Positions 1 through 64,000 of a stretch of 64,000 nucleotides of DNA are shown here, in pieces; position 1 is the first letter of the stretch; every line of letters begins with the position of its first letter. The stretch is from Gammaproteobacteria bacterium (lineage in GTDB: Bacteria > Pseudomonadota > Gammaproteobacteria > Pseudomonadales > IMCC2047), in assembly GCA_021773395.1 (NCBI GenBank), contig JAJFKB010000005.1, positions 39,718 through 103,717 of the forward strand. Reading direction: 5' to 3'. Both the position numbers and the translations under genes were made by a program. Below the pieces are notes generated by a model. That model did no database searches. It was not told the origin of the DNA and saw only the letters and a list, made by a program, of their open reading frames with translations.

Positions 1-854
1 CTATCGCTTTTGGGTTCGCTACGCATAAAGCGATGCTGCTGGGTATTTGTCTCACGGCAACCAGTATTGCCATAACGGCGGATACATTGCGTGAAATGGG
101 GCAGCTGGGGTCGGTAACGGCAAAAGCTATAATCGGTGCGGCGGTGATCGATGATGTGCTCGCTTTAATGGCGTTGTCGGTTGGTAATCAGGTTATTGAA
201 GGGAATCTACTGCTGATGGATAGCCTGTTATTGCTGGGCAAAGGGCTGCTGTTTTTTGTCGGTGGTGCCTATATCGGTCAAAAATATGTGTGTCGGTTGA
301 TGATACTCATCGATAGTAGCAACCTGGCAAAAAAATACAGGGAGCTGGCGTTCATTTTTGCCATGATGATGGCCTTTTTGTTTGCTATTCTTGCTGAGCT
401 TTTTGGGCTGTCTGCAATTGTGGGGGCCTTTGTTGCAGGGGTTGCGCTGGAGGGCGTCAAACTCCAGCACAGTAAAGATTTTAAAGAGGGTGCAGAGTAT
501 GTGCGTATCCTGTTTGCGGCAATGTTTTTTGTGTCGCTGGGAGTGTTGGTGGATCTGTCTGCATTGGATCGACAGCTACTTGGATTTCTGTTCGTGATTA
601 CACTGGTTGCCCTACTCACTAAAGTAGTCGGCTGTGGCGTCCCCGCAAAATTGCTGGGCTACTCAAATAGAGATGCCCTGGTAATTGGATTGGGAATGGC
701 TCCACGGGGAGAGGTGGCGATGGTCATAGCACTGCTCGGTCTTAATCTTGGTTTGATAGAGCAACCGCTCTATGTCGTGTTAGTGCTAATGAGTGTACTT
801 ACCACATTGATGGTTCCTCCTGTATTAAGAATGTTATATCAGGGTGCAGAGTAA
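1..854 (+). CDS. Cation:proton antiporter (CPA2/KefB type), C-terminal part
   Basis: The gene enters from the left edge; the frame is open from base 3, so an internal ATG at 33 is not the real start. The visible 280 or so residues are almost entirely hydrophobic, with about eight membrane segments. They contain the CPA2 hallmarks TATSIAITADTLREMG, AAVIDDVLALMAL (the acidic pair used in ion exchange), a SAIVGAFVAGVALEG segment and a late GLGMAPRGEVAMV segment. Family knowledge: such inner-membrane proteins exchange Na+ or K+ for H+. No RCK/TrkA-N domain follows; the protein stops shortly after the last helix. A DUF432 gene follows 11 bp downstream. Family confident, ion specificity unknown. 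Confidence 0.85.
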   Translation, partial: IAFGFATHKAMLLGICLTATSIAITADTLREMGQLGSVTAKAIIGAAVIDDVLALMALSVGNQVIEGNLLLMDSLLLLGKGLLFFVGGAYIGQKYVCRLMILIDSSNLAKKYRELAFIFAMMMAFLFAILAELFGLSAIVGAFVAGVALEGVKLQHSKDFKEGAEYVRILFAAMFFVSLGVLVDLSALDRQLLGFLFVITLVALLTKVVGCGVPAKLLGYSNRDALVIGLGMAPRGEVAMVIALLGLNLGLIEQPLYVVLVLMSVLTTLMVPPVLRMLYQGAE

Positions 855-865
855 AGGTTTTGGGG

Positions 866-1645
866 ATGAAAAATAATGATAATAATGGGTATAAATCACT
901 CTGGTTGACTACCCATGAGATTCAAGACAAACCGTTTTATATTGCAATGGGTGACCTGGAACTGACCGTTAGCAGGCTAAGTAGAGAATGGCGGATTTCC
1001 TATAAATGGGTGAAACAAGGTAATGAGGGCCAGTTTTCAGGTCGGTTTATAGATCGCTACTGTGAGACTGAAGGTATTTCAGAAAGACTCGCACTGGAGT
1101 CAATGACGGCCTCAATCAGCCTGAAACCTAAACTTGCGGATCGTTCGGTAATAGTAAGACCTTACGCGCCACTGACGATTCCCGGTCAAAACATGATTCA
1201 GCTCTATATCAGTACACCGCTATGGCTGCATTTAGAATTTTCTGCATTTGCTGGCATTGAACTTCCTGTGCAGCAGCTTTCCGAAACCTGGATGGGGTCG
1301 CTCGCCGGTGACGGAGAGTTGTGCTACGGATCACATACTCATGCCAGATTGGAGAGAGCGCAATTGTTGCGTTTACCCTTTCGGGCGCTAACGCCTGCCA
1401 CAATCCGCAATAAAGGTACTGAAAACTTTACTCTGGAGAGACTGAGTATCCCGACAACCTATCTATCGCTTTATGAGGGGGAGGAGCAACTGGTGACAGA
1501 ATCTCTGACGTTTATTATGGAACCGGAAAATCACCTGGGTACCATGGAAATGGGGCCGGCAGAAAGTGTCGTACGTTTGGCGGAACCGCGCAAAAAAACA
1601 GATAAAGGCATTTTAGTGAACGCCTGGGAGAAACTTTTCGCATGA
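866..1645 (+). CDS. DUF432 family protein
   Basis: About 259 residues, soluble, without a signal peptide or membrane segment. The ATG at 866 is chosen over an in-frame TTG at 860. It looks like a DUF432 protein, a family of unknown function that I recall being found beside mechanosensitive channels; an MscS gene indeed follows 39 bp later. The central part (TPLWLHLEFSAFAGIELPVQ) and a late stretch with LVTESLTFIMEPENHLG read as beta-rich. No catalytic motif is visible. A regulatory or accessory role for the MscS channel is inference from adjacency only. Confidence 0.6.
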   Translation: MKNNDNNGYKSLWLTTHEIQDKPFYIAMGDLELTVSRLSREWRISYKWVKQGNEGQFSGRFIDRYCETEGISERLALESMTASISLKPKLADRSVIVRPYAPLTIPGQNMIQLYISTPLWLHLEFSAFAGIELPVQQLSETWMGSLAGDGELCYGSHTHARLERAQLLRLPFRALTPATIRNKGTENFTLERLSIPTTYLSLYEGEEQLVTESLTFIMEPENHLGTMEMGPAESVVRLAEPRKKTDKGILVNAWEKLFA

Positions 1646-1684
1646 CAGGTATTAACCCAAAAGCAAAGCACAGGATATCAGCAA

Positions 1685-2575
1685 ATGAGTGAATTGGCGG
1701 CAGAAGTAGCGGTCGGTGGAGCGATAACCTGGATTGCCGCCATCAAGGCTTTAGCGATTGTTCTGGCAGGATTGATTATAGGCAGGCTGGTTACACGTAT
1801 ATTCAAGCGGGTCGCAGCTATACGGCTGGGCATTCACCTGCTATCAATCTATAGCCGCTTGATTTTTTATTCGATATTTACGCTTTTTGCGGTGAGTGCC
1901 ATTCACCAGCTCGGCTTTGAAATCTCTGTGCTGTTAGGGGCTGCAGGTATTTTGACTGTAGCGCTTGGCTTTGCCTCACAAACATCGGCCTCCAATCTGA
2001 TCAGCGGATTATTTTTGTTGGGTGAGAAACCATTTCAGGTCGGTGATGTGTTGCGAGTGGAAGGAGATACCGGAGAAGTGATTAGCATTGATCTGCTTTC
2101 CGTGAAACTGCGTACTTTTGATAACCTATATGTGAGGATTCCCAACGAACTGTTGATCAAGAGTAAATTTGTGAATTTGACTAAATTTCCGATCAGGCGA
2201 ATGGATCTGGTTGTGGGGGTTGCGTACCGAGAAAACCTGGACGAAGTGATTAAACTTTTGCTGGAGTTGGTTCATAACGATCCGCGCTGCCTGGAAGAGC
2301 CTCAGTCCTTTTGTTTAGTGACTGGATTCAACAGTTCTTCGGTTGATATTCAGTTATCGGTTTGGGCTCGTCGTGAAATAGTCAGGGATTTAAAAAGTGA
2401 GTTGATGATGCGAATAAAAGCCGCATTTGACCAGCAGGGTATTGAGATTCCGTTTCCCCACGTGTCGCTTTATAGCGGCTCAAAAACTGAGCCGATTCCT
2501 GTGCGACTGATGGTGGATGAACCTTTGGATAGGGGGTCGAACGCAGAAATCGAATCTGACTTGCGAGACCGTTAA
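1685..2575 (+). CDS. Small-conductance mechanosensitive channel, MscS family
   Basis: 296 residues, the usual length of an MscS monomer. There are three N-terminal membrane segments. The third, pore-lining helix has the typical Gly/Ala-rich pattern (LLGAAGILTVALGFASQTSASNL), followed by the beta-domain signature FQVGDVLRVEGDTGEVISIDLL and IPNELLIKS. The C-terminal alpha-beta vestibule domain is complete. Family role: a homoheptameric inner-membrane pore that opens on hypo-osmotic shock and releases solutes. It lies between the DUF432 gene and a second MscS-related gene, in a run of ion and osmotic genes transcribed the same way. Confidence 0.9.
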   Translation: MSELAAEVAVGGAITWIAAIKALAIVLAGLIIGRLVTRIFKRVAAIRLGIHLLSIYSRLIFYSIFTLFAVSAIHQLGFEISVLLGAAGILTVALGFASQTSASNLISGLFLLGEKPFQVGDVLRVEGDTGEVISIDLLSVKLRTFDNLYVRIPNELLIKSKFVNLTKFPIRRMDLVVGVAYRENLDEVIKLLLELVHNDPRCLEEPQSFCLVTGFNSSSVDIQLSVWARREIVRDLKSELMMRIKAAFDQQGIEIPFPHVSLYSGSKTEPIPVRLMVDEPLDRGSNAEIESDLRDR

Positions 2576-2839
2576 ACAGCCCAATGCAATGCTGCTAGCC
2601 ACCAAAAACCGGTGGAAAGGAACATCAAATTATTGCTATACAGTTTCAGATTATTACGGTTAAACTATCTGTAAAATGCTGGCTTGCAAAATGGCGGGCT
2701 CGCGAAATGCCTGGTCTGCGGATTTGTTCGCGTGCCTGGGAACAGGTAAGCTGAAAAAAAACTTGGAGGAATCTGTTCTGGATTCCTGTCGACCCGTTAA
2801 GTGCTGGCTTATATCAGGTTGAAAAATTGGAGTGGTGGG

Positions 2840-3679
2840 ATGCCATATTTAACTGATTTATCACATCAGGTGAAGGTTGCCCTTAGCGATACCCTGAATA
2901 GGCTGATTAGCCAGCTGCCAGATATTTTAGGTGCACTGATTTTGCTTTTGGTGGGCTGGTTGCTGGCAAGACTGGTGCGCACTGCCACCATTAAAGGACT
3001 TAAATTGCTCAATGGATTGCTCGAGCGGGTGCTGAGTGGCCGTTCTCGGGCAGTGGTTCGATTTTCCAGTGGTATTAACCGGCTGTTGGGCACCGTTTTA
3101 TTCTGGATTACGCTCTTTATTTTCTCTACCTTTGCTCTGCGCATTGCCGGGCTGGAAGGAGTCGCTGCCTGGCTGGAAGGGATAGTCGATTATTTACCCT
3201 CAATCTTGACCGGTGGCTTAATTATTCTGGCTGGGTATATTTTGAGTTCTCTGGTAAAGGAGGTCACGCTTGCCACGGCCTATTCTGCAGAGATGGCGGA
3301 GGCAGAGTTAATCAGTCGTTTAGCGCAAGCGATTACCTTTATCACGGCATTGATAATTGGGATGGGGCAGGCCGGTGTTGATACCAGCTTTATTACGATT
3401 ATGTTAGGGGTATCAACAGCGACTCTGTTGGCAGGGTTTGCACTTGCATTTGGTTTTGGCGCCAAGACGCTAGTGAGTAATCTTGTTGCAGCACATTATC
3501 TGAAAGATTTGGTGGAACCGGGACAAAGAGTACGTATCGGCGATTGTGAGGGGCGCGTGCTCGATTTATCTGCAACCGTTGTAATCCTCGAAACCGAAGA
3601 GGGAAGAACATCCATTCCGGCGAAATTGTTCCATGAGCAGGCAATGTCTGTGATATTGATGGATAGCAAAAATGAGTGA
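2840..3679 (+). CDS. MscS-like membrane protein with conserved TM-helix repeats
   Basis: About 279 residues starting at the ATG 2840, preceded by GGAGTGGTGGG; a longer in-frame start at 2801 has no better ribosome site. It has four or five hydrophobic segments with repeated amphipathic stretches of the type LPDILGALILLLVGWLLARLV and LPSILTGGLIILAGYIL, as in the TM-helix repeat proteins related to MscS. A late segment LLAGFALAFGFGAKTLVSNLVAAHYL resembles the MscS pore helix, and a short beta domain follows (EPGQRVRIGDCEGRVLDLSA). The typical C-terminal vestibule domain is missing. Its end overlaps the next gene by 8 bp, which suggests translational coupling. Confidence 0.75.
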   Translation: MPYLTDLSHQVKVALSDTLNRLISQLPDILGALILLLVGWLLARLVRTATIKGLKLLNGLLERVLSGRSRAVVRFSSGINRLLGTVLFWITLFIFSTFALRIAGLEGVAAWLEGIVDYLPSILTGGLIILAGYILSSLVKEVTLATAYSAEMAEAELISRLAQAITFITALIIGMGQAGVDTSFITIMLGVSTATLLAGFALAFGFGAKTLVSNLVAAHYLKDLVEPGQRVRIGDCEGRVLDLSATVVILETEEGRTSIPAKLFHEQAMSVILMDSKNE

Positions 3680-4547
3680 TTTGGATCTCATTAGCCTGAC
3701 CTTTCTTAAGCGCCAGCCTAAGGCTGCGGCAGAGTTGCTTCGCGATTTTTCGCCGCAGCAGTGTGCCGATTATTTAATTGAGGTACCTGTCGAGCATCTG
3801 ACACCGGTGATTCATCAAATGGCTAGTTGGCCAGCCGCACGAGTGGTATCACTACTGCCTGAACCTTTGATTGCAGAGATTCTACGCGCACTGCCATATG
3901 CTGATTCCGAAACGCTGTTGCGCTTGATGACGCAGGAGTTACGTGACGCGGTACTTAAGGAGTTACCATCATCGTTGGCGAAAAGTATTAGCCGCAAACT
4001 GGTGTATCCCCTCAGCACAGTAGGTGCATGGATGGATGCTAATGTACCCTTTTTCACGCCAGATAATTCTGTGGATGATTGTCTTGAATTGGTCAAGAGC
4101 CAGCAAAGTCGGCTTGCCAGTGTCTTGGTCGTGGTGGATTACGCGCGTCATTTGGTGGGGCTGGTTGAGGTAGAAAAACTGCTTACAAGCGATGGCCAGC
4201 TATTGCTATCCGAATTGATCGACACAAAGGTTGAACCCTTAACGACAAGGGCGACCTTGTGGGAGGTGAAGGAAAACGATGGTTGGATCAGTTTTCCAAC
4301 CTTGCCCGTTGTTGGACGCAATAATATCCTGTTGGGTGTGCTCTCGCACAGCGCGATGCAAAAAGGGTTGGCAAAACCTCAGGGCTCGTCGCATCAGAAT
4401 TTGAAGTTCTCTATGGTTGCGCATATGGGAAGATCTTTTCTAGTCGTTTTGGTGGGGTTGTTGGAAGTTATATCAGGGGTTTCCGGCTATGATCTGGGCA
4501 AGCGCACAACCTTGGCGCCCGAACAGAAGGGTTTTGGCAATGACTAG
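3672..4547 (+). CDS. MgtE-like protein lacking most of the transport domain
   Basis: 291 residues. The layout follows the cytosolic half of MgtE: a helical N domain (about 10-115) and a CBS-pair-like region (about 120-235, with DNSVDDCLELVKSQQ and SVLVVVDYARHLVGLVEVEKLL). It then ends after only one clear membrane segment (RSFLVVLVGLLEVISGVSGY), where MgtE normally has five. The start overlaps the previous gene by 8 bp and the end overlaps a full-length MgtE gene by 8 bp. A regulatory partner subunit of the adjacent MgtE is plausible; decay of a duplicated mgtE is the alternative. Confidence 0.65.
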   Translation: MSDLDLISLTFLKRQPKAAAELLRDFSPQQCADYLIEVPVEHLTPVIHQMASWPAARVVSLLPEPLIAEILRALPYADSETLLRLMTQELRDAVLKELPSSLAKSISRKLVYPLSTVGAWMDANVPFFTPDNSVDDCLELVKSQQSRLASVLVVVDYARHLVGLVEVEKLLTSDGQLLLSELIDTKVEPLTTRATLWEVKENDGWISFPTLPVVGRNNILLGVLSHSAMQKGLAKPQGSSHQNLKFSMVAHMGRSFLVVLVGLLEVISGVSGYDLGKRTTLAPEQKGFGND

Positions 4548-5847
4548 TACTTCGGTGGATATCAGTCAGGAGTTGAGCCGGCGATTTCTACAGGATTTTC
4601 CTGTGGATGCGGCGTTACAGTTGGAGAGGATGTCCATCGAGAAAATCATCGCCCCACTGAGCGAGCAGCCCGCAGAAGTCCTGGCGTCGGTTTGGAGTTG
4701 TCTGGTGCCTCGTTTTGCTGCCGCGCTCACGTTGTCGTTACCGGTGGTGTTGGCCGATGAGCTGCTTACTCAAATAGCGCCAAATACTGCGGTGAGAATA
4801 CTATCGCAAATGACGGAATTGCAGAGCAAGCAAATCCTGGATCGACTTGATAGCGCCATCCAAAATGATTTGTCGCGCCTGATGTCCTATCCGGAAGGGA
4901 GTGCAGGACGTTTAATGGATACCCGGGTCGCCACTTATCGTAGCTCCATGTGCGCACAAGAGGTGCTTGACTCGTTACGTGGCACTACTATGAAAACGGC
5001 CCGTTCGCTCTATACAGTTGATGATGAGGGGCATGCGGCAGGCCGGGTATTATTGCAGGATGTAGCTCTGGCAGAGGCTCAGCAAACGTTACAGATGCTG
5101 GCGCGACCAATAAGAGCGACAGTGCAGGCCGTTGCCACTCAAGAGGAGGTGGCCGAGCTGTTTGCCAAACATGCTTTATTGGATCTTCCGGTAGTGGACA
5201 TCAATGGTGTGATCCTTGGTGTAATTGTGCATGCCAGTCTGCTGCAGACAGTTCAGGAAGATACTTCAGCAGACATACAGGCCATGGTTGGTGCAAGTAG
5301 AGAGGAACGGGCGCTATCCAGTCCTTTATTTGCCGTTAAAAAGAGGATGCCCTGGTTGCAGGTAAACCTGTTGACCGCCTTTATGGCGGCAGCAGTGGTT
5401 GGCCTTTTTGAGGAAACTATCGCTCAGGTAACAGCGTTAGCTATTTTGCTGCCCGTAGTTGCGGGGCAGTCTGGAAATGCAGGCGCACAGGCCCTGGCTG
5501 TGACTATGAGGGGGCTGGCGTTGAGAGAAATATCTATACGGCATTGGGTTATTGTGATGTTTAAGGAGGTTCGTGTCGGTCTGCTCAATGGCTTATGCGT
5601 TGCACTAACCTGTGGTTTAGGTGTCTACATCTGGAGTGGATCGCTCGGCTTGGTAGTGGTCATTGGTTTGTCGATGGTAATTGGCATGACGGCTGCAGGC
5701 TTTGCAGGTGCTCTGGTGCCGATCACGCTGGTGCGTTTGGGACAGGATCCTGCCCAGTCATCTTCGATTGTTTTGACTACTGTCACTGACGTAGCTGGTT
5801 TCTTTTCTTTTCTCGGTATTGCCACTTTGCTGATGAGTTATCTGTGA
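4540..5847 (+). CDS. mgtE: Magnesium transporter MgtE
   Basis: 435 residues from the ATG at 4540, which overlaps the preceding stop. The order is MgtE N domain (about 15-120), CBS pair (about 125-245), a connecting helix, then five membrane helices. The last part has the family signatures LPVVAGQSGNAGAQALAV and TDVAGFFSFLGIATLL. Family role: a dimeric Mg2+ channel in the inner membrane, gated by Mg2+ binding to the N and CBS domains. The tandem arrangement with a half-length homologue sharing both cytosolic domains is unusual. The next gene starts within its stop codon region. Confidence 0.92.
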   Translation: MTSTSVDISQELSRRFLQDFPVDAALQLERMSIEKIIAPLSEQPAEVLASVWSCLVPRFAAALTLSLPVVLADELLTQIAPNTAVRILSQMTELQSKQILDRLDSAIQNDLSRLMSYPEGSAGRLMDTRVATYRSSMCAQEVLDSLRGTTMKTARSLYTVDDEGHAAGRVLLQDVALAEAQQTLQMLARPIRATVQAVATQEEVAELFAKHALLDLPVVDINGVILGVIVHASLLQTVQEDTSADIQAMVGASREERALSSPLFAVKKRMPWLQVNLLTAFMAAAVVGLFEETIAQVTALAILLPVVAGQSGNAGAQALAVTMRGLALREISIRHWVIVMFKEVRVGLLNGLCVALTCGLGVYIWSGSLGLVVVIGLSMVIGMTAAGFAGALVPITLVRLGQDPAQSSSIVLTTVTDVAGFFSFLGIATLLMSYL

Positions 5848-6299
5848 ATATGGTGCCCGCGAAATTTAAATCGAAATCAATCATCGGCTGGCGAGAGTGG
5901 TGCGTTTTTCCAGAATTAGGTTTACCGGAGGTGTTAGCGAAAATTGATACAGGTGCCAAAACATCCTCGTTACACGCTTTTAAAATAGCTGTTTTTGTAC
6001 GTGATGGTCAGGATTGGGCACGCTTTAAAGTACACCCGGTACAGCGACATCGCTATCCGGAAATTAGTTGTGAGGCACCGATCATTGATGAACGTGCGGT
6101 AACCAGCTCCAACGGAAAGGCCGAGAGTCGTTTAGTGGTACTGACCACTATGACGCTGGGTTTATCTTCTTTTAAAACAGAATTAACACTGACAAATCGG
6201 GATGATATGGGCTTTCGTCTTTTAATAGGCAGGCAATCTTTGAATAAACGCTTTGTAGTTGATCCCTCTCTGTCCTTTACTCTGGGCGACAGGGATTAG
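5844..6299 (+). CDS. ATP-dependent zinc protease family protein (RimK-linked)
   Basis: About 151 residues. Translation may begin at GTG 5844, overlapping the mgtE stop, or at ATG 5850. It has the signature IGWREWCVFPELGLPEVLAKIDTG with an aspartic-protease-like DTGAKTSSLHA motif, and ends with DMGFRLLIGRQSL and a VDPS segment. These define the family often annotated as putative ATP-dependent zinc protease (PF05618), which is commonly encoded beside rimK. True proteolytic activity is not proven for the family from what I know. It sits 38 bp before rimK, so a role in the RimK modification pathway is likely. Confidence 0.8.
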   Translation: MNMVPAKFKSKSIIGWREWCVFPELGLPEVLAKIDTGAKTSSLHAFKIAVFVRDGQDWARFKVHPVQRHRYPEISCEAPIIDERAVTSSNGKAESRLVVLTTMTLGLSSFKTELTLTNRDDMGFRLLIGRQSLNKRFVVDPSLSFTLGDRD

Positions 6300-6337
6300 C
6301 AAATTGATCCGCGTAAGCGGAAACTTGGGATAATTTT

Positions 6338-7249
6338 ATGAAAATCGCAATACTGTCACGAAAAAAATCACTTTACTCAACCCGCCGACTGGTGGAAGCC
6401 GCTGAAGCGAGGGGACACACTGTCAGAGTCCTGGATCACCTGCATTGTTTTATGGACATCACTTCTGACAAGCCCAGCATTCACTTTAAAGATGAAGAGT
6501 TTGATCGCACAGATTTTGATGCGGTAATTCCGCGTATCGGTGCATCGGTCACTTTTTATGGAACGGCTGTGGTGCGTCAGTTTGAAATGATGAACGTCTA
6601 TTCAGTGAACGAATCGGTGGCAATCAGCCGTGCCAGAGATAAGTTAAGGTCGTTACAACTGTTATCGCGCAAAAAAGTGGGTATACCAGCCACGGCTTTT
6701 GCCCACTCACCGGATGATATAAATGGTTTAATTCGCGAAGTTGGTGGCGCTCCATGCGTGATTAAGTTGCTTGAAGGAACCCAGGGAATTGGTGTGGTAC
6801 TCGCGGAAACGAAGAAGGCCGCAGAAAGTGTGATTCAGGCCTTTATGGGCCTCAAATCCAATATATTGGTCCAGGAGTTTATCAAAGAGTCCAAAGGTTC
6901 TGACCTGCGTTGCTTTGTGGTGGGTGGAAAAGTGATCGCGGCAATGCAGCGTACCGCACCGGAGGGCGAATTCCGCTCCAATATTCACCGGGGAGGCACT
7001 GCAAAATTGGTCAAGTTGTCGGCAGCCGAAAGGCGCACAGCCGTGAACGCAGCAAAAGTAATGGGGCTCAATGTCTGCGGTGTCGACCTGCTTCGTTCTG
7101 CGCGTGGGCCTCTGGTAATGGAGGTTAATTCCTCTCCGGGTCTGGAGGGTATTGAAGGAGCCACTAAAAAAGATATTGCCGGGTTGATTATTGAATTTAT
7201 TGAGAATAATGCCAGCCCCAATAAAACCAAAACCAGAGGTAAGGGATAG
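6338..7249 (+). CDS. rimK: Ribosomal protein S6 glutamate ligase RimK
   Basis: 303 residues, matching the length of RimK. The N-terminal domain starts [21 protein letters not shown]. The ATP-grasp fold follows, with [18 protein letters not shown] as the nucleotide-binding loop, [20 protein letters not shown], and the metal-binding end [20 protein letters not shown]. Family role: ATP-dependent addition of glutamate residues to the C-terminus of ribosomal protein S6, and also poly-glutamate synthesis. It is flanked by a zinc-protease-like gene and a desuccinylase-like gene, the usual RimK neighbourhood. Confidence 0.93.
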
Positions 7250-7250
7250 T

Positions 7251-8297
7251 ATGGCACGCGCGCCCTTCAGTATCTGCGGAGAAACTATTCAACCAGGGCA
7301 GCGGGCAACTTTGGCGCTGGGGTTGCCCTCCCAGTCATCCTATACGCCACTATCGATGCCGGTACATGTCATTCACGGCAAGCGAGCAGGACCAGTGGTC
7401 TTCATTTCGGCGGCCATTCATGGTGATGAGATAAATGGGATTGAGATTATTCGACGAATTCGTCATACCAAGGCGGTTGAAAAGCTACGAGGAACCCTGA
7501 TTTGTGTGCCAATTGTCAATGTTTACGGGTTTTTTAATCATACCCGTTATCTGCCCGATCGAAGAGACCTGAATCGATCTTTTCCCGGCAGTAAACATGG
7601 GTCATTGGCATCCCGGGTTGCGCGTATCTTTGCCGAGGAAGTGGTGGATAAGTCAACCCATGGTATAGACCTTCATACGGGCTCGAATCATCGCTCGAAT
7701 TTACCTCATATCCGTGCCAACCTGGATAGCGAAGCGTGCGCACTTCTGGCCAGATCCTTTGGTGCGCCAGTCATTATCAACGCGAATCTCCGGGATGGAT
7801 CTCTGCGTCAGTATGCAATGGATAAAGGTTTGTTGATGCTGTTGTACGAAGCAGGAGAGGGGTTAAGGTTTGATAATCTGTCTATTAGGGCAGGTGTTCG
7901 TGGTGTTTTGAATGTACTGCGTACTTTGGGAATGTTACCCAAGCGTAAAGTCGTGAAGGAGGAAAGGGTCATTGAGGCTCGTTCTTCCCAGTGGGTGAGG
8001 GCATCTCAGGCAGGCTTGTTGAGAATCGAGGCGCCCCTGGGAGCACGGGTGATGTCCGGGCAAGTCATTGGGCGTATTGCAGATAGTATCGGCGAGAATG
8101 AAGCCGACGTAATTTCACCGGTGACCGGCATTATCATTGGGCGGAATAATCTGCCGGTGGTGAATGAAGGTGATGCGCTGTTTCATATTGCTACATTTGA
8201 TAACTCTGTCACGGCGGTTAAGGCGATCGAAAGCTTTCAGGGTACCCATATTGAGGGGCTTGATCAGGGCGATTATCCGGATCCAGCCGTGATATAA
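7251..8297 (+). CDS. Succinylglutamate desuccinylase/aspartoacylase family protein
   Basis: 348 residues from the ATG at 7251, just after the rimK stop. The zinc carboxypeptidase-like fold is shown by FISAAIHGDEINGIEIIRRI (His and Glu zinc ligands), NRSFPG and GIDLHTGSNHRSNLPHIRA (third zinc ligand His). A C-terminal beta-barrel domain has the segment DVISPVTGIIIGRNNLPVVNEGD. The family removes acyl or acetyl groups from amino acids. The adjacency to rimK suggests action on RimK-derived or glutamylated products rather than arginine catabolism, because no other ast gene is present. Substrate is not determinable from sequence. Confidence 0.85.
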   Translation: MARAPFSICGETIQPGQRATLALGLPSQSSYTPLSMPVHVIHGKRAGPVVFISAAIHGDEINGIEIIRRIRHTKAVEKLRGTLICVPIVNVYGFFNHTRYLPDRRDLNRSFPGSKHGSLASRVARIFAEEVVDKSTHGIDLHTGSNHRSNLPHIRANLDSEACALLARSFGAPVIINANLRDGSLRQYAMDKGLLMLLYEAGEGLRFDNLSIRAGVRGVLNVLRTLGMLPKRKVVKEERVIEARSSQWVRASQAGLLRIEAPLGARVMSGQVIGRIADSIGENEADVISPVTGIIIGRNNLPVVNEGDALFHIATFDNSVTAVKAIESFQGTHIEGLDQGDYPDPAVI

Positions 8298-8345
8298 TTC
8301 TTCTGCTACAGCATTGCCGGTAAACCCGTTTTAGGGAAGAGTGTA

Positions 8346-11012
8346 ATGATGACTACTACGCATAAGTTTGACACGTTTAAGCAATTTAAGGTCAATAACC
8401 GCCATTATGGGTACTATGATTTACGTTCCAGCGAGTTACAGCGCTTGGGTGATGTTAATCGATTGCCTTTCTCCATCAAAATTCTACTAGAAAATCTGTT
8501 GCGCAATGCGCCCTCCAATCCTGATGCCGAGCAAGATATCAAGGCAATGATTGGCGGCGATGGCGGTCGGCCGAGCCGTGAAATACAGTTCTACCCGGCG
8601 CGAGTGCTGATGCAGGATTTTACCGGGGTGCCAGCGGTTGTTGATCTGGCGGCGATGAGGAGGGCGATGGTAGACAGAGGTGAGAATCCGCAGAAAGTTA
8701 ATCCAGTGACTCCGGTCGATTTAGTGATCGATCATTCAGTGAGTATTGATGCTTTCGCCTCGCCCTCGGCATTTGCTGAAAATGTTAAAAAGGAGATGTC
8801 TAGGAATCTGGAACGCTATCAATTTTTAAAGTGGGGTCAAGCTTCTCTGGAAAATTTCAGAGTAGTGCCTCCCGGTACCGGTATTTGTCACCAGGTAAAT
8901 CTGGAATATTTAGCGAAAGTGGTATGGACAGCGGAGCAAAGCGATCTGCCGGTAGCCTATCCCGATACCCTGGTGGGTACTGACAGCCACACTACCATGA
9001 TCAATGGTCTAGGCGTGCTGGGTTGGGGGGTGGGTGGTATTGAAGCTGAAGCTGCGATGTTAGGGCAGCCGATATCCATGCTGATTCCCAAAGTTGTCGG
9101 CTTTGAACTCAAAGGCCGGTTACGTGAGGGTGTTACGGCAACGGATTTGGTGCTGCGCGTGGTTGAGATTCTGCGCCAGCAGGGAGTGGTTGGAAAGTTT
9201 GTGGAGTTCCATGGTGAAGGCTTGTCTACGCTGACATTGGCGGATCGAGCAACGATTGCCAATATGGCACCCGAATACGGTGCAACCTGCGGAATATTCC
9301 CTGTAGATAGCCTGACACTTGAATACCTGGAACTGACCGGTCGCGACAAGGAACAGCTTGAGTTGGTGGAAAGCTATTGCAAGCTTCAGGGCCTTTGGCT
9401 GGATCAGCATAGCGCAGTGCCTATCTTTGATGAAGTGGTCGGTCTGGATCTTGATACGGTCACAGCCAGTCTCGCCGGGCCTAAACGCCCTCAGGATCGG
9501 GTAACGTTAGCTGGGCTGAAACCTGCTATGCAAAGTGTGCTGGAATTGCAGGGCAAACAAGGGCAGGAAAATCAGGCCTTTGATCTGCAGGGTAGTGCAG
9601 AGCCAATGCACCAGGGTGATCTGGTTATTGCGGCCATTACATCCTGTACCAACACCTCCAATCCTGCGGTGATGCTGGCGGCAGGTTTGGTGGCTAAAAA
9701 AGCCGTTGCTTTCGGATTAAGTCGCAAACCCTGGGTCAAAACCTCGTTAGCCCCCGGCTCCAAGGTTGTCACCGACTATTTGGCAAAAGCAGGTTTGCAG
9801 GATGCTCTTGATCAGCTGGGATTTAATCTTGTGGGGTACGGTTGCACCACCTGTATCGGCAATTCCGGGCCTCTGCCTGATAATGTGACCCGCTGTGTTA
9901 AGGAAAATGACCTGGTGGTCGCTGCTGTTTTGTCAGGCAACCGAAATTTTGAAGGTCGCATCCATCCGCTAGTGGAGGCTAACTGGTTAGCGTCGCCGCC
10001 ACTGGTGGTTATTTTTTCACTGGTTGGCACATGTTCTATAGATCTTGAAGTGGAACCGGTAGGGTTGGGGAAAAACGGGAAAGCGGTATATCTCAGAGAT
10101 CTCTGGCCAACCAGTAAAGAGATTCAACAGGCGATGCTGAGTATTGATCAAGATATGTTCAAGCGACGTTATGGGCAGGTCTTTGCGGGTGATGAGAGCT
10201 GGCAGTCGATTGAAGTGGCGAGTGGTGAAACCTATGAGTTTAAGCCGCAATCCAGCTATATTCGGTTGCCACCATTTTTCGGTGAGCAATATACCGCAGC
10301 GAAGAATACCAACCTGATGGATTTAAGGATTCTTGCCCTATTTGGTGATTCAGTTACTACTGATCATATTTCACCCGCCGGAACCATTCCTGCCGACAGT
10401 CCTGCTGCCGATTACTTGCGAAGTATGGGTGTTAAAGAGATAGATTTTAATTCCTACGGTTCCAGGCGGGGTAATCACGAGGTAATGATGCGCGGTACCT
10501 TTGGCAATATCAGGATACGCAATCTAATGGTACCGGATATCGAGGGCGGCTATACGCGTATTTCAGGCACATATGAGAGGCAGTTTATCTATGATGCCGC
10601 CATGCAGTATTTAGAGCGGGGGATATCAACGGTGATCTTCGCCGGGAAAGAATATGGAACCGGTTCGAGCCGCGACTGGGCAGCAAAGGGGACATTATTG
10701 CTAGGGGTCAAGGCGGTTGTCGCAGAAAGCTTTGAGCGCATTCATCGATCCAACCTGATTGGTATGGGCGTGTTGCCGTTGCAATTTCCGTCTGGGTTGA
10801 GCTTGCAATCACTATCCTTAACCGGTGATGAGCAAATCGATATACTGGGGCTTGATAAAGCGCTGCAACCCGGGCAACAGATTCAACTGGTGATTAGACG
10901 TGACCAGCAGGTCATCAAGAAAATTGATGTGTTGTTGCGCCTAGATACCATCAGCGAAACAGATTACTTTCTAGCTGGAGGTATTTTGCCCGATGTACTT
11001 AATCAGCTTTGA
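8346..11012 (+). CDS. acnA: Aconitate hydratase A
   Basis: 888 residues, standard for the AcnA/IRP-type aconitase. The iron-sulfur cluster cysteines are seen in ITSCTNTSNP and YGCTTCIGNSGPL. Substrate motifs include GTDSHTTMINGLG and the C-terminal swivel-domain motif GKEYGTGSSRDWAAKG. Reaction: citrate to isocitrate through cis-aconitate in the TCA cycle, cytosolic. Two ATG codons occur in a row at 8346 and 8349, preceded by AGGGAAGAG. fumC follows 9 bp later, so two TCA genes probably form one transcript. Confidence 0.95.
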   Translation: MMTTTHKFDTFKQFKVNNRHYGYYDLRSSELQRLGDVNRLPFSIKILLENLLRNAPSNPDAEQDIKAMIGGDGGRPSREIQFYPARVLMQDFTGVPAVVDLAAMRRAMVDRGENPQKVNPVTPVDLVIDHSVSIDAFASPSAFAENVKKEMSRNLERYQFLKWGQASLENFRVVPPGTGICHQVNLEYLAKVVWTAEQSDLPVAYPDTLVGTDSHTTMINGLGVLGWGVGGIEAEAAMLGQPISMLIPKVVGFELKGRLREGVTATDLVLRVVEILRQQGVVGKFVEFHGEGLSTLTLADRATIANMAPEYGATCGIFPVDSLTLEYLELTGRDKEQLELVESYCKLQGLWLDQHSAVPIFDEVVGLDLDTVTASLAGPKRPQDRVTLAGLKPAMQSVLELQGKQGQENQAFDLQGSAEPMHQGDLVIAAITSCTNTSNPAVMLAAGLVAKKAVAFGLSRKPWVKTSLAPGSKVVTDYLAKAGLQDALDQLGFNLVGYGCTTCIGNSGPLPDNVTRCVKENDLVVAAVLSGNRNFEGRIHPLVEANWLASPPLVVIFSLVGTCSIDLEVEPVGLGKNGKAVYLRDLWPTSKEIQQAMLSIDQDMFKRRYGQVFAGDESWQSIEVASGETYEFKPQSSYIRLPPFFGEQYTAAKNTNLMDLRILALFGDSVTTDHISPAGTIPADSPAADYLRSMGVKEIDFNSYGSRRGNHEVMMRGTFGNIRIRNLMVPDIEGGYTRISGTYERQFIYDAAMQYLERGISTVIFAGKEYGTGSSRDWAAKGTLLLGVKAVVAESFERIHRSNLIGMGVLPLQFPSGLSLQSLSLTGDEQIDILGLDKALQPGQQIQLVIRRDQQVIKKIDVLLRLDTISETDYFLAGGILPDVLNQL

Positions 11013-11021
11013 GTTCGGTAC

Positions 11022-12383
11022 ATGAAATACAGGGTAGAGCAGGACAGCCTCGGCAAAATCGAAGTGCCAGAGGAAGCGCTTTATGGCGCTCAGACACAAC
11101 GGGCACTCGATAATTTTCCGGTAAGCGGGCTGCGTATGCCTCGACCCTTTATCAGGGCGCTGGGTTTGATCAAGGCCTGCGCGGCCATTACTAACGGCAA
11201 GCTAAATCAGCTGGATCCGGAAATCGCTGAGGTTATTAGTAAGATAGCTTTGCAAGTCTCGGCGGGTGAATATGATGATGCCTTCCCGGTGGATATCTTT
11301 CAAACCGGGTCGGGTACCAGCACTAATATGAACATCAACGAGGTAATTGCCACGCTGAGCAGCAAGCAGCTGTCGCGGCCGGTGCACCCGAATGACGAGG
11401 TAAATCGGGGGCAGAGTAGTAATGATGTAATTCCATCGGCGATTAATATCAGCCTGGTGTTGCAGTTGCAGGAAGGACTGCTGCCGGCAGTGCGGCATTT
11501 GCAGGAGAGTATCGACAAGCGGGCATCTGCTACGCAGGATGTGATAAAGATTGGGCGCACTCATTTGATGGACGGCATGCCGTTGACTCTGGCACAGGAA
11601 TTGAGCGGATGGTCCAGTCAAATCGGTCATTGTTTTGAGTCTCTTACAGAGACATTACCTAGATTGTATCAGCTGGCGCAGGGGGGCACTGCGGTGGGTA
11701 CGGGCGTCAACACTGACCCTGATTTTGCCCGTATTTTTGCGATCGAATTGTCTTCCCTGACAGGCTTTCCTTTCGAACCAACCCCCAGTTTTTTTGAAGC
11801 GCTCAGCTTTCAGGGAAGCAGTGTCGAACTATCGGGTAAATTAAAGCTGCTTGCCGTTGCGCTGATGAAAATCGCTAACGATTTGCGGTGGATGAACAGC
11901 GGGCCTTTAGCCGGATTGGCGGAAATTGAGCTGCAGGCATTACAACCGGGAAGTAGCATTATGCCTGGTAAGGTGAACCCGGTTATTGCTGAATCTGCGG
12001 CGATGGTTGCAGCCCAGGTTATCGGTAATGATACGGTTGTAACCGTTGCGGGGCAGTCAGGTAATTTTCAATTGAATGTGATGTTGCCGGTCATCGCATG
12101 GAATCTCCTGCAAAGCGTTGAATTGCTGACAAACACCTGCAATTTGCTGGCGGATAAAGCGATCTCTACCTTTAAGATTTGTGATCAAAATATTGCTCGT
12201 CAGCTAAAGAGTAACCCGATACTGGCGACAGCGCTCGCACCGCTGCTGGGCTATGAAAAAGCCGCAGAAATTGCCAAGCGTGCTTACGCGGAACGTCGGC
12301 CAGTGGTTGATGTGGCCGAAGAATTGACGGACCTGTCTCGTCACGAGCTGGAAAAACTGCTCGATCCTCTAAAGCTTGTTTAA
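11022..12383 (+). CDS. fumC: Fumarate hydratase class II
   Basis: 453 residues. It has the fumarase/aspartase signature GSSIMPGKVNPV, and the active-site motifs QTGSGTSTNMNINEV, GQSSNDVIPSAI and GRTHLMDGMPLTLAQE. Class II fumarases are oxygen-stable homotetramers without an iron-sulfur cluster that interconvert fumarate and malate. The gene follows acnA by 9 bp. The convergent psiE-like gene begins 121 bp after its stop. Confidence 0.94.
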   Translation: MKYRVEQDSLGKIEVPEEALYGAQTQRALDNFPVSGLRMPRPFIRALGLIKACAAITNGKLNQLDPEIAEVISKIALQVSAGEYDDAFPVDIFQTGSGTSTNMNINEVIATLSSKQLSRPVHPNDEVNRGQSSNDVIPSAINISLVLQLQEGLLPAVRHLQESIDKRASATQDVIKIGRTHLMDGMPLTLAQELSGWSSQIGHCFESLTETLPRLYQLAQGGTAVGTGVNTDPDFARIFAIELSSLTGFPFEPTPSFFEALSFQGSSVELSGKLKLLAVALMKIANDLRWMNSGPLAGLAEIELQALQPGSSIMPGKVNPVIAESAAMVAAQVIGNDTVVTVAGQSGNFQLNVMLPVIAWNLLQSVELLTNTCNLLADKAISTFKICDQNIARQLKSNPILATALAPLLGYEKAAEIAKRAYAERRPVVDVAEELTDLSRHELEKLLDPLKLV

Positions 12384-12478
12384 CCCGAATATTTCGGCAG
12401 TACGCCTAAAATAGCTCTGAAGCCCCTATCCCTACAGCGCAGAATAACTGCGCTTGCGGTCGCGAGCACGCTTAATTC

Positions 12479-12494
12479 AACGCAGCCCTGCGTT
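12479..12494. terminator. Short GC hairpin between convergent fumC and psiE-like genes
   Basis: A perfect 7-bp inverted repeat (AACGCAG / CTGCGTT) separated by only two bases, followed on the plus strand by a few A/T bases. It could work as a weak terminator for the convergent pair. There is no clear U-tract, so support is modest. Confidence 0.35.
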
Positions 12495-12504
12495 AAAATC
12501 CTGG

Positions 12505-12972
12505 TTAGCTGCCCTTCAACGATCGACGGTTTTTGGAACCGTCAATTGTGTTAAAAATTTGCTGCTCCCGATGGAACAGCAATACCGAACTGGTTCGCAA
12601 TGCTCCCAAAACAAAAAGCAGCAAGGAAAATCCGTAAAAATAGTCGGGGGTAAACTCTTGCTTAAAGAGCAGTATGAGGATTTCGCGAATCACGAAGACA
12701 ATGGCGGCATCAACAATAAAAGTGAGTCGCAGTCGGTGTGTTGAAAAATAGTCGATTAAAGAGCGTGACAGCTCCACCAGAATGAACAGGGTGAGTACAT
12801 CAGAAACGATATTGATATATTGGCCGGTCACACCTTTAAATTTTAAAAGATCCCACAGATTAAAGGTCAGTTGCACTGCGCCCAACGCCATACCCAGCAC
12901 CAGAAAGGCGAGAATCAGCGCAAAGACCGCATTGACTGCGGTATCAAATATCTTTTTTAATTTTTCGGTCAT
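12505..12972 (-). CDS. PsiE-like phosphate-starvation-inducible membrane protein
   Basis: 155 residues with four predicted membrane helices (for example FALILAFLVLGMALGAV, DVLTLFILVELSRSLIDY, AAIVFVIREILILLF and a last FSLLLFVLGALRTSSVLL). The ELSRSL and DAAIVFVIREI segments are typical of the PsiE/DUF family of small inner-membrane proteins. Function is unknown beyond phosphate-starvation induction of the E. coli namesake. Convergent with fumC. Confidence 0.7.
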   Translation of the reverse strand: MTEKLKKIFDTAVNAVFALILAFLVLGMALGAVQLTFNLWDLLKFKGVTGQYINIVSDVLTLFILVELSRSLIDYFSTHRLRLTFIVDAAIVFVIREILILLFKQEFTPDYFYGFSLLLFVLGALRTSSVLLFHREQQIFNTIDGSKNRRSLKGS

Positions 12973-13095
12973 CGTTGATGTTTCCTCTTAATCGTTGGAG
13001 AAGAAGAGTGCGCCTCATTTTTAGCAAATTGTGATTAGATGAATCTACCCGGAAATAGTACTCTTCGCTACCACTAATCTAGCAGCCAGACATTT

Positions 13096-16000
13096 TTATT
13101 TCACACGATAAATCAGGTCGATCGATTGACCCTCTCCGATTTCTGATTGCAGGAATAATTTCTCACTAATCTGATATTGAGTAAATAGCTTGTTGACCTT
13201 ATCGACCACACCGATACCGTAGCGAACATAAAGGTTGGGTGTCAGGTGTTTTCCAAGGCTGAAGCCAAGCGTTTCAATGCCCTGTTCGGCCTCGATACCA
13301 AGTTCATCCAGTCCGGCCAGCTGAGCAATTTTTGTGCTAATCGAGGTGCTCTGGCCAATCGCATAGGAAAGCGCAGCGTTGGAAAATAAACTCTTATCGG
13401 CGCTGCTTGACTCGCTCAGTGGTTTACCTCTGATGATATAAGAGAGTGCTTCACTATCGGTTAGTGCAGGAGATGAAAATAATCGCGATTGAAGGTTATC
13501 TATCGATCCTGTGACATGCAATCCTGCGGTGACATCCCCGGCAACACGCTGCGCTTTAATATCTAAAGTAGGCCTGACTATTGACCCGCTAAACTGCAGC
13601 TTGCCCTTATCAATTTTCAAGTCTTGGCCGTAGGCTTTGTAGTAGCCATTGACCAGATCAAGTTCACCCTCCCCCAAGAGCGCGCTGCGCGCTTTTCGAA
13701 ACAGTAGCATTTTCCCGGTCAGGTTAGTTTTTAGGCCGTAGGCTTCAATATGAACCCGGTCACCAAAAATCACCTCGGCTGAGGCTGAGACACTTAAGGC
13801 GGGCTGTTGAGCTGTGGCGTTCTCATCATGAATCCTTGCGTCTTCCGTGATGGCAAGCTTGCCGGAAGTGGGCTTGATGATTAATCGGGCCTCTGGAATA
13901 ACCATCTTACCATCAACTTGAATACCGTCCTGAGTGGCAACTACCTGTAAATCCGGATTGGCAATCAGCCTTCTATCAGGCTGATCAATCAACAGTATAT
14001 TGTCTCCTGATAAATTTAGTTTGGCGGCCCAATCCCTTGATGAACGTCCGGTCAGTTGTCCGTTCATTTGTAGTATCCCTTCACCGGCGCGCAGTGACGC
14101 CGCAATCTCGGTTGAGCGATGTGGGTTGGTTTTGATTTTTACAACCACATCATGCCATTCAATGGCCAGCGGGTGAATCAGTAGGCCTGGAATATTCAGT
14201 TCCGTATCAGTACTGATTACCGGGTTTTTGCGAGTGCCACTTACAGTCAAGGATCCGCTCAGTTTTCCGGAAGTGAAACCAAGCGTCGGGCTAATATCTG
14301 TATAGGGAGTCAGGTCTGGAATATCGTAGTTAAACTCAGCATTGAGTGGTCCGTCAGGAGCAAGTAGATTGTCGATGTTCAGCTGACCATTCAGTGAACC
14401 ACTAGTGTTTATAGTGGCGCTTAATTGGCCGGTTAACCGCTGTCCATCGATGGCAACCTCGGCTGCGACTGCATTTAGCGATAAAGGGGTTTTTGATGAT
14501 GGGTCAATAAACAGCAACAACGGCTCTTTGAAAGAGCCCTGCGAAAGTTTGCTGTAGCCAGTCAAATGGCCATCAGTTTTTTCGATTAACGCGTCGATAT
14601 CGAGCCGGCCTTCCAGAACAACGGGCAACGGCGCAACCATGTTCAGCAGTGAAAGGGGTAATTGAGTTCCCTTCAGGGTAAATCCCAGGTGGTTGGTGTT
14701 AGCCGCTGCCTGAGTGCACAGGTGACTGGCTTGTTCAGTCAGACATAGATCGGTCAAAGACCAGCCCCGCGTTTGATGGTATTGAAAGGTGGCTGGATTA
14801 TCGAGTTGCCAACGGCCGTAGTTGTCGATGATAAGCTGTAAATCTTTGATTGCTCCGGAAACCTGATTTGGACTAAATTGGGTGTCACTCACCATTACCA
14901 ATGCGGCTTTGCTGTTTTGGGCATTAACCGATAATTGCGGCTGCTTCCAGTTCCCCTCAGCCATCAGGCTCGCCGAATCGAGCTGAATCGACTGATATTT
15001 CAAATCGTTAAAATCGATATGATTACCATCTGCTTTGAACAAGCCCTGATTTAAATTCAGCATGAACGAGAAGCCAGCCACCGACAGTCCAGAAAAGGAT
15101 AGATCTACGCCTTCGCCCTGGGCTTGCAGGTTGGGCAGCGTTGGAGTTCCGCTTAGCGTGCCATTTAGCCTTAGTGATCCGGTAGCTCCAGGCGACAGGA
15201 ACCCGATGTTTGGCGCGTCCAGGCTAATAATCGCATCAAGTTTATCTGCTCCCGCGCTTCCGGAAAGGGAAAGCTGAGATTCCCCCACCGTTGCGTTCAG
15301 CTGTTCCAGGTAAAGCGTATTGTCCTGCCAGTGACCCGATAATGCGCTGTTAAAGGAGAATTCTCGAAACTGCCCACTCAGGCCTTGCGAACTAAATTCA
15401 AGCTGCAATTGATCAGATTGACTGCCCGTAATCTGCAATGCTCCATTGACCTTTTCCGGCAACAAGGGGTGAATTTGGTTAGCGGCAAAAGCCTCTGAAG
15501 TTGCTGTGCCACGCCAGCTAGTTTTACCCTCATCCCAACTCATAATGCCGTTAAAACTGGCTACGCCAGCATCAGTGTTGAGCGCTAGCTGACTGACTTT
15601 GATTTTTTGGCGATCGATAGTGCCCAGCAGATCGAATCCAATATCGGACAGGTTCTGAAAGCGGATGTTACCTTTCATCGAGGTCTCTAGCTTTTCGGTG
15701 GTGCCTTTGAATTTAAATTGGACATGGGATAGCTGTGTGGATGAAACCGATGGCAGATATAGAGAGTCCAGCTGACCTTTAACATCCAGTTTTGGTTGGG
15801 TAAAAAGGTCTACAACTTTGAGCTGAATAGTTGAGGCCACGTCCTCAGATGTTTGTTGGCTTACCAAGAGCTGGTTTTTGTTTCCTTGCAATTGCGTATT
15901 GCCTGAAATTATTTCTTCATTGGGCAAACGGACTGACCAGTCAACGTTGAGGTTTGTACGCAAAGCAGGGCCAAGATGAGCAAAGCCGTCTGCTTTTAGG

Positions 16001-16551
16001 TGGCCCCACGGGTGGTTAAGCTGAAGCGCCAGATGCTGAATGCCATGTTGATCGAATTGGCCTGTCAGGTTGAGGTTTTGCAGTGGGTATTCTTCTGACT
16101 GTGTTTTGACAAGTAACTGGTTAATCGTTAGCTGTCCCAACGACAGACGAACGGGAATGAGGGGCTGCTCTGAAAGCAGTAACTTTTTGATATCGAAAAC
16201 GTTTGGAGGCGAATCTTCGGGCTGAGGTTTAAGCAGAACTGAGAGTTCACTGCTCGCTAGTCGGTCGATGTGCAATTCCGCTTTAAGCAAATGGCTCAAC
16301 GCTATGTCTGCGTCAATATTCCTAATGCTGATCCGGTTGCTGGTCGTTTCGATCACAAGGGACTCAATCTGCAACCCCTGCCCAATAGATCCACGGATGT
16401 TTTGGTAGGATAACAGCTCTCGTTCCTGCAATCTCGAGAATAGCCACTGCGCGCCGCTTTGCGTAAAAAGCAGGAAGCCGCCGGTGGCCGCTATAAGTAG
16501 CAGAGGAGTAGTAATCAAGGCGGCCAGAATGAGCAATAATTTACGGTTCAT
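13096..16551 (-). CDS. tamB: Translocation and assembly module subunit TamB
   Basis: 1151 residues. An N-terminal membrane anchor (residues 5-27) is followed by a long repetitive beta-strand region typical of AsmA-like bridge proteins. The conserved TamB C-terminal domain includes SALLGEGELDLVNGYYKAYGQ, PTLDIKAQR and SYIIRGKPL. Family role: an inner-membrane-anchored periplasmic bridge that works with TamA in outer-membrane protein or lipid delivery. The start overlaps the tamA stop by 4 bp, as expected for a coupled tamAB operon. Confidence 0.93.
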   Translation of the reverse strand: MNRKLLLILAALITTPLLLIAATGGFLLFTQSGAQWLFSRLQERELLSYQNIRGSIGQGLQIESLVIETTSNRISIRNIDADIALSHLLKAELHIDRLASSELSVLLKPQPEDSPPNVFDIKKLLLSEQPLIPVRLSLGQLTINQLLVKTQSEEYPLQNLNLTGQFDQHGIQHLALQLNHPWGHLKADGFAHLGPALRTNLNVDWSVRLPNEEIISGNTQLQGNKNQLLVSQQTSEDVASTIQLKVVDLFTQPKLDVKGQLDSLYLPSVSSTQLSHVQFKFKGTTEKLETSMKGNIRFQNLSDIGFDLLGTIDRQKIKVSQLALNTDAGVASFNGIMSWDEGKTSWRGTATSEAFAANQIHPLLPEKVNGALQITGSQSDQLQLEFSSQGLSGQFREFSFNSALSGHWQDNTLYLEQLNATVGESQLSLSGSAGADKLDAIISLDAPNIGFLSPGATGSLRLNGTLSGTPTLPNLQAQGEGVDLSFSGLSVAGFSFMLNLNQGLFKADGNHIDFNDLKYQSIQLDSASLMAEGNWKQPQLSVNAQNSKAALVMVSDTQFSPNQVSGAIKDLQLIIDNYGRWQLDNPATFQYHQTRGWSLTDLCLTEQASHLCTQAAANTNHLGFTLKGTQLPLSLLNMVAPLPVVLEGRLDIDALIEKTDGHLTGYSKLSQGSFKEPLLLFIDPSSKTPLSLNAVAAEVAIDGQRLTGQLSATINTSGSLNGQLNIDNLLAPDGPLNAEFNYDIPDLTPYTDISPTLGFTSGKLSGSLTVSGTRKNPVISTDTELNIPGLLIHPLAIEWHDVVVKIKTNPHRSTEIAASLRAGEGILQMNGQLTGRSSRDWAAKLNLSGDNILLIDQPDRRLIANPDLQVVATQDGIQVDGKMVIPEARLIIKPTSGKLAITEDARIHDENATAQQPALSVSASAEVIFGDRVHIEAYGLKTNLTGKMLLFRKARSALLGEGELDLVNGYYKAYGQDLKIDKGKLQFSGSIVRPTLDIKAQRVAGDVTAGLHVTGSIDNLQSRLFSSPALTDSEALSYIIRGKPLSESSSADKSLFSNAALSYAIGQSTSISTKIAQLAGLDELGIEAEQGIETLGFSLGKHLTPNLYVRYGIGVVDKVNKLFTQYQISEKLFLQSEIGEGQSIDLIYRVK

Positions 16552-18323
16552 AACTCAGGCCCCAGATTCAGATGGATGCGAAAGTCGCCTTTATCTTCCT
16601 TCATCGGAAAACCAATATCCAAACGAAACGGACCAATCGGTGAGCGCCAACGTAAACCCACACCAAGCGAATAGACCAGGTCAGGTGACGCCTCATCCCA
16701 GGCATTACCACCATCGGCAAAGACCGCAAGGGACCACTTTTTATAGATCTGGTGTTCCAGCTCAAAACTGCCGATGGCCAGGTGTCTGCCGCCGGTTACT
16801 TCGTTGCCAGATTTTGGCCCAAGGGACTGGTACTCGTAACCGCGAATGCTATTGTCGCCACCGGTAAAGAAACGTCTGGAGGCCGGCAGATCAGTGATGG
16901 AATCCACCAGAGTAGAGGCCAATTCAGTTCTCGCCACAAATCTGAGATTAAAAGGCAGCGGGCTGATATATTTTGCCGTGGTTTTAAACTGGAGAAAGCT
17001 GGAATCAGATAGCACACCTTCCAAACTACCAAGCAAAACGAATGACAGGCTATAGCCTTTTTCCGGGTAGATCGGGTTATCGGTGGAAATTTTGGATAGT
17101 CTGATTGCAGGTACCAAATGGAGGCTGTGATCGTTTTCGCTGGCGACCTCCGCGTTCTCAGAGCTGAGCGTAGCCGATAGAGACTGGCGCCAGCCACTTG
17201 ATTTTTTAACGTTACCGCTAATGGATGCTTCCCAGCGCTCACTGAAAAACGAGTCGTTGTCTTCCTCGATATAGGATAAGTCACTTCTTAAACTATCGGT
17301 TTTCGGGTCGCGCCAGGGTACAACATAATTAAAATTTAAAGTTGTCATCACCTCTGAGAGTAAAAATTTAAGTTCGGTTTTGTGGCCCCGTATATTCACT
17401 CTCTGTCTTGTGTAGTCGCCACGGATACGTGCTCCGGTATCGGTTGAATACCCAATTCCAAGCTGGTAGGTGGCGGGGTTTGCTGCGGTTGCGAGCACTT
17501 CCACAGGAACGTATTGATCTTGCCTTTGTTCAGTTCTTGGTTTGATTTCAAGGGTTGCAAAGTAATTGGATTCACTGAGACGCTGCCGGTCGCTCTGAAT
17601 CTTGCTCAAATCATAAAATTCGTCCGATTTAATCGACAGCAAATCCTGGAACAGCCCATTCTCCAGAACTGCCTGGTCAATTCGAACCTCACCTATGCGA
17701 TAGCGCGGTCCAGAATCCCAGATGAGTGTTATGTCGACAGCATTAAGTGAAGGATAAATATCCACCTGCTGCTGGGTAAAGGCCGCATCAAGAAAGCCAA
17801 GGCGACGCCCTCTCGCCTGAATCTTCTCTTTTAGCTGGTCGTAAGCACTGCTATTGAAAGCTGTTCCCGGATTGAGTTTTGCTGCAAGAATCAATTTCTG
17901 AAAAGTTTGATCCTGGCTGGCCTCGCCCTGAATGTGTAACTCTGCTGTACGAACGGTTATGGGTGTACCCAGGTTTATGCTTATGCTCAGCTTTTCACAT
18001 TTTTTATGAGGTTCAAACTGCTTATTCCATTGTGCATGAAAGTATCCCAGCGCCTGTAACGCAGATTTTAACTCTTTGTCCAGTCGACGTTGAATCGCAT
18101 AGTTTTCACTTAGCCCTTTGGCGCAGGGTAGCTCCAGAGTTTTTAAGTGATTTAAAATTTTGCTTTTTAGCTCTCCGTTTGCTCCGCTCACACTCATAAA
18201 GGTATCAGCTTTGATGGGTAGAGTGACGTTAGTGAGCAGTATGGCCAGCAATACGGGGATGGCGTTTTTGCCATGACAGTAGTCGATGCCCTTGATGAGA
18301 CTAGCGATAACTTCCTTCAACAT
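16548..18323 (-). CDS. tamA: Translocation and assembly module subunit TamA (Omp85 family)
   Basis: 591 residues if translation starts at the ATG at 18323. That start gives a signal peptide (hydrophobic AIPVLLAILLTNVTLPIKA); an in-frame ATG at 18359 adds 12 polar residues. Three POTRA domains (about 45-270) precede a 16-strand barrel ending in IGPFRLDIGFP and HLNLGPEL. Barrel landmarks include RRFFTGGDNSIRGYEYQSLGPK (the conserved RGY loop) and VFADGGNAWDE. Role: outer-membrane partner of TamB in envelope biogenesis. Confidence 0.93.
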   Translation of the reverse strand: MLKEVIASLIKGIDYCHGKNAIPVLLAILLTNVTLPIKADTFMSVSGANGELKSKILNHLKTLELPCAKGLSENYAIQRRLDKELKSALQALGYFHAQWNKQFEPHKKCEKLSISINLGTPITVRTAELHIQGEASQDQTFQKLILAAKLNPGTAFNSSAYDQLKEKIQARGRRLGFLDAAFTQQQVDIYPSLNAVDITLIWDSGPRYRIGEVRIDQAVLENGLFQDLLSIKSDEFYDLSKIQSDRQRLSESNYFATLEIKPRTEQRQDQYVPVEVLATAANPATYQLGIGYSTDTGARIRGDYTRQRVNIRGHKTELKFLLSEVMTTLNFNYVVPWRDPKTDSLRSDLSYIEEDNDSFFSERWEASISGNVKKSSGWRQSLSATLSSENAEVASENDHSLHLVPAIRLSKISTDNPIYPEKGYSLSFVLLGSLEGVLSDSSFLQFKTTAKYISPLPFNLRFVARTELASTLVDSITDLPASRRFFTGGDNSIRGYEYQSLGPKSGNEVTGGRHLAIGSFELEHQIYKKWSLAVFADGGNAWDEASPDLVYSLGVGLRWRSPIGPFRLDIGFPMKEDKGDFRIHLNLGPEL

Positions 18324-18476
18324 TATTGGGTTTTCTTTAGTTCCTGATTTTGCGGCCAAAGATCGGATTTCAAAAGCGAGAGTGTAGATTTCAGCGCTCG
18401 ATTATTAAAGGTTTTAGACTACAGTAATTTGCTTTTAATAGCAGAGTAGATCTAATTTTTATAGTTTCAGTTATTC

Positions 18477-18501
18477 GGCGGCCGACTGGTGGCCGGCCGC
18501 C
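18477..18501. repeat. Strong GC-rich inverted repeat
   Basis: Arms GGCGGCCG and CGGCCGCC, perfect over 8 bp with a 9-base loop. It lies between tamA (minus strand) and a truncated gene (plus strand). No U-tract follows, so it is not a standard terminator. It may be a remnant of DNA lost together with the neighbouring pseudogene's flanks, or a structured leader. Confidence 0.5.
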
Positions 18502-18596
18502 TTCCCTGGGAAATTGTATTTATTACCCGAATCCGCCATCTTTTAATTGGTTGGGGCGCCATCAATAATCAGAGTGTATCAGTTCCCGGAGACCCT

Positions 18597-18905
18597 ATGA
18601 TGACTCGATTTATTGATGTTCCTACACTATCGGCAATTGTTAAAACAGTTGGTGTTAGCGAATTTTTGGCTCAGCTAACGGAGATAGTAAAGGAGGACTT
18701 TAAACGCTGGCTGGATTTTGATAAATCGGCGCGCCTGGCTAGTCACAGTGCAGTTGGCGTTATTGAACTGATGCCAGCATCCGACAGCAAGCTGTATAGT
18801 TTCAAGTATGTTAATGGGCATCCTGCTAATACGGGCAACAAAATGTGGGTGTCCAAAAAAAGGGTGTCCAGAAAAAGAAAACGCATCAAAGAAAAGTTGC
18901 TTTAA
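18597..18905 (+). pseudogene. Truncated ornithine cyclodeaminase-family gene (5' remnant)
   Basis: The first 80 or so residues read like the N-terminus of ornithine cyclodeaminase/EutC-type proteins. Examples are TRFIDVPTLSAIVKTVGV, FKRWLDFDKSARLASHS and GVIELMPASDSKLYSFKYVN with the substrate-binding GHPANT. The frame then continues into a 21-residue basic, unrelated tail rich in Lys and Arg and stops. The family is normally 320-350 residues, with a Rossmann NAD domain that is absent here. This is a 3'-deleted gene; the coding start is one of the two ATGs at 18597 and 18600. Confidence 0.75.
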
Positions 18906-19059
18906 GTCGAAGCAAAACGTTTGTCAAAAACAGCTATTGACAACTTCCACTGTTATCGCAGGGATCGGTTGATACTTTGTCAGACAAGATAGTACTTGTA
19001 GTGGTGACAACAATTGAGATAATAGCGCCTCCTTTTTAAAACCCTGTCGGGGGTGCTGT

Positions 19060-20112
19060 TTGGATCAAAGACAAAAGTCACTAGCGTCTTGGGCAACCAT
19101 CCACCTAAAAGACCGCTTGCGGATAGATGCTGAAGTAACGCTACCATTCATCGCTGTTTCGGGGGATGCCAGCTTTAGGCGTTATTTTCGTATAAGTGCC
19201 AATGGCCAAAGCTTTATCTGCATGGATGCCCCTCCTGAAAAGGAAGACAGTGCGCCCTTCGTGGCCATCGCAAGATCCTGGTATCAATCCGGAGTGCCAG
19301 TGCCGGAAATTGTCGCCTGTGATTTAGAGCAAGGTTTTATGTTGCTGTCCGATATGGGAGATACTCTGTATTTAGATCAGCTGGATTCCGGGTCTGCGGA
19401 TCTGCTCTATCTGCAGGCATTGCAAACCATGGTCAAAATTCAGCAGTGCTCGAAAGTCGAAGGCTATAGATTGCCCGCCTATGATCAGGCACGGCTGATC
19501 ACTGAGATGCGTTTGTGTCCCGAATGGTTTTTTACTCAATTATTAGGTCTGGAGTTAAGTGACACCGAGTACCGAACGCTGTCAGATGCGTATCAGATTT
19601 TAGTTGCAAGTGCATTGGAGCAGCCCCAGGTTTGTGTGCACCGGGATTATCATTCACGCAATCTCATGCTGCTGCCTGACCAATCTATTGGTGTACTGGA
19701 TTTTCAGGATGCGGTGCTGGGGCCGATCAGCTATGACCTGGTGTCTTTGATTCGCGATTGCTACATCAGTTGGCCACAGGACAAAGAAGAGCAATGGATC
19801 AAGGCTTATTTGCAGTTGGCACAGCAGGCGCAGTTAATTCAGGATATTGACTACCCGCAATTCAAACGCTGGTTTGATTGGATGGGCATGCAGCGCCAGA
19901 TTAAGTGTGTTGGTATTTTTTCCAGACTTTATCTGCGAGATGGTAAATCGGGTTATCTCAAGGATATCCCACGCACCTTCTCTTATCTCAAATCGGTTTG
20001 CGAATCTTATCCGGAGTTTTCCTTGTTAAACCAATGGCTTGATAAAAAAGTGGTTCCCGCGATGCAAAATTGCCACCTGTTGTTGGCTGCTGAGGCGGGA
20101 ACTCAGTCATGA
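19060..20112 (+). CDS. amgK: Sugar kinase of the AmgK type (N-acetylmuramate/GlcNAc anomeric kinase)
   Basis: 350 residues beginning with TTG at 19060 (GGGGGTG upstream; MDQRQKSLASWATIHL matches the usual AmgK opening). It is an aminoglycoside-phosphotransferase fold protein: SGDASFRRYFRI loop, VCVHRDYHSRNLML catalytic loop with Asp and Asn, and GVLDFQDAVLGPISYDLVSL metal site. Family role: ATP-dependent phosphorylation of MurNAc at the anomeric carbon in cell-wall recycling. The next gene overlaps by 4 bp and encodes the MurU partner, which supports the call. Confidence 0.88.
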   Translation: MDQRQKSLASWATIHLKDRLRIDAEVTLPFIAVSGDASFRRYFRISANGQSFICMDAPPEKEDSAPFVAIARSWYQSGVPVPEIVACDLEQGFMLLSDMGDTLYLDQLDSGSADLLYLQALQTMVKIQQCSKVEGYRLPAYDQARLITEMRLCPEWFFTQLLGLELSDTEYRTLSDAYQILVASALEQPQVCVHRDYHSRNLMLLPDQSIGVLDFQDAVLGPISYDLVSLIRDCYISWPQDKEEQWIKAYLQLAQQAQLIQDIDYPQFKRWFDWMGMQRQIKCVGIFSRLYLRDGKSGYLKDIPRTFSYLKSVCESYPEFSLLNQWLDKKVVPAMQNCHLLLAAEAGTQS

Positions 20113-20780
20113 AGGCGATGATTTTGGCGGCAGGGCGGGGTGAACGTATGCGGCCATTGACCGACCAAGTGCCCAAAGCCATGATCAAGGCAGACGGTAA
20201 ACCATTGATTCAATACCACGTGAAAAATCTGGTGGCGGCGGGTATCGATCAGCTGGTAATCAATCATGCGCATCTAGGCTATCAGATAGTGGATTTTCTG
20301 GGTGATGGTTCTCAGTTCGGTGTCACAATTCAATACTCCCAGGAGCCTGAAGCACTGGAGACGGGCGGCGGTATTTTGAAGGCTTTGCCACTTTTAGGGG
20401 AAGAACCTTTTGTGGTGATAAATGCGGACGTCTGGAGCGATTATCCGTTGTCGAAGCTTTTGCAAAGAGACAGCCAAGATACACATCTGGTATTAGTGGA
20501 TAACCCGGCACACAATAGACTGGGCGATTTCAATCTGGCGCAAGGTGTCGTATCCAGGAAAGATAGCGGTGCGGCTGAAAGGCTTACGTTTTCCGGGATT
20601 AGCGTGCTTAATCCGGAACTTTTTGAGGATTCTCAGCCAGGGTTCTTTGCACTGTTACCTATTTTGCAGAGGGCAATCGAGCAAGGCAAGGTCAGTGGAG
20701 AGTATTATCAAGGCGCTTGGTTCGATGTGGGAACGAACCAGCGTCTAGCAGAATTAGAGGAGTTTTTGGGGAGATTATGA
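20109..20780 (+). CDS. murU: N-acetylmuramate-1-phosphate uridylyltransferase MurU
   Basis: 223 residues of the nucleotidyltransferase fold. The start is MKAMILAAGRGERMRPLTDQVPKA (G-rich NTP-binding loop and catalytic Lys). GGGILKALPLLG, INADVWSD (metal-binding Asp) and WFDVGTNQRL at the end complete the family set. Family role: forms UDP-MurNAc from MurNAc-1-P and UTP, bypassing de novo synthesis and conferring fosfomycin tolerance in pseudomonads. Overlap with amgK fits one operon. Confidence 0.9.
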   Translation: MKAMILAAGRGERMRPLTDQVPKAMIKADGKPLIQYHVKNLVAAGIDQLVINHAHLGYQIVDFLGDGSQFGVTIQYSQEPEALETGGGILKALPLLGEEPFVVINADVWSDYPLSKLLQRDSQDTHLVLVDNPAHNRLGDFNLAQGVVSRKDSGAAERLTFSGISVLNPELFEDSQPGFFALLPILQRAIEQGKVSGEYYQGAWFDVGTNQRLAELEEFLGRL

Positions 20781-20814
20781 CGAATCTTATTTTCAGTAAA
20801 GCAGGCATCAGCGC

Positions 20815-21624
20815 ATGATTTTTGGAAAACTGCTGGGTGGCTTATTCGGTTATTCCTGGTTGGGGTTTCTTGGCGCGCTGATTGGCATTTATATCGGGCA
20901 TATGTTTGATAAGGGGTTGGCAAAGAATTTTTCTGGCGCCGGCTATTCGTCACAGGCGGATACTCAAAAAGCGTTCTTTCGCATGACTTTTCTGATGATG
21001 GGTCGCATGGCGAAAGCAGATGGCAGGGTGTCGCAAGATGAAATACGATGGGCTGAACATGTCATGAACCGCATGAACTTGACAGTGGAAATGCGACGCC
21101 AGGCGATTGAGTTGTTTAGTCAGGGTAAAGATACCGATACTGATATTGAATCGGAGTTGAAAGATTTTCGCAGCAAGGCAGGGCGCCATGCCACTCTGAT
21201 TCAGATGTTTCTGGAGATTCAGATTCAAGCCGGTTATGCGGATGGTGATTTGAATCAGCAGGAGTTATCTTTACTTCAGCAAGCCTGTTCTATTTTGGGT
21301 ATTTCCAGTTTTCGTTTTCAAGTCATACATCAGCGCATCCTGGCTGAGCGCGCATTTGCAAGTGGGCAATATCAAGAGTATGGGGGTGCACAGCGGCAGT
21401 ATTCAGCCCAGGATAAGCTTGCGGAGGCTTACAAGGTGTTGGGTGTAACCCCGGAAAACAGTGATGCGGAAATTAAAAAGGCTTATCGGCGACTCATGAG
21501 TCAGCATCACCCGGATAAATTGGTAGCCAAGGGTTTGCCAGAGGAGATGATGCGGATGGCAAAGGAAAAAACTCAGGAAATTCAAGCGGCTTACGAGATC
21601 ATAAAAGAGACTCGTGGTTCCTAG
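20815..21624 (+). CDS. djlA: Co-chaperone DjlA (membrane-anchored DnaJ-like protein)
   Basis: 269 residues. An N-terminal glycine-rich membrane helix (LLGGLFGYSWLGFLGALIGIYIG) is followed by a TerB-like helical domain (about 50-170, with MAKADGRVSQDEI and AGYADGDLNQQE). A C-terminal J domain (about 203-269) has the diagnostic HPD in MSQHHPDKL. DjlA activates DnaK at the inner membrane. It follows murU by 34 bp in the same orientation. Confidence 0.93.
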   Translation: MIFGKLLGGLFGYSWLGFLGALIGIYIGHMFDKGLAKNFSGAGYSSQADTQKAFFRMTFLMMGRMAKADGRVSQDEIRWAEHVMNRMNLTVEMRRQAIELFSQGKDTDTDIESELKDFRSKAGRHATLIQMFLEIQIQAGYADGDLNQQELSLLQQACSILGISSFRFQVIHQRILAERAFASGQYQEYGGAQRQYSAQDKLAEAYKVLGVTPENSDAEIKKAYRRLMSQHHPDKLVAKGLPEEMMRMAKEKTQEIQAAYEIIKETRGS

Positions 21625-21670
21625 AATTGTTGCGAGCCTGAGTCCAGCCAGATCAAGCTCCTTCGCGGGT

Positions 21671-22246
21671 TTAGTTTAAATCTGACGCCTTCCAGTATTT
21701 CGTGCCCTTGATTGTCGCCTGCAACGCCAGTCCACTTTCGGTTAACTGGTAGGCAGTAACATTGTCAAAGATCGCCTCTCCACCGACAGCTGCGCCTTTG
21801 TCACCGGCTTTAGCTGCGGCATCCGCCTGTCCGCCAAAGGCCCAGCCATGTTCTGTAAACCTGTTCAGCGTTTCCGGTTGATGGAATACGAACACAATTC
21901 GAAAATCCTTTACGCCGGCACCCAGACCGATACCGACTTCACCCATATTCATGTAGGTTTGCTGGCCGCTACCGTTGTTAGTGACTACGCCATAGCCGCC
22001 GCCGAAGCTGGCAAGAATGACATTGATATTAGCGTTGCTGAACACGGCATAGCCGGGAGCCGCAGCAATCTGGGCGCGTACGCTGGGCTTGATACGATAC
22101 AAGTCCTCCAATACCTGGTCTTTCATTTTGAGCACAGCCTCGCGCTTTTGTGCGGGGCTGCTTTCGCCTGTGGTGGCGCAACCGTTGATAAAAATAACGG
22201 ACAGCAGGATGAGCGCTGATAGTTTTGGCAAATTGGTAGTATTCAT
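21671..22246 (-). CDS. SYLF/YSC84-domain lipoprotein
   Basis: 191 residues. A lipoprotein signal ends at INGCATTG (Cys about 23). The SYLF domain is shown by APGYAVFSNANINVILASFGGGYGVV, MGEVGIGLGAGVKDFRIVFVF and a late VTAYQLTESGLALQATIKGTKYW. The family binds lipids in eukaryotes; bacterial members are secreted or outer-membrane lipoproteins of unknown role. Transcribed toward djlA, convergent with it. Confidence 0.82.
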   Translation of the reverse strand: MNTTNLPKLSALILLSVIFINGCATTGESSPAQKREAVLKMKDQVLEDLYRIKPSVRAQIAAAPGYAVFSNANINVILASFGGGYGVVTNNGSGQQTYMNMGEVGIGLGAGVKDFRIVFVFHQPETLNRFTEHGWAFGGQADAAAKAGDKGAAVGGEAIFDNVTAYQLTESGLALQATIKGTKYWKASDLN

Positions 22247-22311
22247 CTAAGGTCTCTATTTTAGTCTAGCGTTCGAATGAATGGGTGGAGCAAGTTGTGG
22301 TTAAACAGACG

Positions 22312-23859
22312 TTAGATTAACCCCAGTCGTTTTAGTAGTCGGTACAGGTTGCTTCGGTTAATGCCTAGTTCACGTGCTGCCGCAGCGATGTTGCCATGAT
22401 TTTTCTCTAGTCGGTCTATGATGAGTTCTTTCTGAAATCGTTCCGTGGCATTTTTTAAAGATATTTGTTCTTTGTAGGCCTCAGGCACGATTTCGTTTGG
22501 TGAGCTCTCTTCGAAAAGCTCCTCCGGGCTGAGTCCCAGGTGTTTTTGTGAGATGAGAATTGAACGTGTATCACGCCCCTGTTCATTGATAGCCTTTAGT
22601 GCTGCACGGCTTAATACATGCTCCAGTTCTCTTACATTTCCTGGCCAGCTGTATTGCTTGATCAGCTGTTTGGCTTCAAGCGATAGGCGCAGCCCCTGAA
22701 CCCCGAAGCGTTTTTGGTTTTTTTCCAGAAAATAGCCAGCCAGCAATAGAGAATCATTATCTCGTTCGCGCAAAGGTGGTACTTTAACCGGGTAAACAGA
22801 CAGGCGGTGATACAGGTCAGCCCGAAAACGTCCCTTGGCGACCTCTTGCTGCAGGTCCCGATTGGTCGCTGACACAATTCGCACATCAACCTTCGTGAAT
22901 TGGTCGCTGCCAACGCGCTGAATTTCTCCATTTTGCAGGGCGCGCAGTATTTTTGCCTGAATGGTTAGTGGCAATTCGCCGATTTCATCGAGAAAAAGTG
23001 AGCCACCGTTGGCCACTTCAAATTTTCCAGGCCGGTCTGAGGTGGCACCGGTAAAGGAGCCTTTCACGTGGCCAAACAGCTCGCTTTCAGCAATGCTTTC
23101 TGGAAGTGCGGCACAGTTTACGTAAATCATTGCCTTATCCATACGTGTTGATAGCTCATGAATCTGGCGGGCCACTAATTCTTTGCCGACTCCGGTTTCA
23201 CCGTGGATCAGTACCGTGAGATCCGACTGGGAAACAATAGAGATTTCATCTTTCAGGCGGTTTAGCGCCGCACTGATACCGATCATCTCAGTGTGGCCGC
23301 CCCCTTCAATTAAGGCAACGGCCAGTTGTTGCTCCTGGATAACCTTGGCTTCCAGTGCGCCAATACGCTGTGCGGCTTTAACTGTCGCCTCGGTTAGTCC
23401 AATAAAAGTTCTCAGTTCGATAGGATCAATTTCATCAAAGGTGCCCGGTTGTATCGCGTCCAGCGTCAGTATGCCCCAGGGCTGGTCATCGATATAGAGG
23501 GATACTCCCATGCAGTCATGTACATGCAGATGCTGGTCTTCAGTTTCTACCAATCCGTCATAGGGGTCCGGCAGATCGGAGTCCGCTGCAAATCGCACAG
23601 GCTCGCGTGAGTGCAGCAGCCGTGCCAGTCGGGGGTGCTCCTCCACGGCAAATCGGCGTCCCATCGTATCACCGCTGAGCCCGTCGATTGCCAGGGGTAA
23701 CAAGGTGCTGCCATCCAGCTCTAGCAGTGCAGCTGCGTCACAGGGGAAGATGCTTTGCATCGCATTGAGCAGGCGTTTATAGCGCATTTCATCCGGGATA
23801 TCCCTGGATAAGTCGGCGACAATCGAGATCAGGTTTTGTGAGAATGCAAAAGTTGTCAT
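22312..23859 (-). CDS. norR: NO-responsive sigma-54 activator NorR
   Basis: 515 residues. An N-terminal GAF domain (about 20-170, which in NorR holds the non-haem iron that senses NO) is followed by an AAA+ domain. That domain has [18 protein letters not shown] (Walker A), [15 protein letters not shown] (sigma-54 contact loop) and [14 protein letters not shown] (Walker B). A C-terminal Fis-type helix-turn-helix has [20 protein letters not shown]. Divergent from norCB, the classic arrangement. A sigma-54 promoter lies in the shared 295-bp intergenic region. The start codon lies within the candidate upstream repeat at 23853-23862. Confidence 0.94.
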
Positions 23860-23862
23860 ATT
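23853..23862 (+). promoter_or_regulatory. Candidate NorR upstream element, copy 1
   Basis: The decamer TTGTCATATT occurs here, 99 bp before the norC sigma-54 element, and identically at 29801-29810, 78 bp before the second sigma-54 element. NorR sites have a GT...AC core, and GTCA half-sites fit loosely. The enhancer role is inference from the shared sequence and spacing. Confidence 0.4.
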
Positions 23863-23922
23863 AATAACTTATGTTGTTAAAAAGATACTATTAAAAGATG
23901 TCAATAAGACACCTTTGTTTTA

Positions 23923-23940
23923 ATTGTTTTACAAAACAAT
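23923..23940. promoter_or_regulatory. Palindrome just upstream of the norC promoter
   Basis: Perfect 8-bp arms ATTGTTTT and AAAACAAT around AC. It sits 11 bp upstream of the -24 element, too close for a typical enhancer. The core GTTT-x-ACAAAAC is repeated in a second palindrome in the leader at 24056-24077. A common repressor or second regulator is possible; not an FNR or NsrR consensus that I recognise. Confidence 0.45.
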
Positions 23941-23951
23941 AACATAAAAAT

Positions 23952-23967
23952 TGGCATAACTGTTGCA
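23952..23967 (+). promoter_or_regulatory. Sigma-54 promoter of norCB
   Basis: TGGCATAACTGTTGCA has GG and GC exactly 10 bases apart, the -24/-12 spacing, and matches the consensus TGGCAC-N5-TTGC closely. It points at norC, whose start lies 188 bp downstream. The divergent gene encodes the sigma-54 activator NorR. Confidence 0.85.
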
Positions 23968-24055
23968 ATAGGTAGTTTATACAGGATTTAAAGTTGAAAT
24001 TAACTATTATATTAACACTAACTACCAATTTTTCTTGCTGTAAAAAGGCCCTCAT

Positions 24056-24077
24056 TAATCGTTTAACAAAACGATTA
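24056..24077. promoter_or_regulatory. Palindrome in the norC leader
   Basis: Perfect 9-bp arms TAATCGTTT and AAACGATTA around AACA. It lies downstream of the expected transcription start, 78 bp before norC. It shares the core GTTT-x-ACAAAAC with the palindrome at 23923-23940, so the same protein may bind both. An RNA hairpin role is the alternative. Confidence 0.45.
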
Positions 24078-24154
24078 TGCCGAAGTGTATCAAAAACGAA
24101 CGGTTTGTGCGCTTTTATAGAGGTTTATTGTTTTAATTTGTAAAGGAGATATCC

Positions 24155-24601
24155 ATGGCTGAACGATTTACCAAGGGCATGGCTAGAAACATCTACTACG
24201 GAGGAGGCGTATTTGTCTTTCTTCTGCTGGTAGGGCTTACATTCGACACCATGCTGAAAATGCCCGAGCGAGACCATCGTGTAAACCTGACGGAGTCAGT
24301 CGCTCGAGGTAAGGGGGTGTGGGAGCACAACAACTGCATTGGCTGCCATAGCCTGATGGGTGAGGGCGCTTACTACGCGCCTGAGTTGGCCAATGTGTTT
24401 GACCGCCGCGGTGCGGGTAGCGAGCAATCCTTCAGGGCTTTTATGAGTGCCTGGATGGCGGCGCAACCACTTCAGGTTGAAGGGAGAAGAAAAATGCCAC
24501 AGTTCCATTTAACACAGGAGCAGGTTGATGACCTTTCTGAGTTTCTGATCTGGACTTCAAGGATTGATGACAATGATTGGCCTCCAAATATCGAGGGTTA
24601 G
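24155..24601 (+). CDS. norC: Nitric oxide reductase cytochrome c subunit NorC
   Basis: 148 residues. One N-terminal membrane anchor (about 13-31, YYGGGVFVFLLLVGLTF) is followed by a periplasmic haem c domain with CIGCH (Cys61, Cys64, His65). The GEGAYYAPEL and MPQFHLT segments are typical of NorC, the Met being the distal haem ligand. It transfers electrons from soluble donors to NorB. A good ribosome site AAAGGAGAT precedes it. norB follows 36 bp later. Confidence 0.96.
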   Translation: MAERFTKGMARNIYYGGGVFVFLLLVGLTFDTMLKMPERDHRVNLTESVARGKGVWEHNNCIGCHSLMGEGAYYAPELANVFDRRGAGSEQSFRAFMSAWMAAQPLQVEGRRKMPQFHLTQEQVDDLSEFLIWTSRIDDNDWPPNIEG

Positions 24602-24634
24602 TGGTAAAAGTTTAATATTTAACGAGAGATGTAG

Positions 24635-26056
<1,422 letters not shown>

Positions 26057-26061
26057 GACTG

Positions 26062-26084
26062 AGGGTGGTGGGTTACGCCACCCT
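26062..26084 (+). terminator. Hairpin between norB and norD
   Basis: Perfect 7-bp arms AGGGTGG and CCACCCT with a 9-base loop, 6 bp after the norB stop and 45 bp before norD. No U-tract. It could be an attenuator or an mRNA 3'-end stabiliser that keeps norCB levels above norDQEF levels. Confidence 0.5.
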
Positions 26085-26128
26085 AATCTCTAATCGTTTG
26101 TTGATGGCAGCATCGGAGCAAGGTGTAG

Positions 26129-27961
26129 ATGGAAGAGCTAGTTGGAAAAATTTGGCATCGTTTAGTCTGGGGGCAATCCCAAGTTGAATTCGATAGTGCT
26201 CGCGTTACTTTGAACGACTGTATCGACCAGCTGGCCCCTTACTATCGAGCGCTGGGTGGCGATACCGGTATACAGATTGAAGCAGCTACGCCACGGCGCT
26301 TCAAGATACAGCGGCGGTTTTTGCAACGGTTGGCCGGTAGCCATCAGTACTTTTCAGTAAGCTGGCAAGATCAGAGAAGCCTGCGTTTGCCCAAAAGCAT
26401 CGCTCTTTTCCCCGACGCAGAGCTGAATAAATATCTCTATTTCTGGCTGGCGGCGCTGGCGGCCAGGCGTCCGACACTCAATCACTGGTTTGGAGATAAT
26501 CAGCAGGCCTGCCTTCAGCTGCTGCAAGATTACCCCGGGTTAAAGAAGCGTTATGCCTCGTTGGCAGAGGCCACTTTGGTGGTGCGTGATCAAACGCTTG
26601 AGCTGGAAGGTGATCAGTTGGTGCGAGAGCAGGCGATTCGCCGCGCCATTCTATCGCCGGGCTCGGAGCGGCAGTTGCCGCTGGCACCGGGTAGCGCACT
26701 GCCGGTGCCCTTATGGCTCTATTCGCAGCCGATTCGCTTGGTTTGCGCGGCGGCAGAGGATCATTTGGTGAACGCGGCGAGTGATCGCAAAACGGATACG
26801 CAGGATTTGAGTGAAGCGGGGCGGAAGGAGGCAACACGGATTGACGATAGTCGGGAAACCGATGGGTTGATGGTGTTTCAGTTGGAGAGTTTGTTCACTT
26901 GGGGTGAGCAGGTATCTCTGGATCGTTGTCAGGAAGAGGAGATGGATGATGATTTGAACACGGCTGCGCAGGATCTGGATATTATTAGTGTGTCCCGACA
27001 ACGTCGGGCTGGAGCGGCCAAAGTGAAGTTCGACCTTGATCTGCCAGCGGCTGAGAATGACGATCTACCTTTGGGCGAAGGCATTCGGCTGCCAGAGTGG
27101 GATTATCGGAAATCAAAGTTAGTTCAGGATTATTGTCTGCTGCAACCAATGCTGGCCGATAATACCGAGCCGGCGCCATTGCCGGATCATTTGCGCGGGA
27201 TTGCCCGCAAATTACGTCATCGCTTTGCAATACTGCGTCCCGAAAGACAGTGGTTACATCGCCAGGCCTCGGGCGAGGAGCTGGATCTGGCGGCCTATCT
27301 GGATGCGCTGACCGATCCCGGTGCGGCGACTGATCTTAACCAGACCTTTAAATCACGGAAGGCGGTTGCAAGAGATCTATCCTGTTTGCTGTTGGCGGAT
27401 CTGTCGATGTCTACGGACGCGGCATTGACTCAGGAACAACGGGTTATCGACGTGATTCGCGACACGCTGTTGCTGTTTGCAGAAGCGCTCAGTGGTTCGG
27501 GTGACCAGTTTGCCATGTATGGCTTTTCATCGGTCAAGAATAAACAGGTGCGTTACCATTTGCTCAAGAACTTTGCTGAGTCCTATTCCGATCACACCCG
27601 AGGTCGCCTACTCTCGATCAAGCCTGGATTCTACACCCGCATGGGGGCGGCTGTCCGTCAATCGACAGCGGTTCTGAAGCTGCAAAAAACCCAGCAGCGG
27701 CTGCTGTTGATCGTCTCAGATGGTAAGCCGAATGATATTGATCAGTATGAGGGCCGCTATGGTATCGAGGATACACGCCAGGCAATTTTTGAGGCGCGCG
27801 CCCAAGGTGTGCAGCCCTTTTGCGTTACCGTCGATGACAAAGCGAGTGACTACCTACCCTACCTGTTTGGTTCTCAAGGCTATGAGGTGGTCAGTGATGC
27901 GCAGCGTCTTCCGGAGATGTTGCCCAAATTATATTTAAACCTGACCGGTGTGGCGGGTTAG
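26129..27961 (+). CDS. norD: NO reductase activation protein NorD
   Basis: 610 residues. The C-terminal von Willebrand A domain (about 425-605) has the metal site DLSMSTD, preceded by a long acidic region (EEEMDDDLNTAAQDLD). Family role: with the AAA+ protein NorQ it promotes insertion of FeB into NorB. The long N-terminal part is helical and variable. It precedes norQ by 9 bp. Confidence 0.93.
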   Translation: MEELVGKIWHRLVWGQSQVEFDSARVTLNDCIDQLAPYYRALGGDTGIQIEAATPRRFKIQRRFLQRLAGSHQYFSVSWQDQRSLRLPKSIALFPDAELNKYLYFWLAALAARRPTLNHWFGDNQQACLQLLQDYPGLKKRYASLAEATLVVRDQTLELEGDQLVREQAIRRAILSPGSERQLPLAPGSALPVPLWLYSQPIRLVCAAAEDHLVNAASDRKTDTQDLSEAGRKEATRIDDSRETDGLMVFQLESLFTWGEQVSLDRCQEEEMDDDLNTAAQDLDIISVSRQRRAGAAKVKFDLDLPAAENDDLPLGEGIRLPEWDYRKSKLVQDYCLLQPMLADNTEPAPLPDHLRGIARKLRHRFAILRPERQWLHRQASGEELDLAAYLDALTDPGAATDLNQTFKSRKAVARDLSCLLLADLSMSTDAALTQEQRVIDVIRDTLLLFAEALSGSGDQFAMYGFSSVKNKQVRYHLLKNFAESYSDHTRGRLLSIKPGFYTRMGAAVRQSTAVLKLQKTQQRLLLIVSDGKPNDIDQYEGRYGIEDTRQAIFEARAQGVQPFCVTVDDKASDYLPYLFGSQGYEVVSDAQRLPEMLPKLYLNLTGVAG

Positions 27962-27970
27962 CAGGAGATT

Positions 27971-28753
27971 GTGAAAGTGGGAAACAGTATTAACTATATA
28001 GAGCAGGGCGGTGAAGTTGAAATTTTTAAACATGCCGCGGCCAATTTTTTACCCGTGTTGATAAAAGGGCCAACTGGCTGTGGTAAAACCCGTTTCGTTG
28101 AGGCTATGGCGCAACGGCTGAACCGTCCTGTATACACTATCGCCTGCCATGATGATTTAACAGCAGCGGACCTGGTGGGCCGGCATTTGATCGGTGCCGA
28201 AGGAACCTACTGGCAGGATGGGCCGCTGACGCGAGCAGTGCGTGAAGGCGCAATCTGCTATTTGGATGAGGTGGTCGAAGCGCGTAAGGATACCACGGTA
28301 GTATTGCATCCATTGGCTGATCATCGTCGTATTCTGCCGCTGGAGCGCACCGGAGAGCTGCTGCAAGCGCATTCTGATTTTATGTTGGTGATCTCCTACA
28401 ACCCGGGTTACCAGAATATGCTGAAGGGATTGAAGCCCAGTACTCGTCAGCGTTTTGTAGCGTTGAGTTTTGATTACCCTTCAAAAGAGCTGGAAACTGA
28501 AATTGTGTGCCAGGAGGCGGGTGTGGAGGTCGAACTGGCTCAGCAACTGGTATTGCTCGCGCAGGCGTTGCGTCGTCTGAAAGGGCATGATCTGGAGGAG
28601 GCCGCATCGACCCGGTTATTGATCTACGCGGCAATGATGATCAAATCCGGACTGCCCGCCAAAGATGCTTGTATCAGCTGTATTGCCGAGCCACTGACCG
28701 ATGAGGCGGAAACGCTGGGCGCTATCTGTCAGTTGATCGACGCGCATTTCTAG
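27971..28753 (+). CDS. norQ: MoxR-type AAA+ protein NorQ
   Basis: 260 residues, GTG start at 27971. Walker A is LIKGPTGCGKTRFVEAMA and Walker B AICYLDEVVEARKD; sensor motif VISYNPGYQNMLKGL and arginine-finger region PSTRQRFVAL follow. Family role: a hexameric ATPase acting with NorD on assembly of NO reductase. The order norC-B-D-Q-E-F here differs from the frequent norCBQD order. Confidence 0.94.
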   Translation: MKVGNSINYIEQGGEVEIFKHAAANFLPVLIKGPTGCGKTRFVEAMAQRLNRPVYTIACHDDLTAADLVGRHLIGAEGTYWQDGPLTRAVREGAICYLDEVVEARKDTTVVLHPLADHRRILPLERTGELLQAHSDFMLVISYNPGYQNMLKGLKPSTRQRFVALSFDYPSKELETEIVCQEAGVEVELAQQLVLLAQALRRLKGHDLEEAASTRLLIYAAMMIKSGLPAKDACISCIAEPLTDEAETLGAICQLIDAHF

Positions 28754-28772
28754 GGGCGGGCTGGTGCAGAAC

Positions 28773-29429
28773 ATGAGCGCGTTAACGCAATCCCAATCCC
28801 AATCCATTATTGATGGCTCGGCTACTCAGGGGTGGCCAGCGGGAGCTCGGCCTGTCAGTCCAGCGGTGCCAAAAGAGAAGCGAGCGCCCGGCAATATAGC
28901 AATCTGGATTCTTATCTATGCTGAGCTAACTGAATTTGCACTTTTTTTCATCGTATTTCTGGTGGCGCGTTCCCACAATCAAGAGTTGTTTGCCGTTGCC
29001 CCCGAGCGATTGAATACCCTGGCCGGTGCTCTAAATACTCTGGTACTGATCAGTAGCAGTTATTTTGTAGCACGCGCGGTATCCAGCATCAACTCGGGTC
29101 AGCAGAAGCGCGCGGTAAAGTGGCTTTGGGCGACCTTGGGTGCGGGTGCGAGTTATTGTCTGATTAAGGGCTGGGAATACTACTGGAATCATAGTCACGG
29201 CATCGACTCCAAGACCGATATCTTCTTTTCGCTCTATTACTACCTGACCTTTAATCATCTGCTGCACGTGCTGGTAGGTATGTGCACCATTTTGTTCGTC
29301 ACGATCCGAGCGCAGATGAATATCTACAATCAGGAAAACAGTGAGGGGCTGGAGTGTGCCGCCAGTTACTGGCATATGATTGATCTGGTCTGGATTATTA
29401 TTTTTCCGTTGCTCTATGTGTTGCGCTAG
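28773..29429 (+). CDS. norE: NorE, cytochrome c oxidase subunit III-like protein
   Basis: About 218 residues from the ATG at 28773 (an upstream GTG at 28764 adds three). It has five membrane helices of the COX3 fold with ELTEFALFFIVFLVARS, the FNHLLHVLVGMCTI motif and the closing CAASYWHMIDLVWIIIFPLLYVLR. Family role: non-catalytic accessory protein of NO reduction. Located between norQ and norF. Confidence 0.9.
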   Translation: MSALTQSQSQSIIDGSATQGWPAGARPVSPAVPKEKRAPGNIAIWILIYAELTEFALFFIVFLVARSHNQELFAVAPERLNTLAGALNTLVLISSSYFVARAVSSINSGQQKRAVKWLWATLGAGASYCLIKGWEYYWNHSHGIDSKTDIFFSLYYYLTFNHLLHVLVGMCTILFVTIRAQMNIYNQENSEGLECAASYWHMIDLVWIIIFPLLYVLR

Positions 29430-29456
29430 AGGCAGGGTTTTGTTGGAGGCTATAAG

Positions 29457-29765
29457 ATGTTAAGCGGATTGTTAGGCAGGTATTCGCCCGACAGGCAGCT
29501 CACCTTTGTCTGGGTCCTGTTGTTGGCGCTCACGCTCGTCAGTACGCTAGTCGCGGAACAAAATGTCTCCAGTGCGATCATGGTGATCTTTATCTGCTTC
29601 TCCTTTGCCATCAAGGGTGCGCTGGTGACCGAGCGGCTGATGGGGTTGTGGCGCACCGCAGGTGCAGTGCGTTGGCTGATGTTGTCTTATTTCATGGTGC
29701 TGCCGCTTTTGATCGGGTTGGCGATCCTGTTTCCCGGTTTGGTTGAGCGGCTAACCACCTTGTAG
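29457..29765 (+). CDS. norF: NorF, small membrane accessory protein of NO reductase
   Basis: 102 residues with three membrane helices (TFVWVLLLALTLVSTLV, SAIMVIFICFSFAIKGAL, LMLSYFMVLPLLIGLAILF). It resembles the prokaryotic cytochrome oxidase subunit IV family that contains NorF. It is the last gene of the operon and starts 27 bp after norE. Function in assembly or activity of NorCB is known only in outline. Confidence 0.85.
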   Translation: MLSGLLGRYSPDRQLTFVWVLLLALTLVSTLVAEQNVSSAIMVIFICFSFAIKGALVTERLMGLWRTAGAVRWLMLSYFMVLPLLIGLAILFPGLVERLTTL

Positions 29766-29800
29766 TGGGGATGCGCTTGTTGTCATTAAGATAACTAGGG

Positions 29801-29810
29801 TTGTCATATT
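29801..29810 (+). promoter_or_regulatory. Candidate NorR upstream element, copy 2
   Basis: TTGTCATATT, identical to 23853-23862. Two more TGTCAT hexamers lie close by (29780-29785, and on the minus strand in ATGACA near 29833-29838). The clustering upstream of a sigma-54 promoter fits an enhancer with several activator sites. Confidence 0.4.
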
Positions 29811-29878
29811 GGTATCACTAAATGTTGGCATAATGACACTACGATTAATAATATTATATAAATCAATGTGTTAAAAGT

Positions 29879-29894
29879 TGGCATAACTATTGCC
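29879..29894 (+). promoter_or_regulatory. Sigma-54 promoter upstream of the interrupted globin gene
   Basis: TGGCATAACTATTGCC has GG and GC 10 bases apart and differs from the norC promoter in only two positions. It lies 280 bp before the globin start. The long leader contains a hairpin at 30068-30089 (TCATC-ATGC-GATGA core) and no other gene that I can support. Confidence 0.75.
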
Positions 29895-30173
29895 CTACAT
29901 AGCTATAGTCCTTGTCAAAGCTGGTGATAGTTTACCCGGCACCTACAGGTAGCTCCACAAGCCGCTGTTTAAACCTTCGCAGGGTTGCAGGCAAATTGCA
30001 GGATGGTTCTCTTAGACTTTAAAGCTTATTTTCTGCTGCGAACCCCCCCCTGCTTTAGGGATCGATCAGGCTCATCATGCGATGAACCTGCGGTTCTGCG
30101 AAGGAACTTATTTATGGTCATCACCACCCGGTAAACAGGGGTAAATACGAATTAAAAGGTTGGGCAAGGTATT

Positions 30174-30545
30174 ATGAGTCAACTATCACTTTATGAACGT
30201 CTGGGCGGGTATGATGGCATAACCGCAATTGTCGACGACCTGTTGCCGAGACTTTAAGCGGACTCACAGCTGGGCCGCTTTTGGAAATATCGCGGTGATG
30301 ACGGCATCGCCAGAGAGAAGCAACTGCTGATCGATTACCTGTGTGCCAACGCCGGCGGATCAGTCTATTACACCGGGCGGGATATGAAGTTGTCCCATAC
30401 CGGAATGAAGATCAGCGAAAGTGATTGGGACATTTTTTTCGGTCATGCCGGTGACACCATGCAGGTCTTGAAAGTGCCCGCGCAGAAGTGTGACGAAGTG
30501 GTCGCATTTGTGTCCAGCCTGAAAGACGATATCGTAGAGGCTTAG
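30174..30545 (+). pseudogene. Group 1 truncated haemoglobin gene with an in-frame TAA
   Basis: Reading from ATG 30174 gives SLYERLGGYDGITAIVDDLLPRL, then TAA at 30255-30257 (codon 28). The frame then continues without any shift for 95 more codons to TAG at 30543-30545. The second part has the globin landmarks QLGRFWKY, the phenylalanine/tyrosine pocket region and MKLSHTGMKISESDWD with the proximal His. The total of 123 codons is the normal family length. Such globins bind or oxidise NO. Loss by a single substitution (for example CAA to TAA) or a sequencing error both fit; the reading frame is otherwise clean. Confidence 0.85.
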
Positions 30546-30660
30546 ATACTCCCCCGGAGCCGTTTGACTCAAAGAAAACACGCCCGTTTGTGCGACCACA
30601 TGCTGGCGACCTATCATTTTGGCTGCTAGCCAACCAGCCTTTTGAATTTTGCTTATTCTG

Positions 30661-30767
30661 CGTGATAAGGTAGCATTTCCCCCGTACTTATACACCAATC
30701 GTTGCGGGATTGTAAGAAGCCCCGTGGCGTTATCATGGAACGCTCGAAGGAATGGCGAAGATGGCAT
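30661..30767 (-). pseudogene. Probable remnant of an integron integrase gene (intI 5' end)
   Basis: From an ATG at 30767 on the minus strand the translation opens MPSSPFLRAF, which resembles the usual beginning of IntI integrases (xxSPFLxxxR). It then degenerates; the matching tyrosine-recombinase helix cannot be followed in one frame and the catalytic domain is absent. Support comes mostly from context: a near-perfect LexA box 21 bp upstream, an attI-like core and a divergent cassette on the other side, exactly the integron layout. The 3' limit of the remnant is a guess. Confidence 0.5.
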
Positions 30768-30787
30768 TAGAAACACTCTTTTCTTAT

Positions 30788-30807
30788 TACTGTATATGAA
30801 TACAGTA
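30788..30807. promoter_or_regulatory. LexA (SOS) box
   Basis: TACTGTATATGAATACAGTA contains CTGT-N8-ACAG and has one mismatch in the outer arms of the 20-bp palindrome centre, very close to the gammaproteobacterial LexA consensus. It lies 21-40 bp upstream of the intI-like start, as in SOS-controlled integron integrases. Confidence 0.85.
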
Positions 30808-30830
30808 TAATTATTTTCCAAAATGTTAAA

Positions 30831-30862
30831 CTAATTATCGTGCCAAAGGGCACGATAATTAG
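30831..30862. repeat. 14-bp perfect inverted repeat in the attI-like region
   Basis: CTAATTATCGTGCC and GGCACGATAATTAG with an AAAG loop. A third copy of GGCACGATAATTA lies at 30947-30959. The repeats occupy the segment between the LexA box and the cassette insertion core, where integrons carry integrase-binding direct repeats. A terminator is the alternative, but no U-tract is present. Confidence 0.6.
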
Positions 30863-30989
30863 TGGTCGTTAAAGTGCGTCAGTTTTAACCATTGATATTA
30901 AAGGGGGTTCTGAGTGATGTATAAATGCAATCTGGAATTAACTCGCGGCACGATAATTATTATGCTGCCGCAGGCTTCATAAACAGACT

Positions 30990-30996
30990 GTTAGGT
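30990..30996 (+). other. Integron-type recombination core (attI-like)
   Basis: GTTAGGT fits the GTTRRRY core at which cassettes join. The cassette gene begins 7 bp later and ends in a matching RYYYAAC core (32410-32416), so this would be the left junction of the first cassette. Confidence 0.55.
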
Positions 30997-31002
30997 AAAC
31001 CC

Positions 31003-32415
31003 ATGATGAATACGCCTCAGGAAAAATCCCAGATTTCATTAAGGTCGCGTGCAGCTGCAGGGCTGCCCGGCGCTCCGAAGAAAGCGCATAGTGAGCTGCA
31101 AGAGGCGGGTATCAATCCAGATCGCTTGTCGATCCTGCACCTTGGTCGCCCACCAAAGCTGCTCAAGTATCGCATGCCTCCCTGGGTAAGGCGAATGACA
31201 ATCGCGTATTTTCTTTGGCTGCTTTTGTACTTACTCGAATATTTGGGTGTCGTTCTTCCGGTGTTTTTAGCCGCTGGTTTTTCGCTCATCGTTGGTTTGG
31301 TCATTCTGCAAGTCGCCTGCCAAGTGCTGGTGAGCGCAACAGAGCGTTTCGCGGCACGGATGGGCTGGAGCCACTATGTGGCAGGAACGTTTGCGGAAAT
31401 TCTCTCTACGCTGCCGGAGTGCGTAGTGATTGCCTTTGTAGTACCGGTCAGCCCACTGACTGCGTTTGTGATCGCGATGGTCACGATTTACAATAACGCA
31501 CTCGTGTTCAGTATTTATTCGTACTTTCTTCCGCGCGACCAGCGTGGCAAGTTCCTGATGCCCAAGCCCATCACTGACGCGGGGACGCAAATCCTCATCG
31601 CTGGCGGCGCACTGGGATTGGTCCTAGGGCTAATCATGATCGTCTTTAGCTCGAGCGTTCATCCCAAACAATCTTTCGCACCGGTTGATATGGCGGTGAT
31701 CAGCGCCCTACTTCTGGTGGTTTTTGTCGTCTACCTCTACAAAATCGTGCGGGATTTGGGGCGGGAAGAAGACGAAGTTCATGCCGTATTGGAACTAACC
31801 GAAGAAGAGAAAAAACAACGCCTGAGGCTTGTTTACAAGAATGTGACGGAAAGCTCGCTACCCTCGATTTTGTTTCTATTGGCGCTTGGCATCATGGGCG
31901 CATTTCTGGGTGGGGAGCGCGTCGCTCACTTTGCTGAACTTGCAATCGAAGACCTCAATATCAACCAAATCCTGGCAGCTGTGATCCTGTCCGCGTTCGC
32001 CGGTATGAGTGAATATGTCATACTTTGGACAACACACCGCAAACAGGAATATGGGATTGCACTGGCGAATGCTTTCGGTGGCATAACGCAGGTGCTATTC
32101 TTGATTGTGCCGTTCACGCTAATTGCGATTGCCGTCTATCAGGTATTTATCAACTCGGCACACCCCGATTTTCCGATTGCGTTCTCCGTTCCAATCATTT
32201 TGCTAGTGGTCTTCCTGTTCCCAACATTACATACATTGGCCGCACTGCTGGAAAACGATCACACGATGGGCATCCTGGACACGGTCATCATGATCGCCAT
32301 CGTTGGCTTGCTGATCCTGCTTCTAGTCACCTATGGTGCGGCTTCCGACATTGCCGACCACAAATTGGCGGTGACGGTTATGCCTGACACCTTTTTACTT
32401 GATGCAGTTGCCTAA
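31003..32415 (+). CDS. Sodium/calcium exchanger family membrane protein (integron cassette)
   Basis: 470 residues from ATG 31003 (a second ATG follows directly). A 70-residue polar N-terminus is followed by about 11 membrane helices in two homologous halves. The halves carry GTFAEILSTLPECVVIAF and LSAFAGMSEYVILWTT, which correspond to the alpha repeats of the CaCA superfamily. It likely exchanges Ca2+ or another cation for Na+ or H+ in the inner membrane; the ions are not predictable. The stop codon TAA lies inside the GCCTAAC core of an attC site, and the gene starts 7 bp after an attI-like core. That makes it a gene cassette. A 1.4-kb transporter is large for a cassette. Confidence 0.8.
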   Translation: MMNTPQEKSQISLRSRAAAGLPGAPKKAHSELQEAGINPDRLSILHLGRPPKLLKYRMPPWVRRMTIAYFLWLLLYLLEYLGVVLPVFLAAGFSLIVGLVILQVACQVLVSATERFAARMGWSHYVAGTFAEILSTLPECVVIAFVVPVSPLTAFVIAMVTIYNNALVFSIYSYFLPRDQRGKFLMPKPITDAGTQILIAGGALGLVLGLIMIVFSSSVHPKQSFAPVDMAVISALLLVVFVVYLYKIVRDLGREEDEVHAVLELTEEEKKQRLRLVYKNVTESSLPSILFLLALGIMGAFLGGERVAHFAELAIEDLNINQILAAVILSAFAGMSEYVILWTTHRKQEYGIALANAFGGITQVLFLIVPFTLIAIAVYQVFINSAHPDFPIAFSVPIILLVVFLFPTLHTLAALLENDHTMGILDTVIMIAIVGLLILLLVTYGAASDIADHKLAVTVMPDTFLLDAVA

Positions 32416-32473
32416 CAATGCGCTCGTTCGGACGCAAACTACGCTACGCTTTGTTTACGCCGCACAGCATGGT
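32410..32473 (+). other. attC recombination site, left part, interrupted by an intron
   Basis: It begins with the core GCCTAAC, followed by AATGCGCTCG. An imperfect stem (GGACGCAAAC pairing with GTTTACGCC, one bulged base) follows, then AGCATGGT, which can pair back with the left arm. This is the order of a folded attC. The right core GTTRRRY is not here; after the intron, the joined sequence would read GTTATAC, a near match. It marks the CaCA gene as an integron cassette. Confidence 0.65.
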
Positions 32474-32474
32474 C

Positions 32475-34398
32475 GTGTGTGCCGGGCATGGCACTTAACT
32501 AGCGAGGTGAGAGTCCTCGTACCAGGTATTCGCAGAGCCGAAGGTTAGCGAAAGGGCAAGGGCGTTGTCGCGAGGCAGGGTCTGAAGGAAGCCAACGCAA
32601 AGTCGCGGGGCGATGGACAAAAACTCAATATAAGGTGTGACATATTCGGGGCCAGCGGGCACGTGACCGCTAAGCCCTCCATCTGCATCCGGGATATGTT
32701 TTATAAATTGAGCGTCTACGTGATGAACGTTAAGTGTCTTACCCCGGGAGGTCTCCTGTAGCTGCGCTGGGAAACTGCGTGCAGTTGAAAACCGCTGAGG
32801 GCTGAGTAATTGGCCCTGACCGCACAGGAGAAGTCAGCAGAGGGCATAGTACCGGTGATGACTCGGCTGGTTTTTTCAGCAGTGAATATCTATGGGAAGG
32901 CCCGAACGGTAGCCCTTGGAATAGGACTTTGAAAGAAGAGAGTAGTTGTCTATCAATCAGCACAGGTAGCGCATCAGACAAGCAGATTAATCTGCGCCTG
33001 ACCCAGAATGTTGGGATGGGCGATGAAACCTATGCTGGGTTGTTAGAAGAAGACGCTTCGGTTAAAACCATTCCACTGATGGAGCGTGTTGTAGAACGAT
33101 CTAACTTACAGTGCGCACTCCAGAAAGTTAAACGCAACAAAGGTAGCGCAGGTATAGACGGCATGTCCGTAGACGACCTGCCAGTCTTTCTTAAAGCGCA
33201 TTGGCCGTTGATTAAAAGCCAATTGCTGGATGGTAGCTACCAACCGAAGCCGGTGAGGCAGGTGCTGATACCCAAATCGGATGGTGGCTCCAGAAAGTTA
33301 GGGATACCAACGGTACTTGATCGCTTTATCCAGCAAGCCCTGTTGCAGGTACTCCAGCCGGAGTGGGACAGAAGCTTCTCCCATTTCAATTTCGGCTTTC
33401 GTCCCAATCGCTCAGTCCATCATGCGTTGGCGTGGTCTCAAAACTACGCCAACGATGGCTACTCATGGGTAGTCGATATGGATCTGGAGAAGTTCTTCGA
33501 TCGCGTCAATCACGATAAGCTAATGCATCGTGTGAAACAGAGAGTGGAGGATAAGCGGGTACTTAAGCTGATTAACAAATACCTTAAGGCCGGTACACTG
33601 GTCGAGCAGGACTGGCAAATAAGCGAAGAGGGCACGCCGCAAGGTGGCCCATTGTCGCCTCTGCGGGCAAATTTGTTACTGGATGACTTGGATAAGGAGC
33701 TGGAGAAGCGAGGCCACAAGTTTGTGCGCTATGCCGATGACTGTAACATCTACGTCAAGAGTGAGCGTGCCGGTCGGCGCGTGTTAGCCAATATTACGCG
33801 TTGGCTGTCTGGCCAACTCAAGCTAACAGTGAATGCGCAGAAGAGCGCCGTCGATCGCCCTTGGAATCGCAGCTTTCTTGGTTTCACGTTTACTCGTGGT
33901 AGTAAGCCCAAACGAAGAAAGGTGAGTGAGAAATCGCTCAGGCAATTTAAACACCGAGTGCGAGAGATTACCCGGAGAACCCGTGGCCGAACCATCTTAC
34001 ATATCGCAGAAGATTTACGCCGTTATATGCTTGGTTGGAAAGGCTACTTTGGGTATGCTGAAGTCAAATCGCCGCTGAGAGACCTCGACAAGTGGATTCG
34101 ACGAAAGCTACGCTGCTATATCTTTAAACAGTGGGGGCGTTCAGGTTATCGCCAGATGCGTAAACGGGGAGTCGATAGATGGCTGGCCCGGAACACTGCC
34201 AAGTCTGCTCACGGCCCCAGGCGTTTAAGTGGCAGTCCCGGCGTATACCGAGCACTCCCGAATAAGTATTTCAGGAGTTTGGGAATACCGGAGCTGATGG
34301 AATGTTGATAACTCAATCAACCGAACCGCCGTGGTACGTGATCCGTATGCCCGGTGGTGTGGAGGGAGATGCGTCGTACGGCGTCTCCCTATCCCAAT
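32475..34398 (+). mobile_element. Group IIC (attC-type) intron
   Basis: The 5' end reads GTGTGTGCCGGGCATGG, close to the usual GUGYG start, followed by a structured 450-nt non-coding part. A single reverse transcriptase gene follows. Near 34324-34358 there is a domain V-like hairpin (ACCGCC pairing with GGTGGT). A domain VI-like stem with GGGAGA pairing with TCTCCC comes next, ending at AAT. Bacterial class C introns lacking an endonuclease typically insert beside hairpins, including attC sites; here the insertion lies inside an attC. Both boundaries may be off by a few bases. Confidence 0.8.
32929..34308 (+). CDS. ltrA: Group II intron reverse transcriptase/maturase
   Basis: 459 residues if read from TTG 32929; an ATG at 33016 (MGDETYAGLL) is the alternative start. 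Reverse transcriptase blocks are complete: KRNKGSAGIDGMSVDDL, RKLGIPTVLDRFIQQALLQ, FGFRPNRSVHHAL, MDLEKFFDRVNHDKLM, GTPQGGPLSPLRANLLLDDLD and the catalytic YADD in VRYADDCNIYV. A maturase domain X follows (about 330-420), and no HNH endonuclease domain. The frame is intact, so the intron may still be mobile. Confidence 0.93.
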   Translation: MKEESSCLSISTGSASDKQINLRLTQNVGMGDETYAGLLEEDASVKTIPLMERVVERSNLQCALQKVKRNKGSAGIDGMSVDDLPVFLKAHWPLIKSQLLDGSYQPKPVRQVLIPKSDGGSRKLGIPTVLDRFIQQALLQVLQPEWDRSFSHFNFGFRPNRSVHHALAWSQNYANDGYSWVVDMDLEKFFDRVNHDKLMHRVKQRVEDKRVLKLINKYLKAGTLVEQDWQISEEGTPQGGPLSPLRANLLLDDLDKELEKRGHKFVRYADDCNIYVKSERAGRRVLANITRWLSGQLKLTVNAQKSAVDRPWNRSFLGFTFTRGSKPKRRKVSEKSLRQFKHRVREITRRTRGRTILHIAEDLRRYMLGWKGYFGYAEVKSPLRDLDKWIRRKLRCYIFKQWGRSGYRQMRKRGVDRWLARNTAKSAHGPRRLSGSPGVYRALPNKYFRSLGIPELMEC

Positions 34399-34417
34399 TA
34401 TACGAATAAGGAGCAAA

Positions 34418-35287
34418 ATGGAATTTGTCGCAATAGATGTTGAAACAGCTAATGCTGATATGGCTTCGATCTGTCAAATTGGATTGGCTAGATATAAAGA
34501 GGGTGTTCTAGAGAAAGAGTGGTCAAGCCTAATTGACCCCGAGGATTATTTTGATGACATCAATATAGGCATTCATGGAATAGACGAAAAAGATGTGAGT
34601 GGTTCACCAACTCTTACTGAGGTTGCATCACAGCTATCAGCGTTCATGTCTAATTATGTATGTGTTAGCCACACTCATTTTGATCGTGTATCTGTTTACC
34701 GAGCCTTTGAAAAATACTCGTTGAAGCAGTTAGATGTTACTTGGCTTGATTCTGCGCGCGTAGCACGCAGAACTTGGGAAGAATGTGCTTGGAGTGGTTA
34801 TGGCTTGGCTAACATTTGCAAAATTATCGGTTATGAGTTCAAGCATCATGATGCGTTAGAGGATGCAAAGGCAGCAGGCCAAGTAATATTGTCAGCAATT
34901 GATAAAACAGGCCTTGATATCAACGCGTGGCTTGGTCGCGTTAGCAAGCCTATAGACCCTAATAATCATGGTTCAATCCAAAGAGAAGGAAACCCTGACG
35001 GGGAGTTCTACGGTGAAACTCTTGTATTTACAGGGGCTCTTTTAATACCTAGAGCTGAAGCAGCAAAACTAGCTGCAAGTGCTGGATGCGCAGTCGGATC
35101 AGGTGTTACAAAGAAAACGACATTACTCGTAGTAGGTGATCAAGATATTACTAAGCTTGCAGGCAAGGAAAAAAGTTCAAAGCATGTTAAGGCAGAACGA
35201 TTAATTTCAAAAGGCCAAGAAATACGTATTTTAAAAGAAAGTGACTTTAAAGAGTTGATAGTTCAATCGCATGAAATCGCAATTTGA
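34418..35287 (+). CDS. DEDDh exonuclease with C-terminal BRCT domain
   Basis: 289 residues, starting at ATG 34418 with AAGGAG 5 bp upstream. The N-terminal DnaQ-like exonuclease (1-165) has FVAIDVETANADMASICQIG (Asp, Glu), SHTHFDRVSVYRAFEKY (Asp) and HHDALEDAKAAG (His, Asp). The BRCT domain (about 195-280) has GETLVFTGALLIPRAEA and a conserved glycine pair. Family role: 3'-5' exonuclease of the Pol III epsilon type, of unknown partner. It starts 19 bp after the intron end, is more AT-rich than its neighbours and lacks a recognisable attC, so it may be a cassette that lost its site. Confidence 0.85.
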   Translation: MEFVAIDVETANADMASICQIGLARYKEGVLEKEWSSLIDPEDYFDDINIGIHGIDEKDVSGSPTLTEVASQLSAFMSNYVCVSHTHFDRVSVYRAFEKYSLKQLDVTWLDSARVARRTWEECAWSGYGLANICKIIGYEFKHHDALEDAKAAGQVILSAIDKTGLDINAWLGRVSKPIDPNNHGSIQREGNPDGEFYGETLVFTGALLIPRAEAAKLAASAGCAVGSGVTKKTTLLVVGDQDITKLAGKEKSSKHVKAERLISKGQEIRILKESDFKELIVQSHEIAI

Positions 35288-35502
35288 TTTGTGGGTGTTC
35301 AGTATTAGATCTACTGAGGGCGTGAACTTGGTGTTAGCTGGCCTTATGCGTTTTGTTGGGGCTGCAGGTGGGGCAGCATTTTTGTTGGTAGCGGAAAAGT
35401 AAAAATAAAGGTGACGGAAAAATTAAAGTGACGGAGGGATTAAAACCTAATCAGCCGAGGAAAAAATCCCTCCACCACCTTTGCGAAGGGGTATGCAAGA
35501 AA

Positions 35503-35850
35503 ATGGATTACTTATTACTACTCTTAACGGGAATTGGTTTTTATCTATGGAGAAAACGTCTTCGGAAACCGGGTAAGCCAGAACTAAGTCGTGCATTGTC
35601 CAAGTTAATTGGTATTGCATTGGGGGTTTTTATCTTTGCAATCGGCGCAATATGGTTTTTCGAGTTTTCTCGTAATCTAGCTTCTGTGGAGAGTGGAATC
35701 TCGAGAGAGCACTTCGTGGGTGTGGTTGGTATTGTTTTTGGTGCTATTTTTTCTGTTTTTGGTTTAGGTGTGTCTCTTGTATCTCTGGTGTCAGTTCGTT
35801 TAATAGAAAATTGGGTGGCAAGACAACACGAGGATATTCAGTTATGGTAG
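35503..35850 (+). CDS. Small membrane protein of unknown function
   Basis: About 115 residues from ATG 35503 (an ATG/GTG-like extension to 35428 gives 140 residues with a polar, basic tail of low plausibility). It has three hydrophobic segments: LLLLLTGIGFYLW, LIGIALGVFIFAIGAIWFF and VGIVFGAIFSVFGLGVSLVSLVSV. No family recognised. It is AT-rich and lies at the end of the integron-like island. The sequence after its stop contains GTTAGGT (35890-35896), an integron-core-like heptamer, 9 bp before the next gene. Confidence 0.5.
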   Translation: MDYLLLLLTGIGFYLWRKRLRKPGKPELSRALSKLIGIALGVFIFAIGAIWFFEFSRNLASVESGISREHFVGVVGIVFGAIFSVFGLGVSLVSLVSVRLIENWVARQHEDIQLW

Positions 35851-35904
35851 CGGCTAGCGAACCAAACCCCATTATTTTTTGTTAAATAGCGTTAGGTTGT
35901 AAAT

Positions 35905-36252
35905 ATGATCGATCGGCAGGAAACCGGCCAGCGAATGAGCCGGATTGTAAAACACAACGGAGTAGTTTATCTATGTGGGCAGGTCTGCAAAGATGCCAAT
36001 CAGGGTATCAGGGGGCAGACAGCCAGCATGTTGGCAAAGGTTGATGCTCTTCTCGAGCAGGCGGGAAGCAGTCGCCAGCATATGTTATCTGCGACTATCT
36101 ATATTAAAGATATGCAGCACTTTGCGGAGATGAATGAGGTATGGGACCAATGGGTACCTGGAGGGCAGGCACCTGCTCGAGCATGTGTAGAGGCGAAGAT
36201 GGCTCGTGACGCACTGCTGGTGGAAATTTCGGTTATTGCTGCTGAAATTTAG
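35905..36252 (+). CDS. RidA/YjgF/UK114 family protein
   Basis: 115 residues. The RidA fold is shown by [40 protein letters not shown] and a C-terminal [23 protein letters not shown] with the conserved Arg that binds imine substrates. RidA deaminates reactive enamine/imine intermediates of PLP enzymes. Some subfamilies have lost this activity, and which one applies here is not clear. Stands alone, on the plus strand. Confidence 0.85.
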
Positions 36253-36359
36253 TGAAAAAGCGGTGGTTGTCCGATCTTTAAAGGTATAAAAATGGTTAGC
36301 TGCTACCGCTTAATGTTTGTACTGGCATGTGCTGAGCAGGTGTGTGGAAGCGTTTGCCG

Positions 36360-36848
36360 ATGAACATTTTTATTCTGGATCAGGATATCAACCAGTGTGC
36401 GCAGTACCACTGTGATCAGCATGTGGTAAAAATGATTCTCGAAAGTGTGCAGATGCTGTGCACGGCGCTCAATAAGAAGGGCTTTAGTACGCCTTATCGG
36501 TCGACACATATTCATCACCCCTGTGTACTTTGGGTGGAGCAATCTTTTGATAATTTTATCTGGCTGCAGGATCTCGCGATAGCGCTCAACAGGGAGTATC
36601 GGTTTCGGTTTGCAAAAGAGGGCGACCATCAATCAATTCGGGTGTTGGCAGATATCGCAGATTATGCCTACAGCAAACAGGGCGTGACTGAATTTGCGCA
36701 GGCGATGCCTGGCAAGTATAAAGTGACCGGTGATGCGGTTAAGGCGTATCGACAGTTCTATATCGGGGAGAAGCTGGCATTTGCTAAATGGACAAAGCGA
36801 AGCGCCCCTGAGCGGTTGCAGGATCCGAACTATGCTGTGTGCAACTGA
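36360..36848 (+). CDS. Conserved hypothetical protein (phage/bacterial family)
   Basis: 162 residues from ATG 36360. It has the pattern FILDQDINQCAQYHCDQHVVKMILESVQMLCTAL near the start, HPCVLWVEQS in the middle and MPGKYKV with YRQFYIGEKLAFAKWTKR late. I recall very similar phage-encoded and bacterial proteins of unknown function with the same conserved His, Asp and Trp positions. No catalytic assignment is made. It faces the convergent miaA gene, whose stop is 38 bp away. Confidence 0.6.
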   Translation: MNIFILDQDINQCAQYHCDQHVVKMILESVQMLCTALNKKGFSTPYRSTHIHHPCVLWVEQSFDNFIWLQDLAIALNREYRFRFAKEGDHQSIRVLADIADYAYSKQGVTEFAQAMPGKYKVTGDAVKAYRQFYIGEKLAFAKWTKRSAPERLQDPNYAVCN

Positions 36849-36886
36849 AGGCGCCCTGGCAGGCTCAAAGCGGCGGATTAAGTGGG

Positions 36887-37795
36887 TCAGGATACGTGCT
36901 GTTTAATCACTTCCAGCGATTGTGAAAGTGTATCGCCATCACCCTCAACCCAATTTATCGCAATGCCCTGTCTCTCCCAGCGCCTGAATGCAGTGTCCTG
37001 GCGTTTGGCGAACTGATTGATCGCAGACCGCAGCTTTTGGTACATGTCGTTGTAGTTAAGCTGGCCCCTCAGGTGTTGTGAGATAAACCGATATTCCAGG
37101 CCCTTCAATTCAAGGCTTTCGTGACTCACACCCTGCTGCAACAGATTTTCTACTTCGTCAATCATACCCAGTTCAAAGCGCTGTTTGAGTCGTTGTTCGA
37201 TGCGCTTTCTCAGTACCGGTCGGTCCCAGCGAATGCCAATGTAGAGTGGTTTGACCTCCGGTTTAATGATTGATTTTTGTTCTTCTTTTGCCTTTTGCTC
37301 ACCGAGGGCAATTTCAATGGCGCGGTAGAGGCGTTGCCGGTCAATCAGGTCGGTGGTGTTGTGCTGATCGGGCTTTAATTGCAACAGTTTGCTACGTAGT
37401 TGCTCCAGGCCGAGTTGATCGAGTTGCTGGCGCAGTTCAGGGTCTTCTTCAACCGTTACAAACTGGTAATCTCTGGCAACTGCGTCGATATAGAGGCTGG
37501 AGCCGCCTACCAGAATGGGTAGCATTTTTCGTTGTTGTATCTCATCGAACGCTTTGTAGAAATCCCTTTGGTAGTCGAAGACGCTATATTCTGTTCCCGG
37601 ATCGACCAGATCAATGAGGTGGTAGGGAACAGCACCGTACTCGTGCAGATCCTTACCGGTTCCCAGATCCATACCGCGGTAGACCTGCCGGGAGTCTCCT
37701 GAAAGTATTTCGCCCTGCAGCTGTTGCGCTAATTGCACACCGAGGTGGGTTTTGCCAGATGCGGTTGCGCCTGCGATGATGAGTAAGTTAAACAA
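36887..37795 (-). CDS. miaA: tRNA dimethylallyltransferase MiaA
   Basis: 302 residues. The P-loop is IIAGATASGKTHLGVQLA, followed by the tRNA/DMAPP site GDSRQVYRGMDLGTGKD, which deviates from the common DSxQVYRGMDIGTAKP. HLIDLVDPGTEYSVFDYQRDF, LVGGSSLYIDAV and the end ELKGLEYRFISQ with QFAKRQDTAFRRWE follow. It modifies A37 of tRNAs reading UNN codons. The sequence is divergent and outside the usual hfq-hflX operon, so it could be a second copy; that cannot be decided from the window. Confidence 0.8.
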   Translation of the reverse strand: MFNLLIIAGATASGKTHLGVQLAQQLQGEILSGDSRQVYRGMDLGTGKDLHEYGAVPYHLIDLVDPGTEYSVFDYQRDFYKAFDEIQQRKMLPILVGGSSLYIDAVARDYQFVTVEEDPELRQQLDQLGLEQLRSKLLQLKPDQHNTTDLIDRQRLYRAIEIALGEQKAKEEQKSIIKPEVKPLYIGIRWDRPVLRKRIEQRLKQRFELGMIDEVENLLQQGVSHESLELKGLEYRFISQHLRGQLNYNDMYQKLRSAINQFAKRQDTAFRRWERQGIAINWVEGDGDTLSQSLEVIKQHVS

Positions 37796-38021
37796 AAAAG
37801 GGTCTCGTCTGTTAATAGGGTTCAGCGCATTCTAAACTAAAAGCGGAGAGTGTCAGAGCGTTTAAGCTAAGATCAGTTGATATTCATGGCCTAATAGCCG
37901 CTAAAATTTCTTTGCCTGAATTTCAGCCATGCAAATATACGGCATGATTTTTTGTGTGTAGAATAGTTTGCTTTCCAGTTGAACTGGCGTAACAGGCCCT
38001 AACTGAATAGATCAGAGAACA

Positions 38022-38696
38022 ATGCCCGATTATTTTATTGCCCCCTCTATTTTGTCTGCAGATTTTGCCCGGTTGGGCGAAGAGGTTGATGCGGTGTTGA
38101 ATGCCGGTGCAGATATCGTGCACTTTGATGTGATGGATAACCATTATGTGCCCAATCTCACCATCGGCCCGATGGTCTGCAAAGCGTTGCGCAAACATGG
38201 TGTGACCGCTCCGATTGATGTGCACCTGATGGTCAAGCCGGTGGATAGAATCATAGGTGATTTTATAGATGCCGGGGCCAGCTATATTACCTTTCACCCG
38301 GAAGCGTCTGAACATATTGACCGTTCGCTGCAGCTGATCAGGGAGGGAGGTTGTCAGGCTGGTTTGGTGTTAAACCCGGCAACGCCCATAAATTGCCTGG
38401 CGCACGTCATGGACAAGCTGGATATGATCCTGCTGATGTCTGTAAACCCCGGTTTTGGAGGGCAAAAGTTTATCCCTGAGACTTATCGTAAGATCCAGCA
38501 GGTGCGAGCACTGATAGACGATAGTGGACGGGATATTCGCCTGGAGGTCGACGGCGGTATTGGTGTTGAAAATATCGCACAGGTCGCTTCAGCTGGTGCG
38601 GATACCTTTGTGGCAGGTTCGGCCATATTTTGCTCCGACAGTTATCAGCAAACCATCGATAAAATGCGCCAATCACTGGCCACTGTAACGAGTTAA
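38022..38696 (+). CDS. rpe: Ribulose-phosphate 3-epimerase
   Basis: 224 residues, a TIM barrel with the signatures [51 protein letters not shown] and [17 protein letters not shown]. Reaction: ribulose-5-P to xylulose-5-P in the pentose phosphate pathway. It lies 31 bp before trpE. In many gammaproteobacteria a gph gene stands between rpe and trpE; it is missing here. Confidence 0.95.
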
Positions 38697-38727
38697 TACC
38701 GAAGTAGAAAAGGAAGCGGTACCCGCC

Positions 38728-40236
38728 ATGACGCCCGAACAATTCGCTCAACTCGCCGCCGAGGGCTATAACCGGATTCCAGTCATCAGGACTGTGCTGG
38801 CTGATCTCGATACTCCATTGAGTTCCTATCTTAAACTGGCAGCGGGCCCCTATTCCTATATGTTTGAATCGGTACAGGGCGGCGAAAAGTGGGGGCGCTA
38901 CTCGATTATCGGATTACCCTGTCGCACTATCCTGAAAGTACGTGGTAACCAGATTCGTGTCGAAACCGATGGGCAGCTGGTGGAGTCCCTGGAGCATGCC
39001 GATCCCTTTGAATTTATCAAGGAGTTTCAAAACCGGTTTCGTGTGGCTAAGCTGGATGACAGTCCCCGTTACAATGGTGGTCTGGCGGGATATTTCGGTT
39101 ACGACACGGTTCGCTACGTCGAGCCTCGCCTTAAAAAATCGATGCGACCCGATACAATCGATAATCCGGATATCGTTCTGATGCTGTCTGATGAAGTGCT
39201 GGTGTTCGATAACCTGGCCGGTACCCTCAGTGTGATTATCCATGTCGATCCGGTGGAGCCTGATGGTTTTGAGCAGGCGCAGCAACGGTTGGATTATCTG
39301 GTTTCCAGACTGCCGGAACCTTCACCGAATCTGTCGGAAATCAATCTTGATGTGGTCAATATGGCGGCCGACCAGCTGCCGATTGAGGAGAGTGCGTTTA
39401 AGTCAAACTTCACCCAGCCCGACTATGAGAAAGCGGTAGAAAAGATCAAGGAGTATGCGCTGGCGGGAGATATTATGCAGGTGGTGCCTTCACAGCGGAT
39501 GAGCATCCCTTTTACCGCTGAACCGATCAATCTGTATCGGGCGCTGCGCAATTTGAACCCCTCTCCCTATATGTTTTACCTGAATCTGGATGACTTCTAT
39601 GTGGTAGGCGCTTCACCGGAGGTGTTGACCCGGGTTGAAGATGGCCTGATTACCGTCAGACCGATAGCGGGTACCCGTCGCCGGGGTAAAACCGAAGCCG
39701 AAGACCGGGCGATGGAGCAGGAGTTGTTAGGGGATCCAAAAGAGTTAGCCGAACATCTGATGCTGATCGACCTGGGTCGTAATGATGTAGGGCGGGTAGC
39801 GAAAACGGGTACCGTCAAAGTGACCGATAACATGGTGGTTGAGCGCTACTCCCATGTGATGCATATTGTATCCAATGTGGTGGGGCAGCTTAAGTCGGGA
39901 CTTTCGGCAATCGATGTGCTGCGTGCAACGATTCCCGCCGGAACGCTGAGTGGTGCTCCCAAAATTCGCGCCATGGAGATTATCGATGAGGTGGAGCCGG
40001 TAAAAAGAGGTGTTTATGGTGGTGCGGTTGGTTATATCTCTTGGGAAGATAATATGGATACCTGTATTGCGATCCGTACGGCAGTGATTAAAGACCAGGT
40101 GCTCTATGTGCAGGCCGGCGGAGGTGTCGTGGCGGATTCAGTACCAAGGCTGGAATGGAAGGAAACTATGAATAAGGCGCGGGCGATGTTTCGAGCGGTG
40201 GCCATGGCTCATTGCGACGGTGAAGGGGAGGGGTAG
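38728..40236 (+). CDS. trpE: Anthranilate synthase component I TrpE
   Basis: 502 residues. Chorismate-binding motifs are [43 protein letters not shown] and [18 protein letters not shown], and VVGASPEVL and [14 protein letters not shown] complete the active site. The N-terminal domain has the tryptophan feedback region. Reaction: chorismate and glutamine to anthranilate, with TrpG. Followed by trpG 9 bp later. Confidence 0.96.
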
Positions 40237-40245
40237 GACACTTTC

Positions 40246-40830
40246 ATGCTATTAATGATCGATAACTACGACTCTTTTACCTATAACGTGGTTCAGTATC
40301 TGGGTGAACTGGGAGCGGACGTGCAGGTGTATCGAAATGATGAGATAAGCATTGCCGAGATGGAGGCTATAAACCCGAAGCGTATTGTGATCTCCCCTGG
40401 GCCCTGCACGCCGAATGAGGCCGGGATATCTGTTGCGGCGATCGAGCACTTTGCCGGCAAACTGCCAATTCTGGGCATCTGCCTTGGCCATCAGTCGATT
40501 GCGCAAGCCTTTGGCGGTAAAATTGTTCGGGCTGGCCAGGTGATGCATGGTAAGACATCGAAGATATATCACAAGGGGACAGGCGTATTTAGCGGTCTGA
40601 ATAACCCCTTCGTGGCAACCCGTTATCACTCCCTGGTGATTGAGCAGCACAGTTTGCCGGACTGTCTGGAAATCACTGCATGGACAGGAGGTTTAGACGG
40701 GTCAATTGATGAAATCATGGGCGTGCGGCATAAGGAGCTGGCGATAGAGGGTGTGCAGTTTCATCCGGAATCTATTCTCACCGAGCACGGCCATGATTTG
40801 CTGAGGAATTTCCTGAATGTTGAGCTCTAA
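40246..40830 (+). CDS. trpG: Anthranilate synthase component II TrpG (glutamine amidotransferase)
   Basis: 194 residues. [19 protein letters not shown] opens the class I amidotransferase. The nucleophile Cys is in [15 protein letters not shown], the oxyanion part in [10 protein letters not shown], and His/Glu in [14 protein letters not shown]. It supplies ammonia to TrpE. Lies between trpE and trpD, in a normal trpEGD order. Confidence 0.95.
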
Positions 40831-40860
40831 GCTGAATCCCCCCAGGGTTATAGGGTTCTG

Positions 40861-41895
40861 ATGGTTATGAATATACAAGAAGCCATTGCCGGGCTGGTCG
40901 AGCGAAAAGGCTTAACCGCCGATCAGACCGCTGAGGTCATGCGACAGATTATGTCTGGTCAGGCGAATGAGGCTCAAATCGCAGGCTTTCTGGTAGCGTT
41001 GCGTATGAAGGGCGAGAGCCTGGAGGAGTTGTTAGGTACGGTGATGGTCATGCGTGAACTGGTTGTGCCGGTTACCTTGTCCGAGTCAAATCTGGTTGAT
41101 ATCGTGGGAACTGGTGGTGATGGTGCCAATCTGTTTAACGTGTCAACCGCCAGTGCCTTTGTGGCGGCGGCGGCGGGCTCAAAGGTCGCCAAACATGGGA
41201 ATCATTCGGTATCGAGTTCCAGCGGAAGTGCTGATCTATTGCAGCAGTTTGGCATCAATATCAAGCTGACATCAGAGCAGGTGGCACTTTGCGTTAAAGA
41301 GGTTGGTGTTGGTTTTATGTATGCTCCGGCGCACCATGGTGCGATGAAGTATGCCGCTGCGCCACGCAAGGCACTGGGAATACGAACACTCTTTAACATG
41401 GTCGGCCCGATGACCAACCCGGCTGGAGTGGTTAATCAAGTGATCGGAGTATTTGATGCGGCGCTCTGTGTACCAGTTGCGCAGGTGTTGCAGCGTTTGG
41501 GAAGTGAGCATGTCATGGTAGTGCATTCCGATGATGGCCTGGATGAGATCAGTCTTGCCGGTGCCACGCACGTCGCTGAGCTGGTTGGAGGTGAAATTCG
41601 TGAATACCAAATCAATCCTGAAGATTTCGGTATCAGCCGATCCGATTTAACCGGTCTTTGCGTGAACAGCGCCGCAGAATCGCAGGAACTTATCGTTTCA
41701 GCACTGACAAAGAATGCAAATAGTGATGCAATGAAAGCTGCCGATATGATTGCCCTTAATGCCGGGGCTGCAATCTACGTATCTGGTGTGACAAATACGT
41801 TGGCGGAAGGCGTGGTAATGGCTCAGGATATGATAGGCAGTGGCCTGGCGCTGGGTAAAATGAATGACCTTGCAAGTTTTACGGCTTGCTTTTAG
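40861..41895 (+). CDS. trpD: Anthranilate phosphoribosyltransferase TrpD
   Basis: 344 residues (or 342 from the second ATG at 40867). It has [28 protein letters not shown] (PRPP loop), [41 protein letters not shown] and GPMTNPAG. Reaction: anthranilate and PRPP to phosphoribosylanthranilate. trpC, which usually follows trpD, is absent; a DUF2959 gene comes next. Confidence 0.95.
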
Positions 41896-41929
41896 ATTAA
41901 TGAAGACCTCTGAATGCGGGAGTTATTCC

Positions 41930-42574
41930 ATGAAAATTCGATTGCCGATTATGCTGTTTATGATGGTGTGGACGCTGGCGGGCTGTCAGCAGACCTACTA
42001 CAACACCATGGAGAAGCTTGGGGTTCATAAAAGGGATATTCTGGTCGACCGCGTAGAAGAAGCGCGGGATAGCCAGGTCGAAACGCAGGAACAGTTTAAA
42101 TCGGCGCTTGAACGGTTTTCCGAAGTGGTTAACTTTGATGGTGGGGATCTGCAGGAGCAATACGAAGCGCTGAACAAAGAGTACGAAAAGAGTGAGGAAA
42201 AGGCTCAGGCAGTTAGCGACAGAATTGAGGCTGTCAGTGATGTTGCTGAGGCGCTGTTTGAGGAGTGGGAAGGTGAGCTGGATGAGTATTCCAGTGGTAA
42301 ATTCAGGCGCTTGAAGAAGCGTGAAATGAATGAGGCCCGAACTCGTTATGAAGGTTTGATTAAAGCTATGAGAAAGGCGGAATCAAAAATCCCACCGGTA
42401 CTGACCGCGTTCAAGGATCAGGTGTTATTTCTCAAGCATAGTTTGAACGCTAAAGCTGTGGCTTCTCTTAAAAGTGAGCTGGTGAGCGTGCGCTCAGATG
42501 TTTCACGGTTGGTGAAGGAGATGCAAAAATCAATTGATGCTTCCAACGCCTATATCAGCTCTTTAAGCCAATGA
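41930..42574 (+). CDS. DUF2959 family lipoprotein
   Basis: About 214 residues from ATG 41930 with GGGAG 9 bp upstream. A lipoprotein signal (LPIMLFMMVWTLAGC, Cys about 18) precedes a highly charged, helical and probably coiled-coil protein (YEALNKEYEKSEEKAQAVSDRIEAV). Its conserved opening QTYYNTMEKLGVHKRDILVDRVEEAR is that of the DUF2959 family, which has unknown function. Probably an envelope structural protein. It lies directly after trpD, where trpC would be expected. Confidence 0.75.
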   Translation: MKIRLPIMLFMMVWTLAGCQQTYYNTMEKLGVHKRDILVDRVEEARDSQVETQEQFKSALERFSEVVNFDGGDLQEQYEALNKEYEKSEEKAQAVSDRIEAVSDVAEALFEEWEGELDEYSSGKFRRLKKREMNEARTRYEGLIKAMRKAESKIPPVLTAFKDQVLFLKHSLNAKAVASLKSELVSVRSDVSRLVKEMQKSIDASNAYISSLSQ

Positions 42575-42581
42575 GATTTAT

Positions 42582-42959
42582 ATGCCAATAGAATTTGATA
42601 TTGATGAGCATTCGAGGGTCGTTTCGATACACTCCTTTGATGTCATCGGTATTGAGGATATTGAGCAAGTTATTGTGGATATCAGGCAGCATCCCGATTC
42701 TACGGATGGCATGTCAGTAGTTATCGATTTAAGAGAGACAAGGCGCGCTTTTTTTGTGCGGGAAATGGATGCATTGATTGCAATAATGGCGACACAGGCT
42801 GCCAGGTTTGTTGATCGATACGCCTTTGTGGTTTCGACTGAGCTTGCGATTGGATTAAGTCGTCGTTTTCATTTTAGAGCGGTGAGAGCCGGTTTGAATA
42901 TTTCAGTGTTTCCGGATTATTCGTCAGCACTAAGCTGGATCAAGAAGTTCGATGAGTGA
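42582..42959 (+). CDS. Small STAS/SpoIIAA-like protein, function unknown
   Basis: 125 residues, soluble, start ATG 42582 (7 bp after the previous stop). Alternating beta strands and helices, with SVVIDLRETRRAFF and ATQAARFVDRYAFVVSTELAIGLSRRFHFRA, resemble the SpoIIAA-like/STAS fold seen in small bacterial regulators. No Ser phospho-acceptor can be assigned. Its stop overlaps the next gene by 8 bp, so the three genes 42582-44566 seem coupled. Confidence 0.5.
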   Translation: MPIEFDIDEHSRVVSIHSFDVIGIEDIEQVIVDIRQHPDSTDGMSVVIDLRETRRAFFVREMDALIAIMATQAARFVDRYAFVVSTELAIGLSRRFHFRAVRAGLNISVFPDYSSALSWIKKFDE

Positions 42960-43461
42960 GCACGTCTACTATTTCGCATACGGTTCAAACTTGCACCCAT
43001 TTCGGCTGGGTGCACGGATTCAATCCAGCAAGTTGTTGGCGGTTACGCACCTTGAAGGCTACAGTCTAAGATTCCACAAACGCGGTGCTGACCTTTCAGG
43101 TAAATGTAATGCTTTCTATACCGGTCTTGAAGAGGATCGGTTACCCGGGGTCGTCTACAGCATGGAAGCAGCCGAAAAATCTTTACTGGATGGCATCGAG
43201 GGCACCGGTTATATTACTAAATCAATTGAGTTAGATCTGTCAGGGACGATTTGCACGGCTTTTGCTTATGTTGCGCAGCCGAGCTATCTCGATGAGGATC
43301 TGAAGCCCTATAACTGGTATCGAGAGCTTGTCTACATTGGTGCTAGATATCACGGCTTCTCACGCTCTTATGTTAAGCGGATCCAGGAAGTTGAAGCGAT
43401 TGCAGACCATGATAAAGAGCGATGTCAGGCCAATGAACAACTGTTGTCGTGCATGCGGTAG
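42952..43461 (+). CDS. Gamma-glutamylcyclotransferase-like (AIG2/GGCT fold) protein
   Basis: 169 residues. The GGCT fold starts with VYYFAYGSNLHPFRLGARI, the substrate loop motif YGSN being diagnostic. RLPGVVYSMEAAEKSLLDGIEG holds the probable catalytic Glu, and PYNWYRELVYIGARYHG closes the fold. Members act on gamma-glutamyl amines or peptides; the substrate here is unknown. The start overlaps the previous gene by 8 bp and its end overlaps the next by 29 bp. Confidence 0.75.
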   Translation: MSEHVYYFAYGSNLHPFRLGARIQSSKLLAVTHLEGYSLRFHKRGADLSGKCNAFYTGLEEDRLPGVVYSMEAAEKSLLDGIEGTGYITKSIELDLSGTICTAFAYVAQPSYLDEDLKPYNWYRELVYIGARYHGFSRSYVKRIQEVEAIADHDKERCQANEQLLSCMR

Positions 43462-44566
43462 GAATATTTTGCGATGCCTGGCGCTTTTATCTGTCTGTCT
43501 GGTGCTTTCCTGTGGCACAGCTAAAGATGAAATTGAGAGTGCCAGTAAGGTGCTTGATCGTTGGGGGCAGGTGGAAGCAAGCCCTGTGTCTACAGTGCAC
43601 CAGAAACAGATCAGCCAGCTATTTTTGGATGCTGCCAATTTAAATCTGCTTTTGAGTTGGGCATTAAAGCATCCAGCACAGTTTTTACAGCGATTAAGCT
43701 ATTTTAAAGAGGCAGCGTTTTATCACAGCTTTGCCGAACTGGTCGTGGATGGAGGGAAGAGTTTTGCCTTAATCGAAATGTTGATTGGCAGTCCTTCATT
43801 AGAGGCCGAGCGGTTGCTCAAGGCGATCAGGGCCAGGGAAGATCTGGATGCAAGAATCAAAGTGTCGGCCCAAACAAAAGCTTCCGCCATAGTATTGCAG
43901 TACATTATTGCTCTTGAGGGAGAGACAGCAACTACCACCTGGCGGGGAGCAGCGCTGCTGGTGGCGCAAAACCATTGCCAGGTAGCACTGGTGACAGCAG
44001 GACATAATGTACTTGATGGACAAGGGGAGTTGCGAGCGCCACTTAGTCAGCTATACCTGTACCTGCCGGGCGGCAAGCAATCCATAACGGAAGTTTTTCC
44101 GCAGACGTCCTCCATTCCGTCGGCCCAAGATTGGACTATTCTGATAGCAAATAAAAATCGTTGCGCTGATCAGTTCGATTCTCTGGCCCCTGAGCCGTGG
44201 CCGCTTCAACAGATACCGGAAAAGGGGTTAGACGTTAGTCTGTTTTGTTTTCATCAAAGTCAAAGTGATGTAATACCGTCTCTTTATGCAGAGCAATGCC
44301 GGATCTATCCATCGGAAACCGGTGTGTTGAAGTATTACGCGAATCAGCCAGCGGGCAAATTGGGTATACATACCTGTCAGTCGGTGACCGGATCTTCAGG
44401 CTGTCCTGTGCTGTATAACGACGGTGGGCAAAACTATTTTCTGGGGATGCAGATTGAAGGTGATCGACTGACAGGAGCGGGTATCGCGCGATTGGTCAGA
44501 GATGATTTTGCAAAGGCAATTCGCCAGGTTAAAGCTCGCTTGGCGCAGCAGGTTTCCTCGGGGTAG
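43433..44566 (+). CDS. Lipoprotein with trypsin-like serine protease domain
   Basis: About 377 residues from ATG 43433, chosen because it begins a lipoprotein signal (LRCLALLSVCLVLSC, lipobox Cys about 28); a longer in-frame start at 43328 lacks a signal. A helical part (30-195) is followed by a trypsin-like domain with His in VALVTAGHNVL, Asp in SAQDWTILIA and Ser in TGSSGCPVLYNDGG. The triad is complete, although the surrounding sequence is divergent. It is a periplasmic or outer-membrane protease candidate. The 29-bp overlap with the preceding gene suggests coupled expression. Confidence 0.65.
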   Translation: MNNCCRACGRNILRCLALLSVCLVLSCGTAKDEIESASKVLDRWGQVEASPVSTVHQKQISQLFLDAANLNLLLSWALKHPAQFLQRLSYFKEAAFYHSFAELVVDGGKSFALIEMLIGSPSLEAERLLKAIRAREDLDARIKVSAQTKASAIVLQYIIALEGETATTTWRGAALLVAQNHCQVALVTAGHNVLDGQGELRAPLSQLYLYLPGGKQSITEVFPQTSSIPSAQDWTILIANKNRCADQFDSLAPEPWPLQQIPEKGLDVSLFCFHQSQSDVIPSLYAEQCRIYPSETGVLKYYANQPAGKLGIHTCQSVTGSSGCPVLYNDGGQNYFLGMQIEGDRLTGAGIARLVRDDFAKAIRQVKARLAQQVSSG

Positions 44567-44671
44567 TCTCTGATATTTGCCGCTGTGAACACTAGCGCTC
44601 CCGAGCGGCTAACTTACCTGGGTAGCTAGTACTTGAGCAGTTAACGCATCTAGGCATCAAGTTCTGACAGT

Positions 44672-46444
44672 CTATGCTGGCCGGTTTTTTATTCGATACG
44701 AAATATAGGCGCGTTTTACGCCGAGCATCCTGGCGGCCTCAGAAAGATTACCATTTGCCCTCTTTATGGCCTCAGTAATCAGGCCAAATTCGATATCATC
44801 AATAGGGATTTGTTCTTCAAGCACCGAAGCCAGCAGTTTTTCTTCCGGGATGGCTGCCTGTCTGTGTTTGATTGACCCGGTTGGATCAAGCTTCAGTAGC
44901 ATGGAATCGATTGCCGCTTCGCTGAGGAACAGGTGGTTGAGCTCGATTGGCTTATTGTCTTCCGCGAGAATAACGGCGCGTTCGATAAGATTTTCCAGTT
45001 CGCGAATGTTGCCGGGATAATCATGCAGATACAGTGCATCTACGGCGAGATTGGAAAACCCTGTGATTCTCTTTTGATGACGATTATTGAAAAGGCGAAG
45101 AAAATGATCCATTAGCAATGGAATATCCTCTCTTCGTTCTTTTAGCGATGGAATATTGATAGGGAAAACATTTAGGCGGAAAAGCAGGTCCTCTCGAAAT
45201 ATGCCCTCTTTAACGGCAGCGTGTAGATCCATATTAGTGGCGGCTATGATGCGCACGTCGACCTTGCGCGTTGAAGTGTCGCCGACGCGTTCGATTTCCC
45301 GCTCCTGAATGGCGCGTAATAATTTAATCTGCGCCGCCATGGAAAGCGTGCCCACTTCATCCAGGAATAAAGTGCCTGTGTGTGCGCGTTCGAATCGACC
45401 GGGCCTGGCTTCAGTAGCTCCAGTAAATGCACCTTTCTCCACACCAAACAGCTCGGACTCAATAAGATTCTCGGGTATTGCCGAACAGTTAAGTGCTATA
45501 AAGGGCTGGTCAGCACGATTGCTTATTTGGTGCAGTGCACGAGCGAAGCGGCCTTTTCCGACCCCGGTAGCGCCCAGTAATAACACCGTTGCTGAGGTGT
45601 CGGCCACCTTCTGCACAAGATGGCAAGTGGTGGTAAATCCGGGCGAAGTACCTACCATTGCTTCCAGAAGAGAAGATGCCTCCTGATCTTGCGGGGAAAG
45701 GCCTGATATAAGAGCAGCATCTCCGTTTATAGAGCGGTTCGGCGAGCGACTGATGAACATGTGCGGTTGCAGCGCGTTTCGCTCATTCTGAATTTCCTTA
45801 GCATCCCATTCATCGAGAGATTTTCCGACAATACGGCAATGCTTGTCTCCTGCAGCACAGCATTCTACCTCTTTATAGAGAATAGGGCGGCCCATAAAAG
45901 CGCTGGTATAACCAATGGCGTAGCCCAGCTGGATCCAGCAAACAGACTGATCTGATGGGCCAAATGCCTGAAGGTGATGTTTTGCGTCGAAGCTGTCGTG
46001 CCAGATAAATTCACCATAGTACTGCCCTGTTTCGGTGTCACCTTCTACGCGCACAGGTTGAGCGAAGAGCATGCCATGCAAAGAGTGAAGCTGGGGGCCA
46101 GCGAGGAAAGAGTCCAGTGTGGAACGGGTTCTTACCTTGCGGGCAATAACCGCATCTTTGGTTCCGGCTGAATAGCCCATTCGTGTCAGCACTCCTCGGG
46201 CTTCCTCTATGCCGAGCTTTCTGATGGTCTGTTCTCGTAAAAATGCGAGACTGGACATGTGAATCAAGGCAACCCGGTCGCTATCCAGCCAAATGCGACC
46301 CTCTTTCGGTGAGAATCTTAGTGAGTTAATTAGATCGTGAAAGGAGGCATGATTGTCGTCGGCTGAGCCCTCTTCCACTAAGGGCTGTAGCGTAAATCGC
46401 TGCGCGCCTAGAGACTCTAATGCAGGTTTTTCAGGTTTGCTCAT
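44672..46444 (-). CDS. V4R/sigma-54-dependent activator of the DmpR/XylR type (regulator 1)
   Basis: About 590 residues from the ATG at 46444 (AAGG upstream); a TTG at 46492 would add 16. An aromatic-sensing N domain (20-120, with [14 protein letters not shown] and [15 protein letters not shown]) is followed by a V4R domain (130-195, [20 protein letters not shown]). An AAA+ domain (285-450) has [34 protein letters not shown] and [15 protein letters not shown]-terminal HTH has [20 protein letters not shown]. Divergent from ppsA, so it most likely senses phenol and activates the sigma-54 promoter at 46707. Confidence 0.9.
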
Positions 46445-46525
46445 AGGTGCCTTGATCGTATGATTGAAAGATAAGTATCTATTTTTTATCAAATTTGCAC
46501 ATTACTTTAACTGATCCAAAATGAA

Positions 46526-46549
46526 TGTGCAAAATGATAATTATGCACA
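46526..46549. promoter_or_regulatory. Candidate activator-binding palindrome upstream of ppsA
   Basis: TGTGCA and TGCACA separated by 12 bases, with the inner part also partly symmetric over the 24 bp. It lies about 160 bp before the sigma-54 element, the usual enhancer distance. A further TTTGCACA occurs nearby at 46493-46500, so two or more sites may form the enhancer. Confidence 0.45.
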
Positions 46550-46629
46550 GCGGAAGTTAAAGTCGTTCCTGTCCCTATAGGGCTTGATGAATATTTTATG
46601 ACTGGTTTTAGTGGAAAATAAAACATCAT

Positions 46630-46664
46630 AAAAACACTTTTATAACATGTGGTTAAGTGTTTTT
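46630..46664. repeat. 10-bp inverted repeat before the pps promoter
   Basis: Perfect arms AAAAACACTT and AAGTGTTTTT with a 15-base spacer, 43 bp upstream of the sigma-54 -24 element. It may bind a protein (second activator site, IHF-type bending region) or form a transcription barrier between the divergent genes. Function unproven. Confidence 0.4.
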
Positions 46665-46706
46665 TGCAGGGTTTTTTTTGATCATTGGAAATGGCAGGTT
46701 ATTAGT

Positions 46707-46722
46707 TGGCCTGGTCTTTGCT
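46707..46722 (+). promoter_or_regulatory. Sigma-54 promoter of the pps/ppc operon
   Basis: TGGCCTGGTCTTTGCT has GG and GC 10 bases apart, the -24/-12 pattern. It lies 279 bp before ppsA, and the divergent gene encodes a sigma-54 activator with an aromatic-sensing domain. Confidence 0.75.
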
Positions 46723-47000
46723 ACATACACTGATAGCAATCGCGTGCGACGCAAAAAAAGGGGAGCGAAGCACCATTGTTAAAAAAATGGGTGAAATTTG
46801 ATGAAGTAAGGGCCCATTAGATTAATAAATGAAACAGTGTCACCAAATCAAATAAAACGTCGATCACATCGAATATGTGTAGCCAGAGTTAGTAATAGGG
46901 CAGGTGTATCAGTTTTTAGGTGGCTTAAATAATAAGGGCACAGAGACACGCAGAAAAATTGCCCACACTAAAATGCGAGAAAATGTCAGGAGGAACACCG

Positions 47001-48833
47001 ATGACAGGCCAGTATGCTAAACCGAAAGATATTGAAACGATACCCGGTACTGAAGGATGGGAGCGCATGTATCCGTACCAATATCAGTTTGTAACCGACG
47101 ATCCTGAGCGCCAGAAATATGAGGAAGAGTCATTTTGGTTCTATGATGGACTGCATTACCCGGAGCCGGTTTATCCCTTTGATATGATCTGGGATGAGGC
47201 CTGGTATTTGGCGCTCTCTCAGTTTAATACCCGTATTTTTTCGGTGCCGCCAGTATTTGGTGTGGATCACCGTATCATTAATGGCTATCCCTACATCTCA
47301 CCAGTTGCAGTCAAAGATCCTGCCGTAGTCGAGGAGCGCATCGGCCATTTCATGGAGCGTGCTGGCTACTATTATGAAAATTGGGATGAGTTGGAAGCCA
47401 AATGGGAAGGCAAGATGCGCGAAACGATCGACAAGTTGGAGAAGCTTGAGATTGCGCCGCTACCAGAATTGGAAGATATCCAGGTGGTGAAAGATGGTCT
47501 GGGCGAATCCAAAGGCTACCATTTGCTGAAGTCTTACGATCAGTTGATCGATCTGGGCATTCAATGCTGGCAGTACCACTTTGAATTCCTCAATCTGGGT
47601 TATGCCGCCTATGTGACCTTTCTGGATTTTTGCCAACGCCTGTTTCCAGATATTCCGGTGCAGCGAGTTACCCAGATGGTTGGGGGTATCGATGTCATCA
47701 TGTATCAGCCGGATGAAGAGCTGAAAAAACTTGCGCGTCTAGCACTGGAGTTGGGCGTACAGGCGACTCTTCGAGTCAGCACTGATTTTAGCGTTGTCGA
47801 AAAAGCTATGCAGGAAACCGCGCCCGGCAGAGAGTGGTTGATTGCCTTCGAGGAAGCGCGCCACCCCTGGTTTAACGTTTCAACGGGTACTGGCTGGTAT
47901 CACCATGACAAATCCTGGAACGATGACCTCAACGTTCCGCTGTCCTCTATCAGTATGTACGCCGATAAGGCGGAAAAGGGCGAATGCCTGGATCGTCCGA
48001 CCGCAGCGCTTCGAAAGGAGCGGGATGAAATTGTCACTGAATATCGAGCTTTGATAGCAACCGATCAGGATCGGGCGGCTTTTGATCAGCTATTGCAGAC
48101 GGCAAAAACAGTAATGCCCTACGTAGAAAATCACATGTTCTTTGTAGAGCATTGGTTCCATTCGGTGTTCTGGAACAAGGTGCGTGAAGTAGGCGTGATC
48201 ATGAAGGATCATGGCCTGATCAAAGATGTAGAAGATATCTGGTACCTCAAGCGTGGCGAAATTAAGGATGCGTTGTGGGATATGGTCACCGCTTGGGCCA
48301 CTGGCGTGAAGCCGCGTGGTGCCGCAACCTGGCCAAAGGAGATCGAGTGGCGCAAAGGGGTAATGGACAAGTTCCGTGAATGGCGACCAGAAGCTGCGGT
48401 CGGCACTGTGCCCGATGTCATTCAAGAACCGTTTACTGTCGTGCTTTGGGGTGTTACCAGCGAGTCGTTGCAGTCCTGGTCGGAAATTCAGGATATGGAT
48501 GACCTTGACAGTGTGACCTGTTTTAAAGGTTTTGCCGGCAGTCCCGGTATTGTTGAGGGTGTCGCCAGAGTCTGTCGTACGGTTGATGAAATTGCGGGGT
48601 TAAAAGAGGGAGAAATTCTCGTGTCTCCGACCACCTCGCCATCCTGGGCGCCTGTGTTCAGCAAAATTAAAGGTTGTGTTACCGATGTTGGTGGCGTCAT
48701 GAGCCATGCGGCGATTGTTTGTCGCGAATACGGCATGCCTGCGGTTGTTGGTACTGGGCTAGCGACCAAGATTGTTAAAAGCGGTCAGATGATTCGTATA
48801 AATGGTTCGACTGGCGAGATCAATATTATCTAA
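47001..48833 (+). CDS. ppsA: Phenylphosphate synthase subunit PpsA
   Basis: 610 residues from ATG 47001, which has the strong site AGGAGG 7 bp upstream. The protein resembles the central and swivelling parts of PEP synthase. The phospho-carrier motif DVGGVMSHAAIVCREYG lies near the C-terminus, with its His at residue 569 when counted from this start. From memory, His569 is the phosphorylated residue of the Thauera aromatica enzyme; the identical numbering supports start and orthology. Role: with PpsB it transfers the beta-phosphoryl of ATP to phenol, giving phenylphosphate. First gene after the sigma-54 promoter. Confidence 0.92.
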   Translation: MTGQYAKPKDIETIPGTEGWERMYPYQYQFVTDDPERQKYEEESFWFYDGLHYPEPVYPFDMIWDEAWYLALSQFNTRIFSVPPVFGVDHRIINGYPYISPVAVKDPAVVEERIGHFMERAGYYYENWDELEAKWEGKMRETIDKLEKLEIAPLPELEDIQVVKDGLGESKGYHLLKSYDQLIDLGIQCWQYHFEFLNLGYAAYVTFLDFCQRLFPDIPVQRVTQMVGGIDVIMYQPDEELKKLARLALELGVQATLRVSTDFSVVEKAMQETAPGREWLIAFEEARHPWFNVSTGTGWYHHDKSWNDDLNVPLSSISMYADKAEKGECLDRPTAALRKERDEIVTEYRALIATDQDRAAFDQLLQTAKTVMPYVENHMFFVEHWFHSVFWNKVREVGVIMKDHGLIKDVEDIWYLKRGEIKDALWDMVTAWATGVKPRGAATWPKEIEWRKGVMDKFREWRPEAAVGTVPDVIQEPFTVVLWGVTSESLQSWSEIQDMDDLDSVTCFKGFAGSPGIVEGVARVCRTVDEIAGLKEGEILVSPTTSPSWAPVFSKIKGCVTDVGGVMSHAAIVCREYGMPAVVGTGLATKIVKSGQMIRINGSTGEINII

Positions 48834-48842
48834 AAACTCTTG

Positions 48843-48869
48843 GCGCCGGCGAAGCAATATTGCCGGCGC
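48843..48869 (+). repeat. Strong hairpin between ppsA and ppsB
   Basis: Perfect 8-bp arms GCGCCGGC and GCCGGCGC with an 11-base loop, starting 9 bp after the ppsA stop and ending 33 bp before ppsB. No U-tract follows, so it is unlikely to stop transcription fully. It could set the ratio of the two subunits by protecting or processing the mRNA. Confidence 0.6.
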
Positions 48870-48902
48870 AGCGAAGTGCAGTGCAGTAGGAGGAAAGAAA
48901 GT

Positions 48903-49988
48903 ATGAATGTCGATAAGCCTTGGGTCAGCTGGTTTGATGACTGTAGAAGAGAGATGGTTGAGCAGGTGGGTGGCAAGTGTTCGTCTCTCGGTGAGCTAAT
49001 CAATGCGGGAATTCGAGTGCCGCCAGGTTTTGCCATTACGGTAGCAGGGTACGAGCACTTTATGGCACAAAATAAGGTCTTGGATGAGATTGATGTGATG
49101 CTCAAAGGCGTCGATCCACAAGATATTGCGACCTTGGAAGAAATCAGCCTTAAGATACGAAACAAGATTGAGCAGATGCCGATTGATACCGAGTTTGAGG
49201 ATCAGATCGCTGAGTTTTACCGCAAGCTATCGGTACGTTCCTGCATGCCAGCCGTGGCTGTTGCCATACGTTCCAGTGCAACAGCAGAGGATTTGCCTGG
49301 CGCCAGTTTCGCCGGTCAGCAGGACACCTTCCTTTGGGTGCGTGGCATCGATGATGTGTTAGCTCACGTCAGGCGTTGTATTTCCAGCCTGTTTACCGGT
49401 CGTGCCATCGCTTACCGAATTGATATGGGTTTCGATCATCGCCAGGTGGGTATCAGCGTAGGGATTCAGAAGATGGCCAACTCCTTTGCCGCAGGCGTGA
49501 TGTTTACCCTAAACCCAAGTAACGGCGATCGCTCTTCCATTGTCGTGGATTCCAATTTCGGTTTTGGGGAATCGGTGGTTTCCGGCGAGGTAACACCGGA
49601 TCAATTTCGCATTAACAAGGTTTCCATGGAAGTACTTAATCGCGTCATTTCGGACAAAGAGATTTGCTATACCGTCGATCCGAAAACCCAAGTTTCGATA
49701 AAGACCGAAGTGCCGGAAGAGCGCCGCAAGGTGCAATCGGTGACTGACAAAGAGCTGGTTGAGCTGGCGAAATTGGGCAAGCTCATCGAGCAGCACTATG
49801 GCTGCCCCATGGATATCGAGTGGGCGGTCGATAAGGACATGCCGGAGGGCGGTAATATTTTTATTTTACAGGCACGTCCTGAAACTGTCTGGAGTAATAA
49901 AGCAGCGGAAGTGGTTTCGACTGTGGAGGGTTCCTCGGCAATGGATCATATTTTAAGCAGCATGATGGCAGGTAAGAAGGTCAAGTGA
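48903..49988 (+). CDS. ppsB: Phenylphosphate synthase subunit PpsB (ATP-binding)
   Basis: 361 residues, start ATG 48903 with AGGAGG 10 bp upstream. It matches the N-terminal ATP-grasp part of PEP synthase: VGGKCSSLGELINAGIRVPPGFAIT at the start, VAIRSSATAEDLPGASFAG (121-139), and later SNGDRSSIVVDSNFGFGESVVSG and FILQARPETVW. It phosphorylates the carrier His of PpsA. The split of PEP-synthase domains over two proteins is the known design of phenylphosphate synthase. Confidence 0.92.
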   Translation: MNVDKPWVSWFDDCRREMVEQVGGKCSSLGELINAGIRVPPGFAITVAGYEHFMAQNKVLDEIDVMLKGVDPQDIATLEEISLKIRNKIEQMPIDTEFEDQIAEFYRKLSVRSCMPAVAVAIRSSATAEDLPGASFAGQQDTFLWVRGIDDVLAHVRRCISSLFTGRAIAYRIDMGFDHRQVGISVGIQKMANSFAAGVMFTLNPSNGDRSSIVVDSNFGFGESVVSGEVTPDQFRINKVSMEVLNRVISDKEICYTVDPKTQVSIKTEVPEERRKVQSVTDKELVELAKLGKLIEQHYGCPMDIEWAVDKDMPEGGNIFILQARPETVWSNKAAEVVSTVEGSSAMDHILSSMMAGKKVK

Positions 49989-50040
49989 CCTCGTTAGAAC
50001 AGGTCGTACGCTATTACCCCAATCGTCTGGAGAGAGAGAA

Positions 50041-50721
50041 ATGATTGTAAGAAATTGGATGAAACCTAACCCCATTACGGTCGTGAGCGACACGCTGGTG
50101 TCCGAAGCGAAACGTCTACTCGCAGAGAATAACCTGCATGTGTTGCCGGTGTTGGATCATAAAAAACTTCGAGGCTTGATTACCCGAGCAGATTGTTTAC
50201 GTGCCGCGCATTTTGTCAGCAATACGCAAAGCCCTGACGAGTTTGCATTCTTTACTGAACGCCTAAAAGTGAAAGACATAATGGTGCGAAACCCGGCTAC
50301 TATCGACGTAGACGACACCATGGAGCACTGCCTGGAGAAGGGTAAAAAATTGGGTGTGGCTCAGTTTCCGGTGATGGAAAAGGGCGAAGTGGTCGGCATT
50401 ATTTCGGCGAATGAAATCTTTGCGATGGCAGCCAATTTTCTGGGCGCATGGGAAAAACGCAGCGGTATTACCTTGGCACCTATTACGCTGGAGCCCGGTG
50501 TGATTGCAGCAATTTCAGAAATTGTTTCTGCCACCGGTGCCGATGTGCAGGCCATTTACCCCATAGGTAAGGCTGAACCGCCGGACTATAAAGTCAGTAG
50601 CGAGAAAAAGATCATAATCAGGTTTTTAGGTGAAGATCCTGACGTGGTGGCGCAGGCGCTTAAACAAGCCGGCTATAAGGTGGTAGAAACGGTAACTGGG
50701 GCAGCGGATCAGGCTGCTTAG
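50041..50721 (+). CDS. ppsC: Phenylphosphate synthase subunit PpsC (CBS-domain activator)
   Basis: 226 residues. Two CBS domains occur (about 1-60, MKPNPITVVSDTLVSEAKRLL, and 75-135, IMVRNPATIDVDDTMEHCL), followed by an ACT-like region (145-215, GVIAAISEIVSATGADVQAI). In T. aromatica the third protein stimulates synthase activity without being catalytic. It is preceded by GAGAGAG at ATG 50041, 52 bp after ppsB. Confidence 0.9.
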   Translation: MIVRNWMKPNPITVVSDTLVSEAKRLLAENNLHVLPVLDHKKLRGLITRADCLRAAHFVSNTQSPDEFAFFTERLKVKDIMVRNPATIDVDDTMEHCLEKGKKLGVAQFPVMEKGEVVGIISANEIFAMAANFLGAWEKRSGITLAPITLEPGVIAAISEIVSATGADVQAIYPIGKAEPPDYKVSSEKKIIIRFLGEDPDVVAQALKQAGYKVVETVTGAADQAA

Positions 50722-50789
50722 TTATACCAAAGATTGACTAGGCGTTGCAGTTAAGCGCAAAAATTTAAAATCAGAAGAGGAATAACGCT

Positions 50790-52205
50790 ATGGATTTACG
50801 AGATTTTATCAACCGATGCGAGGAAGCCGGCGAACTTAAACGCATAACGGCAGAAGTAGATTGGAATTTAGAACTTTCGCATATTTCCAAATTGACCGAA
50901 GAAAGAAAAGGCCCAGCACTATTATTTGAAAATATCAAAGGTTATGACTCGCCAGTTTTTACTGGGGCTTTCGCGACGGAAAGTCGTTTGGCCATGTCGA
51001 TGGTAATGAATCCAGGCAACTCGCTCTGTGATTCGGCTAAGGAGTGGATGGAAAAAACGATTGATGAGCTCATCCCCTCGAAGGAAGTGTCCGAAGGGCC
51101 AATTTTAGAAAATATAGTGAGCGGTGACGATGTTGATCTGAACATCTTCCCGGTGCCGCATTTCTTCCCGCAAGATGGCGGGCGATATATTGGTACTGCG
51201 ACTTTCCTGGTGATCAAAGATCCTGAGACCGGTAAAGTTAACCTGGGCACTTACCGCATGCAAATGCTCGACGGAAAGCGCTGTGGTGTGCAAATTCTGC
51301 CCGGTAAGCGTGGCATGCGTATTCTTGAAAAATATAGGAAACTGGGTCAAAAGATGCCTGCTGCTGCGGTAATCGGTTGCGATCCATTGATGATGATGGC
51401 GGGTGCGTTGCAACATGAAGGTGCACAAAACCAATACGACATTATTGGCTCGGTTCGTGGCGCACCGTCAGAATATATGCTGGCACCTTTGACCGGATTG
51501 CCGATTCCAGCCGCCGCTGAAATTGTTCTGGAAGGAGAGATTGATCCTAATAACTTCCAGCCGGAAGGCCCATTCGGAGAGTACACCGGTTACTACACAG
51601 ACGAGCTGTACAAGGAAATTAAAAAGCCCTGCCTGGAAGTGAAACAGATTTTACACCGTGATAAACCGATCCTTTGGGCTACCTCTGTCGGTCGTCCGGT
51701 CACAGATGTGCATATGCTCATCTCATTTACCCGAACTGCGATGCTGTGGAGCGATTTAGCAAAGATGAGCATCCCTGGCATCCAATCGGTGAACGTTATG
51801 CCGGAATCTGCAGGCCGGTTCTGGGCTGTTGTCTCAGTAAAAACCCAGTATCCGGGTCACTCCTCTCAAGTGGGTAATGCAGTGATCGCGACCACTACTG
51901 GAAGCTACGGTATTAAGGGTGTGATCGTAGTGGATGAAGATATCGATGCGGATGATATTCAGCGCGTATTCTGGGCACTGGCCTGTCGTTACGATCCGGA
52001 GCGTGGCACTGAGATGATCAAGCGTGGCCGTGCTACGCCGCTCGATCCGGCGCTGGATCCAAACCAGAGCAAACTGATTACTTCACGTATTATTCTCGAT
52101 GCCACTATTCCTTACGAGTGGGATGAGAAGCCAGTGCCGATTTCTCTCGATGAGGAAACCCTGGCAAAAGTGAAATCGCGTTGGAGCGAGTACGGAATCG
52201 ACTAG
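50790..52205 (+). CDS. ppcB: Phenylphosphate carboxylase subunit, UbiD family (PpcB-like)
   Basis: 471 residues, close to the length I recall for the beta subunit of the T. aromatica enzyme; the alpha/beta naming here rests on length and order. It has the prenyl-FMN and substrate residues of UbiD enzymes: Arg in NLGTYRMQ, and the Glu pair in PEGPFGEYTGYY (E259, E264). The metal region FPVPHFFPQDGGRYIGTA is present. Reaction: carboxylation of phenylphosphate to 4-hydroxybenzoate with release of phosphate. It lies 68 bp after ppsC. Confidence 0.85.
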   Translation: MDLRDFINRCEEAGELKRITAEVDWNLELSHISKLTEERKGPALLFENIKGYDSPVFTGAFATESRLAMSMVMNPGNSLCDSAKEWMEKTIDELIPSKEVSEGPILENIVSGDDVDLNIFPVPHFFPQDGGRYIGTATFLVIKDPETGKVNLGTYRMQMLDGKRCGVQILPGKRGMRILEKYRKLGQKMPAAAVIGCDPLMMMAGALQHEGAQNQYDIIGSVRGAPSEYMLAPLTGLPIPAAAEIVLEGEIDPNNFQPEGPFGEYTGYYTDELYKEIKKPCLEVKQILHRDKPILWATSVGRPVTDVHMLISFTRTAMLWSDLAKMSIPGIQSVNVMPESAGRFWAVVSVKTQYPGHSSQVGNAVIATTTGSYGIKGVIVVDEDIDADDIQRVFWALACRYDPERGTEMIKRGRATPLDPALDPNQSKLITSRIILDATIPYEWDEKPVPISLDEETLAKVKSRWSEYGID

Positions 52206-52285
52206 ATTATTTTTTTTTGAGTTGCGCTCTGGCCTGCTGCAATCGGGGCGTAATTCGAAAGGAACTGAATATATAGGAGAAGAGG

Positions 52286-52795
52286 ATGGGAAAGGCAGAA
52301 GATATAAAACTGGTCATTCTTGATGTTGATGGTGTGATGAGTGATGGCCGCATCGTGATTGATGATAACGGCGTGCAGTCGCGCAACTTCGATATCAAAG
52401 ATGGCCTGGGTGTGGTGGCGTTACAGATGTTGGGTGTTGAGGTGGCGATCATCACTTCCAAACGTTCCGGCGCTGTAAGACATCGAGCTGAAGAATTGAA
52501 GATTAAACGTTTCTATGAAGGCATCAGGAAAAAAACCGAAGCCTACGCTGAGATTATCGAAGATATGGGAATCACCGATGATGAAGTCTGTTATGTCGGT
52601 GATGATCTGGTGGATCTGAGCATGATGAAACGCGTCGGACTGCCGGTTGCGGTGGCTGATGCGGTGCCTGATATTTTAGAACATGCCGCTTATGTCACGA
52701 GCGCACGAGGTGGTTATGGTGCGGTGCGTGAAGTAGCGGAAATGATTCTTAAAGCTCAGGGCAAATGGGAAAAGCTATTAACGAAGATTAATTAA
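52286..52795 (+). CDS. ppcD: Phenylphosphate carboxylase subunit PpcD (HAD phosphatase-like)
   Basis: 169 residues. HAD motif I is ILDVDGVMSDGR (Asp13, Asp15), motif II and III parts are ITSKRSGAVRHRAEEL and YVGDDLVDLSMMKRVGLP. It looks like a KdsC-type phosphatase and has the length of the delta subunit (18 kDa) of phenylphosphate carboxylase, thought to remove phosphate from the bound substrate. It sits between the two UbiD-type subunit genes, as expected for the ppc set. Confidence 0.88.
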   Translation: MGKAEDIKLVILDVDGVMSDGRIVIDDNGVQSRNFDIKDGLGVVALQMLGVEVAIITSKRSGAVRHRAEELKIKRFYEGIRKKTEAYAEIIEDMGITDDEVCYVGDDLVDLSMMKRVGLPVAVADAVPDILEHAAYVTSARGGYGAVREVAEMILKAQGKWEKLLTKIN

Positions 52796-52828
52796 ATTCA
52801 TCTTATAAAATGAAGTAGGAGATAAAAA

Positions 52829-54313
52829 ATGAGTGCAATTCTTAAAGATGAGGGCGGAGCAGCAATCGATGCCCCCAAAAGTAACCGTGAGTACATTGAG
52901 CGGTTGATGGAAACAGGTGACTGTGTCCGTATCGAGCAAGAGGTGGATTGGGATAATGAAGCCGGCGCAATCGTGCGTCGTGTCTGTGAGTTAGCTGGAC
53001 CAGCGCCTCTGATGGAAAACATCAAAGATTATCCCGGCTTTAAGTACTTCGGTGCAGCTCTGTCCACCTATCGACGGGTTGCCATTTCCCTGGGCATGGA
53101 TCCGGATACCACGCTGCCGGAAATTGGAAAAGAGTACTTGAAACGAACCAACGCTGAGCCGATAGCTCCTGTTGAAATTGATCGTGCGGCAGCACCCTGT
53201 AAAGAAAACATCCTGATGGGTGATGATGTGGATCTGTGCAAGTTGCCGGTTCCATTGGTTCACGACGGTGATGGTGGGCGTTATATCGGTACCTGGCACG
53301 CGGTTATTACCAAACATCCTATTCGGGGTGACTATAACTGGGGTATGTATCGTCAGATGATGTACGATTCCCGAACCATGTGTGGTGCGGTTTTCCCCTT
53401 CTCTGACCTGGGTAAAACGCTAAGCGAATATTATACGCCACGTGGTGAAACCATGCCTTTCGCCACAGCTATTGGTTTATCGCCACTGGCTGCCATGGCC
53501 GCTTGCGCACCATCGCCGATTCCTGAGTCAGAGTTAACAGGTATGCTGGCTGGTGCTCCAGTCGAGCTGGTTAAGTGTGAAACCAATGATCTGCTTGTTC
53601 CCGCTAATGCAGAAATCATTCTGGAAGGGGAAATTATCCCTGACGTGATGGTGGAAGAAGGACCATTTGGTGAATACACCGGTTATCGTACCTCGCCGCG
53701 TATGCCGCGTGTGACATTCCGCGTTAACTGTATCACTTACCGTAATGCTGCGACTCTGACTATTTCCAACATGGGTGTGCCCATGGATGAAGGGCAGCTA
53801 TTACGTTCCTTCTCGCTGGGGCTGGAGTTAGACAAACTATTGCGTAGTCAGGGTATTCCTATTACTGGCGTATACATGCATCCGCGCTCCACGCACCACA
53901 TGATGATTGTGGGCGTTAAGGTCACTTATGCTGGTGTAGCTCAGCAGATTGCGCAATTGGCATTCGGCAGTAAGTTGGGGCCCTGGTTCCATATGGTGAT
54001 GGTGGTGGATGAGACCATCGATATCTATAACTGGGATGAGGTGTATCACGCCTTCTGTACCCGCTGTAACCCGGAACGCGACATCCATATCTATAAAAAC
54101 ACGACAGGAACGGCACTTTACCCCCACGCCAGTCCGCATGAGCGTAAGCATTCCATTGGCTCCAAGGTTTCCTTTGACTGCACCTGGCCGGTGGACTGGG
54201 ACAAGATCAACGAAGTGCCGACAGTGGTGTCGTTCAAGAATGTATACACCCAGGAAATCCAGGATAAGGTCACTAGTAACTGGGAAGCCTACGGCTTTGC
54301 GCCAGTTAAATAA
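52829..54313 (+). CDS. ppcA: Phenylphosphate carboxylase subunit, UbiD family (PpcA-like)
   Basis: 494 residues with a short N-terminal extension. Catalytic UbiD residues are present: Arg in YNWGMYRQMMY, and the Glu pair in EEGPFGEYTGYR (E277, E282). KLPVPLVHDGDGGRYIGTWH and MHPRSTHHMMIVGVKVTYAG are family blocks. Length and order suggest the alpha subunit. Both UbiD-type subunits keep the R-E-E residues, so neither is obviously a structural partner only. Confidence 0.85.
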   Translation: MSAILKDEGGAAIDAPKSNREYIERLMETGDCVRIEQEVDWDNEAGAIVRRVCELAGPAPLMENIKDYPGFKYFGAALSTYRRVAISLGMDPDTTLPEIGKEYLKRTNAEPIAPVEIDRAAAPCKENILMGDDVDLCKLPVPLVHDGDGGRYIGTWHAVITKHPIRGDYNWGMYRQMMYDSRTMCGAVFPFSDLGKTLSEYYTPRGETMPFATAIGLSPLAAMAACAPSPIPESELTGMLAGAPVELVKCETNDLLVPANAEIILEGEIIPDVMVEEGPFGEYTGYRTSPRMPRVTFRVNCITYRNAATLTISNMGVPMDEGQLLRSFSLGLELDKLLRSQGIPITGVYMHPRSTHHMMIVGVKVTYAGVAQQIAQLAFGSKLGPWFHMVMVVDETIDIYNWDEVYHAFCTRCNPERDIHIYKNTTGTALYPHASPHERKHSIGSKVSFDCTWPVDWDKINEVPTVVSFKNVYTQEIQDKVTSNWEAYGFAPVK

Positions 54314-54335
54314 GTATTAACAGAGGATAAACGAA

Positions 54336-54587
54336 ATGAATAAGTGGGAAGTTTTTGTTGACGATCTATCAGAGCTGTCTGAGGGGGAAGGTTTGGAATT
54401 AACCATCAGAACCTTGAATGACGGTATGCATAAGTATACCTACAAGCGTGTTACAGCAGAGGTATCCAGTTCTTTGGAGCAATATGCGGATAGCTTGCAA
54501 GTGCGTTTTGGTCGCGGTCAACTCAGCGATAAAAAATATTCAATTAACATACTGGGGGAAATTGATCGTTTCCCGAATTACCAGTAA
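54336..54587 (+). CDS. ppcC: Phenylphosphate carboxylase subunit PpcC (small)
   Basis: 83 residues, acidic, start ATG 54336 with AGAGGA 8 bp upstream. MNKWEVFVDDLSELSEGEGLELTIRTL reads as a small beta-rich protein matching the size (10 kDa) of the gamma subunit. It follows ppcA by 22 bp. No motif alone proves the call; position and length carry it. Confidence 0.8.
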   Translation: MNKWEVFVDDLSELSEGEGLELTIRTLNDGMHKYTYKRVTAEVSSSLEQYADSLQVRFGRGQLSDKKYSINILGEIDRFPNYQ

Positions 54588-54608
54588 AGCTTCAATAGAC
54601 CTATAAAG

Positions 54609-54626
54609 GCGGGCGCGTGCGCCCGC
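54609..54626 (+). repeat. Hairpin between ppcC and the third ubiD-like gene
   Basis: GCGGGC and GCCCGC around GCGTGC, 21 bp after ppcC. No U-tract. It divides the core pps/ppc genes from the downstream accessory genes and could lower the expression of the latter. Confidence 0.55.
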
Positions 54627-54641
54627 TTATCGGACAATAAT

Positions 54642-55988
54642 ATGGCATATCAAGACCTACGTGAATTTCTAGCATCGATGGAGGGCGATATACTCCACAT
54701 TGCCACCGAATTTGATCCTAAATTTGAAATGGCCGCGTTACTACACGAGACGCAGTCAGACGGTCGTGTTGTGCTATTTGACAATGTCAAAGGACACCCT
54801 GGTGTCAAGGTGATGGGTAATTTACTGTCGAGTAGAGCACGAATTGCCCGTGCGCTTGGAACAACAGATAAAAAGCTAAATGAAACCTATTTGAACTGTA
54901 AAAAGCATGCTCTGGAGCCAGTAATCTGTGCGGGTCCAGCGCCGGTTAAAGAGGTCATTCATCGTGCCCCGGCTGATGTGTCGGCATTACTGCCAATACT
55001 CACTTATCATGAAAAAGATGCGGCCCCTTTTATCACCTGCGGTCTGGTGATGGCCAAAGATCCGGAAACTGGGCGCAGAGCAATGGGTATCCATCGCATG
55101 ATGTTCAAGGGCGGGAACCGGTTTGGCATATTTCTAGCGAATCCACCGCTGTCATCGTATTTCCAGCAAGCAGAAGAGGAAGGTAGAGCGCTGGAAATTG
55201 CGGTTGCGCTAGGGGTCGATCCCGCGACGTTGCTAGCTGCGGTGGTGAAAGTTGGTTCTACTGGGCCGGATAAGCTAGAAGTTGCTGGTGGCCTAAGGGG
55301 TTTGCCGTTGGAGCTAACGCCAGCGGAGACGGTGGATATTGATGTGTTAGCGCGTGCAGAAATTATTATTGAAGGGCATGTCTTGCCGGGGGTGCGCGAG
55401 CAGGAAGGACCCTTTGGTGAGAGTACGGGCTACTATTTTTCCAATGTCAGTCCAGTGGTGGAAGTGACAGCTATTACCCACCGTAAAGATTTCATCTATG
55501 CGGCTTTATGTCCCTGGACGGTGGACGTGGATAATCTGTTGTCCCTTGCTTCGGGCACGGAGTTATTAGGGCAGTTGCAAAACCAGATTCACGGAGTAGT
55601 GGATTTGGAGCTGATTACCGGTACTTGCGGATTTGCCGCAGTGATAGCGGTAAAGGATTGTCAGCCCACTGATGTGCGGCGTTTGATCCAGCTAGTGTTG
55701 AGTTTGGACTTACGATTAAAGATTGTCACGGTGGTTGATGCTGGAGTTGATATCCGCAATCCGCGTGAAGTGTCCTGGGCGTTAGCGACGCGCTATCAGC
55801 CTGATCGTGACACAGTTTTATTGGACAAGATGGCGGGTTATGTCATTGATCCGTCTGCAGTTGAATCCGGAACTGGTTCAAAAATTGGTTTTGATGCAAC
55901 CCGCGGGCCTGGTGAGCAATTTGATGCTGTCAGCATTCCCGCAGCTGCACAGGCCAAGGCCAAATCAGTTTTGGCGGATAGTTTTTGA
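54642..55988 (+). CDS. Third UbiD-family (de)carboxylase
   Basis: 448 residues, start ATG 54642. It keeps the UbiD catalytic set: Arg in MGIHRMMFKGGNRFG and the Glu pair in REQEGPFGESTGYY (E255, E260). It differs from PpcA and PpcB in length and in having GIHR instead of GxYR. It may carboxylate or decarboxylate a different substrate, such as a hydroxybenzoate or a cresol-type phosphoester, or store prenyl-FMN. Its stop is 2 bp before the RibK-like gene, so the two seem coupled. Confidence 0.88.
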   Translation: MAYQDLREFLASMEGDILHIATEFDPKFEMAALLHETQSDGRVVLFDNVKGHPGVKVMGNLLSSRARIARALGTTDKKLNETYLNCKKHALEPVICAGPAPVKEVIHRAPADVSALLPILTYHEKDAAPFITCGLVMAKDPETGRRAMGIHRMMFKGGNRFGIFLANPPLSSYFQQAEEEGRALEIAVALGVDPATLLAAVVKVGSTGPDKLEVAGGLRGLPLELTPAETVDIDVLARAEIIIEGHVLPGVREQEGPFGESTGYYFSNVSPVVEVTAITHRKDFIYAALCPWTVDVDNLLSLASGTELLGQLQNQIHGVVDLELITGTCGFAAVIAVKDCQPTDVRRLIQLVLSLDLRLKIVTVVDAGVDIRNPREVSWALATRYQPDRDTVLLDKMAGYVIDPSAVESGTGSKIGFDATRGPGEQFDAVSIPAAAQAKAKSVLADSF

Positions 55989-55990
55989 GT

Positions 55991-56449
55991 ATGTCTCAAT
56001 TTAGCAAAGTACCTGATTCAGGGCAGCATAATTCAACCCAAAATCAAATGGTTGAACTCGACGGACGTGTTTGTTCCGGTCTGGGTGAGGGCAGTAACTT
56101 TATTCAGATGAATTGGGTGCTAAAGCAGTTTTTGGATAAATTCGCCATGAAGCCCTTTGTAGGGACCTTTAATCTGGAAATGGCGGGAGCAAAGTGGCAG
56201 CGAGTGTTAGCTCGGTTGCGCGCGGCAGAAGGAATCATTATCGAGCCACCGGAGGGATTTTGCAGTGCTAAATGCTTTCGCGTTGTGCTGCAACGGCTGG
56301 AACACAAGCAAGTAGAGGCAGTAGTTATTTTTCCAGCGGTGAGCAATTACCCTGAACATAAATTTGAAATAGTGGCAGCAGTACCAATCAGGCAAGTTTT
56401 GCAGCTAAAGGATGGGGATCAGGTAAAGGTGCAACTCTATCTCAATTGA
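55991..56449 (+). CDS. ribK: DUF120 protein, CTP-dependent riboflavin kinase-like (RibK)
   Basis: 152 residues from ATG 55991, 2 bp after the UbiD gene. The core follows the archaeal riboflavin kinase family: LDGRVCSGLGEGSNF (nucleotide-binding glycine loop), MKPFVGTFNLEM (the GTxNL riboflavin/Mg site), GFCSAKCFRVVL and the closing RQVLQLKDGDQVKVQL. Family knowledge: RibK makes FMN from riboflavin using CTP rather than ATP and is typical of archaea; bacteria normally use bifunctional RibF. In this place it would raise FMN for UbiX. Function inferred from motifs and context. Confidence 0.8.
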   Translation: MSQFSKVPDSGQHNSTQNQMVELDGRVCSGLGEGSNFIQMNWVLKQFLDKFAMKPFVGTFNLEMAGAKWQRVLARLRAAEGIIIEPPEGFCSAKCFRVVLQRLEHKQVEAVVIFPAVSNYPEHKFEIVAAVPIRQVLQLKDGDQVKVQLYLN

Positions 56450-56534
56450 TAAAGTTGCGTTGATTCCAGCCTAAGTAAATAGGTTAAGGCCGACAGTCGG
56501 CAAAGAAGCGTTAATTAATTGGAGGAGTCTCACT

Positions 56535-57008
56535 ATGAGTAGTATTACCACAACATCACCACACACAATTACACCCGAACTGCCAAAGCAACTGCTTTCA
56601 TATGCCCGTGCGGGTGCGCTCGGTATTGTTATCAGCGTTGGCGAGGACAAATATCCAACAGATGCGTTCGCCTGGGTTGTTGCGCTAGACGATAAACGAG
56701 TGCGGTTCTCGGTGGATCATAACAGTAAAACTCTCGGGAATTTGGATCGAGATGGCTTGGCTGCAGTGCAAATAATTGGTCCAGACAACCTCGTATTTCT
56801 AATTAAAGGGGTTTGCCGTTCAGTAAAAACCAGGTTGGAGTCTGTGCCGATGGGGATTGGGTTATGGGAAATGGACGTAATCGGTGCCAGAGATCAATCC
56901 TGGCCTGGCGCAGCGCCATTGCCACTTGCTGTTCAGTGGTCGGGCGATGAGCGCGAATCAATGGTGAAAACAGAACAGGCTGTTTTTGAAGAGATGCGTA
57001 ACGCCTAA
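56535..57008 (+). CDS. FMN-binding split-barrel protein (PNPOx-like)
   Basis: 157 residues, ATG 56535 preceded by GGAGGAG. A pyridoxamine-phosphate-oxidase-like split barrel is suggested by ALGIVISVGEDKYPTDAFAWVVAL, RVRFSVDHNSKTLGNLDRDG and LVFLIKGVCRSVKTRLESVP. The family binds FMN, F420 or haem. Within this cluster it may handle FMN or prenyl-FMN or reduce an intermediate; no direct evidence. It lies 85 bp after the RibK-like gene. Confidence 0.65.
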   Translation: MSSITTTSPHTITPELPKQLLSYARAGALGIVISVGEDKYPTDAFAWVVALDDKRVRFSVDHNSKTLGNLDRDGLAAVQIIGPDNLVFLIKGVCRSVKTRLESVPMGIGLWEMDVIGARDQSWPGAAPLPLAVQWSGDERESMVKTEQAVFEEMRNA

Positions 57009-57055
57009 CCTTCGAGCCTAAGATTTAACATAGATCAGTAAACGGGAAGAGAAAT

Positions 57056-58360
57056 ATGCCGTATTTTGATGAGAAAATTGAAACGTTGCCGCGAGACCAG
57101 CTTGCACAGTTGCAGCTTGAAAAATTGCGGGCCATGATGAAAGAGATGTGGGGAAAAAATATGTTTTATACCCACAAATGGGAAGCTGCAGGCGTGACAC
57201 CAGACGATATAAAATCGTTGGATGATATTGCCAAGTTGCCCATTACAACCAAGGGTGAACTGGTTAAAGACCAGGCAGATCATGCGCCCTTTGGCACAAA
57301 TTTAACCTACCCGATAGATAAATACGTTCGTTTTCACCAGACTTCAGGGACGACAGGGAAACCTTTAAAAGTATTGGATACGGATGAAAGTTGGGATTGG
57401 TGGGGTGATTGCTGGGCCTATGTATTGGCCGGTGCTGGCGTAACAGAGGACGATCGGGTATTTCTGGCCTTTGCTTTCGGTCCGTTCGTAGGCTTTTGGG
57501 CCGCAGTTGAAGGTGCTCGCAAGTTAGGTGCAATTATGATTCCTGGTGGTGGTCGAGATTCTGTTCAGCGCCTAGAGTTGATGCGTGAAATGGGGGCTAC
57601 CTCTTTAGCCTGTACGCCCACCTATGCGATGAGACTGGCTGAAGTAGCACGTGAAACCGGCTTCGATATGTCTCAAATTCCCATGAAGTCGACCATTCAT
57701 GCGGGAGAACCGGGTGCCAATATCCCAGCTACCAAAAAGCGTATTGAGGATGCTTGGTCAGCCAAGTGCTTTGATCACGCGGGTGCGTCTGAAGTAGGGG
57801 CGCACTCATTTGAGTGTGAAGTGCAGCCGGGTGGTACGCACCTCATCGAAAGCGAATATATTGCAGAGGTTCTCGACCCGGAAACCTTGCAACCGGTAGC
57901 GCCAGGAGAAAAGGGAGAGCTGGTAATTACCAACCTTGGCCGCGTAGGGTTCCCCGTTATTCGCTATCGCACAGGAGATGTCGTGCGCGCGACCACTGAA
58001 ACGTGCCAGTGCGGACGAACCTCAATGCGTTTTGAGGGGGGTGTGATCGGGCGAGCAGATGATATGGTAACGGTACGCGGTGTTAACGTATTCCCGGGTG
58101 CCGTTGAGAATATCATCCGTCAGTTTAACGAAGTCGATGAGTTCCGTATTACTGTCTCTACCGTTAGGCATATGGATGAAATGGAAATCGAATTTGAACT
58201 GGTAGAAGGAACGAATGAAGAGATTTTGGGTGCGATCAATGAAAAACTCTATGCAATGCTGGGTTTTCGTCCGAAACTCAAGACGGTTCCGCGTGATGCG
58301 CTGCCTCGTTTTGATATGAAAGCAAAGCGTTTTCATGTAAAGAAAGAAGTTGCCGCCTAG
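57056..58360 (+). CDS. PaaK-family aryl-CoA ligase
   Basis: 434 residues, the normal length of phenylacetate-CoA ligases. AMP-forming motifs are HQTSGTTGKPLKV, HAGEPGANIPATKK, DHAGASEVGAHSF and FPVIRYRTGDVV, with CQCGRTSMRFEGGVIGRADDM before a C-terminal hinge domain. In the pathway context the likely substrate is 4-hydroxybenzoate, giving its CoA thioester for later dearomatisation, but another aromatic acid is possible. 4-Hydroxybenzoyl-CoA reductase is not in the window. Confidence 0.82.
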   Translation: MPYFDEKIETLPRDQLAQLQLEKLRAMMKEMWGKNMFYTHKWEAAGVTPDDIKSLDDIAKLPITTKGELVKDQADHAPFGTNLTYPIDKYVRFHQTSGTTGKPLKVLDTDESWDWWGDCWAYVLAGAGVTEDDRVFLAFAFGPFVGFWAAVEGARKLGAIMIPGGGRDSVQRLELMREMGATSLACTPTYAMRLAEVARETGFDMSQIPMKSTIHAGEPGANIPATKKRIEDAWSAKCFDHAGASEVGAHSFECEVQPGGTHLIESEYIAEVLDPETLQPVAPGEKGELVITNLGRVGFPVIRYRTGDVVRATTETCQCGRTSMRFEGGVIGRADDMVTVRGVNVFPGAVENIIRQFNEVDEFRITVSTVRHMDEMEIEFELVEGTNEEILGAINEKLYAMLGFRPKLKTVPRDALPRFDMKAKRFHVKKEVAA

Positions 58361-58373
58361 CCTGGTGCGCGGG

Positions 58374-58390
58374 GCACCCCTGCGGGGTGC
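58374..58390 (+). terminator. GC hairpin after the PaaK-type ligase gene
   Basis: GCACCCC and GGGGTGC around TGC, 14 bp after the stop. There is no T-run, so it is a weak or processed terminator. A second sigma-54 promoter follows at 58654, which fits a transcription break here. Confidence 0.5.
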
Positions 58391-58488
58391 TTCCGCAAGC
58401 GGCTTAGTGACTGGCTGTTGTACCATTTAGTTAAAGTACCTGCATTAATTAATCATATCGACTATTTAGATTTTTATACGGTGAAATA

Positions 58489-58506
58489 TGGTGATTGTAA
58501 TCGCCA
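58489..58506. promoter_or_regulatory. Candidate activator site upstream of ubiX
   Basis: TGGTGATT and AATCGCCA around GT match as inverted repeats in 7 of 8 positions. It lies about 150 bp before the sigma-54 element at 58654. The sequence differs from the palindrome before ppsA, so the two operons may be bound by different activators. Confidence 0.35.
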
Positions 58507-58653
58507 GCATTTTCGTATTGCCGGGCAGGCTAAGTTATACTCAGGTTGCAAGCCCACGTGAAGGTGTTTTTTAAATGTGTAACTGTATTTAATTCAAAGT
58601 ATTAAGAAGGATTTGTTCAGCTTTACGATTTGTCACTATGAGTGTGTTCTCAT

Positions 58654-58669
58654 TGGCTTGGGGCTTGCG
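58654..58669 (+). promoter_or_regulatory. Sigma-54 promoter of ubiX-folE2
   Basis: TGGCTTGGGGCTTGCG has GG and GC 10 bases apart. It points at ubiX, 52 bp downstream. It gives the cofactor genes their own activator-dependent transcript. Confidence 0.75.
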
Positions 58670-58720
58670 TGAATCATTTGACTGATCAATAACCCAATAA
58701 TAGAGAAGAGAGGTATCAAT

Positions 58721-59326
58721 ATGGGTTTGCCACTTGTTGTTGCAATTACTGGCGCTACTGGTGTGATTTACGGTGTTGAGTTAATGAGAGTGCTCAAGGA
58801 ATTGAACGTTCCTACCCATCTGGTGCTTAGTGAATCTGCGGTCCGTAATATAAATATAGAAACTGAGTATGCCGTCGATGAGATCAAAGATATGGCGGAA
58901 GAGGTGTACAACAATAAAAATATAGGTGCCTCTATTGCAAGTGGATCTTTTCAAACCCGCGGAATGATAGTCGCACCCTGCACCATTAAGACGCTTTCAG
59001 GGGTCGCCAATTCTTTCAATGATAATTTGATCGTCAGGGCGTCTGATGTGACATTGAAAGAAAAACGCCCTTTGATATTAATGGTTCGTGAAACTCCTCT
59101 GCATAAGGGGCACCTGGAATTAATGTCGAGGGTGGCCGATATTGGTGCGACGCTGTTGCCTCCAATGCCCTCTTTCTATCACGGCCCAAAAACCATCATG
59201 GATATTGTGCACCAGAGTGTGGGTAAGGCGTTAGATCAGGTGGGCATTGAGCATAATCTGTTCAGGCGCTGGACTTCTGACTGTGGCAAAGATCCTTCAA
59301 TTCGTTTGGCAAAGGACGAGGGATAG
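58721..59326 (+). CDS. ubiX: Flavin prenyltransferase UbiX
   Basis: 201 residues. The flavodoxin-like fold has VVAITGATGVIYGVELMRVL, SIASGSFQTRGMIVAPCTIKTLSGVANSFNDNLIVRASDVTLKEKRPLILMVRETPLH (read in parts), and the C-terminal FYHGPKTIMDIV. The family joins dimethylallyl-P to FMN, making the prenyl-FMN cofactor of UbiD enzymes. Three UbiD proteins are encoded 2-8 kb upstream, so it serves this pathway. folE2 follows 38 bp later. Confidence 0.94.
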   Translation: MGLPLVVAITGATGVIYGVELMRVLKELNVPTHLVLSESAVRNINIETEYAVDEIKDMAEEVYNNKNIGASIASGSFQTRGMIVAPCTIKTLSGVANSFNDNLIVRASDVTLKEKRPLILMVRETPLHKGHLELMSRVADIGATLLPPMPSFYHGPKTIMDIVHQSVGKALDQVGIEHNLFRRWTSDCGKDPSIRLAKDEG

Positions 59327-59364
59327 GTTGGCTACGATTGTTTTTATGAGTTGGCTTACAGTTA

Positions 59365-60177
59365 ATGAATAGAAAGGCTGTTGGTAAAGAGGAAGGCGCT
59401 CGTCAGGTGGCTGATGTACAAGCAAGTCTTGATACACGGGAGATACCGATTCAAAGGGTCGGTATTCGTGATATTCAATACCCTGTCGCTGTACAATCCG
59501 TTGGTGGAGAGACACAAACAAGCATTGCTAAATTCAGTATGTATGTGAATCTGCCCGCTAACCAAAAAGGCACCCACATGTCCCGTTTTGTGGAGTTGTT
59601 AAGTGAAGAAACTTTACTGGTTGACCACTCGTCATTGGACGCGCTGCTGCTGAAAATGGTCGAGCGTCTAGAGTCTGAGCAGGGATATATTAAGTTACGT
59701 TTCCCTTACTTTATACGAAAAGCTGCACCGGTTACCGGTGCAATCAGCCTGATGGATTATCAGATTAGTATTACTGCACAGCTGCGGGAGACTACTCCTG
59801 AAGTAAGCTTACAAGTTTTGGTGCCGGTGACCAGTCTTTGTCCATGTTCCAAGAAAATCTCACGCTATGGAGCGCATAATCAAAGGTCACATGTGACCGT
59901 TGAGGTAAGGGCTGAAAAGCCATTTTGGATAGAGGATGTCGTTTCTCTGGTTGAATCCGAATCATCCTGTGAGCTTTATGCGCTATTGAAGCGCGCTGAT
60001 GAGCAATTTATAACTGAAAAAGCCTATGACAATCCAAAGTTTGTTGAGGATATGATCCGGGATGTAGCTACTAGATTGGAGCAGGAACCCAAGGTCTTGG
60101 GTTACCGGGTGGAGTGTGAGAATTTTGAATCAATACATAACCATTCTGCTTACGCGATGATAGAAAAAGAACTTTAG
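59365..60177 (+). CDS. folE2: GTP cyclohydrolase FolE2 (type IB, MptA-like)
   Basis: 270 residues. The family motif is SLCPCSKKISRYGAHNQRSHVTV, with the metal-binding Cys and His. DTREIPIQRVGIRDIQYPV opens the fold and a Glu-rich end follows. FolE2 makes dihydroneopterin triphosphate from GTP with flexible metal use; archaeal MptA is the close relative. Its place after ubiX in a phenol operon is unexplained by folate synthesis alone. No clear ribosome site precedes the ATG, so coupling to upstream translation is possible. Convergent with regulator 2, 38 bp apart. Confidence 0.88.
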   Translation: MNRKAVGKEEGARQVADVQASLDTREIPIQRVGIRDIQYPVAVQSVGGETQTSIAKFSMYVNLPANQKGTHMSRFVELLSEETLLVDHSSLDALLLKMVERLESEQGYIKLRFPYFIRKAAPVTGAISLMDYQISITAQLRETTPEVSLQVLVPVTSLCPCSKKISRYGAHNQRSHVTVEVRAEKPFWIEDVVSLVESESSCELYALLKRADEQFITEKAYDNPKFVEDMIRDVATRLEQEPKVLGYRVECENFESIHNHSAYAMIEKEL

Positions 60178-60215
60178 CAGGTTTAAATAGCAGTTTTCGC
60201 AGATTAATTGTCAGC

Positions 60216-62018
60216 CTATTCTGTCCCATGTTTTTTCAAGCGGTAGGCCATTTGTGGTCTGGATAGCCCCACAAAATCGGCGGCTTTTGTCATGTTATTA
60301 TTGGCCTTACCCAGCGCGTTTTTCAGCAGACGGTGTTCAATTTGTTTGAATGGGGTTTTCTTGGAGAGCATCATGTCCAGTAACTCAGAGCACATGGCTT
60401 CAGTGCTGTCCTGGCCACTATGTTCGGTAGCGTGGTTACAGTGATCCCGCGAGGAGGCTGCGGAATTGATCAGTCCCTCTGTGCCAAACAGGTGGCATAG
60501 ATCAATGGCTTGATGGTCATCGGCAAGGATCACCGTCCGCTCTACCAGGTTTTCCAGTTCCCTAATGTTACCCGGATAGTTATAATGATAAAGCGCTTCT
60601 GTCGCCACATCAGTAAATCCAGGGATATTTCGCTCATAGCGCTCGTTATAACGTTTTAGGAAATGAGCCATCAACAAGGGGATGTCGTCTCTGCGTTCGC
60701 GCAATGCAGGTATTTCAAGCGGAAACACATTTAGCCTGAACAGCAGATCTTCCCTGAATCGGCCGGCTTTAACGGCATCCTCCAGATTTTCGTTGGTCGC
60801 GGCGATAATCCGCACATCAACTTTACGCATGAAGGTATCACCGACACGTTCTATTTCTTTTTCCTGGACGGCGCGCAGAAGTTTGGTTTGTGCCGACTTA
60901 GTCAGGTTTCCGACTTCATCAAGAAAAAGTGTACCGCCGTGGGCCCGTTCAAATCGACCTGGCCGAGACTGTGTGGCCCCGGTAAAAGCGCCTTTGCTAA
61001 CTCCAAACAGTTCAGCTTCAATTAAATCATCTGGTATAGCGGCACAATTGACGGCAATAAAAGGTTGCTCGGCACACTGGCTGAATTGGTGCAGTGTCTT
61101 AGCGATCATCTCTTTGCCGACGCCCGTTTCACCCAGTAGCAGAACCGGTACAGAGGTACCAGCAACCTTCTTAATCATACTACATACATCATTCAGCTTT
61201 GGAGATTGGCCGATGAGGTCTCCGAGTATATTGGGTTCGTTTCGATCCCTTTCGAAGACGTATTGTTTGGCTTGAAAGTGAGTTTTGCGCTTGGTGGGTG
61301 CGTATTCACCTTTGAGGGTGCCGGGAAGGTGCGTTAACTCAAGTTTAATCTCATCTTCAAACCACATTTCCAGCAGCTTGCCCACCATCCGGCATTTATG
61401 GCTTCCCGTGGCACTGCATTCTACCTCTTTGTATATGACGGGGCGCTGAAGTAGCGTGCTCGCATAGCCGCTGGCGTAGGCAACCTCGTTCCAGCAAACC
61501 GGGCTGTTAGCCATACCGTCTTCAACCACACGGGTATCAACTTCAAAGTCGCCTGAGAACAACGTTTCATTATAAAAATGGTTGGATGCCAGGTTTATTT
61601 CCTGGTGCAACGTGCGCATTGATACTAACCCTCTAATCGCCCGAAGTTGCGGGCCGACCAAAAATATCTCTTCCAGGGACGCATTGGGTAATAATTTTTG
61701 CGCTAATATGGCTTCTCGTGCGCCGGATTCATATCCTAATTGTGCGAGAATTGCACCTGCTTCCTGATGCCCCAGTTTCTTATTTAATTCCCAATGCAAT
61801 AAGGATAGACTTGCCGGGCGGATCAGTACCACCGGGTGTGTGTCAAACCAAATACGGCCCTCACTTGGGGAAAATCTTAAGTGCTTAATGAGGTCAATGT
61901 AATCAGTAGAAGAACTGGTTCCGTCTTCGATCGAAGGTGCAAACTGCACGCGTTCAGAAGAATCGTAGTTTGATTTTAGTGATAATTCCTTGTTCACATC
62001 CTCTGATCCGTTCGCCAT
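60216..62018 (-). CDS. V4R/sigma-54-dependent activator of the DmpR/XylR type (regulator 2)
   Basis: 600 residues. Layout as in regulator 1: N-terminal sensor (45-150, RFSPSEGRIWFDTHPVVLIRPASLSLL), V4R-type (160-220, KEVECSATGSHKCRMVGKLLE), AAA+ (270-440, [47 protein letters not shown]), and an HTH (NMTKAADFVGLSRPQMAYRL). Whether it responds to the same ligand as regulator 1 is unknown; the V4R pockets differ. It closes the cluster on the right, convergent with folE2. Confidence 0.9.
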   Translation of the reverse strand: MANGSEDVNKELSLKSNYDSSERVQFAPSIEDGTSSSTDYIDLIKHLRFSPSEGRIWFDTHPVVLIRPASLSLLHWELNKKLGHQEAGAILAQLGYESGAREAILAQKLLPNASLEEIFLVGPQLRAIRGLVSMRTLHQEINLASNHFYNETLFSGDFEVDTRVVEDGMANSPVCWNEVAYASGYASTLLQRPVIYKEVECSATGSHKCRMVGKLLEMWFEDEIKLELTHLPGTLKGEYAPTKRKTHFQAKQYVFERDRNEPNILGDLIGQSPKLNDVCSMIKKVAGTSVPVLLLGETGVGKEMIAKTLHQFSQCAEQPFIAVNCAAIPDDLIEAELFGVSKGAFTGATQSRPGRFERAHGGTLFLDEVGNLTKSAQTKLLRAVQEKEIERVGDTFMRKVDVRIIAATNENLEDAVKAGRFREDLLFRLNVFPLEIPALRERRDDIPLLMAHFLKRYNERYERNIPGFTDVATEALYHYNYPGNIRELENLVERTVILADDHQAIDLCHLFGTEGLINSAASSRDHCNHATEHSGQDSTEAMCSELLDMMLSKKTPFKQIEHRLLKNALGKANNNMTKAADFVGLSRPQMAYRLKKHGTE

Positions 62019-62127
62019 TGAATCTCTCTTTGATGATATTTACATGTCAATTGTAATATGAGAGGCTAGTGTTTAGCAAAAAGATGAATTTCGTAGGAGT
62101 GGGCTTTATAAATAATTCTAATAAAGG

Positions 62128-63392
62128 GAGACCTTTGCACAAAAGCGGAAGTAGAAGCGGACAAGTAAATCTGATCAATGCGATAATGCTGCTGCACTTT
62201 TGGTAAAAAGAAGAAAACAGTAATGGCCTGGAAAAATCTCTCACAAAATAGCTTAGCCGATGGGCTGATCGGACATCACGAAGCGTTGGAAGAGCTGGAT
62301 GATGTTGAAGCCCTGATTGACTGGTCCGAAATTGAGCGGTTGTTAAAGGATATACACAATAAAAGCCGAGGCGTACAGGCCTGGCCGCCACTGATGATGT
62401 TCAAGGCGCTACTGCTGCAAAGCTGGTACGGACTCAGCGACCCGGCGTTAGAGAAACAGTTAGCGCGAGATTTATTGTTTCGCCGTTTTATTCAACTGGG
62501 TTTGAGTGAAGGTGTTCCTGACCATACGACCTTATGGCGATTTCGCAATCGGCTGGAAAAAACCGGATTATGTGAACGCCTACTGGCGGTCATCAATCAG
62601 CAATTATCGCGTCGAGGCTTGTTGATTCGCAGCGGTGAGGTCAGCATCATCGATGCCAGTGTCATTGAGGCGAAGCAAAACCGCCCGGGTAAAGGCAAGG
62701 ATGGTCGTAATACGCAGGATGAAGAAGCGGGCTACAACGTCAAGCAGGGTTCGGATGGCAAGCGTAAGACCACCTATGGTTTCAAAGCGCATGTGAATGC
62801 AGAAGAAGACGGTTTTATTAAAGCCTATGAACTCACGGCTGGCAATGTCCACGACTCAAAGGTGTTTGCCCCCCTGCTCACCGATAAAGAGGAGGAGGTT
62901 TATGCTGACAGCGCCTACAAGAGTCGGGTTCATGATGAGCTACTCAAGGAAAAGGGGATTCGCAACCGGGTGCTGGAGCGGGCCTATCGCAACAAACCGC
63001 TTTCGGCAGAGCAGAAACGGTTAAACCGTATCAATTCGAGTACGCGCAGCACCGTTGAGCGCGTATTTGGTGTTTTGAAGCTACATTATGGTATGGCCAA
63101 GGCCCGCTATTTGGGCATTGCCCGTAACAAAGCCCGCCTGGGGTTGATGTGCCTGGCTTACAATATCAAGCGCGGTGTGGCCATTGCGCGGAGTTGTCAG
63201 ATGTCTGCGCAGGGGAATACCGTCTGAAATACGCAGATAGGCAAAAACAGGTGATGATTTGCCGAATAATCGATCAAAATGGGTTCGATAAGGGCGTTAA
63301 TTTTTGATTTTGTGTGTAGATTTAGAAGGTAAGAAATTTTTTAGCATAAAATGTGAGCCCGTAGTTTTTGCGGCTCATTATGCAAAGCTCTC
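62128..63392 (+). mobile_element. IS5-family insertion sequence, complete
   Basis: The left end GAGACCTTTGCACAA matches the right end TTATGCAAAGCTCTC as an inverted repeat in 13 of 15 positions. The flanks carry a direct repeat AAAGG (62123-62127 and 63393-63397), the expected target duplication. Total length is about 1265 bp with one transposase gene. The element sits in non-coding DNA between regulator 2 and a lipoprotein gene and does not break a recognisable gene. Confidence 0.88.
62223..63227 (+). CDS. IS5-family transposase
   Basis: 334 residues, intact. DDE residues are seen in VSIIDASVIEA (first Asp), EVYADSAYKS (second Asp) and STVERVFGVLK (Glu). The opening MAWKNLSQNSLADGLIGHH, PPLMMFKALLLQSWYGLSDP and VPDHTTLWRFRNRL are typical of the IS5 subgroup. 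The frame is open, so the element may still move. Confidence 0.93.
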   Translation: MAWKNLSQNSLADGLIGHHEALEELDDVEALIDWSEIERLLKDIHNKSRGVQAWPPLMMFKALLLQSWYGLSDPALEKQLARDLLFRRFIQLGLSEGVPDHTTLWRFRNRLEKTGLCERLLAVINQQLSRRGLLIRSGEVSIIDASVIEAKQNRPGKGKDGRNTQDEEAGYNVKQGSDGKRKTTYGFKAHVNAEEDGFIKAYELTAGNVHDSKVFAPLLTDKEEEVYADSAYKSRVHDELLKEKGIRNRVLERAYRNKPLSAEQKRLNRINSSTRSTVERVFGVLKLHYGMAKARYLGIARNKARLGLMCLAYNIKRGVAIARSCQMSAQGNTV

Positions 63393-63691
63393 AAAGGATG
63401 GCTCTGTTAGAAAAATAATAAGATATTTTACTAAATTATGAAATATCCCACCGATCTTTTCAGATATGGTTAAATTCGGCGTGATTGTTAGGCGACCTTT
63501 GAGTATTCGTATTTGAGTACAGGCTGGGCTAAGGTTTTATTTTTAATTAATATCCATATAAAACAATGTGATATGATTGGTTTTTTCTTGGGGGTGGTGG
63601 TACGGCTCAAAAATTGCATTAATGTACGGATGCATGAGGCCATTGCATAGCATTTGCGAAGATTGCGTGGCATTTGCAATGAGGGAGGAAA

Positions 63692-64000
63692 ATGATAAAT
63701 ACAAATATAATTAATAACGATAACCCGGTTTCTAAATTTGTTTTTGTTTGTTGTTTGTTGTTGGGGCTCACGGGCTGTGAAGCGGCGCTGGATTTAAGCG
63801 GTGTAGCGGACGAGTCGTCGAAGACGCGGCTGCGCACGGATCAGTATCAAAAAATGGCACGCAGTGGTGATGCCCTGGTGCTGGTAGGCTCTTCGGGTGT
63901 GGTGCTGCGCAGTGTCGATGATGCGCAGAGCTGGCAACGTCAGGAAATTGAAGGTCGCCCTAACTTTATTGGTCTCAGTGCCTGCCCGGCGGGCGAGCTG
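63692..64000 (+). CDS. YCF48-like/BNR-repeat lipoprotein, N-terminal part
   Basis: 103 codons from ATG 63692 (GGGAGGAA 5 bp upstream) to the window edge. A lipoprotein signal ends at LLLGLTGC (Cys about 29). The visible repeat start ALVLVGSSGVVLRSVDDAQSWQRQEI has the Asp-box/propeller pattern (xxSxDxGxxW) of YCF48-like proteins. In many proteobacteria such genes lie beside RND-type export genes; the rest of the gene is outside the window. Confidence 0.75.
   Translation, partial: MINTNIINNDNPVSKFVFVCCLLLGLTGCEAALDLSGVADESSKTRLRTDQYQKMARSGDALVLVGSSGVVLRSVDDAQSWQRQEIEGRPNFIGLSACPAGEL

Follow-up and report, generated by a model that had tools for sequence, protein, structure and literature searches.

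Positions 55991..56449 on the forward strand of the window, by which is meant the whole stretch of 64,000 nucleotides analysed, encode a 152-residue RibK-like riboflavin kinase (PF01982; ATG at 55991, stop at 56449). The gene represents a known family in a new operon role and lies within a cluster for the anaerobic use of phenol. The best explanation of this arrangement, which we consider probable, is that a Mg-dependent, stand-alone kinase of the RibK family makes FMN for the synthesis of prenylated FMN alongside the phenol operon. The family, the conserved presumed Mg-binding and acidic residues, the operon place, the co-occurrence with phenol genes and the presence of a separate RibF are read from the sequences, and from them we infer the kinase activity, the phosphate donor, the regulation together with the operon and the destination of the FMN. 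UbiD enzymes need prenylated FMN. In the proposed course of events, phenol would switch on the operon, as the flanking activator genes suggest, and RibK would convert riboflavin into FMN, stopping short of FAD, because a kinase without an FAD synthetase is expected to yield FMN only. UbiX would then prenylate the reduced FMN, probably with DMAPP, and the resulting prenylated FMN would be used by the UbiD-family subunits of phenylphosphate carboxylase.

The earlier note on this DNA had assigned the gene to the archaeal-type RibK (DUF120) family, described a 152-residue product with the motifs SGLGEG, GTFNLEM and LKDGDQVKV, and proposed a profile search. The open reading frame is found at its place with all three motifs, and the PF01982 profile (CTP-dependent riboflavin kinase, DUF120) matches its product with 100.1 bits (E 1.1e-28) over profile positions 1-120 of 121. 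Such a score, set against the gathering score of 25, is not due to chance. PF01982 is the sole Pfam match at E 0.1, and the RibF-type flavokinase domain PF01687 gives no match in the protein. The closest PDB match by sequence is 3cta (E 2.9e-10), followed by 2p3m (MJ0056; E 2.1e-8), and the solved relatives also include the archaeal riboflavin kinases 2vbs-2vbv; a cradle-loop barrel fold is predicted for the window protein. The equivalog cut-offs are missed, for NCBIfam ribK_Meth with 64.8 vs 168 bits and for PRK14165 with 92 vs 279 bits. An alternative in-frame start, the TTG at 55985, would extend the product to 154 residues.

The surrounding genes form an anaerobic phenol (pps-ppc) cluster. 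It starts on the forward strand with the gene of a phenylphosphate synthase A-like protein with a PEP-utilising mobile domain (46959..48833), which has a homologue in the annotated cluster of Azoarcus sp. KH32C and which is named PpsA in keeping with the literature. On the same strand follow the genes of a phenylphosphate synthase B-like protein (PPDK_N; 48840..49988), a TTG-started frame whose true start may be internal, and of a CBS-domain protein resembling phenylphosphate synthase C (50041..50721). The phenylphosphate carboxylase is represented by its beta subunit PpcB (50790..52205, +; TIGR02724, 821.3 bits, cut-off 469), the HAD phosphatase or delta subunit PpcD (52286..52795, +), whose position matches that of the annotated ppcD of KH32C, the alpha subunit PpcA (52829..54313, +; TIGR02723, 975.1 bits, cut-off 565) and the gamma subunit PpcC (54336..54587, +; PF09662, 128 bits, cut-off 25). 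The pps genes and ppcA, B, C and D, by which an anaerobic phenol operon is recognised, are thus all present in one cluster. The gene of a third UbiD-family protein (54642..55988, +) ends 2 bp before the RibK ATG, exactly as had been claimed. The surroundings, described in the earlier note as a UbiD operon, are more exactly named a phenylphosphate synthase/carboxylase cluster.

Downstream of RibK on the forward strand stand the genes of a PPOX-like protein (56535..57008), a PaaK-like aromatic CoA ligase (57056..58360) and the flavin prenyltransferase UbiX (58721..59326; TIGR00421, 236.8 bits, cut-off 108.9). The earlier note had correctly placed ubiX downstream in the cluster, and the order in the window is UbiD, RibK, PPOX, PaaK, UbiX. 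The PPOX-like assignment is weak (NF005232 at E 2.7e-12, below the cut-off, and no Pfam match at E 0.001), and proteins to which tblastn gave the label PPOX in other clusters match PF01243; members of this family usually bind FMN. A FolE2-type GTP cyclohydrolase gene (PF02649; 59365..60177, +) starts 38 bases after ubiX and is not labelled in any of the 49 RibK loci described below (tblastn, E 1e-6); a part for it in flavin supply was set aside, FolE2 being an enzyme of the pterin route.

Two genes of XylR_N/V4R sigma-54 activators flank the cluster, both on the reverse strand (44672..46492 and 60216..62018). A sigma-54 activator, PheR, controls the pps-ppc cluster of Aromatoleum aromaticum EbN1 (PMC10715001). 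A search for sigma-54 promoters in the window gave 49 matches with at most two mismatches vs 41 expected, and 13 shuffles reached at least that many, which provides no evidence of such promoters. No FMN riboswitch is found in the window at Rfam gathering scores. The only elements that reach them are two group II intron pieces (RF02001, RF01998) at 32564-32738 and 32795-32902, just before a 459-residue open reading frame at 32929.

The kinase is an addition to the ordinary flavin metabolism of its host. The own genome holds one PF01982 gene and one PF01687 gene, the latter encoding an ordinary FAD_syn-Flavokinase (bifunctional RibF), so that the window RibK is an extra kinase. RibF also makes FAD, as its two domains take riboflavin through to FAD. 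PF01687 is likewise present in 44 of the 47 genomes with relatives of the window RibK, and the possibility that RibK substitutes for an absent RibF is rejected on these grounds.

These relatives come from species genomes scanned with a three-sequence alignment. The scan gave 49 RibK loci in 47 genomes (L045 and L059 share the genomes of L037 and L054), mostly betaproteobacterial (Aromatoleum, Azoarcus, Sulfuritalea, further Rhodocyclales and others), the remaining few belonging to Bacillota, Deltaproteobacteria and Acidobacteria. The PpcC family PF09662 occurs in 41 of the 47 genomes; the scan is biased to phenol clusters because its patterns were taken from cluster members. A less biased count covers 297 genomes of a single Rhodocyclales family (that of G702, the Aromatoleum evansii genome with locus L013), among which PF09662 is found in 34 and PF01982 in 38. 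PF01982 is present in 33 of the 34 genomes with PF09662 vs 5 of the 263 without it (Fisher p 2.3e-37, a descriptive value which, like the one for the Bacillota below, overstates independence because the counted genomes are related). In the sole PpcC genome without RibK (G1012), PpcC lies 44 bases from a contig end and the downstream side is missing. For 33 of the 35 PF09662 hits over the cut-off, which leave out one row below it (G718:C20), a PF01982 hit lies on the same strand of the same contig at a distance of 224-2301 bp; the other two hits are at contig ends. In four of the five genomes with RibK only, the protein is of the RibK-HAD kind and the stretch analysed around its gene contains neither pps nor ppc genes, which counts against the best explanation. 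The fifth (G724) has a 4-kb contig (L035) on which RibK is accompanied by genes of UbiD, UbiX, Nudix, PPOX and PaaK. The genome of Aromatoleum buckelii (G728; L039) has three PF01982 and two PF09662 hits.

The neighbours of RibK in the 49 loci were labelled by tblastn, the queries being proteins of the window and of KH32C and two others, and an upstream neighbour was counted on the same strand within 400 bp. The nearest labelled upstream gene is UbiX in 39 loci and the nearest labelled downstream gene is Nudix in 32; PPOX-like genes are labelled in 28. The ten loci without UbiX directly upstream are L030 and L037 (contig starts), L039, where another RibK copy does follow UbiX, L052-L054 and L056-L059. 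By tblastn, no UbiX label is found in the stretches of L052, L054, L056, L057 and L059, and the order in L053 and L058 (Bacillota) is HAD, RibK, UbiD. An overlap of 4 or 7 bases between the ubiX stop and the RibK start, with one possible start each, is seen in L014, L018, L032, L034 and L038, further examples being L040, L041, L044, L049 and L060. Locus L002, of the same class as the window and another family, contains UbiD, RibK, Nudix and a PPOX-like gene. The window itself speaks in part against the best explanation: its ubiX is two genes beyond RibK, it has no Nudix gene beside RibK, and tblastn with two type 2 isomerase queries finds no type 2 isomerase in it. The same two queries find none in the betaproteobacterial loci. 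A single transcript with ubiD, ubiX and a gene resembling a NUDIX hydrolase is described in PMC5852087.

The linkage is wider than the earlier note stated and extends to a second phylum. Among 97 genomes of a Bacillota class (that of G746), PF01982 is found in 16 and PF09662 in 13, and PF01982 is present in 12 of the 13 genomes with PF09662 vs 4 of the 84 without it (Fisher p 3e-11). PF09662 occurs alone in G1025 and PF01982 alone in G746, G1078, G1079 and G1086; in G1086 pps-like genes nevertheless adjoin RibK, and UbiX is nearby in G1078 and G1079. UbiD adjoins RibK in 6 of the 16 short loci. In 14 of the 16 the PF01982 frame has 364-421 residues, and the fusion of RibK to a HAD domain is seen by Pfam for L121 and by tblastn alone for the other long frames. 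Fifteen longer stretches (L109-L123) represent all PF01982 genomes except G746, and they contain pps/ppc genes in 10, UbiD in 5, UbiX in 3 and a type 2 isopentenyl-diphosphate (IPP) isomerase in 10. This isomerase is encoded upstream of RibK-HAD (for example at L109:10466-11545, reverse strand) in every one of the 10 stretches that extend 2.9 kb or more beyond RibK on that side; in the other five the upstream sequence is shorter than 1.8 kb. One of the isomerases matches TIGR02151 with 348.8 bits (cut-off 281.3), a second one matches PF01070, and the remainder are labelled by tblastn. The sixteenth locus, L058 of G746, has 3.2 kb upstream with no isomerase and contains the PAC, HAD, RibK and UbiD genes. 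IPP isomerase makes DMAPP and RibK would make FMN, so that with both genes near each other in Bacillota, both substrates of UbiX would have phenol-linked genes.

Other genes recur in these loci. A protein of 187 residues encoded after RibK-HAD (L109:8612-9175, reverse strand), with no Pfam match at E 0.001 and no NCBIfam match at E 1e-5, has matches in 13 of the 14 other stretches L110-L123, the exception being L118, which is cut short by a contig end. A PF21758 protein (bacterial proteasome-assembling-chaperone-like) is encoded at L058:2159-2569 on the forward strand and is found by tblastn in 12 of the 15 stretches L109-L123, its gene recurring upstream of isomerase, HAD or RibK genes. Fusions of HAD and RibK exist in both domain orders and in several phyla, some of them away from pps/ppc genes: L003:832-1881 and L005:646-1896, in which the HAD part was read off the translation and not by profile, L056:10019-11062, L057:9284-10399 and L124:9053-10177. 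An MFS transporter gene adjoins HAD-RibK in L124 and L126.

The prenyl donor of UbiX bears on the presence of the isomerase. UbiX enzymes take FMNH2 with DMAP or DMAPP, according to PMC6541611. The place of residue 181 of PaUbiX was located by its distance of 12 residues from the Tyr regarded as Y169, and it holds Gln in all 72 UbiX rows listed (some genes in two loci) and also in the DMAPP-specific Aspergillus niger enzyme. One of three Bacillota UbiX has Gln there by the same rule, and the other two have His, read by eye. A Gln at this place fits the use of DMAPP together with an isomerase. A role of the Nudix protein as the maker of DMAP from DMAPP for UbiX was dropped, because the UbiX rows have Gln as in the DMAPP-specific enzyme. 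The favoured, putative role of the Nudix protein is the conversion of FAD into FMN; none of its more specific matches (Zn-ribbon, NAD(+) diphosphatase) reaches a cut-off.

The same gene neighbourhoods can be read in another way, in which the kinase supplies FMN as such to the carboxylase subunits or to other flavoproteins of the phenol route, the PPOX-like protein included, and the link to prenylated FMN is incidental. A two-subunit UbiD-like carboxylase of D. anilini was active in vitro with FMN, as reported in PMC7500099, so that the supplied FMN need not become prenylated FMN. The PPOX-like genes of 28 loci offer further possible users, as does the Bacillota type 2 IPP isomerase, itself an FMN-dependent enzyme. 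We nevertheless regard this reading as unlikely, because UbiX as the nearest gene upstream in 39 of the 49 loci and a DMAPP-making isomerase in Bacillota both point to the UbiX reaction. The supply of FMN for prenylated FMN is the preferred reading, and the line from riboflavin through FMN to prenylated FMN that the earlier note had suggested is, as a predicted route, strongly supported by gene linkage in two phyla, including a DMAPP-making enzyme near the kinase gene in Bacillota. We also lean, with less assurance, towards a broader form of it, in which phenol degraders of two phyla would carry a prenylated-FMN module beside the enzyme that uses the cofactor. Such a module would include RibK, the isomerase (in Bacillota), HAD or Nudix proteins tuning the flavin pool, UbiX and UbiD, with a changed pocket in the bacterial RibK, the phosphate donor of which may differ from CTP.

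The active site was compared across 52 aligned domains, of which 42 are bacterial and stand-alone, 6 are fused to HAD and 4 are archaeal. T59, N61, P115 and E126 are identical in all 52 domains, the archaeal ones included, and position 134 is R or K throughout. The Thr and Asn of the GTxNL motif are presumably the Mg ligands in MJ0056; these presumed ligands (T59, N61) and the acidic E126 are unchanged in the bacterial clade, which makes kinase chemistry plausible for it. Two mostly basic positions of the archaeal proteins are changed: after GxGEG the four archaeal sequences have R/R/Q/K and 38 of the 42 bacterial stand-alone ones have A or S, and at position 117 the archaeal sequences have K/R/R/R and the 42 bacterial ones, without exception, V, I, M or L. 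CTP use therefore cannot be assumed, and CTP is a likely, not an assured, phosphate donor; the two positions are not established determinants of CTP use, and their change does not exclude the proteins from the PF01982 family. Every one of the 42 bacterial stand-alone sequences has W42, C91, Y120, P121 and K124; among the four archaeal ones only Ta1064 shares one of these residues, Y120.

These changes would suit a PF01982 fold turned to another substrate, for example a different donor and a modified flavin, with dephosphorylated prenylated flavin salvaged to prenylated FMN. The residues W42, C91, P121 and K124, invariant in the 42 bacterial and not in the archaeal sequences, the two altered basic positions and the retention of the gene despite RibF are consistent with such a change. 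It appears improbable to us, since the bacterial clade keeps the acidic residue as well as the presumed Mg ligands, and every characterised member of PF01982 phosphorylates, to our knowledge, riboflavin.

The family is rare and patchy around the window. With the own genome counted in each case, PF01982 occurs in 8 of the 369 genomes that represent the class (in 7 of them over the cut-off), in 2 of 349 genomes of the phylum and in 1 of 4 of the own family, and the sole other genome of the genus (83% complete) is without it. No relative was confirmed among viral contigs scanned with P0001, and a scan of plasmids gave three records, of which the one bacterial record is the Azoarcus KH32C megaplasmid. 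In a tree of the 52 domains, 37 stand-alone Pseudomonadota sequences form one group (support 97/94) and the four archaeal sequences another (support 98/95); its branches are long and its root is a midpoint root, so that the order between groups and the direction of transfer are not readable from it. That the gene is a passenger of little function, moving with the phenol cluster by horizontal transfer, agrees with this patchy distribution and with the DDE transposase gene (PF01609, DUF772; 62223-63227) that adjoins the second activator gene where the cluster ends, but is highly improbable given the retention of RibK in 33 of 34 and 12 of 13 PF09662 genomes of two phyla, in differing gene orders and with a domain fusion, and the conservation of its presumed catalytic residues.

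In the open-licence literature, no description was found of a bacterial RibK tied to UbiD/UbiX or to a phenol cluster; the founding Thauera papers lie outside it and may contain such a remark. Likewise, no joint treatment of riboflavin kinase with phenylphosphate carboxylase or with prenylated FMN, no functional reading of the DUF120 gene in phenol clusters and no measured activity of the bacterial RibK were found there. The word 'riboflavin' is absent from the main text of the papers on anaerobic aromatic degradation PMC13101534, PMC7500099, PMC5852087, PMC10715001, PMC13416013, PMC4148979, PMC6114531 and PMC1924859. If the preferred reading is true, parts of a natural supply line for prenylated FMN are named (a kinase making FMN and not FAD, and the IPP isomerase of Bacillota), helper genes become available for the biotechnology of UbiD enzymes, and the DUF120 or unnamed open reading frames of phenol clusters receive a function. 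It also raises the question of a standing bacterial role for CTP-type riboflavin kinases, a group that is usually described as archaeal. We know of no enzyme described as a special FMN supplier for prenylated FMN, and of no earlier operon dedicated to the supply of this cofactor.

Several known systems resemble parts of the one described here. The archaeal RibK (MJ0056; PDB 2p3m, 2vbs-2vbv) shares with the window protein the whole-domain PF01982 match, the SGLGEG and GTxNL motifs and the conserved P115, E126 and R134. In contrast, the window RibK is bacterial, operon-borne, found beside a housekeeping RibF and below the ribK_Meth cut-off, and the bacterial proteins differ in the residue after GxGEG, in the K/R at 117 and in their invariant W42, C91, P121 and K124. 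RbkR (Ta1064, PDB 3cta), an HTH-riboflavin kinase, is the top PDB sequence match, whereas Pfam matches no N-terminal HTH domain in the 152-residue window protein; HVO_0326 is another RbkR, according to PMC8305020. The bacterial RibF is expected to perform the same reaction, from riboflavin to FMN, but belongs to another family. The plant AtFMN/FHy resembles RibK-HAD in combining a HAD phosphatase and a riboflavin kinase in one protein; its kinase half is of the RibF type, whereas here it is of the RibK type. The pps-ppc cluster of Thauera aromatica, Aromatoleum and Azoarcus has the pps and ppc genes, a third UbiD, UbiX and a CoA ligase; in the window, by contrast, ubiX has another place and RibK is not followed by a Nudix gene. 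In T. aromatica, ORF8 is UbiX-like and ORF14 of the CoA-ligase type, and ORFs 9-11 and 13 are named with no function in the part of PMC6114531 concerned. The plasmid of Azoarcus sp. KH32C carries pps, ppc, UbiD, UbiX and CoA-ligase genes as in the window, and on it the UbiX, DUF120 and NUDIX genes are consecutive, the last 4 bases of ubiX being shared with the start of the DUF120 gene.
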